This document shows positions 1 to 64,000 of a DNA stretch of 64,000 nucleotides, piece after piece. The translations under genes and the position numbers were made by a program. Source of the stretch: Glutinoglossum americanum (taxonomy: Eukaryota; Ascomycota; Geoglossomycetes; Geoglossales; Geoglossaceae). The first letter of the stretch is position 1. Every line of letters starts with the position of its first letter. The notes under the pieces are model-generated. The model saw nothing but the letters and a program-made list of their open reading frames with translations, was not told the DNA's origin and searched no databases. The stretch spans positions 1 through 64,000 of the forward strand of contig JAGHQL010000045.1 of the NCBI GenBank assembly GCA_020080175.1, written 5' to 3'.

Positions 1-1276
1 GGGGAGGATGGGGGGGTGGAGGGTGGGGTCTCGAAGACGAGTCCGAAACGTGTGTCGACATCGGAGGGGTCAATGAAGTATCCTAGACATCGGGGTGCGC
101 GGAACTCCTCTGGTTTCTTCGGGTCATGCAGTAGGATTGCGAGCTGCCGCACCCTCTTCGCGACAAAATCTGGGGGCTCCTCCTTCTCACTGCGCAGGTC
201 AGGATCATAGCGCTTCCATTCCACCCACGCCCTCTGACCATCATACATCGCTTCCTCGCGATTATGTACCAGCTTCGCACCCTTACTAGTAAGTTTGAAG
301 AGCTTCGGGTCGAGTTCGAGGTTCGTGAGGACCTGGCCGAGGTCGAGGCTTGTCTGGGTCAACTCGTCGAGTTGGTCCTGGTCGATGGCTGTATTGAGGC
401 CCTTGAAGCGGGCGAGTTTGGCAAGGTTGTCATCCTCGTAGACGGGGCTGGGGTCGTCCTCCGGTTCGATAGATTGCATGAAGCGCTGGACGGGGTCGAT
501 TTTGAGGCCGGGAGGGAGAGCTTGTTTTTGGCCGACGGCGGCAGCGGACTGGAAGATCTGGACAAGGTAATCCACTTTATCGTTGAGCTGGACGATCTGC
601 AACTGAGTTTCCTGGGTTGCTTGACGCAGCACATGTTGCTGCTGTGTATCTAGAAGCTCCTTCATGAAATTGTTAAACTGGTTAAGTTTAAACAGGAGAT
701 CCTCGAATTCCTTTCTATCGAAAGTCGCCCAACGGAGCTTCGTGGGATATCTCCGCGTCCTCTCGACGAACGACAGCGCCTTCTCCATGAGCGTGTCTAG
801 CCGTCCAGGGAAACGGTCTTGGAATACTCCTCCTCGGGTGAGCTGCTGCGATTTCGAGTATGAAGGTGGAGGAACGTCGACCAGAAGTGGCTTTTGCAAC
901 AACTTCTGATACCTCGCATCTAGCTTGCCGAAGCCTAGTAGCAGTGACTCCTTCTGGTGCAGAATATCCAACAGCAGTGTTCGATTGAGTCTTGCCACGC
1001 TCTTAGACAGCGTCTCGTCCGTCTCCGATATCCCAGCGACTCTCGCCCAATCTAGGAGCCGATGCTGTTCGGTCTTCAGCCGGACCAAGAGGTACTCGTA
1101 CGTTTTAGGCATGTCATTCGCGTCCGAGAGGAGCTGATACCCTATGCCAAATGTCAGCGCTTGGTTTCTCATTCCACCAGACGAGCAAGGCATTGTAGCT
1201 CACCCGCCATGCATCCAGAGAACACCTGGAAAGTCAGCGATACCGCCGCCATCGTTGTTCCTATAGGGTCCACCAT
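1..1276 (-). CDS. HeLo-domain (prion-inhibition and propagation) protein, 3' end outside window
   Basis: Two exons are visible: 1276-1204 and 1141 to the window edge. They are separated by a 62-nt intron (1203-1142, GTGAGC...CATAG). The start was chosen at MVDPIGTTMAAVSLTFQVFS, because the HeLo domain begins with this hydrophobic helix (xxVSLTFQVFSGC). The splice gives FSGCMAGYQLLSDANDMPK, the usual HeLo continuation. About 405 codons are open to base 1, ending in the linker RCLGYFIDPSDVDTRFGLVF. In fungal HeLo proteins that linker leads into a protein-kinase-like domain, which would lie beyond the left edge. HeLo domains are known from HET-s and relatives as membrane-acting effectors of fungal non-self recognition and cell death. 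The role of this copy is inferred only. The visible part is intact, with no in-frame stop. Confidence 0.85.
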
Positions 1277-2566
1277 GATTCGAGCGCAATCGTAACAATG
1301 GCTAGTAAGGGTTAAAGTGGCTGATAGAAACCAGGCACTTGCTTTTCTGCGTATAAACCAGCCAAGCCGCTGGTGCTCAACCGTAAAATATATCAATAAA
1401 GATAAAAAATTAAAACAACCATCTAGTGGCTTTCCACAGCCAAGTGTACTGAGCCAGACTGCGCCGAACAGGAACTGAGGAACCACATCAGCCTTTGGAA
1501 TTTAACCTTCTTATACTTCCGGGTGCGGACCGCAAGGCGGCCGTCAAGCTGCGTTGTCTCGCCATGCAGGTTTATGCCGGTTATTCTTGCATAGAACTTT
1601 AGTGGAACGGCGAATAGGTATCTGAGATTGACCAGCGAGCCAGGCTATGCGGCGCAAATGCACCCGACGCAGTATAGCGATATATGCGTTGACTTTTGAA
1701 ATCTGTCTTAGAACGCGCTCTAGCTGGTTGATTGCTTAAAGTCCACTGGTTCATCGCCTCGCTGAAGGGGGTCGTGCACCTGCTCCGCCACTAAAAGCCC
1801 CCAAGCCGCAGAAAAAGCCGAAGTGGTTCTGTTTTATGAGGGAAACGGTTTCATCAACGGGCTTTGAATTGTGCTTATCCCGTATATTCACACTCCTTCT
1901 CTCGAACATATCCTCTCACTTTCTATAACTGGATTTCCATTGTTTTTTTTTTGGTTAAATCTGTCTGGAATGCCCTAACTGTATGACTGGACCAACCACC
2001 CGCCTCCATAACCAGAGCTTTCACTACTCACTAAAACGGAGCAACTGAATTTCCCTTCGCCGCGCAATAGCCTTCGCACACCAGTCATGTTGTAAAGCAA
2101 ATGCCAATTCCCCATTTAGGTCCTTCTCTCCCACTCTCCACCAAGGTCGCCACCATCCTGCCTGCAACATCAAGCCCGCAGGAATAGGAACATTGATAGG
2201 GATACCACCACCAACTATGCAAGATAAGGACCCCAACGTCGCATCGATATACAAGGAGTTCTTGGTCAGCATGTTAACGCCGCACGCTCACCATGTGCAT
2301 AAAATCTCATGAACGAATATTCAGGGGCTTTTTTGAAACTTTTAAAGTCCTCCCATTCAGGCAGTTTCTCGCCTCGAAAAACCATCTGCCTTGCTAAACA
2401 TGGTGGCATCCCTCCCATCGCCTGATAAAGACGAAAATTCGCATGATATGTATCGTTAAATCTCGAGTCTGCTCACGATGCCGTAGAGGGGAAGTGACTG
2501 GAACACACATGTGTTCGAATTCCAGGTTTTGACTCCTCTTCTATAATCCGGCTCTTCTTTCAACCC
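1277..2566. other. intergenic, no gene seen
   Basis: About 1.3 kb upstream of the HeLo gene and downstream of the BTB-like gene, so it should hold the HeLo gene promoter. A short 82-codon reading frame on the minus strand (2272-2024) has no recognisable domain and I do not call it. The T9 run near 1940 and AT-rich stretches fit untranslated or intergenic DNA. No tRNA fold was recognised. Confidence 0.5.
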
Positions 2567-4951
2567 TCAGTGGGCGAGGCCCTTCCATCTCCTCCTCAAT
2601 TCAACGCCACTTCCTTGTCCACTATACTCAATCACCACGCTCTCTTCCCAACAAATATTCTCCCAAGCTTTGCTGTTTGTTGAGCGCTCCTCTTTAGATA
2701 TGTTTGCTCGTCCGCGGATCTCCCTACGTCTCCGTTCCCGCTCATCGACCACATCCCTAGCAAGTTTCTGTCTCAACGTTGCACTTGCCCAGCCATCAAG
2801 AGTACCCAGTTTTGTAGACTCTAGAATATGCTTTAGAAGAGGGAAAGGGAGGGATAGAAGGGTGCTTGAAAGGACAGTGGTCGACAGGTTTATGAGCTTG
2901 ATGTCGTCCTCAGTCGGATTGTCACCAAACTTCATGGAGCTGAGGCGAGGGTTAGTTGGCGGCTTGACATTTACTTCCATAGGTAGCCTTGGGTGGTAAG
3001 AGAACTGTGGGGCGCCAGAATCAAGGACAAAGTTCGCAGGATATTCCTGTACGATGAAGTCCAGGGCTTGCTGAAGAAGGCCATCTGCGTGTGGGGCATA
3101 AGTTCCTCCGCTAGGGCCAAGTGGGGGGGTCTCCGGAGTTCCTTGCGGGGAGTCCAAGCTGCTAGCACTTCCAACCTGAGAGCCTTCAGCGGAAGCACTT
3201 TGGCGAGAGCTGGCAGAAGAAGACACAGATGTCGAGGACCTCACATCTCCAGACGTCCACTCCATACCCAAGCCTCCTTCCATCGCGAAATCCAGAGCTT
3301 TCTCAAGTGTTTCCCATGTGATTGCATGGCCAGCAGCCTCCACTCCCTGACGGGCGACTGTAGTAATCTGTAGCAAACAGCCAGCCGCAGCATACGAGAG
3401 GGCAAGACCCATACGTTTTTGGATCGCTTGGACGTCTAAGAGCTGTCCGTCTATGGCTCGGTAAGACCGTGAAGGTGGGTCCCCTGAAGTAATGATCTTT
3501 TGGTACGGAAGGAGCGGTAGGCCGTAAAGACGCTGTAGAGCCATCGAAAACCCCTCTGGTGAAAGAAAGTGGTCAGTTGTTTCTACCCGGAGGCTCCTGT
3601 CGCTTCTGCCTTTTGGCGTACCCAGGTCCATGAGCGCCTTTAAAGTCGGGCTTCTCGCAATCAGAAGCCCATGGACGTGCCACGTCCTCTTGAACTGATC
3701 GTTGACGTGCTGGAGCTCTAATTTGTAGTCCGAGCAGTCCGGTCTGTCGAATTGGCTTTGAATATAGTTTGACAAGCCTCCAAGATCTTTGTCCTTTGGT
3801 GTAAGCTGTTCTGGGAGGAGGAAAGCTTGACTGCCATCTCCTCTGAACTCGCCAGGTTCGCCCTGGGAATGCGTGTCCTTTTCACTAGCGGCAACACTGG
3901 AGACAGCGTTTTGCTGTCCACCTTGCGCTGGCGCTTGAGGCGAGTCGCGCCTAAGGTATGGGGTATTGTGATCGTGGGAAGGGCCGGGAAAGACTCGTGG
4001 GCCATGAGGTTGGGGAGGTTGAGACGGTAGGAACCCGCGATTTTCGCTTCCCACAGGTGTCCCAGGAGGAAACGGTGAGTACCCTTCTGGCGGTGCAAAC
4101 GACGGCATACGACCGTGATATTGTGGAGCGTATGGAAAGCTGGGTCTGGGGGGCAGGTAAACATCAGGCCGATGACTGAAGCTTGGATTGCCCGGGCGAT
4201 TCATGAATGGCACACGCGGTTCGGATAAACGGTGTTGGTGACCGAGAGGATGGAAAGGCGGCTGGAAATTAGGGTCCATAAATCCTGGTGGAGGGTGTGG
4301 GGGGTGTTGTAGGGCTGGTGAAGGGGAAGACGAGTCTGGATAGCCTCCAAAAACAACACCATTTGCGCCCGACTGTGGATGTGGGTGTTGGAGAGGCGGG
4401 TTGTTGTATGGAGGTAGAAACTGAGGTCCTGTTGGGGAATCGATAGATGAAGGAGCAGAATGCTGACCGTGAGGATGAAATGGAGGTGGAAACTGGTAGC
4501 CGAAGTACTGACGTGGCATAGGCTGCTCCATACTCTTCGTAGATGATGATTCTGTATCCATAGCTATCGAAATTATTAGTGAAGTGGATTTCGTCCTCAC
4601 TTACTCCTCGAACGAACCTTTAACCTGCTCCTCCAAATCCTTGTCCGAGGTGACCTCCAGAGATTCCTCAGCTCCTTTATTCACCTCCACATCAGCCGCA
4701 GTTGACTCAAGCTCATTGGAGTTTTGGATCGCGACATCGTCTGCCAGAGCGGTGGACAATGGTGGGCCATTCAACTGAGTCACTTCACCGTTCTGACCGG
4801 TTTCAGGAGCTGGCAGACTCATGCTCGCTGCAGCACCTTGCTTGATCTTTGCACGAGTAGGCAAAGGCACAGCCGGCACGATAGGCAGGGCGGTAACTGG
4901 CCTGCTCCTACTGCTCTGGGACACCCGCGTTGGTTCGGTAGACGGCGCCAT
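2567..4951 (-). CDS. BTB-like domain fungal protein of unknown function
   Basis: Model: exon 1 4951-4618, exon 2 4563-2567, about 776 aa. The first start is MAPSTEPTRVSQSSRSRP. A single in-frame TAA at 4603-4601 separates two long open stretches in the same frame. The best way past it is a 54-nt intron (4617-4564, GTTCGT...CGATAG). A GTAAGT donor at 4604 also exists, but neither AG near 4564-4552 keeps frame with it. Alternatively translation starts at the ATG at 4561. Residues about 110-360 are Pro/Gly/His/Gln-rich and look disordered. The middle (HVHGLLIARSPTLKALMDLG) resembles a BTB/POZ-like fold used in protein-protein contact. The C-terminus is helical and charged. It is conserved in Pezizomycotina as far as I recall, but I know of no function. 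Confidence 0.72.
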
Positions 4952-6585
4952 TTGCCTAAGGAAAAGCGCAAACCAAACGAGAAAACAGTTCGCAAAACCG
5001 TGACGAAGATGTGGCCTGTCTTCTCCAAAGATCAATTGAATGACCCTCGGGGAAGGCGATCAATTATCCTATAGCGCCTGCAGCAGAAGCAGCAGCAGTA
5101 GCAGCAAAAAGTGTGCACGATCGCACACAAAGAATGCTTGCTGTTTTTGTTGTCGCGGATTCAAAAAGTCGAGAAAAGGGCTTTCTTAATTTTCAAAAGC
5201 GGGGGTCACGTCGCGAAGCTTGGTGGTGACTAAGGACGTGCAGCAAAAGCCAGCGAGACCAGCTTTGCCCGCAGGATCGGTTGTTGGTTTCTTTTTCTTT
5301 TCCTTTTTTTTAAACGCCTCAGACTTCTGCTTTCTGTCAGTCATTGTGCGTACATACTACGTACATACTACATACCTATACGTACGGCTTAGTACATTCA
5401 TTGAGGCTGTTAGGCACTGCACTAGACTCGGGATGTTGCGCAGTGCAGCTTCCACTATCGAAGCACTATATGGTTAAAGATCATGCAGGAAAACGACGAA
5501 TAGCTTGGATTCTACCTGTATGCTACATGCCGGATCTCGAACGTAAAATCAGGAGCTTCTGCTTATCCCGTCGGACCTCGAGTGGGTAGTGGCTTGATCC
5601 ATACGACCACAAGGGAGCTATTTACTCGCAAAGAGACATGGCAGCTGTAGGGACTCTTCTTGAGGATACGGCTCGGGGACATGTCCGCCAAATAGTTGGA
5701 TGTGAGAATCTCTCCTAAGCATGGATATCCCGTAGAAGACGGAAACACCACACCGCTGACAGCTAAATACAGGTCAACTCTTCATGGCTAAACAGCGCCC
5801 TAAAGGTGTCTCAGCACCACTACCATTCTCCCTAGAACCCTCAATCCTTTGCAAGATAGGCATCGTATCTCCGCTTGAGTTCGAATATGATCTCCCTGTG
5901 TACTCACCATCCTACACTTATCTCCGACGTCTTGAGTGGTGAAAAGAAATAGAAGCCTCCCAGCAACAACCGGCTGTACCCCCACGCTGTGGCGAGCGCC
6001 CTTGGTGTTGAAGTTGAAATAGCACTTAGCTTTAGATTTAAGCTGCTGTTTCACTTAGACAGCCCATCCCAGCACGCGCTGTCAAGCCTTATCTCCATCC
6101 TGTTCGCAATATCACGGTAGGTTTCAAAGTGGGTTGGACATCTGGGCGAAGCCCTGAATGAACCTTTAAATTTTACCTCATGTATGATATCGGCGTAGAG
6201 CCATTCCGTAGGAAATTACTGTACAGCAAAGAAAATAGAGTTTTAATCCGACCCTTCTTTTCTTTGCTCGCCACAGACCAGCTGTACAGGGTCTCAAGTG
6301 GATAGCCTCGTATATAAGCCACCCATCAACAAATAAACGTAGGAGCTCTAAGAGCCTCGATCATCAAAGTTATAGCCAACTGACTCCCTATGCCATCCTG
6401 TAAAAGTACATTTGGACGAGATTGAGAGAATAAAAAGGTTTCCGGAAACAGACGATTTGCATAATGTGAGCAAAGCCATCCCCGAACAGAATTTACAGTT
6501 GAAAGGAAATTAACAGACTGAATGCTGAGTCTGCTGTTCAGCGGTATCATAGGCAGGTTACAATAAGCGACATGGGTGGCCTAAA
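4952..6585. other. intergenic, probable promoter of the BTB-like gene; no gene seen
   Basis: About 1.6 kb. Close upstream of the BTB-like start lie CAG/CTG-rich triplet repeats (about 5078-5107) and a T-rich stretch. Near 5345-5395 there is a short imperfect repeat of TACATACTAC-like units. The part next to 6586 should be the 3' flank of the 1338-aa gene. No protein or RNA gene was recognised. Confidence 0.5.
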
Positions 6586-9500
6586 TCAGAACATGCCTCC
6601 CTCCGCTATACGCTGTGGAGGGATAGTATTAGCGTTATTGGGGTAAGTCGGTACGACTGGTGATGGGGCCATTGGTGTGCCAGGAAATACTGGCATTGCG
6701 GGTGATGGGGCCATCATTGCCTGTTGTCTTGCTCGAGCGTTCATGTTACCTCCCTCACTAGACGACTTTCGTAGCTTGGTCCTGAGTTTTGGTCTACTGC
6801 TCTCTTCATCTGCCGAGAAGGTACTCCGTTCTTCGGAAGGTGACGGCTGAGCTATAGGCATAGGAGGATTATCACTCTTCTCGTTGCGGCTAAACGCACC
6901 AAAAACTGTCTGAGTTGTCGTCAATCTTCGTCTTCGTGGGTTGAGTGGCGGAACAGGCGGAGGAGCGTCGCTACCATTCTTGAGGCTCGCTCCAGGGGGG
7001 AGGTTGACAGTGGTGATGGTCGAGGTTGCGGACACAAAGATAGGCTCAGAAATGTCTGCCTTGTTGATAGACTTCTTGCGGCTTGATGGGACGCGCGCAG
7101 TGCTCTGGAATCCTGGCCCTGTGCCTTTTGTCGGTGTTGGCACAGCGGACGTAATAGGAGTCTCGTATAGAGGGGGCGTCGAGTTGGCAGAAAACGGTGT
7201 TATGGGCGATGGCGAAGGTCTAGGCGGCATTCCGGTCGTCTGGAAAGCCAACATGTCGTTGGAATCAAAAGCTCCAGGAAACGTTGATTTGCTGTTGCTT
7301 CTTGACCTACCGGAAACGGAGGTGGCCGAGCCGGATCCAGGGGTATAAGCATGTTGTGATGTTTCAAGAGTCGGCCTAGACGGATCAGAGAATTTTCGAC
7401 CGGCGTGGGGATCCTCCATTTGGCTTGCAGAGCTTCCAACGCCAATAGCCATTGCCCTCTGAAGATCATCTCGATATTTAATATCCCTATTCTTCGCACC
7501 CAAGGAGTTCTCCGAGCCCGAGCGCTCGCGGACGGAGCTAGGGGACGATGACGAGGGACGAGATGGTCTCGGTGTAGACCTATTCTTCAAGTCAAAAACG
7601 AATTCATCATGCCTTGTCTCCTCTCTGCCCGGTGGGCCCTGTCGACCGGCCTTAGACGGATTCGGTGGCTGAACAAATTCTGGAGTAGCCTTAATTTGTG
7701 GTGTCAACTGGTTGGGAGGAATTTTCGGAGCTTTAACAACTTCGTGAAGCATTCTCTCTTCTTCCCGCCTCCAATAGTCATCCTCAGCTCGAGGCGAGCC
7801 ATTGATACCATTTACGCCTAGTCCAAGCAGTTTCTTAGCCTTCAGTGGCCCTTCTGGAACTCGATTGGATTTAGGGTTGAGGACTCCAAAGGGGCTTCCG
7901 GCTCTAAATGGTAGCTTCTCAGTATACTCCATGGCCGGAGTACCAGCTGGGCTTCCGGAAACAGGGCTCATCGATCGTTCCTTCTCATTATAGTTCCTTA
8001 GGTTTTCTTGAATCTTCTTCCTCCGTTGTGCAAGCTCACTCGCAAAGTCGTCTCGTTCTCTTTGAGTATCTGTGCTGGCTTTACTCATATGGCGACCCCC
8101 CATTCCACTCTCCCCAGCCAGCCCCCCCCTCGCAGGCTCGTCGCTCTTACCCGCCACCCGTTGCTCTTGGTGTAGCTTTGAACCGACGGAAACAGGCGGC
8201 GGCACTGACCCATTCGCAACTCCAGGGCCCGTTGGACTTATGGAACTGTTGCTCTCGGCTTCAGCAAAATATCCACCATCCCAATCTTCAAATTCAAAGG
8301 GATTGCCGCTGCTACTGCCCAGCGACTGCTCAGTAGTCCTAGACTCTCGAGTCGACATATCCTTATTTACCCCAGGGGCCGGGCCAGAGCGAGAGTTTCT
8401 AGTACCATTTGTACCGCTAGTTGAAGTACCATAGTACGAAGACACAACACCACCGTAGACTGAGGAGACCCCGCTATCAGATCGGAGGTGCCGACGAACA
8501 AGCAGGTTGAGTCCGCCATCTGGTCCCAATGTCGGCGAGTCGTTGCCTTCTTCATCACTCGATTTAATGTTGTCAGGCACAGCTCCTTTATGGCCTCTTG
8601 GATCACTTGTAGGAATCACCGAGTCTTCACGGGTAACTTCCCTGACTGGCTCATTACGAGAATCGGGTATTCGAAGATTCGCGGGATGCTCACTTAGAGG
8701 CTCCCGTTGGACCTGAGGAGGGAAGTGCTGGTTGTATCGGCCGTCAGGCTTCCTACCCGACTTTGTAGAGTGATGGGGAAAGCTCGATACGTCCTCGGTT
8801 TCGGGCGAGCTAACGTCTAGGAAAGTGAAGGTGCCATTTGACTGAGCTGTGTCACTGATATTGGCCCGCGGCCGGCTCATGTCAGGTGTCTGGGTCATCT
8901 TTCTTGGAGAGGGCTCAGCCGACGGAGGGTATTGCCTTTGGGTTGAAGAACTTGACCTCGACCGATATGCTGCACTTGCGTCACCCCGTGCTCGAGCCGC
9001 GGGAGGAGGGCTTGGAGCAGGGGTTTGCGGAGGCGGAGCCCTGGGGGGTAATCGAGCTTCTCGTCCAACCTGCATCTGAATCTGTCTCTGGGAGTATTGT
9101 TGTTCATCGTATTGTTTCCTTTGTCTAGCAAAGGCTCCAAACATGGTGGCGGTAGCTCCTCCATCGCTAGTCTGGCCCGAACTAGCAGACCACGGATTGG
9201 AGACACCATTGCTCCCCATATTCAAAGGCTTCGATTGTGGACCATTACGGCCCTGGCCGGAAGCCTTGTGCGGACTAGATTCTTCTGTGTTATATTTATC
9301 CAAACTAGTTTCTATAGTACCGGAACTAGACGCACCGGTAGTATAAGCTGAGGTTGGCGGCGGACTTGGAATACGCATTCTTATTGTATCAGCGTTGGTT
9401 GTAGGCGACATTGGTCGGTCATGACGCTCGTTCAGGTTCGACGCGCTACCCGTGTGGTTGAGCGATGGGGATTGACTTTGGGGTGTTCCTCCATTCGCAG

Positions 9501-10602
9501 TGCGCTGACGTGAAAGAATATCAAGCTTGTTTATGGCATGGGACTGCTGCTCGTGAAGGTGCTGGTCAAGGCCCTGTTCATATAAAGGTCGTCGAGACTT
9601 GGTAGCCGATCGCTCGACGGCTGGGGTGCCCTGTGGGCCCGAGCTTGTTGAGGGTAATGCAGGAGGGTTTCCCAATGCTTGGCTATTCCCTCCATATATC
9701 GAAGGAGGGTTCTGTGAAGTAATAGAAGTTGCGGCCGTGGAAACCCGGGTATTGAACGGTCCTGACGTAGTGGATGAAGATGTTTCGCGATTCTTGTTGT
9801 AATCCGATAGAGGCGGGGAGTTCGATCTGTCTGTATGTTGATGTTCGCTTCGTCGCTGGAATTCAGCTTCTTCGTCTTTTCGATCCATCTCTCTTTCTCT
9901 CTCCCTCTCAGTCTCACGGAGTCTCTGAAAAGATGACATGGCAACATCATTCTCGTACACAAATTTTCCACCCATACCCCGATGATGATCTTGGTCACCG
10001 CCTGCGGAACTTAGATTCTTTGATGATGATGCTCCTGTGGGAATTTTGTAGACTTTTTGGCGTCCACCGAATAAGTTATTCCCTTCACCTCCTCTTGAAC
10101 GAGCCATAACACCGCCACCATGCGATGAGTCGTCATCTGTGCATATATCCTCACTCGAACCATTCGAGTTGGCGAAAGGTGGGCGTATTGATCCCCTTAT
10201 CGAAGAAACCTCCATAATATCCGCTAAGCCGGTGCCAGTGCCCCCAGGCGTCCACGGACCTGATGAAACGCCAAACTCCCCATACCTCGAAGACCGCTTG
10301 AGAGATAGAACGCTATCGTCATTTGCCTTGCCAATCTTGGTGCTTGGGTCATCCTGTTCCCTCAGCATGCTAAATCTCGCTGACATCTTCGGCATCAACA
10401 AGCTCGTTCTAAAATCATCCGTGGGAGGAAGCGCGTGTGCAAGATCAAATTCCGGTTTAGCTTCCGTTTGCTGGCCCTTGCTCCATTTAAACGGCTTCCC
10501 TCCCAACGACGATATAGACGGCACCTCCGACTCATCTGAAGGTCTCCTCGGGGCGAAACTCGCCTCTTTAGCCTTCTTCCTCGTTCGTAGTCGATGCATC
10601 AT
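6586..10602 (-). CDS. large, mostly disordered conserved fungal protein (1338 aa)
   Basis: One uninterrupted 4.0-kb reading frame starting at tandem ATGs (10602 and 10599). The N-terminus (MMHRLRTRKKAKEASFAPRR, then a PFKW motif and DDFRTSLLMP...ARFSMLREQDDP) is the part I recognise as conserved in filamentous ascomycetes. Most of the rest is Ser/Pro/Gly/Thr-rich and low complexity. A run of Arg/Glu (about aa 228-250) suggests a short charged helix, and a few conserved islands lie near the C-terminus (PPPVPPLNPRRRRLTTTQTV). There is no catalytic domain, TM segment or signal peptide. The length and lack of introns are notable beside its intron-rich neighbours. No function is proposed. A regulatory or scaffold role with many phosphorylation sites would fit but is a guess. 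Confidence 0.88.
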   Translation of the reverse strand: MMHRLRTRKKAKEASFAPRRPSDESEVPSISSLGGKPFKWSKGQQTEAKPEFDLAHALPPTDDFRTSLLMPKMSARFSMLREQDDPSTKIGKANDDSVLSLKRSSRYGEFGVSSGPWTPGGTGTGLADIMEVSSIRGSIRPPFANSNGSSEDICTDDDSSHGGGVMARSRGGEGNNLFGGRQKVYKIPTGASSSKNLSSAGGDQDHHRGMGGKFVYENDVAMSSFQRLRETEREREREMDRKDEEAEFQRRSEHQHTDRSNSPPLSDYNKNRETSSSTTSGPFNTRVSTAATSITSQNPPSIYGGNSQALGNPPALPSTSSGPQGTPAVERSATKSRRPLYEQGLDQHLHEQQSHAINKLDILSRQRTANGGTPQSQSPSLNHTGSASNLNERHDRPMSPTTNADTIRMRIPSPPPTSAYTTGASSSGTIETSLDKYNTEESSPHKASGQGRNGPQSKPLNMGSNGVSNPWSASSGQTSDGGATATMFGAFARQRKQYDEQQYSQRQIQMQVGREARLPPRAPPPQTPAPSPPPAARARGDASAAYRSRSSSSTQRQYPPSAEPSPRKMTQTPDMSRPRANISDTAQSNGTFTFLDVSSPETEDVSSFPHHSTKSGRKPDGRYNQHFPPQVQREPLSEHPANLRIPDSRNEPVREVTREDSVIPTSDPRGHKGAVPDNIKSSDEEGNDSPTLGPDGGLNLLVRRHLRSDSGVSSVYGGVVSSYYGTSTSGTNGTRNSRSGPAPGVNKDMSTRESRTTEQSLGSSSGNPFEFEDWDGGYFAEAESNSSISPTGPGVANGSVPPPVSVGSKLHQEQRVAGKSDEPARGGLAGESGMGGRHMSKASTDTQRERDDFASELAQRRKKIQENLRNYNEKERSMSPVSGSPAGTPAMEYTEKLPFRAGSPFGVLNPKSNRVPEGPLKAKKLLGLGVNGINGSPRAEDDYWRREEERMLHEVVKAPKIPPNQLTPQIKATPEFVQPPNPSKAGRQGPPGREETRHDEFVFDLKNRSTPRPSRPSSSSPSSVRERSGSENSLGAKNRDIKYRDDLQRAMAIGVGSSASQMEDPHAGRKFSDPSRPTLETSQHAYTPGSGSATSVSGRSRSNSKSTFPGAFDSNDMLAFQTTGMPPRPSPSPITPFSANSTPPLYETPITSAVPTPTKGTGPGFQSTARVPSSRKKSINKADISEPIFVSATSTITTVNLPPGASLKNGSDAPPPVPPLNPRRRRLTTTQTVFGAFSRNEKSDNPPMPIAQPSPSEERSTFSADEESSRPKLRTKLRKSSSEGGNMNARARQQAMMAPSPAMPVFPGTPMAPSPVVPTYPNNANTIPPQRIAEGGMF

Positions 10603-13600
10603 GATAAAAGACTAGGAATTGTGGGTAGCTAAAGCAGACATCTAATGAATACGCATGACTCAAAAGCGGATGAGGGTAAAAGCCCAAAGGGCTATCACTC
10701 ACCTTGTAGAAGCCTTGAAACGCGCAATTCAACTTTGTAGAGATCCTCCTAGAGCCGCTGGTGGCAGATGTCGAGAGCCCTGCAAAGAGTATTCCGCGCC
10801 ACAAAGAAATTTTTATCGCCTATCGACAAGGTCGGCGGCCGTGCTAAAACAATCCGGTCTGTACTCGTCTGACGTTACGAATGCCAAACGGCGGAGCGCT
10901 ACGTACTCGTACTCTCACGGATCTAGCATCCAAGAGTGTCGAAAGAATGAATGAACAATAGATACCGCGTCGTCAAAAACTGCAGATGGACTCCTGTTAG
11001 AGCGACGCGAGTAAGGCGCGGTGGAAATTAAATCCTCGTGACCGTGACGGGTGAGCAGAGAGTGCGTGTTAAAAAGGAAATACGACCCAGCGAGGGATGG
11101 ATGATGAAAGATTGACCGGAAAAGCTGTCGTAGAGAGGGTAGTCGTCCGGCGAAGACCCTCTCAGCCCAACAGAGTGAGCAATGGGATTATCGAAGGCTA
11201 GGGTCTAATCCCCGACGTCAGCAGGAATGGGGATAGGAATTGAAGAGCTCTGCACGCACTGCAGGTTTGGCGCGGATCGATGCTGGGAGTGCTGGAGATG
11301 CTGGAAATTTACAAATTAAAATAAGGGGCCCCTGTCCAGTTCGCAATAACCCTAAATCTTCACGCAAGGGACCACGCTCGGCAGAGAGACCGTCCAAACT
11401 CAAATTGTCATGGTGGACTAGCACCCAGAGGCTCTGAAAGGAAGCTGTATCGCGATCCCCTTTGGAAGTCCCAATATCTGCTCCACAGCAAAACACGGAG
11501 GTGGTACTCGTCCTTGATGGTTGACGTGACAGCGGTTTCGCCTTTTCGGCCGGACCCCGAACAGAGTTTCGCCTCGATTATCGCGATACGGTCAACGAAC
11601 TTCCGAACCTCGACACTATGCGCATCACCTCCTGGCGTTGCAGCTGTTGGGCACAAGAGAGTGTAGTGTAGTCTATCGCCGTATGTACAAGTATACTCGA
11701 CCTGCCGTGGAGGAGATGCGAGAGAAGGCTTACTATGTGCGTAGCGGGCGGCGGCGATTGCTCTTGGGGGTCGTTGGTATCAATAATCCTGGTGCAGGAT
11801 GAGAGCAGGGGGGACTGGATGAACAAGAAAAAGAGTGAAAAAGACCCTGGTGAAGGAATTAAATTAAGATGGGCGAATTGTTGGCGCTATAGCTCCGTGC
11901 TCCCTAGGACATTTAAAATCCACATTTACCACAAGGTCCAGAAAAAACCCCTTCCAGAGAAATGCAAAAAGAAATCGGGCAAGTGACTCGCTACAGGGAC
12001 GACGTATGGGAAGGGCGTCTTAGAGGAAAGGGGTGACCAGCCGCCAGATTGGTCCCCCATGAAACGACTGATGAGCAGGGTTGACGCTCTGCGGCAAGAT
12101 CCCGGATCTCCGGGGGTTGTAGCGGGTGCGGATCTGGGTCAGCCAACGAAGGATAGGGTGCACACTCCACGGAGCGCGGGCCCCTCATCCTCTCAGCAAG
12201 CGCATAACCAGGTAAAGAATAGGCCGAATAGGCCCCTCTCCTCAAAGAGTTGAGTTGAAGTTCACATTTCTTGGCACGGCTAATGCACGTCGAGGGGCTT
12301 GCCACCATTCGGAACATTGCAATTGGATACCGAGAGAGTGGGAAAAAGCATGGCCAGAACATGCAAGGGAAACACCCACACAATCTTCCTTCTTCATGCC
12401 CAGGATGTGCGCGAATCCCGGTTTTCGGGGACAAGTCGTTCACTAGGCAGGATAGCAGAATCGATGGGATCATTGGCGGAAAAACAAACTCCTTTTCCTC
12501 ACCCCTTTCCGAAGAAAAGATCACGATTGACGATTTCCGACAAGCTCTCGAGAACCCCAAGCGAGCGGCGAGGTTAGAAGCTTCTCGATAAGTAGGGTCA
12601 TTTACAAAGGGGGTAAGCGTTGGGGTACCTTGTTTCATGTCCGAGCGGGCCCCGACTGTGAAAAATAACAGTCGCACACTGACCAAGGAACGCGCCGCCC
12701 GCTGTTTGTTGTTAGTTGCGTGGTACCCGCGAAGAACAATCCCTGGCTCCAATCGTCACGTAGGGATATCCCCAATGTGGTGACGACGCCGGCCTCCATT
12801 AACGTAACGCACATGTCCTGACAGCGGCAGCAGAAATTCGCCAAAAAGCAAAGAACAGGAACCGACAGTCACGAGACCTCCAACCTCCACCGAGACTCCG
12901 CCAGGACTCCACCAAGAGGGCTCCACAACCACGCAGTAAGCGGACAGAAAGAACCTCCACGGTTCCCTCGAAACGGGAGATTAAGATTCAAGATCAGCGC
13001 GCCACGTCGAGCCCGCCTGGATGACTACGAGCCAGGTTCCTCTGAAGATCACGACCAAGCGAAGAACTCTCTTGAATCTTCTTACTGCGCAGTATGCCAC
13101 CCAGCTGATGTGAGACATGATAATAAGCCCGAGGGCAACTCGACACGGAGTTCAAATCAATCAATCGGACATTTTTCTCCTCAGCTCGGCCCCCAGAACC
13201 CTGGTAGTGGGGTGGTACAGAGTCTCCGTACCCTACACACAATACAGTACGAGCAGAGAGCGCTGTGTAGCAGCAAAAACCTCCAGTGCACAGGCTATAT
13301 TCCACAGCCGGTTAGAATACTCCGTAGTACCCCCGAACATTCGGGACCCGAAGGCTGAGCCGTTATATAACTAACACAAACATCGGCATGCAGAGCGGTC
13401 CCGCCCGCCGTCATACATAAACCGCCCTAAAACCAACCATTTCCCAGGGATCCTCCCAGCAAAGAAACTGAAATTTGACCGCAGAGAGAAAAAAAAAGTA
13501 AGATTTGCAATCCCAACTTCCCGCTGGGCGCGCAAGCGTTGGTGCGGCCCCCCGCGCGCTTGACCTCTTTTTTGTCCCTACTTTCTCGCGAGATGGAGAA

Positions 13601-14370
13601 AGTTGGGTCGGGCTTATTATGTAGGCACTTTTTTTTCGTCCCGTCCCGCATTCCCACCACCACTACATAAACACTTTTTTTGCCCCCGTTGGGAAATAGA
13701 TTTTTTTTTTTTTTTTTCTGGCTGCAGCAGCCCTGCTCATCTGCCTTCGCGCTCGTGCGCTAGGCAGAGGCGGACCCAGCAGCGCGGTCTGAACACGAAC
13801 GCGACGCGGAGATGGCTATCGTGTCAAAAAAAAAATAATTAAAAAAAGGCTTTCCATGCTGTCGGTCGTGCTTCAGGGCTGCATGATCCGTCCCCACCCG
13901 ATCTGCATCTTTTTTTTTCTCTTCCCCTCTCAGGACCATTGCGTCCGTGAGACTCCGCTTTTCATGTAGCTCCGTATGTGGGTACATGGTTTTTCTCCTG
14001 CGAACGCCTTGGTGGCATATCGTTACCCCATCCTAGCTCGGGAACCGAGCGCAGGACGGATGGGTTGCTTGAAAGAAGGTATGCGGAGGACCCCCAAAGA
14101 AAAGACGGGATGGGATGAGGATGAGGTTCGAATGCCCATGTTTAAGCGAGGGGGCTTATATACGATAAGGGGGGAGTGAAACAACATTTTACATTTTATA
14201 TCTTTTCTTCTTTTCCCCTCCTCTCGCAGTGTTACAATATATTCGGAACCTGAGATGGTTTCGCCGGTCCGTAAATGCATTGAACAACAATCCCAAACTG
14301 GCACCGGAACTATCCAGACGAGATTGCAAGGTCTTCCGCAACGACACCAGCAACAACGAAACAAACGCGG
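10603..14370. other. 3.8-kb gene-free stretch
   Basis: No reading frame here shows a domain or sensible splice structure. The longest open frame (12752-11991, minus, 253 codons) has an amino-acid make-up like random translation of mixed sequence. From about 13,600 to 13,930 there are T and A homopolymers (T18 near 13,699 and A9 near 13,828). The 10.6-11.2 kb part should be the promoter of the 1338-aa gene. The rest could be decayed sequence or a long untranslated region. Confidence 0.5.
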
Positions 14371-16177
14371 TCACAGTTCATCCTTCCCTCTCGGCTTCTC
14401 CTCGTCCGCGCTGTCGCAGACAGCGGGCGTCCCAACTTCCATCCTGTATACGCATTTCTCCTGTTCCATGACCTTCCAGATCTCGTCTTTCTCCGCGCAG
14501 CCCAGCACCACGAGCGTGCTTCTACTTGGTCCGTTCCAACAGTGATTCCCGCCCTCGTAGCGCAGAGCCACGTGGTCTCCTGACCCGAGACCCTTGCCAT
14601 CAGACGGGATCTCGTCATCGACGAAGATCTTATCGATGGATACAAAGTTACCCAATCCAGTGTTGGCTCCGCCCTTCTTTGGCTTCTGGGTAACGCCGCC
14701 CAGCCAGCAAAGCTCGTATATGTATTCGCCTGAATCTTTGGAGAAACATTGGCCCTTCAATGCACGGAAGACATCATCGACACCGTAGTCTTTTGTAAGA
14801 TCCTCCTGGTGATTGGTTAACTGAGATTTCCTGCTGTTTACGTCGTTTCTAGCCGCATCAAGAGCCTCTCTGGCTTGGGTAACAGCCTTTGAATCCGATG
14901 TTGAGCTATGGTGAGCATCTGCAAGGAGACCATTCTGTACCATGAAGACACGGAGATCTCGTAGTTTATTGTCAATCCATGTCCTGAGAGGCTTTGGCAA
15001 ATACTCTTCGAATTTATACACTGGCAATTGATTAGAACAGGAGACCCGCAGAAAAAGGTATCATGAAACCAAATGACTTACAGACGTCAGTGTCACCCAG
15101 TTCTTCGCCTTCCCACTCCTCCCATCTGATGCCATTCTCCTTGTCATCAGGCTTAGAAATCTCGTCAAGGTCTCTATCTTGAGCGGCACGGTCGACATCT
15201 GGATTGGCGTTCTTTCTGACCACGAATTCCTCCCAGCTCCTAACGGCTCTCTTCACGCCTTCATCATTGAAGTTTGGATTGTATTCTTCCTGGAACTTAT
15301 AGAGGATGGCCTCGAGCTCTTGAACCCTTTCTAGAGCAGTGTCTCGTTGGCTTCGAACGTCAATAAGAGCTGTTCGCAGCTCCTCAATCCGCCCCTTCGC
15401 AAGGTTCGCCAGGACGCTGATCCTACCGCCTTTTGCTGGCCCCTTTACAAGCCTGGCCTTCTCGCTTCTTTCCACGTCTGCTAACTGCCTCTCCTGATCC
15501 CCAACCTTTAATTCCAAGGTTCTTATCTCGATCTGTAGTACTCCAATTCCATCCTCGATCTCCTTTCTCAGCCTAGAAGATTGTCGAACGAGCTCTTTCC
15601 GCGCTTTTTGGCCAGATCTAAGAGCCTTTTTCCGTTGCTCGTCCTGTTTCCTCCATTCCTTACCAATCTCTTTGCACTTATTCTCGCACACTATCCCCCC
15701 TGCCGACTCCCACTCATCACTCCCATCGCAGCAAAGGTCGTAGTCACATACGCCATCATTGACGTATGTGAAAGGTATGTAACCAGGTCGATGTCCCTTG
15801 TTATTACAGTAGAACCCTGGCAAAGCCAACGGAGACCTTTCTTCGGGTGATGACGGAGAGAGTGCCGAAAGATGGGCGCAGGCGGAAGTCCCAGGCTCGT
15901 CAGAGCCATCTGGGCAGTCGCAATAGTCGTCGTTAATTTGGGAAAAGTTAATATGGTGAGAGGGATTCGAAATGCAAGTGAAGGTGCCATCGGATTTATA
16001 GAACTTTGCAACTATTATGAGCTGTCAATTCATTGGTCTCTCCTTCCTTGGTGCTCATGCTAAGAGAGAATAAAGGGACTGACATTCGGGACCAACCCCT
16101 CTAGGGCCAGTGCTCTCCGCCACAATCACCGACCCAACAGCGGTCCCAATAAGTAAAAAAGTGTTTAACTTCCTCAT
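14371..16177 (-). CDS. gtb1: glucosidase II beta subunit (PRKCSH/Gtb1)
   Basis: Exons 16177-16084, 16011-15082 and 15020-14371, 557 aa. Introns are 72 nt (GTCAGT...AATAG) and 61 nt (GTAAGT...GCCAG). An N-terminal signal peptide (MRKLNTFLLIGTAVGSVIVA) is followed by RGVGPEFAKFYKSDGTFTC and two cysteine-rich LDL-receptor class A-like modules with DDYCDCPDGSDEP and VCDYDLCCDGSDEW. A long coiled coil (about aa 115-240) and a C-terminal mannose-6-phosphate-receptor-like (MRH) domain come next, with GQCF and YIYELCWLGGVTQK. The protein ends in KDEL, an ER-retention signal. The family partners the catalytic alpha subunit to trim glucose from N-glycans during calnexin quality control. Both splice joins restore strongly conserved sequence, so the model is firm. 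Confidence 0.95.
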
Positions 16178-16411
16178 TCTGCCTCGAATTTCGAGCCAGT
16201 TTCTCGCAATGAATCTCCGTTCGATGGCGAGTCTGTTTCGATAACCGTGTCGAGATGTCTGCTGACTCAGCGATATTTTTCTCACGCTAAAATACAATAT
16301 AAATATCACTTATCTGAGGAAATACAATAATTAAACCACAATACGCCATTTTTTCTATAGTAATACTATATACAGCATGAGTAAAACGAGGTATACACAA
16401 CATTCATCCAT

Positions 16412-17492
16412 TCATCTCTTTGCACCGGCCGGTATAGAATATCCACGAGTCATAAAGTCACCGTCCTTACGGGTTACCGACCCGCCTGAAGAGAAGAGGC
16501 TCTTCAAGTTGTCGTTCATCCCTAACTTCCGCTTCTTGATCCGTTCTTTCTCATCTTCGAGTACCTTAGCGGTCAAAGATGCTGTGGCGGCATTCTTGAT
16601 ACCTGCCCGAGGCGTCGCAGTACCACTACTAGGCTGAGGAGTTACGGGTTTCGACGCGTTCTTGGTGATATCTATTTCAGCAACAGGCGTCACACCAATA
16701 GCGGGCTCGGTCCCCCCGTCATGGTTCTTCTTCCGTTTCTTGTTTGATCCAGGCGCTTTCTTCAATGAGTGTGTAAGACCACTCTCCTTGAGGTTCTTTA
16801 TCCTAGTCGCGAGCCTTGCAATATCGACCGGAGCAGTTGGCAGTATGGGAATAATGTTTTCGCTACTGAATGGTTTGTTGCACTGGTTTTGTGCGTCAGA
16901 GATTGCGCAAAGCAGGGTAATTCAGTGAGATTCCAAACCTGTAAGCAACTCTCCGCTAAAACTTCTTTCAGCGCGATCTCCGAGAAAGCATGTCCACAGG
17001 GAACCAAATAGACTGCCTTCACTCCGGGTCCGAGCTCTTTTCTTGCGATTGGACAAACCCATTTCTCTTCCTTCTGCATGTTCCCCCCTTTCCGAACAGA
17101 GCTCACCTCCCCCACTACTTCAAACTTGACTTCCACAACATCCCGAATGCTCTTAACTCGGCCTTCAAGCACCTCTTCGTTATCACTTTTGATCCTACCT
17201 GGCGTACCATCATCCGCCGGCAAGAGATATTCTAGAACAGCATCCTTGTTATAAAGTTTGCCGGATGAGTCGGAGACTATCGGGGTTGCCAAAGGTCGCT
17301 GTGATAATGGACAGGTTGTCCAGTAGTATTCTTGCTGGTTATTCTGAGTTTCTTTCAGTTCTGTTGTTGTAGGGTTACGAGCTGCCTCCTTGACAAGTTC
17401 ACGACGTGTGGGAATACTAGAGAGCGGAATCAGATCCCCCATATCATAACACCGAAGAGGTCGCTAGCTTACCTGCCGCCATCATTACCCAT
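16412..17492 (-). CDS. rtf2: replication termination factor 2 (Rtf2)
   Basis: Exons 17492-17473, 17416-16939 and 16882-16412, 322 aa, with two 56-nt introns (GTAAGC...TCTAG and GTTTGG...ACCAG). The tiny first exon encodes MGNDGG, joining to SIPTRRELVKEAAR, the conserved Rtf2 start. The RING-like Rtf2 domain shows TTCPLSQRPL, WVCPIARKEL, VYLVPCGHAFSE and CLQCNKPF, the expected zinc ligands in order. The C-terminus is basic and disordered (KKRKKNH) and probably nuclear. Rtf2 acts at stalled replication forks (S. pombe RTS1 barrier) and in mRNA splicing in yeasts. The gene is divergent from the Trf4-type gene, with 877 bp between starts. Confidence 0.93.
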
Positions 17493-18369
17493 CTTGAGCT
17501 GTCCCACGGTTTTATAACTGAGTAAACGATGTGGCGAAGTGGCTGTTACAAAAGGAAGTTCAAGAGTAATGATGGTTTTGAGGCTGATTGGTGAGTGAAG
17601 CGAGCTAATATATATGCATTGCCTCCAGAAAGCACAGAGCACGCCCAACTTTCTCAGTTAATAATTACCAGCCAGTATCGGTAGTAAGTGTCAGTTTCAA
17701 AGTTTCCAAGGTCATTACAGTTATGCCATATGCTGAGGGAGAACCCACACATCATAAAGCCGTGGATTTAACAAAATTCATGACTAGATACCACAGCCAC
17801 AATTGATGCATGCTATCAATACAATCTGTGAGAGGGCACGTGCCAAAAAAAATAGGTATCGTGGTACCTCAGATGTAAGGCTCAAATGTGAGGACTATAT
17901 CATAGCTTCAATCATTAGACCCAAAGTATTCATCTAGAGAGATGCGTCTCCCCATTAAACGTTTATGCTTAACGGCGTTTCGCTTAGAAGGGAGTGACTT
18001 GTTGCCCAGATCGGTCTAGCTCTTGCTCCGCTATCGGGCTAAACCCAACACAACTTTTTATCGCACCTTCCATGGACAGTATCCTAACCCAACCATAAAG
18101 GCTAGGTACCCTGTACTCCGACCACGAGCCATCCCAAGGATCGCTGATATAGTCTGAGATACGGACTCGTACAGTTTTGCGTAGAGCATTTCAGCGCAAA
18201 GACTAAACGCCGAGGTATCGCAATTGCGGACATCCCAGGACTCACCAGTCCAAACCTACAAGATTAACATCCACATATATACCCCAGAGCAAGCTCCACC
18301 CTGCATATAGCTTTCGAACAGGAGAGAGCGTATCTCAACTAACAAAATCTTCAAGTCCTAAACAGAAAC
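17493..18369. promoter_or_regulatory. shared upstream region of Rtf2 and Trf4-type genes
   Basis: 877 bp between two divergent start codons. AT-rich next to Rtf2, with a TATATATGCA stretch near 17610. Pyrimidine and CA-rich tracts lie close to the Trf4 start (ACATCCACATATATACCCC near 18,270), typical of fungal 5' leaders. No operator can be assigned from sequence alone. Confidence 0.4.
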
Positions 18370-21300
18370 ATGTCTGGCTATTGGGCTCGAGGTTCAGGTC
18401 CTCCGCCGCCTCCTCCAGGACAACCGCCACCTCTGCCTGCGCCTCCACCGAATTTTGTGTTTAGTGCGGGAACACCCCAGATATCTGCGGTATATCCGGC
18501 GGGGGACCACAGAACTCAGTTCACATTTCGCAATGGGGATAACACGACTCCAACGTTTCCAACTCACGGGCAGATGCCACATCAGCAAGTACCTCCTTCA
18601 CCACGCTCCTATCGGGCAAACGGACAACCCCGCCGCGACCGCCGCAAGACCCGTGAAGAGAAACGTGATTTTAGAGGTCGAGGCGGTTATTTCAGAGGCC
18701 GGGTCCGTGGGGCTCATGAACGTCCGTTGATGATGACACGCCGAGAGGTGACACCTGAGCGATTTCCCGGAATGGGAGAAGGTCGCGATGGCAAGTTCAT
18801 TGCTTTGGATGATGTATCTGACAGCGATGAACAAGATATGGAATTCGATTCTCTCTCAGATAGGGAGCTTTCCGCTGATCAACAAGCTGATCAACAAGCA
18901 AAGACCGAGGAGCCTGAAGAAACCGAACAGATGGCCTCTATCGCTAACGAGCCATCTCGAAAGAAACACGTTAGACCAGCTAACGGAGTCCAGAACGCCG
19001 ATAACGCCAGTCTCCCGAAATGGTCCAACCCGGATCCATATACCGTACTTCCGCCCACCGAAGAAGTACAGAGGAAGAAGAAAGATGTTGTCAAGCTCAT
19101 TCGAAAGGCGCGCCTCTTGCCAAAGAAAGAGGAGACGAGTAACTCTATCATTGACAATGATGACTTCATCTCTTTTAATTTTGATGACGAAGAGAAGCAA
19201 GAATCCGATGTTGAATCTTCTCATAGCCGCAGCGGCGGCGAAGCAGTGGTAGGCGCTCCAACAGGGCCTCGCTCCAACCGCGTTGAGCGTTTCAGTCACC
19301 GCGATCACTTCCAGCAGCAACACATGCGGCCAGGTGCTCCAGGTCTAGCTACGAAAACGCTTACTTCCTCTTCGCTCCCGCCTCCGCCATTAACTGGTGT
19401 TTCTAATCATCTTCTACCGCCACGACCCATTCCACCCGCACAGCTTTCCGAAGATCAAAGCATACCACCTAAATCAGGAAAATCGTCGATCCGGGAAGTC
19501 CCAATAGACGTCTGGCCGCCTCCTGACACTTCTGCTGCACTTGGAAATCGGAAGAGAACACACGACGACAGAATCAAGGATGAAAGCTCAAGAGACTTCT
19601 ACCGAGGTGGAGGAAATTCCGCACTCCCAGACGGAACCATTGTGCCAAAGTGGGCCCCGCGTTCGGGCAGCAACCCAACGCCTTGGTGTCAAATTGATCA
19701 CTCAAGAACCGAGAACTTTGGTTTTTGGTGAGTCTACTTCGGCCTCTGAATCGAGCTCCCGCCCCCCTACGTTTCTCACTGACAAGGCTGGCAGGCTTCA
19801 TAAAGAGATATGCGACTTCTACGAATATATCCGACCCCAGAATTTCGAACAAGCTGTTCGAACAGAGCTCGTAGAGGAACTCCGAGCTGCAGTTCGGACC
19901 AAGTGGCCTGACTCTGATATCCTCAGCTTCGGATCTTTTGCAGCTGGGCTTTATCTTCCGGACTCAGACATGGACTTGGTCATGGTCTCAAATTCGTACA
20001 TAAGGGAAGGTTACCCGCGTCTTCATACCAAAAACCATCTCCACGACTTCCGCCATTTCATCGCAGAGCGTGATATCTCGGTGATAGGCTCTACGGACGT
20101 TGTCGCGAAGGCAAAGGTTCCTCTAGTTAAATATGTAGACCGGAGGACGGGTTTAAAAGTAGACGTCTCTTTCGAAAACGACTCTGGGCTCCATGCCGTC
20201 CAGACGTTTCATTCATGGAAAGCCACATTTCCCGCGATGCCCATCATTGTTTCCGTCATCAAACATTTCCTCGCCATGAGAGGACTAAATGAGGTTTTCA
20301 CTGGTGGCTTGGGGGGTTTCTCTGTCACCTGCCTCGTGGTGAGCCTACTACAGAACATGCCGCAATACGCAAGCGGGGCCTTCACTGCTGAACATCACCT
20401 GGGGGAAGTCTTGATGGAATTCTTGGATCTCTACGGAAATTTGCTGAACCTTAACAAGACTGCTATAAGAGTCGACCGTCCAGGATATATTGAGAAGGTA
20501 AGAAAAACCTCTTCCCTCTACAATCCGAGTTATCTAACAACAACCAAATAGCGTACGATGCTCAATGCACCGTACCAGAGCGCGGAGAGGCAAAACCGCT
20601 TGTGTATTATTGACCCGCATAATCCCGACAACGATCTCACGGGAGGCAGCAAAAATATACACACCATACGCCGCTGCTTTTCATGGGCCTACGACGCTCT
20701 CCAGCGGAGAATGGCAACTCTTCGGAAGTTAGACTTTGAGAGCCGGAAGGGCCAAAGCCTTCTTGGCGAGATCTTCGCGGGAGATTACGGAAATTTCGAC
20801 GACCAAAGAGAACGCTTGGGGGCGGTTTTTACGCGGAGGTGGGAGATTGAACAACATCCTAGACATCCATATATCACTACTGACAGTAGTGGGATGCCAT
20901 AGTGACAATCGCCCGCCAACTCTGGGACTACAAAGTACCAATCCGGCTCCAGAGAACGGATCCAAAGGGAAAGGCCCCCCGCCACGTACAAAGCAACCGA
21001 GCCTAAAGAGGAAGACTAAGGGCGATGGTACGACTGAAAGCGACAAGACAGAGCATGGAAAGAAAAGATCAAAGAAGAAAGTGATATCACTTCGAGACCG
21101 TGCAAGCGATTTCAAACGGCAGTTTCCAGAGATCGAGGGCATCCCCTCGGAGCTAAGCAAGAAACAGAGGAAGCAGATGCTGAACCACTGGAAGTCGAAG
21201 AAGGCTGCGATGGAAGCGATGGAAGAGGGGCAAGGGATTGAAGGGAGGAAGGAGAAGGCGAAAGATAAGGTTAAGACACACACCGCACTCGATTGGGACG

Positions 21301-21452
21301 AACTAAAGGCCAAGGCCCTATCCACCGCGGGAGAGATAGTGTTAACCCCAAGAATCGACCACTTCCGAAAGAAGTTGCCGATTACCCATCGAGCTGGAGC
21401 TGCGAAACCTTTGGCCGGCGCTACTCGCTCTGACCCCATCGAGGTGGATTAA
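18370..21452 (+). CDS. trf4: non-canonical poly(A) polymerase, Trf4/Cid14 type (TRAMP complex)
   Basis: Exons 18370-19727, 19795-20497, 20552-20838 and 20903-21452, 965 aa. Introns are 67, 54 and 64 nt. The last one (GTGGGA...CCATAG with a TACTGAC branch site) bypasses a stop at 20900 and joins the basic C-terminal tail (PEIEGIPSELSKKQRKQMLN). Aa 1-450 are disordered, with Pro-rich and RGG-like parts. From about aa 454 comes the nucleotidyltransferase core, with GSFAAGLYLPDSDMD (metal-binding Asp near 511 and 513) and a third Asp in VDVSFEN. The PAP-associated helical domain ends with NPDNDLTGGS. In yeasts this enzyme adds short oligo(A) tails to aberrant nuclear RNAs and hands them to the exosome with an Air protein and Mtr4. 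The unspliced 20900 stop would give a shorter protein lacking the basic tail. Confidence 0.92.
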
Positions 21453-22809
21453 TCCTTCCGGCTAGCTCCCGAATTGGGTTAGAGTTCTAGGGGTTAATTG
21501 AGCTTTCGCCCTCAGAACAATTACATGGCTAAGTGGCTCTATCCGGTTATAATAGCTCCAGCGTTTTTTTGTTCCAACATCGGTTGCTTCGGCCTCGAAA
21601 CCTCACGGTGTTGTTCCTTGTACTATTAGTAGAAGGCCGATTGCTGGTCATGTTCCCGCTTTAAGGAAGAGGATATGGGGGGGGGTTTTTTGAGAGACCC
21701 TACATTACACTAGCTTTAGAATACTCTTCTTTTTACCTACCCACTTTTCCTGAAGCGTTCCATATCCCGCACATCTGTTTCTGCATCTAGACCGAGTGAC
21801 TTTGAAAGCTTGCTCCGCTCGATTCCCGCACAGCTGACTCGAACAGCAGAGCTTGCAGGCCGGCGATAGCGCCGACGTCAATCCTATTCGCCGTCGAAGA
21901 CTACTATCTCGCCTCTCGAAAGAGAGACAGTAAGTTACTTCTTTCCTTCCCCCCCTCTCCTCTCTCCCACTTTTACCATCCTTACCTTACCCTCCTACCA
22001 ATCTAAAAGCGGGGAATTCAGAACAGCCTATATCGTCCAGAGGCATCTTTCTTCGGTGAAGAGAGGTGTCTTTCGGGGATGTAGGGGCTTTTTTTTTTTC
22101 CTCTGCTGGATGGTAGGGGGTAGGGCGGAGGCGGGGTGGGGTGGGGTGAGACGGGGGGGCTCTTTTCTCATCGCAGTGGAGCTCGCTATTTGCGGGACTG
22201 CGGGGAGGGAGGAGGGGGTGGTGTGGTAGGCAGTGCGGGGTTGGATGGGCTTGCGAGGAAAGGGAAAGGGGGAGGCAGGGAGTTGGGGATAACCGTGGGC
22301 GAAGGAGGATATTTGGCCCTGCTCAAATCCTCGCAGGCGCTCGGAGCTACTCCAGGCTACCAATAGAAAGGCCATGCTTTTATTTCAGCAATTTTAGATC
22401 TGTCTCGAGAATACATGTGTGAATAGAGCAAAACGCCACATCCCAGCCAATCGGCCAACCAACCCACAGGAAAAATACCAAAAAAGCCCAACGACAGGAG
22501 AGAAGGGGCACGTCGCAAAAGCATATATATATCTCTCTCTCCGCCGAGCTCCAGTGGGCTTCGGAATTGTCCTGCCCTATATACACCCATCCGTACCCCG
22601 CCATGTCGGCTGAGAGGATGAGTCCCAAAACTCCGGGGTTGAGAGCGCATACATGAAAAGAGGGGGAGTGAGCCGCCGCCAAAAGATCGCCAGTAGGGTA
22701 AGAGTATACAATGACAACAACGTGTAGCCCCCCAGCCGGATGCCTAGTACGTAGTTGAGGGGGAAAAAAAGACCAGTGGCTCCACCACCCGCCCCACTTC
22801 CCACTTCAC
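21453..22809. other. convergent intergenic region with G-rich tract
   Basis: 1.36 kb between the 3' ends of the Trf4-type gene and the small membrane protein gene. It contains a T10 run at about 22090-22099 followed by a strongly G-rich block (listed separately) and CT microsatellite near 22535. No convincing gene. Short frames on the minus strand (22682-22028) have no domain. Confidence 0.5.
22116..22159 (+). repeat. G-run cluster, G-quadruplex-type motif
   Basis: On the plus strand six runs of G (5, 3, 4, 4, 4 and 7 bases at 22116-22120, 22123-22125, 22133-22136, 22138-22141, 22143-22146 and 22153-22159) lie within 44 bases, separated by 1-7 bases. The pattern meets the usual rule for an intramolecular G-quadruplex. 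It lies between two convergent genes, so a role in termination or replication pausing is possible but unproven. Confidence 0.6.
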
Positions 22810-23259
22810 TCACTCATCCTCATAACCCGTAACGGGGGTATACCTCCTCCGTTCCCTCGCGGTCTGCAAAACAACCCCACCACCAATCAGCAAACCCACA
22901 CCCACACCCACACCCACAGAGGTTGAGAGAGAGAGAGAGAGAAGCAACTCACAGCCATCCACCCCTGCACCCACGGCCTCACCGCCGCATAAACCAACAA
23001 CCCCACCGTCGCGAAAATAAAAATAAAAACAACCGCCTCGTCCTTCCTCGAATCGCGCTCTACTCCCCCACCCCACAACGTCAGCCAGCCCCCTACCCCA
23101 CAAAACCCCCCACACCCCCAAAAAAAAAGAAAAGAAAAGATTCGACCCACGAAAACAAACCGTAAACACGTCCTCCTCCCGCACCCCCTCGCACGCAGGG
23201 AGGCGGTACCCGAGGCAGAACTGGCGGTTGCAGTCGTTGCAGGTCGGCGGGCGGGGGGC

Positions 23260-23290
<31 letters not shown>

Positions 23291-23512
23291 TCGGCGGGTT
23301 TGCTGGGGGAGGAGGGCGGGGGGGGTTTGAGCGCGATGATGGTCGAGTTTGTGCCGCAGGTGCATTTGCAGAAGGATGTTGGGGCTGTTTTTGTGTTAGC
23401 TGGGTGGGTTGAAGGAGGGGGGGAGGGGGGGGTTACCGGTTGCGAGGGTGAGGGGGAGGAGGAGGAGGAGAAGGGAGATGAGGAGGAGGAGGGAGGTGGT
23501 TTGGGGTGTCAT
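22810..23512 (-). CDS. small fungal secretory/membrane protein with Cys-rich luminal part
   Basis: Exons 23512-23437, 23384-23151, 23059-22953 and 22863-22810, 156 aa. Introns are 52, 91 and 89 nt. All joins fall in frame and rebuild conserved stretches. Layout: Leu-rich signal peptide (MTPQTTSLLLLISLLLLLLP), FCKCTCGTNSTIIALKP, a Pro-rich linker with nine consecutive Gly (a GGC trinucleotide repeat), then CNDCNRQFCLGYRLPAC and EEDVFTVCFQRDSRKDEA. A single TM helix (VVFIFIFATVGLLVYAAV) is followed by a short basic cytosolic tail (RERRRYTPVTGYEDE). I recognise this as a family conserved in filamentous ascomycetes, with no function known to me. The many introns in a short gene and the very G/C-skewed exon 2 make it easy to miss. 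Confidence 0.82.
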
Positions 23513-23659
23513 TGTTGGTTGGGGGGTTGTGAGGGAGAGGTGGAGTATGATGGTTTTTGCTTAGAGCCTCTTCCTTCTTATGTAAGGGTTAGGTCACGTG
23601 GTAGTGTCCGGACGTCGTGCGATCCTTCGCCGCTCGTCCATATAGATAATCTCTTTAGG

Positions 23660-23740
23660 TGTATAATCCAGAGGACGCTGGCTTTGCTCCTAACGAACTT
23701 CGTTTGGTAGGAGCAAAGCCAGTGTCCTCTGGATTATACA
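23660..23740. repeat. near-perfect inverted repeat / hairpin
   Basis: Two 33-nt arms (23660-23692 and 23708-23740) are complementary except for one position, which would be a G-U wobble in RNA. The loop of 15 nt (ACGAACTTCGTTTGG) is itself partly self-complementary. Arm sequence begins TGTATAATCCAGAGGAC and ends at the loop with GCTTTGCTCCTA. No coding sequence overlaps it. It lies 148 bp upstream of the small membrane protein start and just before a decayed protease gene. It could be a miniature inverted-repeat element, a small-RNA precursor or a simple cruciform. Confidence 0.85.
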
Positions 23741-23899
23741 AGGGTATATGCTCTTCATCGCTGCTGATAAGAGAAAAACTTATAGGTATCCCGATATCGA
23801 CGGTTTCACCCTCACAAAATCCAAGGCATAAAAAGCAGAGCTAGAGAGTGTCTTACTGGTGGCGCGGTGCTCCGTTCACTGCCCTCCAAAGAAACTACG

Positions 23900-24526
23900 C
23901 TTACAGCTGAGAATGCTCTCCTTTCTACCTCAGGAGCTTTCGAACGAACACAGGGTACGCTTTTGCGAGCTCTGGATCCCGCCACAAGCAAGAAGAGCCC
24001 GCAGAAAAAGGCTGCTGCCTGGATTGGGCACTTGTCGAGGTGGACCAGACTCGTCTAGGAAATAACAAGTTCAGACTTGGTACCCCATTTTTATTTATGA
24101 TAGAGTTAACGCTGCATATGCAGTTTCCGGAGGGTGTTTTCCCTAGGTTAAAACAACCTGCTCCCTCGTACATTACAGAGACCACAAAAATGGATATTGG
24201 AGACGAAGCTGTGAAGTGGGGACGGACAACTGGCTATACAGTAGGCACTTTCAGCTATATAAAGAGCGATGTTCGACTCCCAGAGAGCAACGGTCTATCT
24301 ATCTACAGAGTGGTGCTTTGTTGGGGATAATAGGAGGGATTTTAGCGATTATGGAGATTCAGGCTCATTCGTTCTATCCAGGCGTGGCGAACTGGGTGGC
24401 ATCATCATCGGAGGTTCTAAAAGTGGCCCTGGCGGCTTTATCCTCACATATGCAACGCCTATTGCTGAAGTCTTCGAGGATATCTCGAAGCGCTTGGGTT
24501 ACTCTGTTCACCCCCCAGAAGCCTAA
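23900..24526 (+). pseudogene. decayed trypsin-like (S1-type) serine protease domain
   Basis: Fragments in two frames read as one fungal trypsin-like peptidase family. First comes GYAFASSGSRHK, then LDWALVEVDQTRLGNNKF (the segment carrying the catalytic Asp). WGRTTGYTVGTFSYIKSDVR follows, then in another frame STEWCFVGDN and GDSGSFVLSRRGELGGIIIG, which carries the nucleophile Ser in GDSGS. The C-terminus is FILTYATPIAEVFEDISKRL. The frame changes within a short CTAT tandem at about 24297-24307, and no clear start codon or His-containing segment is intact upstream. I therefore read it as a host pseudogene. A sequencing slip or unusual splice is possible. Such proteases occur in fungi alone or fused to signalling domains. 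What this one did is unknown. Confidence 0.6.
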
Positions 24527-24791
24527 TTGCCGAGAGAATTAGCAGGAGACGATAGGATTAAGGCTATCGGCACTAAAAATTATTAATAAAGACTTCCAAT
24601 TTCATGCTTAAAGGTCGCGAATTAATCGTGCACCGTATCCTACCTTCAATCCCGCTCCCTCTCCCCTTCCCATCATGTACTGCCTACCTCGTATTAGCTT
24701 CCCCGCGAAAGGCTAACGTTGGTGAGGTTTCTACCTCTGATGTTGAACTTTCCTCCTGCAGGCTGCTTTCTCGGTCGAAGGCTATCGATTG

Positions 24792-25312
24792 TCAATCCGC
24801 CATCACCCGGTCCCCCTTCTTGTGAACGTCATTGAACATATCATCTCCTTTTTCCACCGCGATCAACTCATCCGATTCCCCCCCAATATTTTCTTTCATA
24901 AAATCAGTAATCGATTCGTAGACACCGCTCAAAAGCTTGCTTTCTGCCTTCATCGAGCCTCTGGCCGTTTTTGCGATGTTAGACACCTCATGCATTTCCA
25001 TAACCGCGTCCTTAAACGTTACGTTTACCGCTGGTCCGGTCTTTAGTTGGTTGCAAGTTAGTGTGATCCGTGCTTCGATCTGTCTTAAGGCTGTGAGGGC
25101 TTCGCTGAGGTAAGATAGAAAAGGGCGGCTGCCCCAGCAATTGCTTCATCACATTCCTTAATAGCCTCACTTAGTTTCTTCTCCCATTCGACCCCATCTC
25201 CTTCGATCTCATCGATAGAAAATGGATCCCATTTATCGGTTGCAGGTTCATCCTCAGAATCTAAAAGTTCGAGAAGTCGTAAGCGCCCGTTGCTGTATGC
25301 TTTGTTGGAGCA
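24792..25312 (-). pseudogene. broken gene of unknown family
   Basis: Two minus-strand frames look like one protein. The upstream one has RLRLLELLDSEDEPATDKW...VEWEKKLSEAIKECDEAIAG. It passes into the second frame near 25116-25110 (ALTALRQIEARITLTCNQLK...VMEMHEVSNIAKTARGSMKA...GDRVMAD, stop at 24792). The acidic, helical composition of both parts is protein-like rather than random, and the junction needs a single frame change. No domain was recognised. It may be the 3' part of the locus at 25392-26137, which reads in the same direction. Confidence 0.4.
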
Positions 25313-25391
25313 GGTGTAACTCTAGGGCTCTTTGTCCTCTAAACAGACATCGTTTTAGTGGGGTTCGAACGTAGTTTCTTGGTTGGAGTGG

Positions 25392-26137
25392 TTACTGCCC
25401 CCTAGCCGGCCGACCGTTTTTCCTGATGTAGACTTGCTTTGCATTGATTTGTTGCTTCGTAGTCGTTGCCGACTTGTCAACTCTCCCTGCTAGCTTCAAG
25501 GTCTGTGGGTCTCTGGGGATTCCTTCCAGATCAATCTCAGTGAATCTCTGGTTGGTGCCGACCGTTCCTATTCCTGTGAGTTTGTAATATTGGAACTCGA
25601 AGATTGAGCCATCGATGTGTTGAGCAGCTGGTCCTGTATGCTGGCGGTTTACCATAACCTTTCCAGAGCTGTTAAAGTCAAACTGAAACCGCTGAGCTAA
25701 TTCTAAACTCGATATCCCCTCAAGGATCAACCTTGCGCACCGCTCGCCTGTTAGACGAACATCCTCCGGGATGCCAGTCAAATCTTTACCCTTAGTATCC
25801 ACGGTCATATCACTAAAAGGCGGGTAAGTTTTCCAATCGCGCTCCCTGGCTGCGAACGTCTCGTCTGGGCTCCAGAGAGGAGCAAGGAAGCCGTCCTCGG
25901 CTGCTTCTTTGTAGTTACACATACTTTCGGTCTGCATAACAAATGGTTGTTAGCCAAGGTATGGCTTAGGGAGTAGAAGTTTGAGTCTGCTTCTACAGGA
26001 AGCTCAACACGAGGAGCTAATGAGGGTGCAATGACAGATGAATCAACTGGGCTGAGGCCGCGTGTCTGTAGGCCACTTCTAGCTAGCGGTTCAGAAAGAG
26101 TAGCAAGGATTGGTCGGCTGATAATGGGTGCAGGCAA
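25392..26137 (-). CDS. hypothetical protein, probably spliced, family not recognised
   Basis: A 181-codon frame (25937-25392) reads TESMCNYKEAAEDGFLAPLW...FSDMTVDTKGKDLTGIPEDV and ends with VYIRKNGRPARGQ. Just before it on the coding strand is a good 3' splice site (GGCTAAC branch site and TTATGCAG at about 25932). With a GTAGAA donor 65 nt upstream this joins in frame to a Pro/Ser-rich stretch (PAPIISRPILATLSEPLARS). No ATG start could be fixed upstream of 26137, so the 5' end is unknown. Base make-up is ordinary. The neighbouring patch is decayed, so this gene may be partial or dead. No similarity known to me. Confidence 0.35.
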
Positions 26138-26836
26138 AGAAACGGTAACGAAAGTTAGATAATAGCGGATGTAGGAAACAAGATCCAGCTGTTGCTAGCT
26201 GTACTGTATCTTGCGAGGCCTACATTCTTCCTCACTAGATGTCGGTATGCGAGCTCTGGTCTGTTCCGATGGCTGAACTCTGCTGGGGCCGGTGGAGGCG
26301 ACATGGTTTAGGAGGCCTAGGAGGTGAGTTGGCTATTATGTGATGGGCTCTAATACGTGTCGCCACGCGTTGAGACAAATACAAATCATATACGAAAACA
26401 CGCGAAAACACGGGACTTTCTGGAACAAGAACAACAGTGAGAGATGATATAGTTATACGTCAAATATAGCATACCTAGCTCACCCCCTGAGGCTCTTATG
26501 ATAACCCGGTCTAGAAGCTCCTGCTCGTAGTCATTGACTACACTCGGAATTCCCCTTTCCAACCTTACCACCAGCTTCCAAGCCTCTTCTGCCTGGCTCA
26601 GCCATCTTACTTTGTACTATCTAGCCGTTCTTCTCCGTTCGTGATAGTTGGTTTTCTCCACGAATTTACCCTCGCCATCGGTGAGGATCGGTGGCTTCAC
26701 TGCTGAATACCGAGACACCCCACGCTGAGGGAAGAAGAGTAAAAGATAAAGTTTAAAAATGAGGGTATCGTGTCTATCATGGACAACGAAGTGGAAAAGG
26801 AAAGTTTTCCATTATCCCCCGCCCAACCGGCTCCTA
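26138..26836. other. unassigned; one exon-like minus-strand fragment
   Basis: Around 26630-26500 on the minus strand a stretch reads WLSQAEEAWKLVVRLERGIP then SVVNDYEQELLDRVIIRASG, followed by a GTGAGC donor-like site. It looks like a real exon or exon remnant of unknown family, but neither an upstream start nor a downstream partner could be found. The remaining sequence shows nothing. Confidence 0.3.
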
Positions 26837-27766
26837 CTAAACCCTAATGAAGTGACTGTAATGCCCCGGTACCATGTCACGGCACTTCTCGCAGTCGGCA
26901 CGATAGCCCATCGAGATTACCAGCTTCCCTTTGCCAGGGACTGCAGCAGGCGGAATTCGTCCGTCCACTAGCTGAGAGCTCCGACCGTTCCGCGATGTCT
27001 TATCGTTGGCCGTAGCACCGCCGCGGGCAGCGGGGGTTTCATTCTGGTTATCTTCCACAATCTCCATAGGCTCTCCATTCAGCTCGAATCGTTGGGGCTT
27101 GTCTTCACCTTCGCTAATGGGACTCGGAAGAGGGCGGCCATGATACTGCGGGTGTCCGAGCAGGCAAGCATTGTCTCTGATACCTCCCATAGCTACGTCC
27201 CCATTGTTATGGTGGGAGGAGGTCAGGAAGAACGAGCCGTGTATAGGTGTAGGCATGCGGACAGGGAAGTCAAGCATCTCTTGATCTTCATTCGAGCGGA
27301 TGGCCTGACCACCATCGTCTGGGCTCAAACCAGATCTACTACGGGCGGGGAACTGGTCGCACAAGGGGGTGTGGCGGTCCCGATGGAGGGTCTCCGGGTC
27401 GGGGGGGTCAGGCAGCGCGATCGAGGGTGGGTGCGAGGATGTTGGAGAGTTCTGCGGAGTCCAGGTATTCGTTGGGAAGCCGTGTGGAGGATTCAAGTGC
27501 AGGTGAGGAGGAGAATTACGGATAGGAAGGGTGCGGCGTTTCTTAGCGTTCATTCGTAAATTTGAATGTCAGCCCCAAAGCACCTTGTCTGAGCCGAGAG
27601 CTATTCCCGCCCCCGGACAACAACCGCGTTTCCGATAGAAATAGACGAGCACGCCCTCGAGAAGGCCAATAGCACATACCTTCTGTTCGGAACGCAGCGG
27701 CTCAGGCTGCTCGCCCTCGTCCGAGTCAGACGCACGGCGTTTAAGCTTCGAGGGTGAAGCTTCCAT
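26837..27766 (-). CDS. fungal protein with C-terminal CX2CX6HX2H motif
   Basis: Exons 27766-27680 and 27541-26837, 263 aa, with a 138-nt intron (GTATGT...CGCTAAG, GCTGAC branch site). Exon 1 encodes MEASPSKLKRRASDSDEGEQ, a Ser/Arg/Glu-rich, probably nuclear start. The middle is Pro/His/Asn-rich and disordered. The C-terminus (MGYRADCEKCRDMVPGHYSH) is the conserved part. Its spacing of two Cys and two His could bind one zinc. The 3' splice site is somewhat unusual (AAG), so the exon-2 boundary could shift by a few codons. Conserved in filamentous ascomycetes as far as I recall; function unknown. Divergent from the DAHP synthase gene. Confidence 0.7.
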
Positions 27767-28376
27767 GGCGTCGGAAACTGAGCCCTATCGGAACTGACCG
27801 ACCGAGCCGTTTACATGAATCTCAACATGGAACGGGATGAACAGGCGCTCGAGGAAGGCATCGGGTCCGGAGACGAGGTGGTGAACGGGGTGGTGGTGTT
27901 GCAGCTGACGAAGAAAGACAGACCCGCCCCCTTCTGCAGACGGAGCTGGACTGAGGCGCCGAAGCTCCACATCAACACAGAAGGGAGTCTCGTCTCGAAC
28001 GTGTATGTGCATGACATTCCCTAATCCCTGCTCCTTGCACAGCCAAGACCCCAAGGCCCCGACCGATCAAACCGCTAAACCCCCCACCCCACACTTTTTT
28101 TAAAGGAATTTTGTTCTTGTCCAGCACGCTTTTTCTTCTGGTCACCTGTGACTGTCTCATTCGTGTAGTACACACTCCCGACTCGATCTCTCTTTCGTGG
28201 ATACCCGTGTCTGCTGCGCACCTCTTCTCTATCTTTGCGAAGTCTCTTGCTAGATCTCCAGTAGATTCTAAGAGCGTTTAGATCTCTCTAGACGTTAAGA
28301 GCCGGCTTGAAGCTTGGAGTATTTGGCGACCTTAATTGAAGACAATTCTTCACCGCTTTTCGTCTTCCGAGAAAAA
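27767..28376. promoter_or_regulatory. shared upstream region of the CX2CX6HX2H gene and DAHP synthase
   Basis: 610 bp between divergent start codons. The half next to DAHP synthase is pyrimidine-rich (CTTTTTCTTCTGG, CTCGATCTCTCTTTCG), a common feature of well-expressed fungal genes. A small open frame (27815-28024) has no domain and is not called. No general-control TGACTC site was seen close to the DAHP synthase start. Confidence 0.4.
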
Positions 28377-29675
<1,299 letters not shown>

Positions 29676-30028
29676 ACGGCCAGCTAATTTGGAGCAGTTT
29701 ATTTGTGAAGGGGAAAAAGAAAAAATAGTTGTGAAGCTTGGGATCCAACCAATAGAAATGTTTTTTTTTGACGACTCACACCGAGAGCAATAGATATCCA
29801 CAAGACTACGCCTTGTGTTGGAGGAAGGCTGTTATTCAACTAGCTAGTCCGAATCAGCCCGACGGGCAGAAAATAAATAAACGTAGAAAACCTCACAATT
29901 CACCTGCAAATGCTCAACCATTCATTCTCTTCTTTCGCCCTCGCCCTCCCTTCCTTATAAAAAGCACCCCCCCGCTTCTCACCTTAAACCACAAAACCTA
30001 GCCTAAATACCCAAAGCATCAATTAGAA
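29676..30028. other. intergenic, 3' flank of DAHP synthase
   Basis: 353 bp. Contains a T9 run near 29760, an AT-rich stretch and pyrimidine-rich DNA just before the next start. Nothing else seen. Confidence 0.5.
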
Positions 30029-30307
30029 ATGTGCAATCGTATCCTAATCCGCTACAGCTGCCACCACGAAGATGAGACCGACGAGGTCATGTACTGCTAC
30101 CAGGGCCACGAGAAGGGGAAGAGGAAGTGTCGGGACTCTGCCGTAAGGGTCAGGAAGGTGGACGAGAAGTGCGAGGAGGGGTGTGAGGGAGTTGCGCTGT
30201 GGAGGGGAGAGGAGACGCAGAGAGAGAGGGAGAGGAGAGAGAGGAAGGAATGGGAGAGGAGGGAGAGGAAGTGGAAGAAGAAGTACGGAGGATTGGAGAG
30301 GAGATGA
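30029..30307 (+). CDS. small Cys/His-rich fungal protein (92 aa)
   Basis: A single exon with an A-rich leader (TTAGAAATG). The N-terminus MCNRILIRYSCHHEDETDEV belongs to a loose group of short fungal proteins starting MC-x-x-x-x-x-RYSCGH. Further Cys occur in MYCYQGHEKGKRKC and DEKCEEGC, so zinc or disulfide binding is possible. The C-terminal third is an Arg/Glu/Lys/Trp helix (ERRERKEWERRERKWKKKYG). Function unknown. The low-complexity tail overlaps a purine-rich DNA tract and may be partly repeat-derived. Confidence 0.55.
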   Translation: MCNRILIRYSCHHEDETDEVMYCYQGHEKGKRKCRDSAVRVRKVDEKCEEGCEGVALWRGEETQRERERRERKEWERRERKWKKKYGGLERR

Positions 30308-30399
30308 GGGAGCCGGTTGAGCGGGAGGGTTGATTGAATTTCTCTCTACGCGCATATATCTGCCAATTTTCATATTCGCGAGACAACATTGCCACCATC

Positions 30400-30443
30400 C
30401 CCGCGCTCAACCCGCGCTCAACCCGCGCTCAAACCACGCTCAA
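30400..30443 (+). repeat. 11-bp tandem repeat, four copies
   Basis: Unit CCCGCGCTCAA repeated three times exactly (30400-30432), plus a fourth copy with two changes (30433-30443). It lies 137 bp upstream of the TMEM135-like start. A second small tandem (unit CTATTGTAC, nearly three copies, 30524-30549) lies between it and the start codon. Confidence 0.85.
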
Positions 30444-30580
30444 CCCAACCACCATAAAGCCCACCAAATCCTCCTATGGAGTCAATTGTTCTCTACTAGA
30501 ACACCCGCTACCTTGCCCTTCATCTATTGTACCTATTGTACCTATTGTGCTCTTCCGCCGTGATAGCAATAACTATAACA

Positions 30581-32406
30581 ATGTCATCCCCACCCACCGC
30601 CACCAACACCACCGACCGCGTCCTCCGCCTCACCCTCTCCGCACGAGAATACGCCCTCCTACGAAAACACCTCCTCTCCCGCTCCCCATCCCTCGCGAAA
30701 CACGCACCGAACTACCCATCCCAGCCCCCAAACGCCGACGACATCCCCCTCTCCACCCTTCGCACAGCGACCCGCATCTTCCTCGCGACCTACCTAACCC
30801 TCCGCACGGCCTCAGCGCTCCTCCCGCGCCTCACCCGCTCTCCCACCGCCAACCTCAAGCTCCCGGCGTCCCTCCTCCGCGCCTCTCTCCCCCTCCCCCT
30901 CCTCCTGCTCCTCCACAGGCTCGTCTACCGCTTCCTCGCGCGCCTCCGCGTCGCGCTCATCTCGCCCGAGGCGAGGGGGTTCAGGAAGCGGAATCCGAGG
31001 ACTGCGAGGGTGCTGCGGGGGAGGGTCGTGCCGGCTGTTGGGGCGGGATTGGTGGCGGGGATGGCGGTGGGTGTTTGGCCGGCTGGGGCGGGGAGGAGGG
31101 CGGTGGCGGTTTGGGTTGCTTTTAAGGCGGGAGAGGGGGCGTGGAATTGGATGGTTAAGAGGGAGTTGGTGGGGTGGAGGCCGTGGGTGAGTTGTGTCTC
31201 GGTGGTGATGCGCCACGTTCGGTATATTCGCTGACGTTGCTGGGTCGCATCTTAGTGGTTTGGGAGCTGGCTTCTGATGCCTCTCTCATGCGGACAACTC
31301 TTCCACGCCTTTGTCTTCGACAGGGATTGTTTCCCAGCAGTTCGTCACCCTCCCATCTCGACGCTGCAATCCCTCCATAGGCATAATTGAGCTCATATTC
31401 TTCTCCGCAGACCTACGGAAACTTACTCCTCAAGTACTCCTCCACCTACATCCAGCCCCGGCCCACCTCCTACCCCTCCCATCTCCCCTGGCCAGGTCCC
31501 TACGACATTGTCGACTGCCTGGCCAAGATCGCAGAGTTGAGGTATCCGTACGTTACCATCAAAAGGACCCCCCTCCCAACTCCAAGTCTCTATACTAACT
31601 ATCACCCCAACAGCCCCTTCATCTCTCCAATCCTATTCCCAAACGACAAACACCCCCTCCCCGCCTCCCTCACAGCCATCTCACCGATAACCGACCCCGC
31701 CCACCCCACAATAACAGACCTAACTTGCGCCCTCCTTCACCCAAACGACCCCTCCTGCGCCAGAGCCTACATCACACACTGGATCCAAACCTTCCCCGCC
31801 CTCGCCCGCATCGTAGTTCTATCCCTAACCCTCCTCTCGCTCCCCCGCCTCCGCCGCGCACTCCTCAACCTCCCGCCCCCTCCCCGCGAAGACCGCGACC
31901 ACGACGACAGCAACACCAAAGAACGCCCCCTCCAGATCCTCGCCCAGATCCTCCGGACATCCCTCCGAACAAGCCTCGCCCTAACCTCCGCCCTCAGCAC
32001 CTCCTGGGGCGCAATCTGCCTCCTAACCGCCCTCCTCCCCCGCACCTTCCTCCCCACCTCGCGGCTCTTCGTCTCCGGCCTCCTGGCCGGCCTCCCCGCC
32101 TTCCTGTCCCGCACGCAGGGCCGCAGCGTGTTCCTCTACACGGCCCGGATGAGCGTCGAGAGCGCGTGGTTGGTGGGCGTCAAGAGGGGGCTGGTGAGAG
32201 GGCGCGGCGGGGTGGACGTGGGGGTCCTCTGCGGGGGGTTGGCGGTTTTGGGGGCGGTGTGGGAGGTCTGTGGGGAGGGGGACGTTGGGGGTGGGGTCGT
32301 GGGGTGGTGGTTTAGGGGGTTGAAGGGGGTGGTGGCGGTGGAGGAGGGGGCTAGGGGCGTGAAAGATGGGGCTAGGGGCGAGGAGGAGGAGAAGAAGATG
32401 CAGTAG
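30581..32406 (+). CDS. TMEM135-like multi-pass membrane protein
   Basis: Exons 30581-31186, 31256-31339, 31411-31547 and 31614-32406, 539 aa. Introns are 69 nt (GTGAGT...CTTAG), 71 nt (GTTCGT...CCGCAG) and 66 nt (GTACGT...AACAG with an ACTAAC branch site). The short exon 2 (WFGSWLLMPLSCGQLFHAFV...FPA) is easily overlooked but strongly conserved in this family. Several hydrophobic segments span the protein. The motif CALLHPNDPSCARAYITHW resembles the Cys-rich signature of TMEM135, a protein of mitochondria and peroxisomes in animals. The third intron is a multiple of three without a stop, so retention would add 22 residues. Codons are strongly C-ending in the first half, and the C-terminal end is Gly/Val/Glu-rich. 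Confidence 0.72.
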
Positions 32407-33396
32407 ATGGATTGGCCCCCTTTGCGTTTTTTCACCCCTTTCTGGTATCCTTACCCCAAATCTCTGTACCAAAAAAAAAAAAAAAAAATAAATAATAGCT
32501 CGACTTGGGACGGGGAAGGGGACGGCGTCAGTCACTGCGGAAACCCAAACCAAAACGTTAACATTTCACGGGGAGCTCTCCCTCTCCCAGAATCACACAT
32601 TTCGATTATTTTTTCAAATAAAAAAAAGAATATATTTTATCTTCCTTCTTCGAACCTCGATCGTATCAATTGAAAAATTACCCCCCTATCCTATCCAATA
32701 AGGGGGGGGGGATACTATATAGCGCTCTGCGCTCCCACCAAAAAAAAAAAAACCCCCCCTCCCGCCCCCGGGGGGGGGTTTTTTTTTCCTTGGTCGTACA
32801 CCGACATACATACATATATATATAGACATATAGAGGGAGAGAGGGATATACAAAGAGATAAATAAGATAGTAGTAGTAGTAGTAGCCAAAAAAAAAATAA
32901 AAGTAGATAAAGCAGGTCTTGATACGACCCAAAAGGAAAAAACGCCCTTTTTCCCAAACCCTAAAAGAAGAAGAAAAAAAAAAAGAAAAAATTGGTATAA
33001 TAATGATAAAAAAAAAAAAAGCCCCCCAAACCAAAACACCTCGTTCTGTGAAGAATCGAAAGGGGGAAAAAAAAAAAAAATAGGAGCTTTTTTTCCCGAC
33101 GGAGACCAAAAGCTCTCGCCGCACGTGTATAGAAGAAGAAGAAGAAAAAAAAAAAGTGTAGTGTGTAGTAAAGAAGCAAAGCTTTTCCCAGTAAGGGGGG
33201 GGGGTATTTGGTTTTTTTTTTCTTGCCGTTGAGAAGGGCGGTTGTACAAAGGGATTAAACCGGCAGGTTGGAGAAGAAGAAGAAGAAGCGAAGAAGGAGA
33301 TGTGGATATATCGGGAAGAAAGAAAGAGAGAGAGAGAGAGAGAGAGCAAAGGGAAAGAGGAAAAGAAAAAAAAAAAGTATTGGGGGGAAGGGGGAA
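32407..33396. other. convergent intergenic region rich in homopolymers
   Basis: 990 bp between the 3' ends of the TMEM135-like gene and the tail-anchored protein gene. It is packed with A, T, G and C runs, GAA and AG microsatellites (33277-33291 and 33326-33347) and one long homopolymer palindrome (listed separately). Long open frames here (for example 33400-32678, minus, 240 codons) are Phe/Tyr/Ser translations of these runs and are not genes. Confidence 0.6.
32744..32787. repeat. palindrome built of homopolymer runs
   Basis: A9 then C7 (32744-32759) is mirrored by G7 then T9 (32772-32787), giving two 16-base complementary arms around a C/G-rich centre. Transcribed from either side it would form a stable hairpin followed by U residues or preceded by A residues. 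It sits between two convergent genes. Confidence 0.75.
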
Positions 33397-35117
33397 TCAC
33401 TTCTTCCCACCGAGCATCGTCGTGAGAGCCACGACGAGAGCGACCACGGCGCTAACGCCCAAGCCCAGCCCCCAGATCAGCATCTTATAAGCCAGAAAGA
33501 TGAGCGCCAGCAGGCCCTCCGCCCCCTCGGGAACCTCGGTGCTGCCCGCGTCCTTCTTCTTCTGCTGGCCCTGGAAGGTCGGGATGCTGTCGGGCAGGCC
33601 GACCTTGCCGTTGAGGAGCGACGGCGGGGCCGAGAACCTCTTGGAGCGTATCCGGCGCCCCTCGACGAGGGCGACCGTCACGATGGCGGTCACGGCCACG
33701 TCGACGATGTAGAAGGAGTCGATGGACGCGAGGCCCGCCGTGTCGACGAGGAGGGACTCCGTCGAGAACTCGAGGGAGGCGAGCGGGGCGTCCTCCTTGT
33801 TTGGGTTCAGGAGCTGGACCGTGCCGCGCGCGCGGGGGGAGTCGAAGCCGATTTCGCCGTCGATGCGGATGGCGAAGGATTGGCCTTTCCCGCCGTTGAC
33901 GCCCGGGTGCCAGAGGTAGTAGCGCTCCTTCTCCGAGTCCCAGAGGAGCTTGCAGCATTCCTTCTCCGCAGCCTTGCTGACCGCCTCGCGTGCCAGCGCT
34001 TCGGCATCGCAGGATTCGACGCCCTGGTATTTGACGCGGGAGGCTGTGGCGTCGAGGGCCATCATGGCGGCGATTTTTGGGTAGATGAGGGTGATGAGGC
34101 CGTCGTTCGGGGGGAGGCGGCGGGAGGGAGGTTCGAGGTCGAGGGTTATGACGGGGATGATGGAGCGTTTTACCGGGTCGTGGCGGCGGACGATCACTTC
34201 AGAGTAGGCAGCGTCGAAGCTGTTCTCTTTTAGGGTCTGGAAGTCGAAGAAAGGTTCCGTGCGGGATGGGCCGAAGGAGAAGGCTTCGCTATGTGTCGGG
34301 GTGAAGCTACCAGAGGCGGGATCGACGGTGCCGGCTCTAATATTCACTTTAGCATTCCCCACGATAGAACAGCGCAAAAGCGAAAGAAATAAAAGAAAGA
34401 AAGAAAAAAAAAATGGAAATGAGAAACCTACCGGCACATGCGAAGTGCAAAAGTCCGCCCAGCGTCCACGGCGCCTTGCCCGTTCGCAGTCTCCCACAGA
34501 CCAGCAAGCTCCTCCAAGCTCGAATATTTCGGCTTAGGCTTGCCCATAACCCCCGTAGGAAACGACATCATCGCCGCCGGGGCGGTAGATATCGTGCTCA
34601 TGACCCCCGGGCTAGAAGGCGAGTTCACACTCAGTGATTCTCCCGACCTGACTCGTGAGGGCCGATCCATTCGGTGATAGTGCTGCTGCGCTAGCGGGAG
34701 AGATGGGTCGTAGCGCGGGAACATCGACTTGATGGGAGGAGGAGCGGCTACGACCGATGCAGAGCTGTTGCTTCGAACGAGCGTCGCGGAGCCAGAGAGG
34801 TCAGAGTATTGGTTCGTCAATGCTGGTGAAGCAGCCCTCGGGTCCTTCGAGCGCGCGCTCGACGTGGTGTCTGCGCGAGAGTGGCTACGGTCGATGACAT
34901 GAGTTTTCGGTGGCGCCTTGACGGAGCCAGCCCGACCCAAGTCCGACGAGACGTGGAGGATGATCTCCTTCGTGTGGATGGCTGATTTTTCGGCCGTGTT
35001 TATGACCACCGGAGACGATGACGTTCTTACTGGATACCGCCGGGTACCCTTTCGCTTTGGGCGGGATGCCTTGGGTGCCGGGGCGGGAAAGAGCTGCAGT
35101 GGAGATGTTGATGCCAT
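33397..35117 (-). CDS. conserved fungal protein with C-terminal membrane anchor
   Basis: Exons 35117-34432 and 34336-33397, 541 aa, with a 96-nt intron (GTAGGT...AATATTAG). The start was chosen at MASTSPLQLFPAPAPKAS. Another ATG lies two codons upstream (35123). Aa 1-200 are basic and Ser/Pro-rich. The conserved parts are LEELAGLWETANGQGAVDAG, then EPFFDFQTLKENSFDAAYSE, TLDLEPPSRRLPPNDGLITL and YPKIAAMMALD. A hydrophobic C-terminal helix (MLIWGLGLGVSAVVALVVAL) followed by GGKK suggests a tail anchor. I recognise the family as fungus-wide but know of no proven function. The 3' splice site could also be read at neighbouring AGs, but only this one keeps the frame. Confidence 0.75.
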
Positions 35118-38100
35118 TGTCATTGCCGTCTTGATGAGATCAATGGGAGTTCTGTTCTTTCTTTCTTTCTTTCTTCTTCCTCAGCAAAGGGCGAGAGAGA
35201 GAGAGAGAGATACGGCTAGATAGTCCCGGAGAGCAATGGAGCAAAACAAACAAGAGCGACAGAGGGAGTTGGGGATGGTTCATATACCTCCATCCTGCAA
35301 CACGATGCCGCCGACGAAGAAATCAGCCACTATGGGGTGAAACGCAGTCGCCGTCCTCCGTCCTGTAAGGCGCCTGCGACCAGCGCGACGGCCTCCTTCC
35401 ACATGCGACAGCCATGGCGAGACCAGCCTGCAAGCAGACAATACCCCTTCCCTTGGCGATCGAAGTTTGCTTCGCGGGCGTCTCTCGCAACAACGATCGG
35501 CGCCGGGGTTGCGAGTGAGCAGTCATCATGGTTGGTTGGTGGCGCCTGGGGGGCGTGGTCGAAGCGCTTGACCGGGGTGGGATGGCATGCCAATCATCCA
35601 CAGCGGCAATGCCAGGACAAGGGGGCGAGGAGCACGCACAACCACCATTGGCTGCACCACTCGCGCGCAATCAGCATGGCTTGCCGCTGAAGATACAAAT
35701 CCTCCACTCAAAACCTCCTCCAGCAGCCCTTCGGACGCCGGAGTCTGGGACAAAGCTTCACCTCTCGTGCTGCTCAGCCTCCGGACAATTTCCGTCGAGG
35801 GGGATCCCCACCGATGGCGCGTAATCGAAACCCGAAGCTTCTGTGTTTGAGAATCCCACGTTCGCGCTGATGTCAGAGACATATGTCTGTCTCTCTCCCC
35901 CCCCCCATCGAGCCGGATCAGTCCCGGGGTTTGACGTTGGAGTGTCGTACCAGCTAGCGAGAGGCGACTCGTTCGGCGTCAAAATAAAACTTACGTGGGA
36001 TGGCGGTGCTGTACGCCTTACCTGCTACCTCCTCTTACCGAGTAGAACCCCCCCTCCCCTTAGCAGACGTCTCACCATCGCCCGTATCCTCATATTCTGC
36101 GAGGTGAAACGCCCCACGTGCAAATTGGGACACCCAATCTATCGCCGCCGGCGGCAAGCAAAGCCACTCTCAGGTACCTGTAAGGCTGAGGCAGACATCC
36201 GTACCTGAACGGGGTGCGCGTGTGGTATTCTTCACGTCAAGACCATCGACAATCAACAACCGATCCTCGATCCTCCTTTCCTCTCCTCCTTCCCGCGTTG
36301 GGTTTAAACCCGCTTACCTGAGGATTTCCAAAGACACGCCTGTCAGGTTACATTCACACATAAATGACGGTTGATATACCCACCCACTTCCCCACGAGAC
36401 ACGCACTTGATTCGGTCTCCAAAAAAGCCCACACGGCAGAAACACCGGGAGATTATCTACCACACCCACATCGTATCAGGCAATATGGAATAAACCGTGT
36501 CTCCTATTTCCACGCTCCGGCACGAGACGACAACAACAACAACAACAGCACTCATGGCCTCACACACACATCACACACATGCATCACACTTGGCTTGGCA
36601 TGGCAACCTAAACCAACAACAACACCAACAACACCAGGTAAAAGGTAGCCCGACGCTCCCCGCAAAAAGCAACCTTATATCGACATCCTATAGCCCCTCC
36701 AGCTGCAGAGGCCAAAGACATCCGCGCGCACGAATCCGCCACCAGGACTATTTCGGCGACGGCTTGTCAGCCAGATAAACGAAACGGCAAGAGAAGGAAG
36801 CAATGCGGGCCGTGCGGCCGGCTGCTTCCCGCAACGCTTCTTCCTCGAAATAAACATCCCCCACCGCCGCAACGAAGCGTTACAATAATAGCAAAGAATA
36901 AAATAATAATAAATAGTAAGGCCGCTCAGGGTCACCGCCACCACCAACATCTCTCTATCCTCACCCCCATATAACACGACAAAAGCCCCGCATCCCACGC
37001 ACGCACTTTAGAAAACCCCAGACGTGTAAAAAAGAAAAATAATAATAATAAGAGACCTGCTGGCCAGGTAAGAACTCCTTAACGGCACGTCGTATGCGTG
37101 GTAGCCTACGGGGGGGCACGCGACTCCAACATTTCTCAATGATTTCCTCAGACAAACACACCTCCGAAGTTGCATGTACAGAGAGTATGAATAATTCCAT
37201 CGCGCATGTATTTAGAAGCACCCCAGGCAACCGACCAACCACCCCGAGGCCCCGTCCCACGATAACATTTTAAGCCAAAGCCAAAGCCAAAGCCTGCATC
37301 GCGATCCTCCCAGAAAGAATCGATCCAACTCCGACATCCCAAACACGCATGAGGAGATGCATGTATATATATTCCCTTTGAAAACCGGCAAAATGGAAAT
37401 CCAGACCACACCGCACACCCAGGAAGCGTCCTGGAAGAAGAAGAAAAAACCCCAACGACCTCCAACGCTCAATCTCTTTGCCTCTGGACCACAGTCTCCC
37501 CAAACAGCCCCCAAAAAACCACAACACCCAACCCCAACCCCAACCCCAGATTTAAAGTTTAAGTTTAAGCCGGCGCAAAAAAAAAAGAAAAAGAAAAGGA
37601 TCACCTCCCCAGCAGCGAATCTAATAAAAAATTAAAAATAAAATTTTTTCCCAAAAATCTAAAAATCAAAAATAATCTCCCCTGTCGCGGGAGATCACCC
37701 ACGCCTGCCCGCCTGTACATTCCCTCCTTTCGCTCGTGTTAAAAAAAAAAAAAAGAAAAAAGGGGACGGGTACGATGAAAAAAAAAAAACCACGAGGGTG
37801 CGCGCATTACCCGGGCCAAACCACCCAGGCCCCCCTCGCTTTTTTTTTTTTTTTGGGTTTTATTCATACATACATACACAACCCTCATCTCGAGCTTTTC
37901 CCAATCTCGAATCTCCGCCTCGCTCCCGCTCGGGATTCCGAGGGGGAGAGAGAGAGAGAAAGGCGCACACTCCGGGGGTGTTTCTTTATTTAAATTTAAA
38001 TTTAGAAAAAAGAGGTTTTTTTTTTTTTTTGGGAGGGGAATGTGGAAAAAATGGCTCGGAGCAGGCGGCAGGTGATGAGCTTCCTGGCGGCGGTGATGTT

Positions 38101-39304
38101 GAGGTTCGTCGACAGGGGGCGATGCCAAGGAGGAGGTGCCCGTCCCGATTGTCCAGCAACCGCGGGTAGGAGGGATATCCAGTCTGCTGGAACAGCGTCA
38201 GGGCTCGTTGGTTATCGCCGGAGGAGCACCGCCTGTCGTGTTTATATCTACCGACGTGCCAGCATAAGCCCTGGGACTTTCAAATCGGCGGATATCCAAC
38301 ATCGACCTCCAGGAGCCCACAAGTCCCGGGCTTCCGCACCGACAAGCGACTCTCTCGAAAGCTTGCTCGGATGTACAGCCCCGCGTCTGACTCCTTACCG
38401 ATCTCGCCAGATGCGACACCAAGCCTCCCAGCAAAGGGCCTCTAAAAAAAAACCCTTGGAGTGAAGATGAGCCGGAGCTGTACCTTGTCGACGTCACAAC
38501 TAGCTGGAGGCGGAGATCGAGGGACTACGAGCAAGGAAAAAAAAAAAAAAAAAAAAAAAAAATGCAAGTCTTTTAAACCCAAGTCGGGCAAAGATGGCCT
38601 GCCCTGACGACCGCAGCATCCGCCCCCGAGCCATCCATGGCAGGAAGGGGGTCACTCACCCTTTAGCATGATACCTCTAACCCAGGTCCGCACGCGCGGG
38701 TGCTACAAGGCACGCACCACAAGAGCATGCGCTTTTCGTCAAACTACAAAAGTTTCCAGATTGCATGTCTTACTCAAAGAAATAGCTATCGTCGGTGAAA
38801 CGGATTCATCCGTTGCGCACGTCCGGTGCCGTAGAGCGATATTGTCGGTCACGTATCGTTTGGTTCTCGGCTTCGATTGCGATTCCGGGTGGGTTGTATT
38901 CACAGTCTCCTGCCGGTGCCACTGGTTGCGGCTGGAGTGACGGGGGGTGTCCGTCATCGTCAAAGTCTGGGGGAAAATCTCCTCGAGGTTCCATCGTCGG
39001 CGTGCGAGGAAGGTGATAGCCCTTTCGGGTGCTATCTGCAGTATCTCCAATCGACGACGACCCTCCGCTCTCCGCGGTATTGAAAAGAGGCTACGGGGCA
39101 CGAAGGGGGCATGTAGAATGGTTAAAATTGAGTGTATTAAAAATGCTCGAACTAGCTACATTAATGAGAGGATATCAAGAAGCTTATATGCTTCGAAGTT
39201 GGCCATGGCGGCCGACGTATTGGCAGCAGAAGGCTGCCACATGCTCTTGACGCCGAGAACATGCCGAGAGGCTTCTCGGGCACTATCCCATAGAACACCG
39301 AGGT
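35118..39304. other. 4.2-kb stretch without a supported gene
   Basis: The part next to 35118 should be the promoter of the tail-anchored protein gene (TTTCTTTC microsatellite near 35157, GA repeat near 35200). Elsewhere there are simple repeats: CAA units at 36520-36550 and 36615-36640, AATAAT near 37040, AAGCCA units at 37272-37295, AAATTT units near 37990, and an A run of over 20 at about 38540. None of the open frames shows a domain or splice pattern. The 38.7-39.3 kb end may hold the eroded 5' part of the ankyrin-type gene. Confidence 0.5.
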
Positions 39305-41330
39305 ATGGTGTTTCTGTTGGAGCAGCATACGGTGGCTTCCATGGGGGGGGGGGGGGGGCAGCGCTGGAAACATCTTCTCCCAAATTTGCTCGACTTGCTG
39401 GTTAGCAACATCAAGAGCGCCGACACAGTAGTGAGAACGTTCAGACATGCCCGGAAAACCACGATGGTTTTGGACGGGGGATACCGGATTTACCAACATC
39501 TGTTGGGCAAAGGCATTCCCAGCGATGACGTTTCTGAGGCTTTCCTTGACTCGTTGAAGGCTGGTGGCCTTGGTGAATATGTCTTTGCCTAAGCTGCTTC
39601 TCGGAAATGGCGCCTCCCCCTGCTATCGAAACGGCAAGCCGTTCTCCCTTGCCCTTCGCGAGAACTCTCTCGTGGCTGTGAGGCTTCTGACCCAATACCT
39701 TGTCGACGACAGCATGGCCACTGTCGCATTTGACGTTGTGCGCAAAACTCCCTTGCTCCAAAAACATGTGCGGGTGGAGATCTATCGCCCCTTGTTGGAA
39801 TGGAACATCAGCAAATCGTCCCTTTCTCAAGCCCTTTTGGACAGTTTCAAGGGCGATCATCCCGATATCTCCTTTTTGCAATTACTCCTTGCAAAGGACG
39901 CGGACCCAAACAAAGACAATGGCCATTGCTTTGCCGTGGCTTCCAAAGCGGGAGCGTTCGCCGAGTTTCGAGCTCTCAGCAAAGCTGCCGGAGGTTCTGA
40001 AAGTGCTTCTGAACAATTCTCAAAAGGAATGGGAAATCGTACTGTGGTTTAAGATATGTCTTGAGGAACAACCCCCGATTGGGGAAGATTGATCAGGATG
40101 AGCTGGTGTTCCAATGTATGCGTAAATTCCCAGGGGAACCACGCCCTCGAAGCTTCTCCTTGACCGAGGGGTGTCTGCTTCAGCAAAAATAGATCACTGC
40201 CTTTGTGCTAGCTGGAAGCCAGAACCATGTACGGCCCTGATCTGGGCTCTTTTTTCAAAGCCTAGGGTTGAATGAAAACAACGTCATCCTCGTACTCCTG
40301 TCTCGGGGAGATGCAGGCATGTTGCACCTTTACCATATCGTATTTCCTTACGGCTGACAAACGGTGCAGCACTCCCGGCATATTCAACGCTACTGACAAA
40401 AGCATCTGCAGCTTTTGGCTGCCTACCGGACAAGACGCGAATTCCCATCTTGAAAGCTCTACTCGATCTGGATAGAGACCGAATATCAGACTACGTGATT
40501 CCTGGATCCTCTTTTGGTCCCCTGGGTGTGTACCCAAAGGTATTCAAAACGGACTCGGACCTTTTGGATGCCGCAGTCGAGCTCCCTCTGCGCGAAGCCT
40601 CTCTATACTTGGGCAACTTCGAAGCCTTTCGCCTCATAACGCGTGAGATGACGCCGAACGATGGAACGCTTCATCTCGCGGCGCTTATGGCGCTGCCCAA
40701 ACTCGTCAAAGCGCTTCTAAAAATCCATGATCCAGACCACAAAACAGAAGAGTTCGACAAACATGGTACCGCTTGCCTGCGTTTGCGCATCTAAGCCCCA
40801 CCCTTGGTGTAAGATTGCCAACGAAGAATCGGACCGGAAGACCCGGCAGAGAGACGATACAACTCCTGGCTCCTAGAACCAGTCCTAAGTGGCGATATAG
40901 AAACATGACGATTCTCCGTTGGGCAATGGATAACGGACTTGATACGGCCAAGGCCATGATCGAGGCTCTAGATATCCGTCACGACCCAGAGAGAGACGAA
41001 AAGTATCTCTACATGGACCGAGACGGGATAGAGTACTCGCCACAGCAATACGTTATGAAAGTTTGGGACGCTGATAAGAAGGAGGAGAAAGCTCTCAATC
41101 GCAAGCCTTGAAGATGCCGCACTGAAGTCCCGCTACTTCAAAAGGATATTACCCAACGAAGGAGATCAACCGCCGGGCTATCACGGCTTGCCCCCTAGTT
41201 TGGCTAAAGTGTGGGAGGTGCACGAGAAATCTCCACTATGAACGGATGCAGCTTATCAGGAAGGGTTCATCAGGGATTTTGCGGAGCTACTTGGAGCGGG
41301 AATACTCTACCAGGGGTGCAATAATCACGT
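39305..41330 (+). pseudogene. decayed ankyrin-type repeat gene
   Basis: Reading frames in succession match a fungal ankyrin-like repeat protein: YRIYQHLLGKGIPSDDVSEA, LLLGNGASPCYRNGKPFSLA, EIYRPLLEWNISKSSLSQAL, FLQLLLAKDADPNKDNGHCF, then GTLHLAALMALPKLVKALLK and IPLACVC-like sequence. The C-terminal domain reads NMTILRWAMDNGLDTAKAMI, YLYMDRDGIEYSPQQYVMKV, SRYFKRILPNEGDQPPGYHG and EGFIRDFAELLGAGILYQGC. At least four frame changes separate these parts (near 39,570-39,590, between 40,050 and 40,440, near 40,780 and near 41,100), and a G16 run sits at 39,343-39,358. No introns explain them well. Such proteins are often C-terminal partners of NACHT or other signalling domains. Only the repeat part is visible here. 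Confidence 0.65.
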
Positions 41331-42201
41331 GAAGATATTCCTTACCCTGGGAGAATTCTATTTGTGCTGCGAACGCCTTAAAAGGATTAAGTGGTTCGGC
41401 ATGCCTGGTAGATTTCTGCCACTGGATTTCTACCAGCCTTGGATGTATTTAGAAAAAAGGAAAGTGTGGGTCGGTATGACCAGCAGACGTTCTACCCGCC
41501 TCGGGGATATCTGGAAAACAAAAAGGGCAATTTTCTGGCATACCCAGTAGATCCCCACCAGCGGGAATCCACCGACACACCGCAAACGCCCCCTTCTTCC
41601 AGGCGTCCTCTCGAGATGAGCAGAACGCACCACCCATCTCCCCCCCCCCCACCACCCCGAGTCCTCCAACCCTCGACTAACTCCGTCTTATCCGTACACG
41701 CCCATTCTCAAAACTTCTCCGATAAGAGTCACGACGAACTTCCGGATGCATCCATCTTCCGATCGAGGCGATTCTCGGAATTCTGAGGAGCGTATGCTTC
41801 GGGGGAGCTATCCGGGTCTTTGGAGGTAAAAGGCGCAATAACCTCCTGTTTGGTCAGCTACTAGATAGATAACCTGTGGGCACGACAGCAGAAAATCTTG
41901 CTCTTGCCGGGTCCCTCTCTCCTCTCTCGCCATCACGTCACTTGTAATACTGGCACATTTTCTTCTTGCAAGGTGCTGCTATGGCTTGTCGCCCCAGCCG
42001 GGTGGTATAGTATTCAGGCTTGTGATTCGCTGGATGCTTTTTCACTAGCATCCCTGTTGATAAATAATGATACAGATCTCATGATGATTTCCTCTCTTTC
42101 GATTTAATAAAACGGGAAAAAAAAACAGAAAAAATAGGCTAAAAGCTAGAACCTTCCCCCCTTCCCATTTAATCGGATGACAAAGGGGCGAGAGAGAATG
42201 G

Positions 42202-42233
<32 letters not shown>

Positions 42234-42432
42234 AAACTCCCTTTGACCTGCTTTACTTTCCCTCCCATTTTCATTTCCTCCCACCCCTCTCTCTCCCCTC
42301 TTCCCCCCCCCACCCCTATCATGCGCATACGTTATATGCCGCGCTCGTTGCCATTTTTATCGTCTCCCCCGCCTTGTAGCGAAAAAGGGAGAAACAAAAC
42401 TAAAAAAAAAGAGAGAACAAAATTTCCCCTTT
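41331..42432. other. intergenic, 3' flank of TOR; no supported gene
   Basis: Short frames at 41329-41550 and 41439-41786 have protein-like starts (YQPWMYLEKRKVWVGM) but no recognised family. They may be the eroded end of the ankyrin-type locus. An A30 run at about 42201-42230 and a C9 run near 42304 lie just downstream of the TOR stop codon. Confidence 0.45.
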
Positions 42433-45400
42433 CTACCAAAAGCTACACCAACCGATATAATGCTGGCAAAGATTCTCTAGGGACGTCGCCTGCTGCAACA
42501 ACTTGTCTACTTGATCTGGCACCGCAAGCTCCTCGTTCGGTCGGAAGTCGTGGCCTGTCAGCTTGGCCTTTACCCTCTCCAACACCTGCAGGGCTCGCGC
42601 GTTTTGGACCTCCTTTATCTCTGGGACGTTGGCGAGGTCCGCGTCGCTGAGTCGCGGCGCTCGGGGGCGGTATGACGCGCCGTTTGGTTCGAAGCCCTCT
42701 ACGATGCTCGCGCGTCTCTCCGACGGGAAGCTGGGTTCTGGCGGACTCTCTCGGTTGCCCAATCTCCAGTGCATCAACGGATCGTGTAAGAAAGCTAGAT
42801 TGTCCCGTTAGCTTGGCGCTACAGGCATCGGAAACCAAAAAAAAATTTTTTTTTTCTCTCGCAAACTAACCTTCCAATACCGCCATCAGAGATTCCTTAT
42901 TGTCTCTCAAGACACGCATCACGGCTTCGCAAGTGATCCTGAAGCTTCCCTCTATGTTGCTGACCTCCATAGCGTAAGTCAACATTCGAGTGAGTCTAAA
43001 AGGCACTTTCTCCGGGTACTTCTCGCGGTGCATGGCAACCTCGAAGCAATCACCAAAGTCAATGTGGATAACTTTCCCGGTGATGCGATCCAGCATCAAG
43101 TTGGACGGGTGTCGGTCTCCCAGGCCTAGGATATAGCCCACCATCGACATCACGCCGAGTGATCTAGTGTAGTTTGTTCGCCTGTCAAGCCACGACTCTG
43201 AGCTCTTGCTCTTCAGCCACAACACTCGGTAAAGATCTTGGCCGGTTGTGTTGTCTAGCGCATAGCCGAACACTTCGACCTTCTGCATCAGGGTTAGGTT
43301 ATCGTAGTCGGGGGCCATCTGAAGCATGATACGATGCTCGATGTTGAGCAGGATTTTGCGGCTTTCCCGGTACTCTCGGATCAGGACGTGGAAGGTGTCG
43401 CTGTTGGGAACCCATCCGAGCAAGCCCGAATTCTGCGAAAGGGGAATGACTGGATACCGCTGGATGTTAAGGTGCCTCTTGAAACATTCCGAGTCGACCG
43501 AAAGCAGCGTGTTGACCAAGCCGAAGAGTTGCATGACACGCTCGTCCTGCCGGATATCTTCGTGACCCTTGAGGGCGTAGGTATAGGTGACGCCGTCGCT
43601 GCCTTTCATGCTGAGCTTTCGTGGCCGCTGCTTCGAGTTGATGACCACAAAAGTCTGGTCGAAGCTAGCAATTCGCACAACCGGCTTCCCGCTTTGATAA
43701 GTCCCAGGCACCGCCAAATCCAAATCGTGAGCGGTCTGCAGCTTCGGCGAAACGTATTGAAGCTCGAGGTTGATAAGTTGAGGTAATTGTCGAGCAATCT
43801 TCTTGAATACCTGATAGTAAAGATCCCATGCCTGGTTGAGGTCCCCAACCTCGCCTGAACGACGATAGGTTTGGCACCAGTCGCGAGCTTCCTGAAGTTC
43901 GCGTCCGAATGCTTGATGAAATGAGATTTCTCTTAGCGTCTCGGGCCCCTAAAGTAAGTAAGCATCGCAGTTTTTACTCCGGGGGGATGATACGTACCCG
44001 TTCTAGTAACTCGTGTAGCGGTGCTAGTGTTGCGAACATGGCTTCAATGTTGTGATCACCGAAATACCTGAGTAAGACGCTATCAATACTAGAATCTCTA
44101 TGTGACGAGGGGTGTGGGTGGGACGGGATTCATACAATCTAGAGGCTTCTTCGAGACCTTCGTGCCACAATTCATGCCAAAGTACGGCCACCCGGATAAG
44201 CTCATGGCTCACGATATCCGCTTGCTCTACCAACTTCAGGCTGTGCTGTTTCATGCTATCCATAATCTGGGATGCAGACTTCTGTCGCCGGGATAGGTTC
44301 GATTTCATGGCTACGGTTAGAGGGTACACTAGCGCCTGTGGGTGTGCTCTTCCGACGTCCGCCATCAATTGGTGGATAGAGTGCCTCACAAGCTGGTTGG
44401 GCTGGTTGATGCGCGCAATGAGCTGAGGAATGACTTCGAGCCATGTGTCAACACTGACGGTCGAGAAACCTTCAGTTACAGCGTTGTTCACGTCTTGATT
44501 TCCCCCGTGCGCAAACCAAAGGGTAAGCAGCCGGAGCGTGTCCTGCAAGGAGCTGCCCGAGGACAGCGATATCGACCTAAAGAACCCTTGTATTGCAGGG
44601 ACGACGTGGTCGATGATGGTATTCTGCGGTAGGTGTCCCGTCTCGCGATCGGCCATAGATGTGATAGATGTAACTACTTCAAAATTGGCTAATGCCCATG
44701 CGTGCCACGCTTTGTACCAATCACGGTTGAAATGTGTCGCGGCCGAGTAAGATTGGAGAATATCATAGACGTGATCGTGCTGCCAATCTCCCTTCTGCAG
44801 AGCAACTTGCCACTCGCCTTGCTTCAAATAGCATCGTGCTAGGAGTTTGGTGTACTCGTCCAACTCCCGAACTGGGGGCTGGACGCCGGGTCTGATCCCA
44901 TTAATTCCGTTGATTCCGCCGATGCCATTGACGCTCGTTGCTCCGTTCGTGATTGGGAGGTGGCCGTTGGGAGCTCCGAGGTCGTGGGACATTCTCGTCG
45001 TAAAGTCCTTCAGATGGGCCAAGGCCTCTCTTTGGTGCCCGGTGGACCACATGTACTTTAAATGTGCATACATTACTTGGGGTGGCGCGCGTGTATCGGT
45101 TGATATCGAGCCAATATTCTCACTTGTGTCCAGGAGCGAATTGAGCGACTTCTCGGCCAAACCTATCCGATTGGACTTGCGACAGAGATTCGAGAATTTT
45201 ATCCACATCTCCATGTTTTCCTTTGGTGATATGACCAGAGCTCTAACTTTGAGCATCCTCTGCCAAACTTCGACGTTTCTCTGACATCCTTTTAGTCGCT
45301 TCATCCAGGTGCGTCTCATTGTTTCTTGTTTTTCAGGGTGGCCGTTATTCTGTTTGTAGGTGATGATCTCCTCTAATTCGGCAAGCATTTGCACACGGAC

Positions 45401-48400
45401 GACAACGCCGTAAGCCCGGTTATACGACTCGCCCACAAGAGCGCTCAGCTCTGTGTCGAGCCCTTCCCTAGCCTTTTCAATGTGCATAGCCGCATCCTCA
45501 AATTGGTTACGGTGAAGAGCAAGAATAGCCCCGAAGAACGACCGATCAGGCGAATTTGTTCTCATGACAGCGAGATAGTTGTCCATGAGTTCCCACTGGC
45601 CTAGGCCCCAAGCGGCTGCCGCTGCTAACGGCGCAATGGCTCGCCGGTAATCTCCAGAAGCATGTACCCATTTGTCCTGAGCTAGAGTGGATAACACATC
45701 CCACTCTCCCAATGCGTGCAAACAGCGCATCTTCCCCATGGTCACTTCGAACGAATTCGGTTCCTCAAGTTCGCGTCGCTGGTAGGCTTGCAATGCTTCC
45801 TCCCATCGCTGTAGTTTCTCAAACCAAGTTTCCTTCAGACCAACGTCGGAATAAATTTGCGCCTTTCGAAGGATACCGATAGCTGCATCCGATTGCTGCA
45901 ATTGGTTGTTTATACTGATCAACGCCTCGATGGTGCTTGTCTGCGGCTCTTGGAGGAACTCCAATTCCTTATAGTGTAGTGCTTTTGCGAAAGCATGGCA
46001 TTTTGCCGCGTACATGCCGAGTGTCCGGATGTCGATAGGGAGAGCCTTGTCGTCATGCTCCATGAACTCTGCGAGGTTCAGAAGTATTTGAAGAATTTCA
46101 GGGGGAATATGAGGAGAAGTGATGGCGATTTCGATGGATCGAACTAATTCCTCTTGGTATTGGTCATACAACTCCGTCCAACACGACACAAAAGCTGCAT
46201 TGAAGAGTTCTTTTGCAAGGGGATAATAAACACCAGCCAGACCAGCGCATGCGCGAAGAGCATGCGAAGGAGATTCCTTGAGCAGCTCCACACTGAATCG
46301 TCTGATCCATTCTTGCCAATCTTCCTTGGTTGATTTCTGCGATGACTCCCATGCATTTTTGAGATGCTGTTGGTTCACGAGAAGTTTCTTTTGACCGCTA
46401 TCTGCAAATTGGACTTCATCGGACTTGTCCCCATATCGTTTATCTGGGCTCAGATCCTGGGGTAGCGGTTCCCCTTTTTGTAATTTCGATACAAGGAGCT
46501 CATAATTTGTATGCTGGATCCGATTCACAGCGAGTACCTAACATTTTTGTTATAAGATTGGGGGAGCTGCGTTGGGAAGGGCGGGGGGAGGATAGTCTAC
46601 CTTGTTGATCATTGGAATGTAGTGGATGTAATCCCGACCTAGCTGGAACACGAGCGCACAGAGTGTGTCGAGTGCTGCTTGCCTTAGGGAGTTATCGCCG
46701 CTGGACAGCGTTCGAGAAAGTGGGTGTATTATCTTGGAAGCATAGTCCGAGATGTTGACCTTTCGTGATAGTTCCGCGATGGTCTCGATGGCCAATACAC
46801 GGATTTGCATCGGCTGCTGTACTCTCTCGAACATCCGCACAATGACAGGGATAATGAGATGCATATACTCCTCGCCACTGGAGCCGAATACGAGGAAGGC
46901 ATGTAGCACTTTCTCGGACGGCGTCCTTCGCGGAGTATTATCCTTCTCGAGGACCTCTAGCATTAGCGGAAGCAATTGGGCGAGGTATACCTTGAACTCT
47001 CCCTCCAGAGATTTTGCTATCGCCTCAACTAGTTGCAAGATCGTCCCCTGAAGTTGGGCAGACGGGTGCCAATAGTCCCGAATAAGGTCAAGAATATCAG
47101 GCAGGAAGTTTCGGATGTGTTGTCGAACAATTGAAACAAGAAGACTGAGTTGATTAAAGTAGGATTCGAGCCGGCTGGATGGCGAACTTCGGATGACTTG
47201 AAGAAAGCCTGGTATGATTTGTCCGAGGAAAGGAACACACTTTAGGACCAAAGTCTTGAAAATGCTCATGATGGCGTCGATCACGGCCAAGTAGTGGTTT
47301 GCGAGTGATGGGTCTTTCAGCATGTTCATCAGCGAATTGATGACTACGGTAGGCGCGTATTCTTCGCTCGACGGAGTAAGTCCGGTCATAATCAACGATA
47401 CGTCCGTAACCGCTTGAGCTTGGTCGACTAGTTGGCTCTCTGGAGATTTCTCCATCTCTTGCTGCATGCGAGTCAGATATGCCTCAAACCATAGGCTATA
47501 GAATAGAGGTATTGCTTCTACCTGATGCTTGTATGGGTCCAGAGCACCAAGAATTCCCATCAGTTTGATGGTTTCCTTGCGTAAGAAACCGGTTTGCTCT
47601 GTCTTCACAATATTGACGAGTATGGAAAGCAATTGAGGGTAATCCGTATAAGGATCGATGACATAGCCAGAATTACTGGCTAATTGCCCCAAAGTATGCA
47701 ATGCAGCTTCCCTCTTAGCAGGGGAGCTTTGGTCTTGCAAAGTCTCAATGATAATAGGCATAAGTTGAGGGATGTAAGGCAGCATCTCTTCTCCTCCGAC
47801 CGTCGCCAGCTCGCCAGTCGCCTTAAGTACGCTTGAAGCGACTCCGGCGCTGGGATCACGAGCTTTAGGCAGCAAGACGGTAATCATAGGGTCGACATAG
47901 GGCTTGATCAGTTTCTGTGCAGCGGCAACGAGGAGACTTAGCAATTTAGCGCTTTCTTCCTTATTTCTTGCAACATTAGAGTACTCTAGCTCCGTCAGTA
48001 GCTGTATGAGGGTTTTTCGTAAGGACGGCATGACGTAGGCTGGGTTGACCTGAGTAAGGCGGCCGATAATGGTAATTGCCGCTTCCCGAATGGCGAAAAC
48101 CTCGTCGTTAAGGGCAAGGAAAAGGGTCCGCACGTTTTCCGCCTTTGCGAGGTGACGGTCAAACCTTGAGTCCAAAGACAGGAGAACGGTGCGCCGGATG
48201 TCGGGATCTACAATATTAGAGATGGGAAATATTCAAACCCCGGGGTTTTACATACCAGCATCCGCAACGCCAACCGTGAGAAGTTTTTCCATAACTTCGC
48301 CTACCACCTGGATAGCATGATTGCTCGTTTGATTCACTATAGGATCACGGACGAAGAGCTGGCAGCATGTCAGGGCAGACGCTTTCCGTATTTCGGCATT

Positions 48401-50119
48401 GTCGTCTTCGACATATTTGATAGCGACGTCTCGAACAAATTCATTGAGCACCCAGCCTTTTCATTTACGTCAGTTTCCTGGCTGAAGCTTAGAGAGTTGA
48501 GGTCTTCACCTTGAAAGTCAAAACTCCCGAGAGTATGTAAAGCTAAAGCTATCTCCGTTTGGCGATTCTCGAGCGCCTGAGGATCCTTGTAATCTTTTGA
48601 ATATAATGGTGGGATGGGGAGTCCATTTGGAGGACTGCCTAATGGCTTGAACGGACGTCCAGAGAGCACCATACTGAGCATGTCTAATAGCTTTTCCTGT
48701 ATTGTTGGCTTAACAGGGGGGATGTAGTGAGCCATATCGACAAGTGCTTGTGTAAGAGATTCGCTCAGGCCACAAGCGAAAATTGGATCTAGCAGGGCTT
48801 CCATATATTTGCTCAAGGTTTGCCCAACTGCAATCGAGAGCATACTGATACACTCGAATACCGGTGCCTCGTTTGCATGTCGGTTTCGGCTAGTCAAAAA
48901 TGAGTAAACTGGTAATGTATAAGGAGCGAACAGAGATTCATACGCTTTGAGACTTAAGGCTTCTCTGATATATACCAATATGGAGTCTAGGTATGGCGCA
49001 ACAGCGCTGCCAACTGCACTCGCTACTTTCCCAATGGCGATGAATGCAGGATTCCGCTCCTTTTCCTTTTTAAGCTGGCCTTGAAGGTGAATCATGAACT
49101 TGTGTAGGTACGAGGCAACAAAGTCCATCGGGGCATAAGACGCTAGTATTGGGATGAGCGTAACAATTTGGCGCCGGATGAGCTGCTCTCGGTGATCTCT
49201 AAACTTAAAAACAATTTCGCACGCCTCCCGGTAGTGCTCTTGCATGAACATTCCACCTTTCTGTAGAAGCTCTTTCATAGTGAGCAGAGAGCCATGTATT
49301 GACTCCGTAGTATTAAGCTTGAGGCCATGTAAGACTTCCTCATAGATCCTCGAAAACCACTGGCTTCGAAGCGTCGCATCTCGAAGAGCAATTATTTCGA
49401 AGCAAGTCGAAACAGCCTCGGCCGCGGACTCGCGGATGAGAACCTTCGGATCCCTCAGAGCAACCCAGATTAGTTCGAAAATCTGATGTACGAAGGCATA
49501 GAGAAGCGTTGGAGAGTTCCTCGCAAGTTCGCGTAAGGTCAAGACAGCAGCGAACCGTCTGTTCTCTTGCCTATCAATCTGCAGCCACTCAAGAGCTGAC
49601 CTAACCTCGCTCTCAACTAATTCCGCCGTTAGCGTTCCACCGGGAATTGCAAGTCTTCCTAAAGCACGTGCAGCGTAGACCATCGCATTGATATCGTTGC
49701 CCCGCATAACCGTCCGTAGATATCCGGCGAACCGGGTCGTTTTCTGGGCCGCATCATCCCCATCGAAATCTATCAAACGATCTAGTGCGAGGATACCTCC
49801 AACCCGCTCGTTTGTGTCGCTACCATGTATGATTAGATGTGATATCTTGCTGTTGACGATATTGTAAGTTTCTTGAAACTTGTCCTGAGGTAATTCTGCA
49901 GACTGGTTAGCTAGTTACTGTGAAGACTGAAGATACATACCTCTCGATGTAGTCACAACAAAATCTCTGAGGTCGCATGCGGCCCTCTGGCGTGCTTCTT
50001 CATTCCTAGAAGCGCTCGTTAGCCTTCTATTTAGAGCAGTTGTGCTATCATTACGCAACGCACTTGGACTTTAGCTCCTGGAAGATGCGACTTAGGGTAT
50101 CAGGCGCCTGTTGCGACAT
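42433..50119 (-). CDS. tor: TOR kinase (target of rapamycin), PIKK family
   Basis: Nine exons: 50119-50064, 50005-49941, 49895-48510, 48456-48256, 48207-46601, 46537-44136, 44067-43998, 43948-42871 and 42794-42433. They encode 2408 aa, the expected length. Introns are 45-76 nt and every join is in phase. Aa 1-1100 are HEAT repeats (start [20 protein letters not shown]). The FAT domain follows to about 1890. The FRB domain contains [20 protein letters not shown] and [10 protein letters not shown]. The Ser, Trp and Phe that contact FKBP-rapamycin in mTOR (S2035, W2101, F2108) are all present, so rapamycin sensitivity is predicted. The kinase domain has [11 protein letters not shown] (catalytic Asp near 2208) and HIDFGD (near 2227). 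The FATC end is [13 protein letters not shown] works in TORC1 and TORC2 to link nutrients to growth. Divergent from the RICTOR gene. Confidence 0.97.
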
Positions 50120-50645
50120 GTTATCAGGTCTCCCGTCTGAAACGGTAGTTATTCCGAAGTCGTCCTATTCTCCGCCATGTATGTTGTAGGGTGAGCGATT
50201 GCTGTTAATACTTGAGCTTTCGAAAGATCATACATGTATCGGTAAATGGGAAACGGGCGCCTGGTCCGAGCGTCTCTCTATTGACCAATCGGCTATCTAT
50301 TCTCCCCCATGACTTAGCACGGAAGACACAGTGTTCGTTTACTAAGCAGCGTTATGATATCTCCGGGATCCCCTACTGCAATTGTCCCTGCAGTTCGTGA
50401 GATCTCAGAACCAACCGTGGGCTACAGTAGCCGTTCACTTGTTAAAATTAGAGCATTGAAGGTTGTTGTTGTTAATTGACAGATGCGAAGCTTCTCAAAT
50501 TGCCTTTAGCGGAGCCTCAATCCCCGACCTCCGGGCCCACATACGCTGCGTTGACTGGGCACTATCGCATGAACGACAGTCCATTCTCATACCCACATGA
50601 ACCTGCTGTACCACGGAGGTTAAGGACCCTCCATTAGATGGGGAC
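50120..50645. promoter_or_regulatory. shared upstream region of TOR and RICTOR
   Basis: 526 bp separate the two start codons on opposite strands, so both promoters and leaders must lie here. A CCAAT box (50285-50289, within TTGACCAATCGG) lies about 165 bp from the TOR start. A TTACTAA heptamer (50339-50345) matches the Yap/AP-1 consensus. A TTGTTGTTGTTAATTG stretch follows near 50465. No TATA box is evident. The site assignments are consensus matches only. Confidence 0.55.
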
Positions 50646-53600
50646 ATGGCAGGGCCTTCGAGCATTTCTAGTTCATCTGCGACCCCGACCCAGAAGACTG
50701 TGCTCTCGTACGCGGCTCCTCCACGTATGGCCTCCAATCAAGCTACGGATACGAACACCATTCGTGATGGCTTACAACCACCACGTGCTGCGCACAGTGG
50801 GCTTCGGTCTGTGTCAAATGCCAGTGGGGTTAGTTATGGCCCCCGAGGCTCTTCTCTCGCCCCGTCTGCAATACCTGGGAGCTTCAGTTCTGTGCTTAGA
50901 TCGACAGTGACGCAGCGGAGTATTGGTTCGCGCCCGGATCTGTCTGTCGCTATGGGTCTGGACTATCCGGTCCAAGACGACGGAGCGACTTCGGAGAGAG
51001 CGCTGGCGGATTTGAAGGATAAACTTAACAAGGAGATTAAGATTAAAGAGGGGAGCGAGAATCTATTGGAGGCCTTGAATACAAAAAAGGCAAAACAGAC
51101 GAAGGACCAGAGGTATAGAGTTGAAGAGGAGTTGAATTCGTCGAATCGCAAAATCAACCAGCTCAAGAATGAAATTGAGGCTCTTCAGCGACCTCAACCA
51201 CCACCAAGCGCGTCCAGAGGTCGGCTTTCTGGAATTTTCCGTGGCAACCCCTTGAGGCCGGCTGCAATGAATCCTTCGGTAGTTGGTGTAAACCGGTCAG
51301 ACGTAGATGTGGAGTCAGAGACAGAATCGCCTACGTTCACGCTGGCTGAGATACTGCAGTCGCTGGAGACGGAGGGTATGGACTGGGGCTACTACGTTGA
51401 GAGGGCGAACAGCCTTGTTGAGCTCCTCAAGCGGCATCCCCTGTTGAAGTATGACTTGGTTTGGCCAGTCTTCGGTTTGCGCGTGCAGATGATGCTACTC
51501 AGCGATAGTAAAGAGGTGGTTGCCGCTGGATACCGTATGACCAGATATGCGATCACGGATCTCAAGTCACTCCGGAACATCCGAGAATTGAATACAGACT
51601 ATCTCGTCATCTTGTAGGTTCTACCTTGCTCTTTTCCCCAGGTCTCACTAACTAGCATGCTCTCGATTTAGATCACTAGTCAAAGAATCCAGAGCTAGCG
51701 TGGAGCGAGAACAGGCTCTGAAGTTTGTTCGAGCGTTTATGGAGGTTAAGGGCGGGGTGCGCGAAATATCCCGGGCCGTCTTACGAGCTGTTGTTGCAAT
51801 AGCAGAACATACAGATGATCGATTGAGGATGATTTGTATAGAGACCCTGGCAGAAATCTGTAGGAGCATCGATACCCTTGTTAGACACCTCTAAAGCTAA
51901 TTATATTAAGTAATTCGGGATCCCGAATTACTACTCTCCGCCGGGGGTGTTGGACCTCTAATTGATGTGCTTGTGGAAGGTAGCTACGGATCTCCAGAGA
52001 CTTTGGTGGGGGCATTCTTGAATTTGTATGAGACATCCAGCCGTCGAAAGTATCTACGATCGGGACATGAGCTAGAGGTACGTAGAGGCGCTGGATCATT
52101 CGGTCAATTGTGGTCGTATTTATGCAGCCCTAGGTCCTTTTCTCGGCCTTTACAGACCCTCTAGCATGCCAGGGGAACGAACAGAAACTCCGTTCGAATG
52201 CCAAGGCAATAGCAACGATACTAAAAACGTGGTCTGGTGTGTAGCCCACCTTCAACATTCTGTCCGCATATGCTAACGGAGAGTGTAGGCCTCCTTATTG
52301 TATCTATGTATGAGTTCCGTGCCCTGAAATCTCTCGTTTCGGCAATGTACTTTCCGGATTCTCAGATACGGGCAAGTCTCCCCTTAGGCCTACCTAAAGG
52401 AGGACAATTGCTTATAATGAAACAGGATATGATTTTAGAATTGCTCTTTGATGTCCTACGCATCAAGTCGCCGTCATGGTCTGCATCTTTTCTGGCCGGA
52501 AGAAGGCTCACTAGTGAGTTGCTCCCTGCTGGAAATTGAGTAAATAGGCTAAAAGCTTACTGCTTCCCAGCGTATGGTCGTGTCGCCAATTTGAAATCTG
52601 AATCGTCATCGCATCCTGCCATTTCCACCCAGGAGGACGAAATGAGCCAACGGAGTTTAGTGGAGCACTACTCAACGGTTGTACTTGCTGTATTCTTTGA
52701 GGCCGGCCTCCAGAAAGTGAGCTGGTACAATATACTTGGAATGTTTGATCTACGGCTGACACATTTGACTAGGCTCTTCTGAATGTAATTGAGACGAGCC
52801 CCGATACTGCCCTGAAGAGGAAAGCTACTTTGCTACTAGGAGAAATATCGAAAATGGCCGGCCGACTACTTCCTAATAGCTATAGTGCTAGCTTACAGCA
52901 GCTGCCGGAGTTGTTTGCTTCAGCATCTAAGTTCGGGGACTCGGGCCGATTCATCTCAACCAACGCAATTTATCAAATTGATAGTGTTAACAGAACGTTG
53001 GAGCGATCGGTCACTGCTGCTCACGTGTCTTTGATAAAGGCTGCTGTGGAAGATGGGCGAATACTGCAAACTCCGCGGCACGCCGAACAGGTGAAGATGA
53101 AGACAACTTTGAGAGTAGACATGGATGAAAGCACCTTTCGAAGTCTTCTAATCGACACCCAAGTCCTAGCTACCATAAATTTTATAAAGTGGAAGTGGGA
53201 CCTGATTTCGCAGATCGTCGAAGGACCGTTGCGTAACCCGAAGCGGATGGATGAAGCAATAAGGGGGGTAAAGTTCGTGAAGCGCCTAACCGCATTTTAT
53301 AGACCATTCAAGTATAGGTTCTCAGAGATCAAGAACACAAAGCCAAACCAGCGATACGTCAGAATCGGCTGCGCGCTCATACACACACTGCTGCAAAACC
53401 CTTCCGGTGTCAAATACCTAGTAGAGAATAAGTTGCTTAGACAGATAGCGGAATGCTTGGCTCATTGGGACCGGGTAGGTTCTCCACCACTTTGGATCCA
53501 TCGTTAGAGATACCGTACTAATTAGGTTCAGATGAGCGGCTTGACATCACCATCGCCCTTATTCTCTGCAAACCGTCTTTCTGAAACTCTGTGTGGCGGT

Positions 53601-55396
53601 TATTTTGAGATTTTGGGTACTCTAAGTAGCGACCTGAAAGGTCTTGCCATGATGGAACGTTGGCGGATATTCAACATGTTTTATCACATCGTCGAGCTGA
53701 AGGATCGAGACGACCTGCTTCAAGCAATCCTAGATAACATGGATTATACTTTGTAAGATTCCCCAAGTGTGGGTCTGTTGAATTTTGCTTAATCATTCTA
53801 GTGATGGCCATCTCCGTGTCCTTCTCTCAAGAGCGCTGACGGCTTGCTCAAAGGTAAAGATGGCTCATTCCGAGCAGTGCGACGGAGTTGTTAACCTTCA
53901 ATAGTCAATTCGTATCTTTGCAACGAATCTCTTGCGCAAGTATGCAACTGCTCAATCACAGCCGTCAAAGACCTCAACGGGAACTGTAAATGTGGACTGG
54001 GCAATTCGTCTCCTTGTCACTCAACTCTATGACCCAGATGTCGAGGTCTGTGGAACAGCAGTAAAGATACTCGAGGAGGCATGCAATCGAAAGCACTGTT
54101 TAGAATATGTGGTCAAGTGCCGTCCTGCTTTGGATCATCTCGGAGATATTGGTGCTCCTCTGCTTCTACGGTAAATGCTATTACCCCTCTGCCGAAATAA
54201 GACTGACATGCACAGATTCCTCTCTACATCAGTTGGATACCACTATCTCCATGAACTAGACTATATTAATCAGGCTATGGATGACTGGTTCCTTGTAAGT
54301 AAAATTCCTGTCATCCCGCCGGGCGTGATCGAGCTCACCAATAATTAGGGTCGGAACGACATATATGTCACGATTGTGGAAGCATCTCTCTACCGAGCTC
54401 TCCACATGGAGCATGAGAAGCCCCAGCGTAATGCCAACGATGGGCAGGAGCGTACGAATTATGGCATCGTGCCCCCTCATTTCTACCGTGAACTTACCCG
54501 TACTACCGAGGGATGCAAGCTGCTAGAGGAAAAGGGGCATTTCACAGAGTTTGCCGCCACTATTAGGGATTTCGGAATGGAGAAGGACGATCCGGAGATT
54601 ATCCTCAAAGTAAAGGGTTGCATGTGGGCAGTCGGCAATGTTGGATCGATGGCTCTTGGCGCTCCGTTTCTAGAGGAGTCGGATGTTGTTCGACAGATCG
54701 CCAAGATCGCTGAAGAGTCAGAGGTCATGAGCTTGAAGGGGACAGCATTTTTTGTGCTAGGCCTTATATCTCGAAGCATTCATGGCATGGAAATTTTGGG
54801 AGAGTACGGTTGGGATGGCGCAACGACGGTCATGGGTGAATCCATCGGGTTCTGCGTTCCTCTCGAACTAAAACGCCTCTTCTCGGTAAGGAAATCATTA
54901 ATTGCTCTTGCATTTATATAAGACTAACTTAAGCTTTCGTAGATCAAGCCATGGATCCGAGTGACAGACAAAGAAGAGGAGCGAAGAACAGCTTTGGCTA
55001 TGAAATTCGCTACAACAGACGAGGAGCCAACGAACACAAAAATTCTCGAGATGGTCCGTGATTTGGGAAATACCGTGTTACTGAAGAAAAACTCTGGAGA
55101 TCTTGCCCGGTGGGTTCCTCTTCCTCTCAAAGCTTGAGTCTGCGATCTAACAATCGCGCAGACTAAAAGCAAAGAAGCTTGCAAATTTCAAAGATCCCCG
55201 ACTCTTTCGCAAAGTCATGACAATGCTAGAGTGCCACCATTACCGACTACCGGCCCGCCGCTTCCTCATCGACTTGTTTGACAAGAGCGTCATGAGACAG
55301 ATTGTCTTATGCGAGGAATCCGATAGCGAGACTGAGAGAGGCGCTAATGACGATTCATCGACAAATTCCCGGCCTCCAGCTCCAAACGCTGCATAG
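50646..55396 (+). CDS. tsc11: RICTOR homologue (Ste20/Tsc11/AVO3), TORC2 scaffold
   Basis: Fifteen exons: 50646-51613, 51672-51859, 51911-52077, 52134-52236, 52289-52371, 52426-52513, 52571-52716, 52773-53474, 53526-53752, 53802-53853, 53905-54170, 54216-54294, 54349-54885, 54943-55109 and 55162-55396. They encode 1335 aa, like S. pombe Ste20. The N-terminus is disordered, then a coiled coil (aa 117-183, ADLKDKLNKEIKIKEGSENL) resembles an HR1/REM repeat. Pianissimo-type helical repeats follow (MDWGYYVERANSLVELLKRH, ALKFVRAFMEVKGGVREISR, SETLCGGYFEILGTLSSDLK, KVKGCMWAVGNVGSMALGAP). The C-terminus is Ser-rich. Fourteen introns of 45-58 nt are used. One (52372-52425) has a GC donor (GCAAGT). The protein defines TORC2, which phosphorylates AGC kinases and controls actin and membrane homeostasis. 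The TOR gene lies next to it in divergent orientation. Confidence 0.93.
51909..51932. repeat. perfect 24-bp palindrome at a splice acceptor
   Basis: Half-site AGTAATTCGGGA followed at once by its exact reverse complement. The first two bases are the AG of RICTOR intron 2. The rest codes for the start of exon 3 (LIRDPELL). In RNA it could form a 10-bp stem with a tiny loop that hides the 3' splice site. Confidence 0.9.
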
Positions 55397-57074
55397 GATG
55401 AGTGTTGCACGGGGCCTGACGCGCATGCAGTATGCATACCTGCATGCATTTTGTAAAATATCTACCTTTGATTTCCATCTCTTTGCCTAGGTTTTTTAGT
55501 GTGGGCCGGCGAAAATTTGGGTTCGGTCACGGAGGCGCTCTCAATCTTGCATTTAGACATGTGGAGATGACTCGGTTCGGAATATGAAAGCATGGCTTCT
55601 TGCATTCACGACCCAAATTACCAAGAATCAAGAGATCGGATGGTGTTGCTAGTTAAGTGGCTGAGCATGGTGGATGATTGTTTAGTGACGTGTCGAATGA
55701 TCAACGAAAGTTGATGATGCTTCAACAGTGACTTTCACCCTGGGAGACGCGTACACGAAATTTCGATGGTCTCTTGGTGTTCGTGTTACATCCGCACCCA
55801 GCAAGTTGGTAGCCATCATTCATCCATAAATATGTCGAAAGCTTCGATTTTCTCAGACCAACGCGAGCCAGGAACTATGGACGAGACAGTGACATGGCCA
55901 AAGTGAGGCCGACCCAGAACCGTGGCCGTGGGCAGAGCCCGCTGTACATTGAATAAGAATCCGCTGGAGCTTAGACCTTCTCTACGAGCGCCAGTCTATC
56001 TGATAGCAGAGTCTTTCCATCTAACTGGTAAACTCTCGTGGTTCGAAGCTTGCGCATGCGGCATACGACGAGAAGGGCTAGTGCTTCCAAGGGTAGAGCT
56101 GTCTTTGTTTGAATTTAGCTCCTCTGATGGGATGTCACCAAAAGATATCAGGTCTAGACTCTGCCCAATGCCGCAACAGCCAGATAGAGTGTGAGATAGT
56201 GTGGAGAGTGCGAGCTGGCAAAAGGGCGGTCAAACGGGAGTTAGAAAACAAGATAGATTAAGATTCAACGCTATCCAACACGCAGGATGTGTTCAATTAG
56301 GGGAGGGGTACCCTATTGCTACACGTATGTACAGCGAATATACCAGGTGTACATAAGTTTTCAGAAATGAAGCGGTGCGATGGCCCGATCCGTAGACATC
56401 TCCGCGAGATCGGAGCAACGTATGGTGGTGTCATCGATCGAGATGCAGAAAGCCGCAAGGGAGTGCATGAAGACGTGGAGGGGTGGCTTTGCGAATGCTA
56501 CGCAGTAAACAACCGACCACTTGTTTGAGAATAGGTGGTGTGTGCGGTTGCCTCTTTTAGGACATCCGTCCGCATACCCTAGTAGGCGCTTGAGGCTTGC
56601 CCGAGCCGATACAGATTTGATACAAGTCTTGACATGCCATTCCAACCTTCGGCGTTTTCAAGCCAGGCTTTGTATTTTATATGTAACTAGATCAACTAGA
56701 TCAGCCCAATCAAAGGGGTCGAGACCCCAGATCCTAGTTCTTGGATTGAACTTAGTTTCATCAGTAGCGGCAAAATCTGTAACTTCCAGAAAAAAGGGCA
56801 CAAACGAGCAAACGAAGAGAAGATTATATCACCACCCTGCAATCACCTTGCGGCGAGGCTGATAGGAAGTGAACCGTGGACTTATATGGAGCGGCTAGAG
56901 TCAACAATCTTCAATTGCACAATCGTTGAATGAGTTTTATCGTTTCCATATCGCGAGTGTGTTTTCGCCCACCGCTGTTTCGACAATTGCTTACGCGGCT
57001 GTTACCGCCGCGGAAGTTTTCAAGTTGAGGAAGGCCACTCCAGCGCCCTGCTGCTGGTGGATCTGGCCGGTTTG
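55397..57074. other. intergenic, RICTOR 3' flank and CrgA-like 5' region
   Basis: 1.7 kb between two genes on the same strand. No convincing reading frame, and short ones at 55922-56194 and 56361-56645 carry no domain. The sequence is not particularly repetitive. The last 150 bases should hold the promoter or an upstream exon of the RING-LON gene. Confidence 0.5.
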
Positions 57075-58631
57075 ATGGGCGATCATGTAAAGCTCCCGGG
57101 CAATGTGGGGAGCAGTTCTGGCCTCGACGCCTATCGGGATGCTCGAGCCATCGTCCGGCTCGTCCAATGCCAACAATGTTCATATCCTCTCAAGCTGCCG
57201 ATGACGCTGCCATGCGGGAATTCGCTATGTCGCAAATGTCTACCCAAACCACACGTTAGAGAAAACATTTCGTATCCGAACAAGCCGGAGCGGCAGCAAG
57301 GCTTTGTGTGTCCCTTTGTGGAATGTAGGAAGGAACACTCGTTAGGGGATTTTAGCTTGGATGTCACCCTCACTAAGGTCATGGACGTCGTTGGGAACGA
57401 GACGTCACACTACCGATCGCTTGCGAATGACAGCCTGACGCTGGTAGAGGAAAAGAAGGTAGGCTGGAGTCATGGCCAGAACTCTTGGTCGGAATATGGG
57501 AAGCCTAGGTCGAGAATTTTGAATGGTGGACGGCTCTTGACAACGTATACTCTTGCGGAGATGGGTGAATTGGAACATGATGCGGATACCACGTACCAAA
57601 CTATGTCCGATACAGGAGATGACTACCGCAGTCTAGATGTTACTATGCTTGAGAGCCTGAGGGAGTCAACCCGGAGTGAACTAGATTGCCAGGTATGCTA
57701 TGCGTTGATGCTAGATCCATTGACCACATCCTGCGGACATACGTTCTGTCGGAAATGCCTTGTGAGGGTGTTGGATCATTGCAACAACTGTCCGATATGC
57801 CGTCGAACACTAACGGTGGCACCGTCGCTGTCTCTCGAATCGAGCAACAAACGTCTGACCGAAATCCTCATTGGTTTATGTCCAGACTTACTTGCCGTGA
57901 GAGCAGAACATGCGTCTAGAGAAGACAGAAGCACCGTCGGTGAATTGGACACACCGCTATTTATCTGTACGCTCTCATATCCGGCCATGCCAACTTTTCT
58001 GCACATCTTCGAAGCTCGATACCGACTCATGATCCGCCGTGCCGTGGAAAGCGGCTCAAGGAAGTTCGGCATGCTCATGTACAACCGATCCGGCGAGCCG
58101 CAAGGCGACCTAGGCACCACCCAATTCATGCAATACGGTACACTCTTGCGTATCGAAAATATCCAGACGCTCCCTGACGGTCGCAGCCTCATCGAAACCA
58201 TCGGCATCTCACGCTTCAAGGTCAAAGCTTGGTCCATGCTAGACGGTTACACAATCGGCAGCATCTCCCGCATCGACGACGTCTCCCTCGCCGAAGAAGA
58301 GCGCCTTGAAGCTTTCGAAATAACTGCTGCGACCCCAACATCCACCGACCCAATCGGCCAACAGCTCGACCGCCTCTCTACCCGCGCCCTCCTGCAGATT
58401 GGCATAAGCTACGTGAATCGAATGCGTGCCAGTTCAGCTCCTTGGCTGCACGAGCGCATCTTGACAGCATACGGTGCACCGCCGGAGGACCCTGCGCTGT
58501 TCCCGTACTGGTTCGCGAGCGTGCTGCCGATTGCGGACGAGGAGAAGTATCGGCTGTTGCCGACGATGAGCGTCAGGGAGCGGTTGAAGATCACGGCGAG
58601 GTGGATTAGGAGATTTGACCAGAGATGGTGA
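57075..58631 (+). CDS. crgA: RING finger and LON-substrate-binding domain protein (CrgA/LONRF-like)
   Basis: Single exon from the first in-frame ATG (57075, MGDHVKLPGN), about 518 aa, ending RFDQRW. The first RING-like module is partial (CQQCSYPLKLPMTLPCGNSL, CRKCL). A complete C3HC4 RING follows (CQVCYALMLDPLTTSCGHTF, CRKCLVRVLDHC, CPICR). The LON N-terminal domain is PLFICTLSYPAMPTFLHIFE, ARYRLMIRRAVESGSRKFGM and onward. The architecture is that of fungal CrgA and animal LONRF proteins, presumed E3 ubiquitin ligases. Fungal entries are often misnamed ATP-dependent protease, but there is no ATPase or protease domain. An alternative ending exists. A GTGAGT donor at 58628 spliced to CCGCAG at 58809 replaces the stop with PSPSSCTVI (stop 58838-58840). 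An upstream exon cannot be excluded. Confidence 0.88.
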   Translation: MGDHVKLPGNVGSSSGLDAYRDARAIVRLVQCQQCSYPLKLPMTLPCGNSLCRKCLPKPHVRENISYPNKPERQQGFVCPFVECRKEHSLGDFSLDVTLTKVMDVVGNETSHYRSLANDSLTLVEEKKVGWSHGQNSWSEYGKPRSRILNGGRLLTTYTLAEMGELEHDADTTYQTMSDTGDDYRSLDVTMLESLRESTRSELDCQVCYALMLDPLTTSCGHTFCRKCLVRVLDHCNNCPICRRTLTVAPSLSLESSNKRLTEILIGLCPDLLAVRAEHASREDRSTVGELDTPLFICTLSYPAMPTFLHIFEARYRLMIRRAVESGSRKFGMLMYNRSGEPQGDLGTTQFMQYGTLLRIENIQTLPDGRSLIETIGISRFKVKAWSMLDGYTIGSISRIDDVSLAEEERLEAFEITAATPTSTDPIGQQLDRLSTRALLQIGISYVNRMRASSAPWLHERILTAYGAPPEDPALFPYWFASVLPIADEEKYRLLPTMSVRERLKITARWIRRFDQRW

Positions 58632-59817
58632 GTGCCAACTTCCATCCCTTTTCGGGGTAGTTTCTTTTGCCCTCTAGTTTCGTATATACTTTTTATTCCC
58701 TAAAAATTTACATCCTGTGAATTGGTGAGGGAAAAACACTTTCTGGTTGCTTTTCTGCCTCAACCCTCTCCCATCTATACTAATGAATTATCTTCATCAC
58801 TTTCCGCAGGCCATCCCCGAGTTCTTGTACAGTCATATGATCTTGACCTTGACGCTGAGATCCTCATTTATTGTTTTCCGCTACAGAAAAAAAAAATCCC
58901 CCTAACTTCGACACCTCTTGTCCGCTACCCTACCCACCTCCGCGTACGCCAATATCCTCCATCGGAGCCCGAGTTCGATGGGTGGGTTTGTTTTCTCTTT
59001 TTCGTCTTTATCGAGGACACATTATTTTGCGGGGAAAAAGTTATTCACTCTTCAATATCAAGCATCCACCATCCATCCCATGGCGAAGGCCAAAAAACTT
59101 TTTGGTCTAGCCCCCTTACCCATGTTCATGTGTTCTTCTTGTATGTAGCCCCCTTTATTTGGTCCTCACACCATCGTCATCGTCACCATCAAGTAATACA
59201 TCCCCAAGGAGATAAATATATGCATTTTCGATTTCCGGATATTTTTTCAGCTACATATATGGGATGGACTGGGCAGTTTTAGTTAGAGAGATAAAATTAA
59301 AAGGGGGCACTGTATTTGGATGGATGGATGGGTGGAAGTGGGCCGGATGGGAGAGATGGGTCTAGGGTCCGGGAAAACAGTACGGTTACACGTTTATGTG
59401 TATGTTAGGTTTTTACACGTGTGCAATCTCCTTTTCTCTGTATCTAGTGGTGTATAAGTAGATATGAATTACTTCTGTTGATATATATATGTTTTTATTT
59501 CTCGTCAGGGTGTTTCGTCTCCTAGTATCCTTCGTGGGCCTTCTAAGAGTTTTGTGAGATATGCCACTAACTACTAACTCTCTTCCCCTACTAGGGAGAA
59601 GAAAACTAAAAGCCGATATACGCGCACCCACACACTACCTCATACTTTCAAACTACACCCCCAAAAAAGAAGGCAAAGACGAGAGAAGACGCATGCATAT
59701 GTAATATGTGTAATGCATATGAATACGTTTGGAAGTTGTGGCTGGCACAGCTACGTGTATGCAATTGCTCCACTGGGATTTCTACAATAACCCTTGATGC
59801 CCACTCCCTCTACCCCC
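58632..59817. other. intergenic, convergent 3' flanks
   Basis: 1.2 kb between the RING-LON gene and CDK11, which converge. AT-rich, with TATATATATG, GATG tandem (about 59318-59330) and several short frames without domains. A possible 31-nt last exon of the RING-LON gene lies at 58810-58840. Confidence 0.5.
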
Positions 59818-61443
59818 CTAAATCAACTTCAGCTGAAATCCACCCCCCTTCTCCTCCAAATCCCTCCCCGCAAAAATCCCACTAAAATCTACCACGCCCG
59901 CCCCGCCACTCTCACCCAGTCCTGGGGCCTCCCCTCTCCTCGGAGCACTCGGCGACACGAGTCTCCTCCTCTTCTCCTGGCCGGCTTTGGAGGGAAATGT
60001 CGGGAACATGGCGGTGGATTTTGGTTTGGGATCTTCGCGGAAGTAGGGGTGTGCGAGAACTTGGGCGGCGGTTGGGCGGTCGGCGGGGTTTAGGGAGAGG
60101 AGGGAGGTTAGGAGGGAGGTTCCAGAGGTGGTGAGGAAGGGGAATTTGGAACGGATTACGGAGCCGATGCTAGAGGGGATTAGCTGGTGAGGTCATTTTT
60201 TGGGAATTGGTGGAGATTTTTACTTTTGTTGGTTACGGGGGAGGCGGAGGGACCTAGAATTTGGAAGGCGTCTGAAGCCTGGCCAGTTTTCTTCAGTGGG
60301 GATGCCACAGAGTTCGAATATCTGATTCAATTTCTGGCTTAGCAGGTGGTCCAACGTAGCTAAATGAGAAAGACTTAAAATAAATCTGAATATAGAGGTA
60401 AGTACCTTTGATAGTTGATCCACCTCGTTCTTCCCCTGCAATAGCGGCTCTTTGGTGACTAGCTCCCCGAATATACACCCAATGCTCCACATATCGACTT
60501 CCCTCCCATACGTCTCCGCACCTAACAGCAATTCCGGCGCACGATACCATAGCGTGACGACCAACTGGGTCATCTTTGGCGGAGGGTCGCCAAAATATCT
60601 CGCCATGCCAAAGTCAGCAACCTTCATTTGGCCACGATTGTTCATGAGGAGGTTGGACGTCTTGAGGTCGCGGTGGAGGATCCAGTTGCTGTGGAGGTGT
60701 TCTGTGGCGGAGACGAGCTGGAGGAGGAGGGTCTTTATCTCTGAGGGGAGGAATGGTTCGGGCATGTCTTCTTGGAGGGTCTTGAGATCGTGTTCAAGGA
60801 AGTCCATTACCAGGAAGACACTGAAAGGGAGAACTTTGATTAGCCAATTCCGTCCCTCTGACCGCACAGAACTTGAGTTCTAGTAAGGCAAAGGAACTAA
60901 GCAAACTCACTCCTCGCTCCTATCTCCCATAACCACTTCCCTTAAATTCACAATATTAGGATGTCTCGACTCCATCAACGTCTGTATTTCCCTCAATCCC
61001 GTAACAGGAAACCCATCATTCGCATTATCCATCTTCAGCTTCTTGAGAGCCACTATCTCCCCTGTGGCTGCCTCCTTGGCTCGAGACACCCACCCGTAGG
61101 AGCCTTCTTCGATGTGGTTGAGCCGCTCGAAGTTGTCGACATGACGGCAGGGTCCCCATGAGGGTGCGGGGAACCGGAGAAGCTTGGCGGGCGGGAGGGG
61201 CTTGAGATCTGAGGCGGGAGATGCAGAGAGCTTTCTTCGTTTTGCGGGGGGGACGTGGGTGCCATTGTCGTCTTGTTTGGTAGCTGATGCTGCCTCTTGT
61301 TCGCGACGCTCTTGAGCTTCCTCCAACCTTCGTTGTCTCTCAGCCTTTACCCTCTTCCTCTCTTCCTTCTCACGGCGCCTCTGGGCTTCGGCCGCTGCGT
61401 CCTCTTCATCGTCTGCCCAGCGTGATTTAATCTGACTCGCCAT
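59818..61443 (-). CDS. cdk11: cyclin-dependent kinase, CDK11 (PITSLRE-like)
   Basis: Exons 61443-60911, 60820-60406, 60321-60224 and 60169-59818, 465 aa, with introns of 90, 84 and 54 nt. The N-terminus (aa 1-90) is a charged Arg/Glu helix (RRREKEERKRVKAERQRRLE) typical of CDK11. The kinase domain begins FERLNHIEEGSYGWVSRAKE (Gly-rich loop), with VALKKLK (catalytic Lys), a PVTGLREIQTL C-helix in place of PSTAIRE, HRDLKTSNLL, VADFGMARYF and a T-loop ending TLWYRAPELL. The third join gives SLRLPRNQQN-IGSVIRSKF, which fits the family. The C-terminal extension is Pro/Arg-rich. In S. pombe Cdk11 acts with cyclin L on Mediator and RNA polymerase II transcription. It is divergent from the NDUFAF7 gene. 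Confidence 0.93.
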
Positions 61444-61583
61444 GTCGCATCGGTGCTTGGATGCTGGTCTAGGGTTCGTTGGTTTTCCGAGAACTCCAAC
61501 AACACAAACCAACTTTCTCACTAATGCCACTAATTGTTTCACTTCGGGACCCTCTCCCGTAAATAAGTTGAAATACCTCAAAG
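61444..61583. promoter_or_regulatory. compact bidirectional promoter of CDK11 and NDUFAF7 genes
   Basis: Only 140 bp lie between the two start codons, so promoters and both leaders overlap. No TATA box. It contains CCAACAACACAAACCAAC and a short T/C-rich stretch. Spacing is shown by the sequence; shared regulation is inferred. Confidence 0.55.
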
Positions 61584-63242
61584 ATGAGGCGTAGATTATG
61601 GATCCCTGTGCAATTCTGCACAAGACCTGCGCGACTGGGGAAGTGTGGGTTTAGACGGGGAAGCTATGGCAGCTTCAGATATTCATCTACGGAAGCTCGC
61701 CAATGGTCGACTCCATTGGCACGTAACCTCGCTGAGGCCATAAAGGTATGTCAATGAAGTCTAAAGCTATAGGGAATCCTTCATGCTGATATATTCTAAA
61801 GACTACAGGCCCAATTCCTCTAGCATCGTATATGCGGCAGTGCCTAACTTCACCTCACGGCGGATACTATACATCTTCACAAGATGGTCATGACCAATTC
61901 GGGCGCAAAGGGGACTTCATCACCTCCCCCGAGATATCGCAGATATTCGGAGAACTTATAGGCGTATGGATAGTCGCCGAGTGGATGGCACAGGGCCAGA
62001 AAAGTAGAGGCGTGGAGTTGATCGAAGTAGGACCCGGCAGAGGTACACTGATGGATGATGTATTAAGGGTACAGAGCCCTCTCACTAATGCTCTTAATTT
62101 ACGCAATTGCTAATCCACCGCGGGAATAGACGATGAGAAATTTCAAACCCCTAGCATCATCCATCGAAACTATATATATGGTAGAGGCTAGTTCCTCCTT
62201 GCGAGAAGCACAGGAGCGACTTCTCTGCGGGGACACATCTGTGGGAGAGGATAAGGAAGGCTTTAAGAGCACAAGCAAAACTCTAGGTGTACCAATGGTA
62301 TGGGCCGAAGATATCCGTTTTGTTCCAAAAGGTAAGCTCTCAAAACCAAACCGCATGGCAACCGCCAACATCAAAACTCACTCCAACTTCTTCAAAGATC
62401 CCTCAAAATCCCCCTTCATCATCGCCCACGAATTCTTCGACGCCCTCCCCATCCATGCCTTCCAATCCGTCCCTCCCTCGCAGCCGACCCTAATTACATC
62501 CACAACCATCCCCCCACCCCGTACCTCAACCACCCCGCAATGGCGAGAACTCCTCGTCACACCCACCCCTCTAAATTCCACTCACACAACCCTCTCCACA
62601 CCCCGCTCACAGCGCCATACCGGCGCTCCCCCGGAATTCCAACTCTCCCTTGCCAAAGCATCAACCCCCCACAGCCTCCTCCTCCCAGAAACATCACAAC
62701 GCTACAAGGCGCTAAAATCTCGCCCTGGCGCAACTATCGAGATATGTCCGGAAGGCCAATCATACGCCTCAGAGTTCGCCCGGCGTATTGGCGGCGATGC
62801 CGGGAAGTCGGCGTCAGGCGCAGCGCTAATTCTCGATTACGGCCCCGCGTCAACTATTCCCGTGAACTCTCTCCGGGGGATCCGTGCCCACAAGACAGTT
62901 TCACCATTCTCATATCCTGGCCTCGTGGACCTTTCCGCAGATGTGGACTTCACCGCTCTCGCGGAAGCCGCCTTGAGCGCTAGTTCTACGGTGGAGGTAC
63001 ATGGTCCTATCGAGCAAGGGTCGTTCCTGCAGGCCATGGGGATCCGGGAGAGGGCAGAGCAGTTACTTATGGGTGTGCAGAAGGGGGATGATGAGAAGAA
63101 GGAGAGGCTCGAAGGGGGCTGGAGGAGGCTAGTTGAACGTGGAGTTGGAGGGATGGGTAAGGTGTATAAGGCTATGGCCATTGTACCGTTGAGTGGTGGG
63201 AAGAAAAGACCGGTGGGATTCGGTGGTGATGTAGAAGTGTGA
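61584..63242 (+). CDS. NDUFAF7: mitochondrial NDUFAF7/MidA-type protein arginine methyltransferase
   Basis: Exons 61584-61745, 61802-62068, 62130-62331 and 62398-63242, 491 aa. The start MRRRLWIPVQFCTRPARLGK is Arg-rich without acidic residues, a typical mitochondrial presequence. Then come PLARNLAEAIKTTGPIPLAS, the family block YYTSSQDGHDQFGRKGDFIT and SPEISQIFGELIGVW. The SAM-binding motif is VELIEVGPGRGTLMDDVLR. FIIAHEFFDALPIHAFQ is the next hallmark. Intron 3 (62332-62397, GTAAGC...TCAAAG) is 66 nt, free of stops and in frame, so retention would insert 22 residues just before PSKSPFIIAHEFF. I remove it because the splice restores the spacing usual in the family. NDUFAF7 dimethylates NDUFS2 (Arg85 in humans) during complex I assembly. 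Confidence 0.92.
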
Positions 63243-63624
63243 TATCAACAGTCAGACTTTAGGTGTAAATACATCTGTAATACTAGATAGACTATGTAAA
63301 ACACCTATCAGTTACCCGTAGCAACTATTAACTCGCGGTGAGCGTCGGCCCAACTACGGCAATAGCGAGATGTAGCGCTAGCCTTCTGTGGCCGAAGGGA
63401 AAATACCAACTTCCTAGGTAGAACCTAAGGAGGTAATAATAGTACATTTGATTTAACCATCCCTAGACCCAAAAGTTAAAATAATAGAATACAAAGAGAA
63501 ACTAATATACAGCTCGAATATGCCTAACTATATGTAAGACCAAATGTTGAATATCTTGACGTAATCAAACCATCGACACGTCTACAATCAGTAATTCCCC
63601 CACGATATTGATACTTTTGGCTCC
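63243..63624. other. intergenic, convergent 3' flanks
   Basis: 382 bp, AT-rich, between the NDUFAF7 stop and the CAP10-type gene stop on the other strand. Nothing else seen. Confidence 0.5.
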
Positions 63625-64000
63625 CTACATTGAAAATGCCAAGTCCCCGACAAAGCCTAGCATCTCTCGCCGGTCATCCACCACGCGGGCATACTCGAGA
63701 AGTAGTCTTAGCGTGTATACTTGCATGTCTTCACGCCGCAAGACCTTGCGGGCCCATTCCTGCCCATTTACGGCAATCTCCCTAGCTACGTTATCATGTG
63801 GGGCCATGGCGTCGAGATTAGAGTCATCACAGCTGGTGTTGTGATAGCCTAAGAAGTACTCCATAATGCCATAGAGGTCGACATATCGGTTGTCCATTGG
63901 GACGAAATGCTTCCAGGCGGTTAGCCTCGAGTCATGCCACTCGCGAAATAGAGTCGCCTTAATTGGTAGCGAGTTGGACATTAGGAAAGCCCGGTATCGC
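63625..64000 (-). CDS. CAP10/KTEL-type glycosyltransferase, C-terminal end only
   Basis: An open frame of about 125 codons enters from the right edge and stops at 63625. It reads RYRAFLMSNSLPIKATLFRE, WHDSRLTAWKHFVPMDNRYV, DLYGIMEYFLGYH and EWARKVLRREDMQVYTLRLL. This is the conserved end of the CAP10 family (fungal capsule protein 10, beta-1,2-xylosyltransferase; related to animal POGLUT). Such enzymes work in the secretory pathway on glycans or glycoproteins. The N-terminal signal anchor and most of the catalytic domain lie outside the window, so activity cannot be judged. Confidence 0.9.
   Translation of the reverse strand, partial: RYRAFLMSNSLPIKATLFREWHDSRLTAWKHFVPMDNRYVDLYGIMEYFLGYHNTSCDDSNLDAMAPHDNVAREIAVNGQEWARKVLRREDMQVYTLRLLLEYARVVDDRREMLGFVGDLAFSM

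Follow-up and report, generated by a model that had tools for sequence, protein, structure and literature searches.

The TOR kinase and RICTOR are known partners in TORC2, and TOR is also the catalytic subunit of TORC1, in which RAPTOR serves as the scaffold. In Glutinoglossum americanum the genes for TOR and RICTOR lie head to head, which raises the question of whether the short interval between them is a selected promoter that couples the two genes, or whether the shuffling of gene order has set two partners side by side. The window that we analyzed consists of bases 1–64000 of contig C258 (150,217 bp), which belongs to a 25.77 Mb genome assembled in 317 contigs. The genes it contains, its short introns and its matches are those of a fungus. 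Contig C258 contains no N, and the TOR/RICTOR pair is located well inside it.

The TOR kinase gene occupies positions 42433–50119 on the minus strand, with its ATG at 50119 and its stop codon ending at 42433, and encodes a protein of 2408 aa from a frame interrupted by eight introns. Splice sites in both TOR and RICTOR were placed manually, using the three reading frames together with the splice signals and without transcripts, and single boundaries may shift. As placed on the minus strand, TOR introns 1–4 are located at 50063–50006, 49940–49896, 48509–48457 and 48255–48208, and introns 5–8 at 46600–46538, 44135–44068, 43997–43949 and 42870–42795. The spliced frame is open throughout with a single, terminal stop. 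Its product contains HEAT repeats and the Pfam domains mTOR_dom and FAT, followed by FRB, PI3_PI4_kinase and FATC, and has the C-terminus HYIGWCSFW. The presence of HEAT, FAT, FRB, a PI3K-like kinase and FATC in one protein identifies it as TOR. When a single TOR exon (834 aa) was compared with PDB it matched TOR2 chains 5fvm and 6emk with E values of 0 and 1.3e-281; we take these chains to be from K. marxianus and S. cerevisiae. The same exon scored 1024.6 bits with TOR2 versus 53.4 bits with ATR and, when TOR was set against ATR, SMG1 and other PIKKs, this one exon matched TOR best. Within its own genome the FAT exon has a single matching place among the best-scoring candidates. A search for relatives of this exon in bacterial and archaeal genome contigs gave five pattern-matching stretches, none of which was a relative, and viral contigs gave no match.

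The RICTOR (Avo3/Tsc11/Ste20 family) gene extends from 50646 to 55396 on the plus strand and encodes 1333 aa with 14 introns, of which intron five (52372–52425) has a GC-AG boundary. As in TOR, the spliced frame is open throughout and has one stop, at its end. Pfam domains HR1, RICTOR_N, RICTOR_M, RasGEF_N_2 and RICTOR_V are present, the last four of which identify the protein as RICTOR, and all 371 positions of the RICTOR_N profile are covered. Among the best-scoring candidates the RICTOR_N family likewise has a single place in the genome. An out-of-frame ATG located 8 bp 5' of the RICTOR start opens a possible upstream ORF of 90 aa (50638–50910, plus strand) that overlaps RICTOR. An automatic gene model missed the FRB exon of TOR and extended RICTOR into the next gene, and was overruled by frames read by eye. 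Both start codons (50119 on the minus strand, 50646 on the plus strand) and both stop ends (42433 and 55396) coincide with those given in an earlier note on this DNA, which had also described both genes as whole; each is indeed a single open frame with the expected Pfam domains.

Counting the bases between the two start codons (50120–50645) gives the 526 bp that had been claimed, with a G+C content of 49%. A motif scan of this gap detected one CCAAT (50285), one CCCCT (50370) and, on the reverse strand, three GATA-type cores; the scan revealed no TATA-like box. There are 10 ATGs inside the gap towards RICTOR and 11 towards TOR. Bacterial promoter and terminator scans found neither element in the gap, their models being bacterial and uninformative for a fungus. 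A repeat search returned two near-palindromes and three families of short direct repeats, each with two copies. The best of these repeats is a 15-bp direct repeat on the plus strand (50165–50179 and 50297–50311) with copies alike at 14 of 15 positions. Genome-wide, the exact pattern occurs only as these two copies, and of 1000 dinucleotide-shuffled versions of the gap 3 contained a repeat as good. These properties argue for a selected promoter. Against this, when the window is cut into 121 consecutive stretches of 526 bp, 11 of them contain an equally good or better repeat. Shuffling the window 100 times yielded two or more copies of the 15-bp repeat (at two mismatches) in 5 cases. On these sequence statistics the repeat is a candidate regulatory site and nothing beyond that.

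The next recognized gene downstream of RICTOR encodes a RING finger and a LON substrate-binding domain (56934–58631, plus strand). It is followed by a gene for a CDK11-like protein kinase (59821–61650, minus strand, with the ATG read at 61443), whose best PDB match is CDK11B. Beyond this kinase, and divergent from it, is a methyltransferase family 28 gene with an ORF that begins at 62133. The gap between these two divergent genes, which have no known functional link and are located about 10 kb from TOR and RICTOR, is at most ~690 bp. Because the two gaps are comparable, the 526-bp gap is locally unremarkable, as judged from this one comparison.

Searches of the genome located RAPTOR on contig C253, SIN1 on C85 and TSC1 on C252. 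Four AGC-type kinase matches were detected, none of them on C258; one of these, on C124, was called YPK-like by eye from its sequence and lies 4.5 kb from the contig end. Since RAPTOR, SIN1, the YPK-like kinase and TSC1 are all on other contigs, no clustering of the TOR pathway is seen for these members. As a separate observation, TSC1 (Hamartin) is present in this genome; it is described as missing from all nineteen Eurotiomycetes examined in a published review (PMC5745459), so that this fungus probably lies outside the Eurotiomycetes.

The earlier note had set conservation of the adjacency across classes as a test of selection. For this comparison we used the locus tags and places of TOR and RICTOR in published tables, which made seven fungi scorable. 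The two genes are adjacent in none of the seven, and in five of the seven they are on different chromosomes or scaffolds (the S. cerevisiae TOR places in both counts coming from outside the tables). In this sample the pair is thus not kept across classes as a conserved co-regulated pair would be. The S. cerevisiae genes TOR1 and TOR2 are presumably YJR066W and YKL203C, on chromosomes other than that of RICTOR. RICTOR of this yeast is entered as YER093C in the published table, which gives three different clone names for the TOR and RICTOR genes of S. pombe. The tables place the TOR tag of S. sclerotiorum on chromosome 2 and its RICTOR tag on chromosome 3 (PMC10100786), TOR of F. oxysporum on chromosome 8 with a paralogue on 2 and RICTOR on 10 (PMC8435236), TOR of V. 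dahliae on chromosome 6 and RICTOR on 5 (PMC6424901), and the first and second TOR copies of P. chrysosporium on scaffolds 42 and 20 and its RICTOR on scaffold 8 (PMC7032718). The P. chrysosporium entries also put a YPK gene ~32 kb from RICTOR. An eighth species, U. virens, was unscorable and left out, its authors listing no Avo3 (PMC12028740). Two further papers were left out of the count, one having neither a TOR nor a RICTOR tag (PMC6028147) and the other only the YpkA tag of A. fumigatus (PMC6339957). In the main text of a 2010 survey of the fungal TOR pathway (PMC2997006) the words "rictor" and "adjacent" are absent; the survey treats the synteny of TOR paralogues, and mentions of Avo3 in it concern presence and not position. 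We found no report in the open-licence literature of TOR kinase and RICTOR as adjacent genes in fungi. Taken together, the premises of the earlier note stand, namely the gene identities, strands, spacing, intactness and TORC2 partnership, whereas its test of conserved adjacency across classes came out negative in the seven scorable fungi. The functional proposal built on these premises, that a shared promoter could influence the TORC1/TORC2 balance, does not follow from them and is not favored by this comparison of gene positions.

The A. nidulans genome has about 10,600 locus tags. Its TorA is listed as AN5982 and its RICTOR as AN10756/AN5958, which places the two 24 tags apart (PMC8399174). 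AN5973, listed as the TORC2 substrate kinase PkcB/Ypk1, falls between AN5958 and AN5982. A distance of 24 among ~10,600 tags has a chance probability of ~0.5%, with tags being an imperfect proxy for distance. We take ppk23 to be the counterpart of CDK11, and the A. nidulans counterpart of the CDK11-like kinase in the window is read as NpkA/AN6044. NpkA is given as the ppk23 orthologue under the tag AN6044 (PMC3591445). Because the published position of AN6015 is close to the beginning of contig 103 (PMC3821154), AN6044 may be farther from AN5982 than its number suggests, perhaps on another contig. An NDT80-family gene on C258 might have supplied another connection to A. nidulans, through NdtA (AN6015). 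We discarded this candidate because its neighbors form a GlcNAc-type gene group, in which one would expect a RON1/XprG-type paralogue.

The positions of TOR, RICTOR and the CDK11-like kinase point to a loosely conserved chromosomal block, and the same linkage data also fit weak selection for proximity. In Pezizomycotina, genes are described as staying on their chromosome although their order and orientation are shuffled, a pattern termed mesosynteny (PMC3219968). Since chromosome content is kept while order shuffles, partners can become neighbors without selection. The A. nidulans linkage partly favors an old association of TOR and RICTOR, and not the head-to-head pair itself.

The locus comprises a TOR gene and a RICTOR gene, both intact, in divergent orientation and with 526 bp between their start codons. 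The explanation that we prefer, with a probability of roughly 0.6, is that this is an ordinary divergent pair that arose from ancestral loose linkage and mesosyntenic shuffling, with each gene having its own core promoter. TOR and RICTOR would have been loosely linked already in a common ancestor with Aspergillus; intrachromosomal shuffling would then have placed them next to each other or left them so. The 526-bp gap would contain two core promoters, one for each gene, with any coupling being incidental at most. Some co-expression of TOR and RICTOR by way of the common gap is possible. Several points are counted against this explanation: locus tags measure distance imperfectly, weak selection for proximity would likewise produce linkage in two lineages, other members of the fungus's class might have the pair too, and the 15-bp repeat, unique to the gap by sequence, could be a regulatory site.

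The strongest competitor, to which we give distinctly less credence, is that an unrelated rearrangement made the two genes neighbors and that the A. nidulans linkage is also due to chance. Extrapolating from 56 groups of longer ORFs per 150,217 bp, a crude scale-up, gives ~9,600 genes. The probability of two named genes being neighbors is ~2e-4, and of their being divergent neighbors ~5e-5, values that apply to one named pair while many other partner pairs might draw attention. Each genome has many partner pairs, and chance alone should make neighbors of some of them; the separation of TOR and RICTOR onto different chromosomes or scaffolds in most of the scorable fungi is in keeping with coincidence. 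It accords poorly with the A. nidulans distance, given the low chance probability calculated above, and with the CDK11-like neighbor common to both species.

We consider it doubtful that the gap was selected as a bidirectional promoter, that is, as one regulatory unit that co-expresses TOR and RICTOR and thereby sets the TORC2 share of TOR. The shortness of the gap, the direct partnership of the products, the intactness of both genes and the close linkage in A. nidulans, together with the 15-bp repeat, are what such a promoter has in its favor. It has against it the lack of adjacency in all seven scorable fungi (for S. cerevisiae partly from outside the tables), the occurrence of repeats as good elsewhere in the window and the divergent pair with no known link ~10 kb from here, whose gap is of comparable size. 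Furthermore, since TOR also serves TORC1, coupling it to RICTOR would make more TOR available to TORC1 as well; both RAPTOR and the TORC2 subunit SIN1 are located elsewhere. A variant that we regard as improbable is that TOR and RICTOR lay side by side, or close to it, in an early Pezizomycotina ancestor, with the arrangement kept by selection through a common promoter in some lineages and lost in others. Lastly, an assembly or annotation error, be it a misjoin or a copy that is a pseudogene, is very improbable: although the assembly is a draft of 317 contigs, C258 spans 150,217 bp without an N and has the pair well inside, and both genes are open over their full length with one place each in the genome.

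These readings differ in what the locus would mean. Were TOR and RICTOR co-regulated, the supply of the catalytic subunit would track the scaffold of one of the two complexes that TOR serves, and species with and without the pair could be used to test the effect of gene order on the TORC1/TORC2 balance. Had an ancestral pair been selected, gene order would itself constitute a natural experiment on that balance. As it stands, the locus is a tidy example of how order shuffling can set partners together, and it is of mild interest because TOR and RICTOR are unexpectedly linked in two lineages.

Compared with known systems, the TOR kinase described here shares the order HEAT, FAT, FRB, kinase and FATC with fungal TOR kinases and shows nothing unusual relative to them, with one TOR place in the genome. 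Similarly, RICTOR_N, RICTOR_M, RasGEF_N_2 and RICTOR_V occur in the same order as in the RICTOR/Avo3/Tsc11/Ste20 family, relative to which this RICTOR, with an HR1 repeat at its N-terminus, is also not unusual. The two genes have in common with divergently paired genes, described as having starts <1 kb apart (PMC2670823), that they are on opposite strands; those pairs are defined by transcription starts, whereas the 526 bp measured here separates start codons. Relative to published mesosynteny studies (PMC3219968) few genes were compared here, by way of published locus tags, and as in the mesosynteny described for Pezizomycotina two to three genes show loose linkage in this fungus and in A. 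nidulans alike, in a different order.

The gap separating the TOR and RICTOR start codons contains a 15-bp direct repeat, whose two copies (50165-50179 and 50297-50311) are alike at 14 of 15 positions. A genome-wide pattern search in G. americanum returned these two copies and no others, and an equally good repeat is present in 11 of the 121 window stretches as long as the gap (526 bp).

At the RICTOR end of the gap, 8 bp upstream of the start codon, we find an out-of-frame ATG that begins an open frame of 90 codons (50638-50910, plus strand). Judging from the sequence, use of the RICTOR start would require either leaky scanning past the ATG at 50638 or transcripts that begin downstream of that codon. 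Further into the gene, intron 5 (52372-52425, plus strand) has an apparent GC-AG boundary, and as its 54 bp are free of in-frame stops, retention would add 18 residues.

Elsewhere in the window, positions 36001-38000 exhibit strong strand asymmetry, with a GC skew of -0.263 and an AT skew of +0.253. Pfam gave no match for the nearby open frames at 33397-34497, 34428-35123 and 39558-40049.

Outside the window, the same contig (C258) carries a GlcNAc-type gene group from 70343 to about 85100, with components in two stretches, L013 (6343-9033) and L014 (2-1321, 2607-3215, 7075-7977 and 9296-10000). Its members are GH3 plus a GNAT-like protein, an NDT80/PhoG-type regulator that is perhaps RON1, a hexokinase, a glucosamine-6-phosphate isomerase type gene and an MFS transporter. 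In appearance it resembles the cluster that serves GlcNAc catabolism in filamentous fungi.

This genome has a TSC1 (Hamartin) gene on another contig (G000:C252:107424-108110); a review reports TSC1 absent from the nineteen Eurotiomycetes examined (PMC5745459). According to published positions, the genes for RICTOR and a YPK-type kinase, a TORC2 substrate (PMC8399174), are close together in both Phanerochaete chrysosporium (about 32 kb apart on scaffold 8; PMC7032718) and Aspergillus nidulans (15 tags apart, RICTOR being AN5958 and the kinase AN5973; PMC8399174). G. americanum has its YPK-like gene on a different contig from RICTOR.
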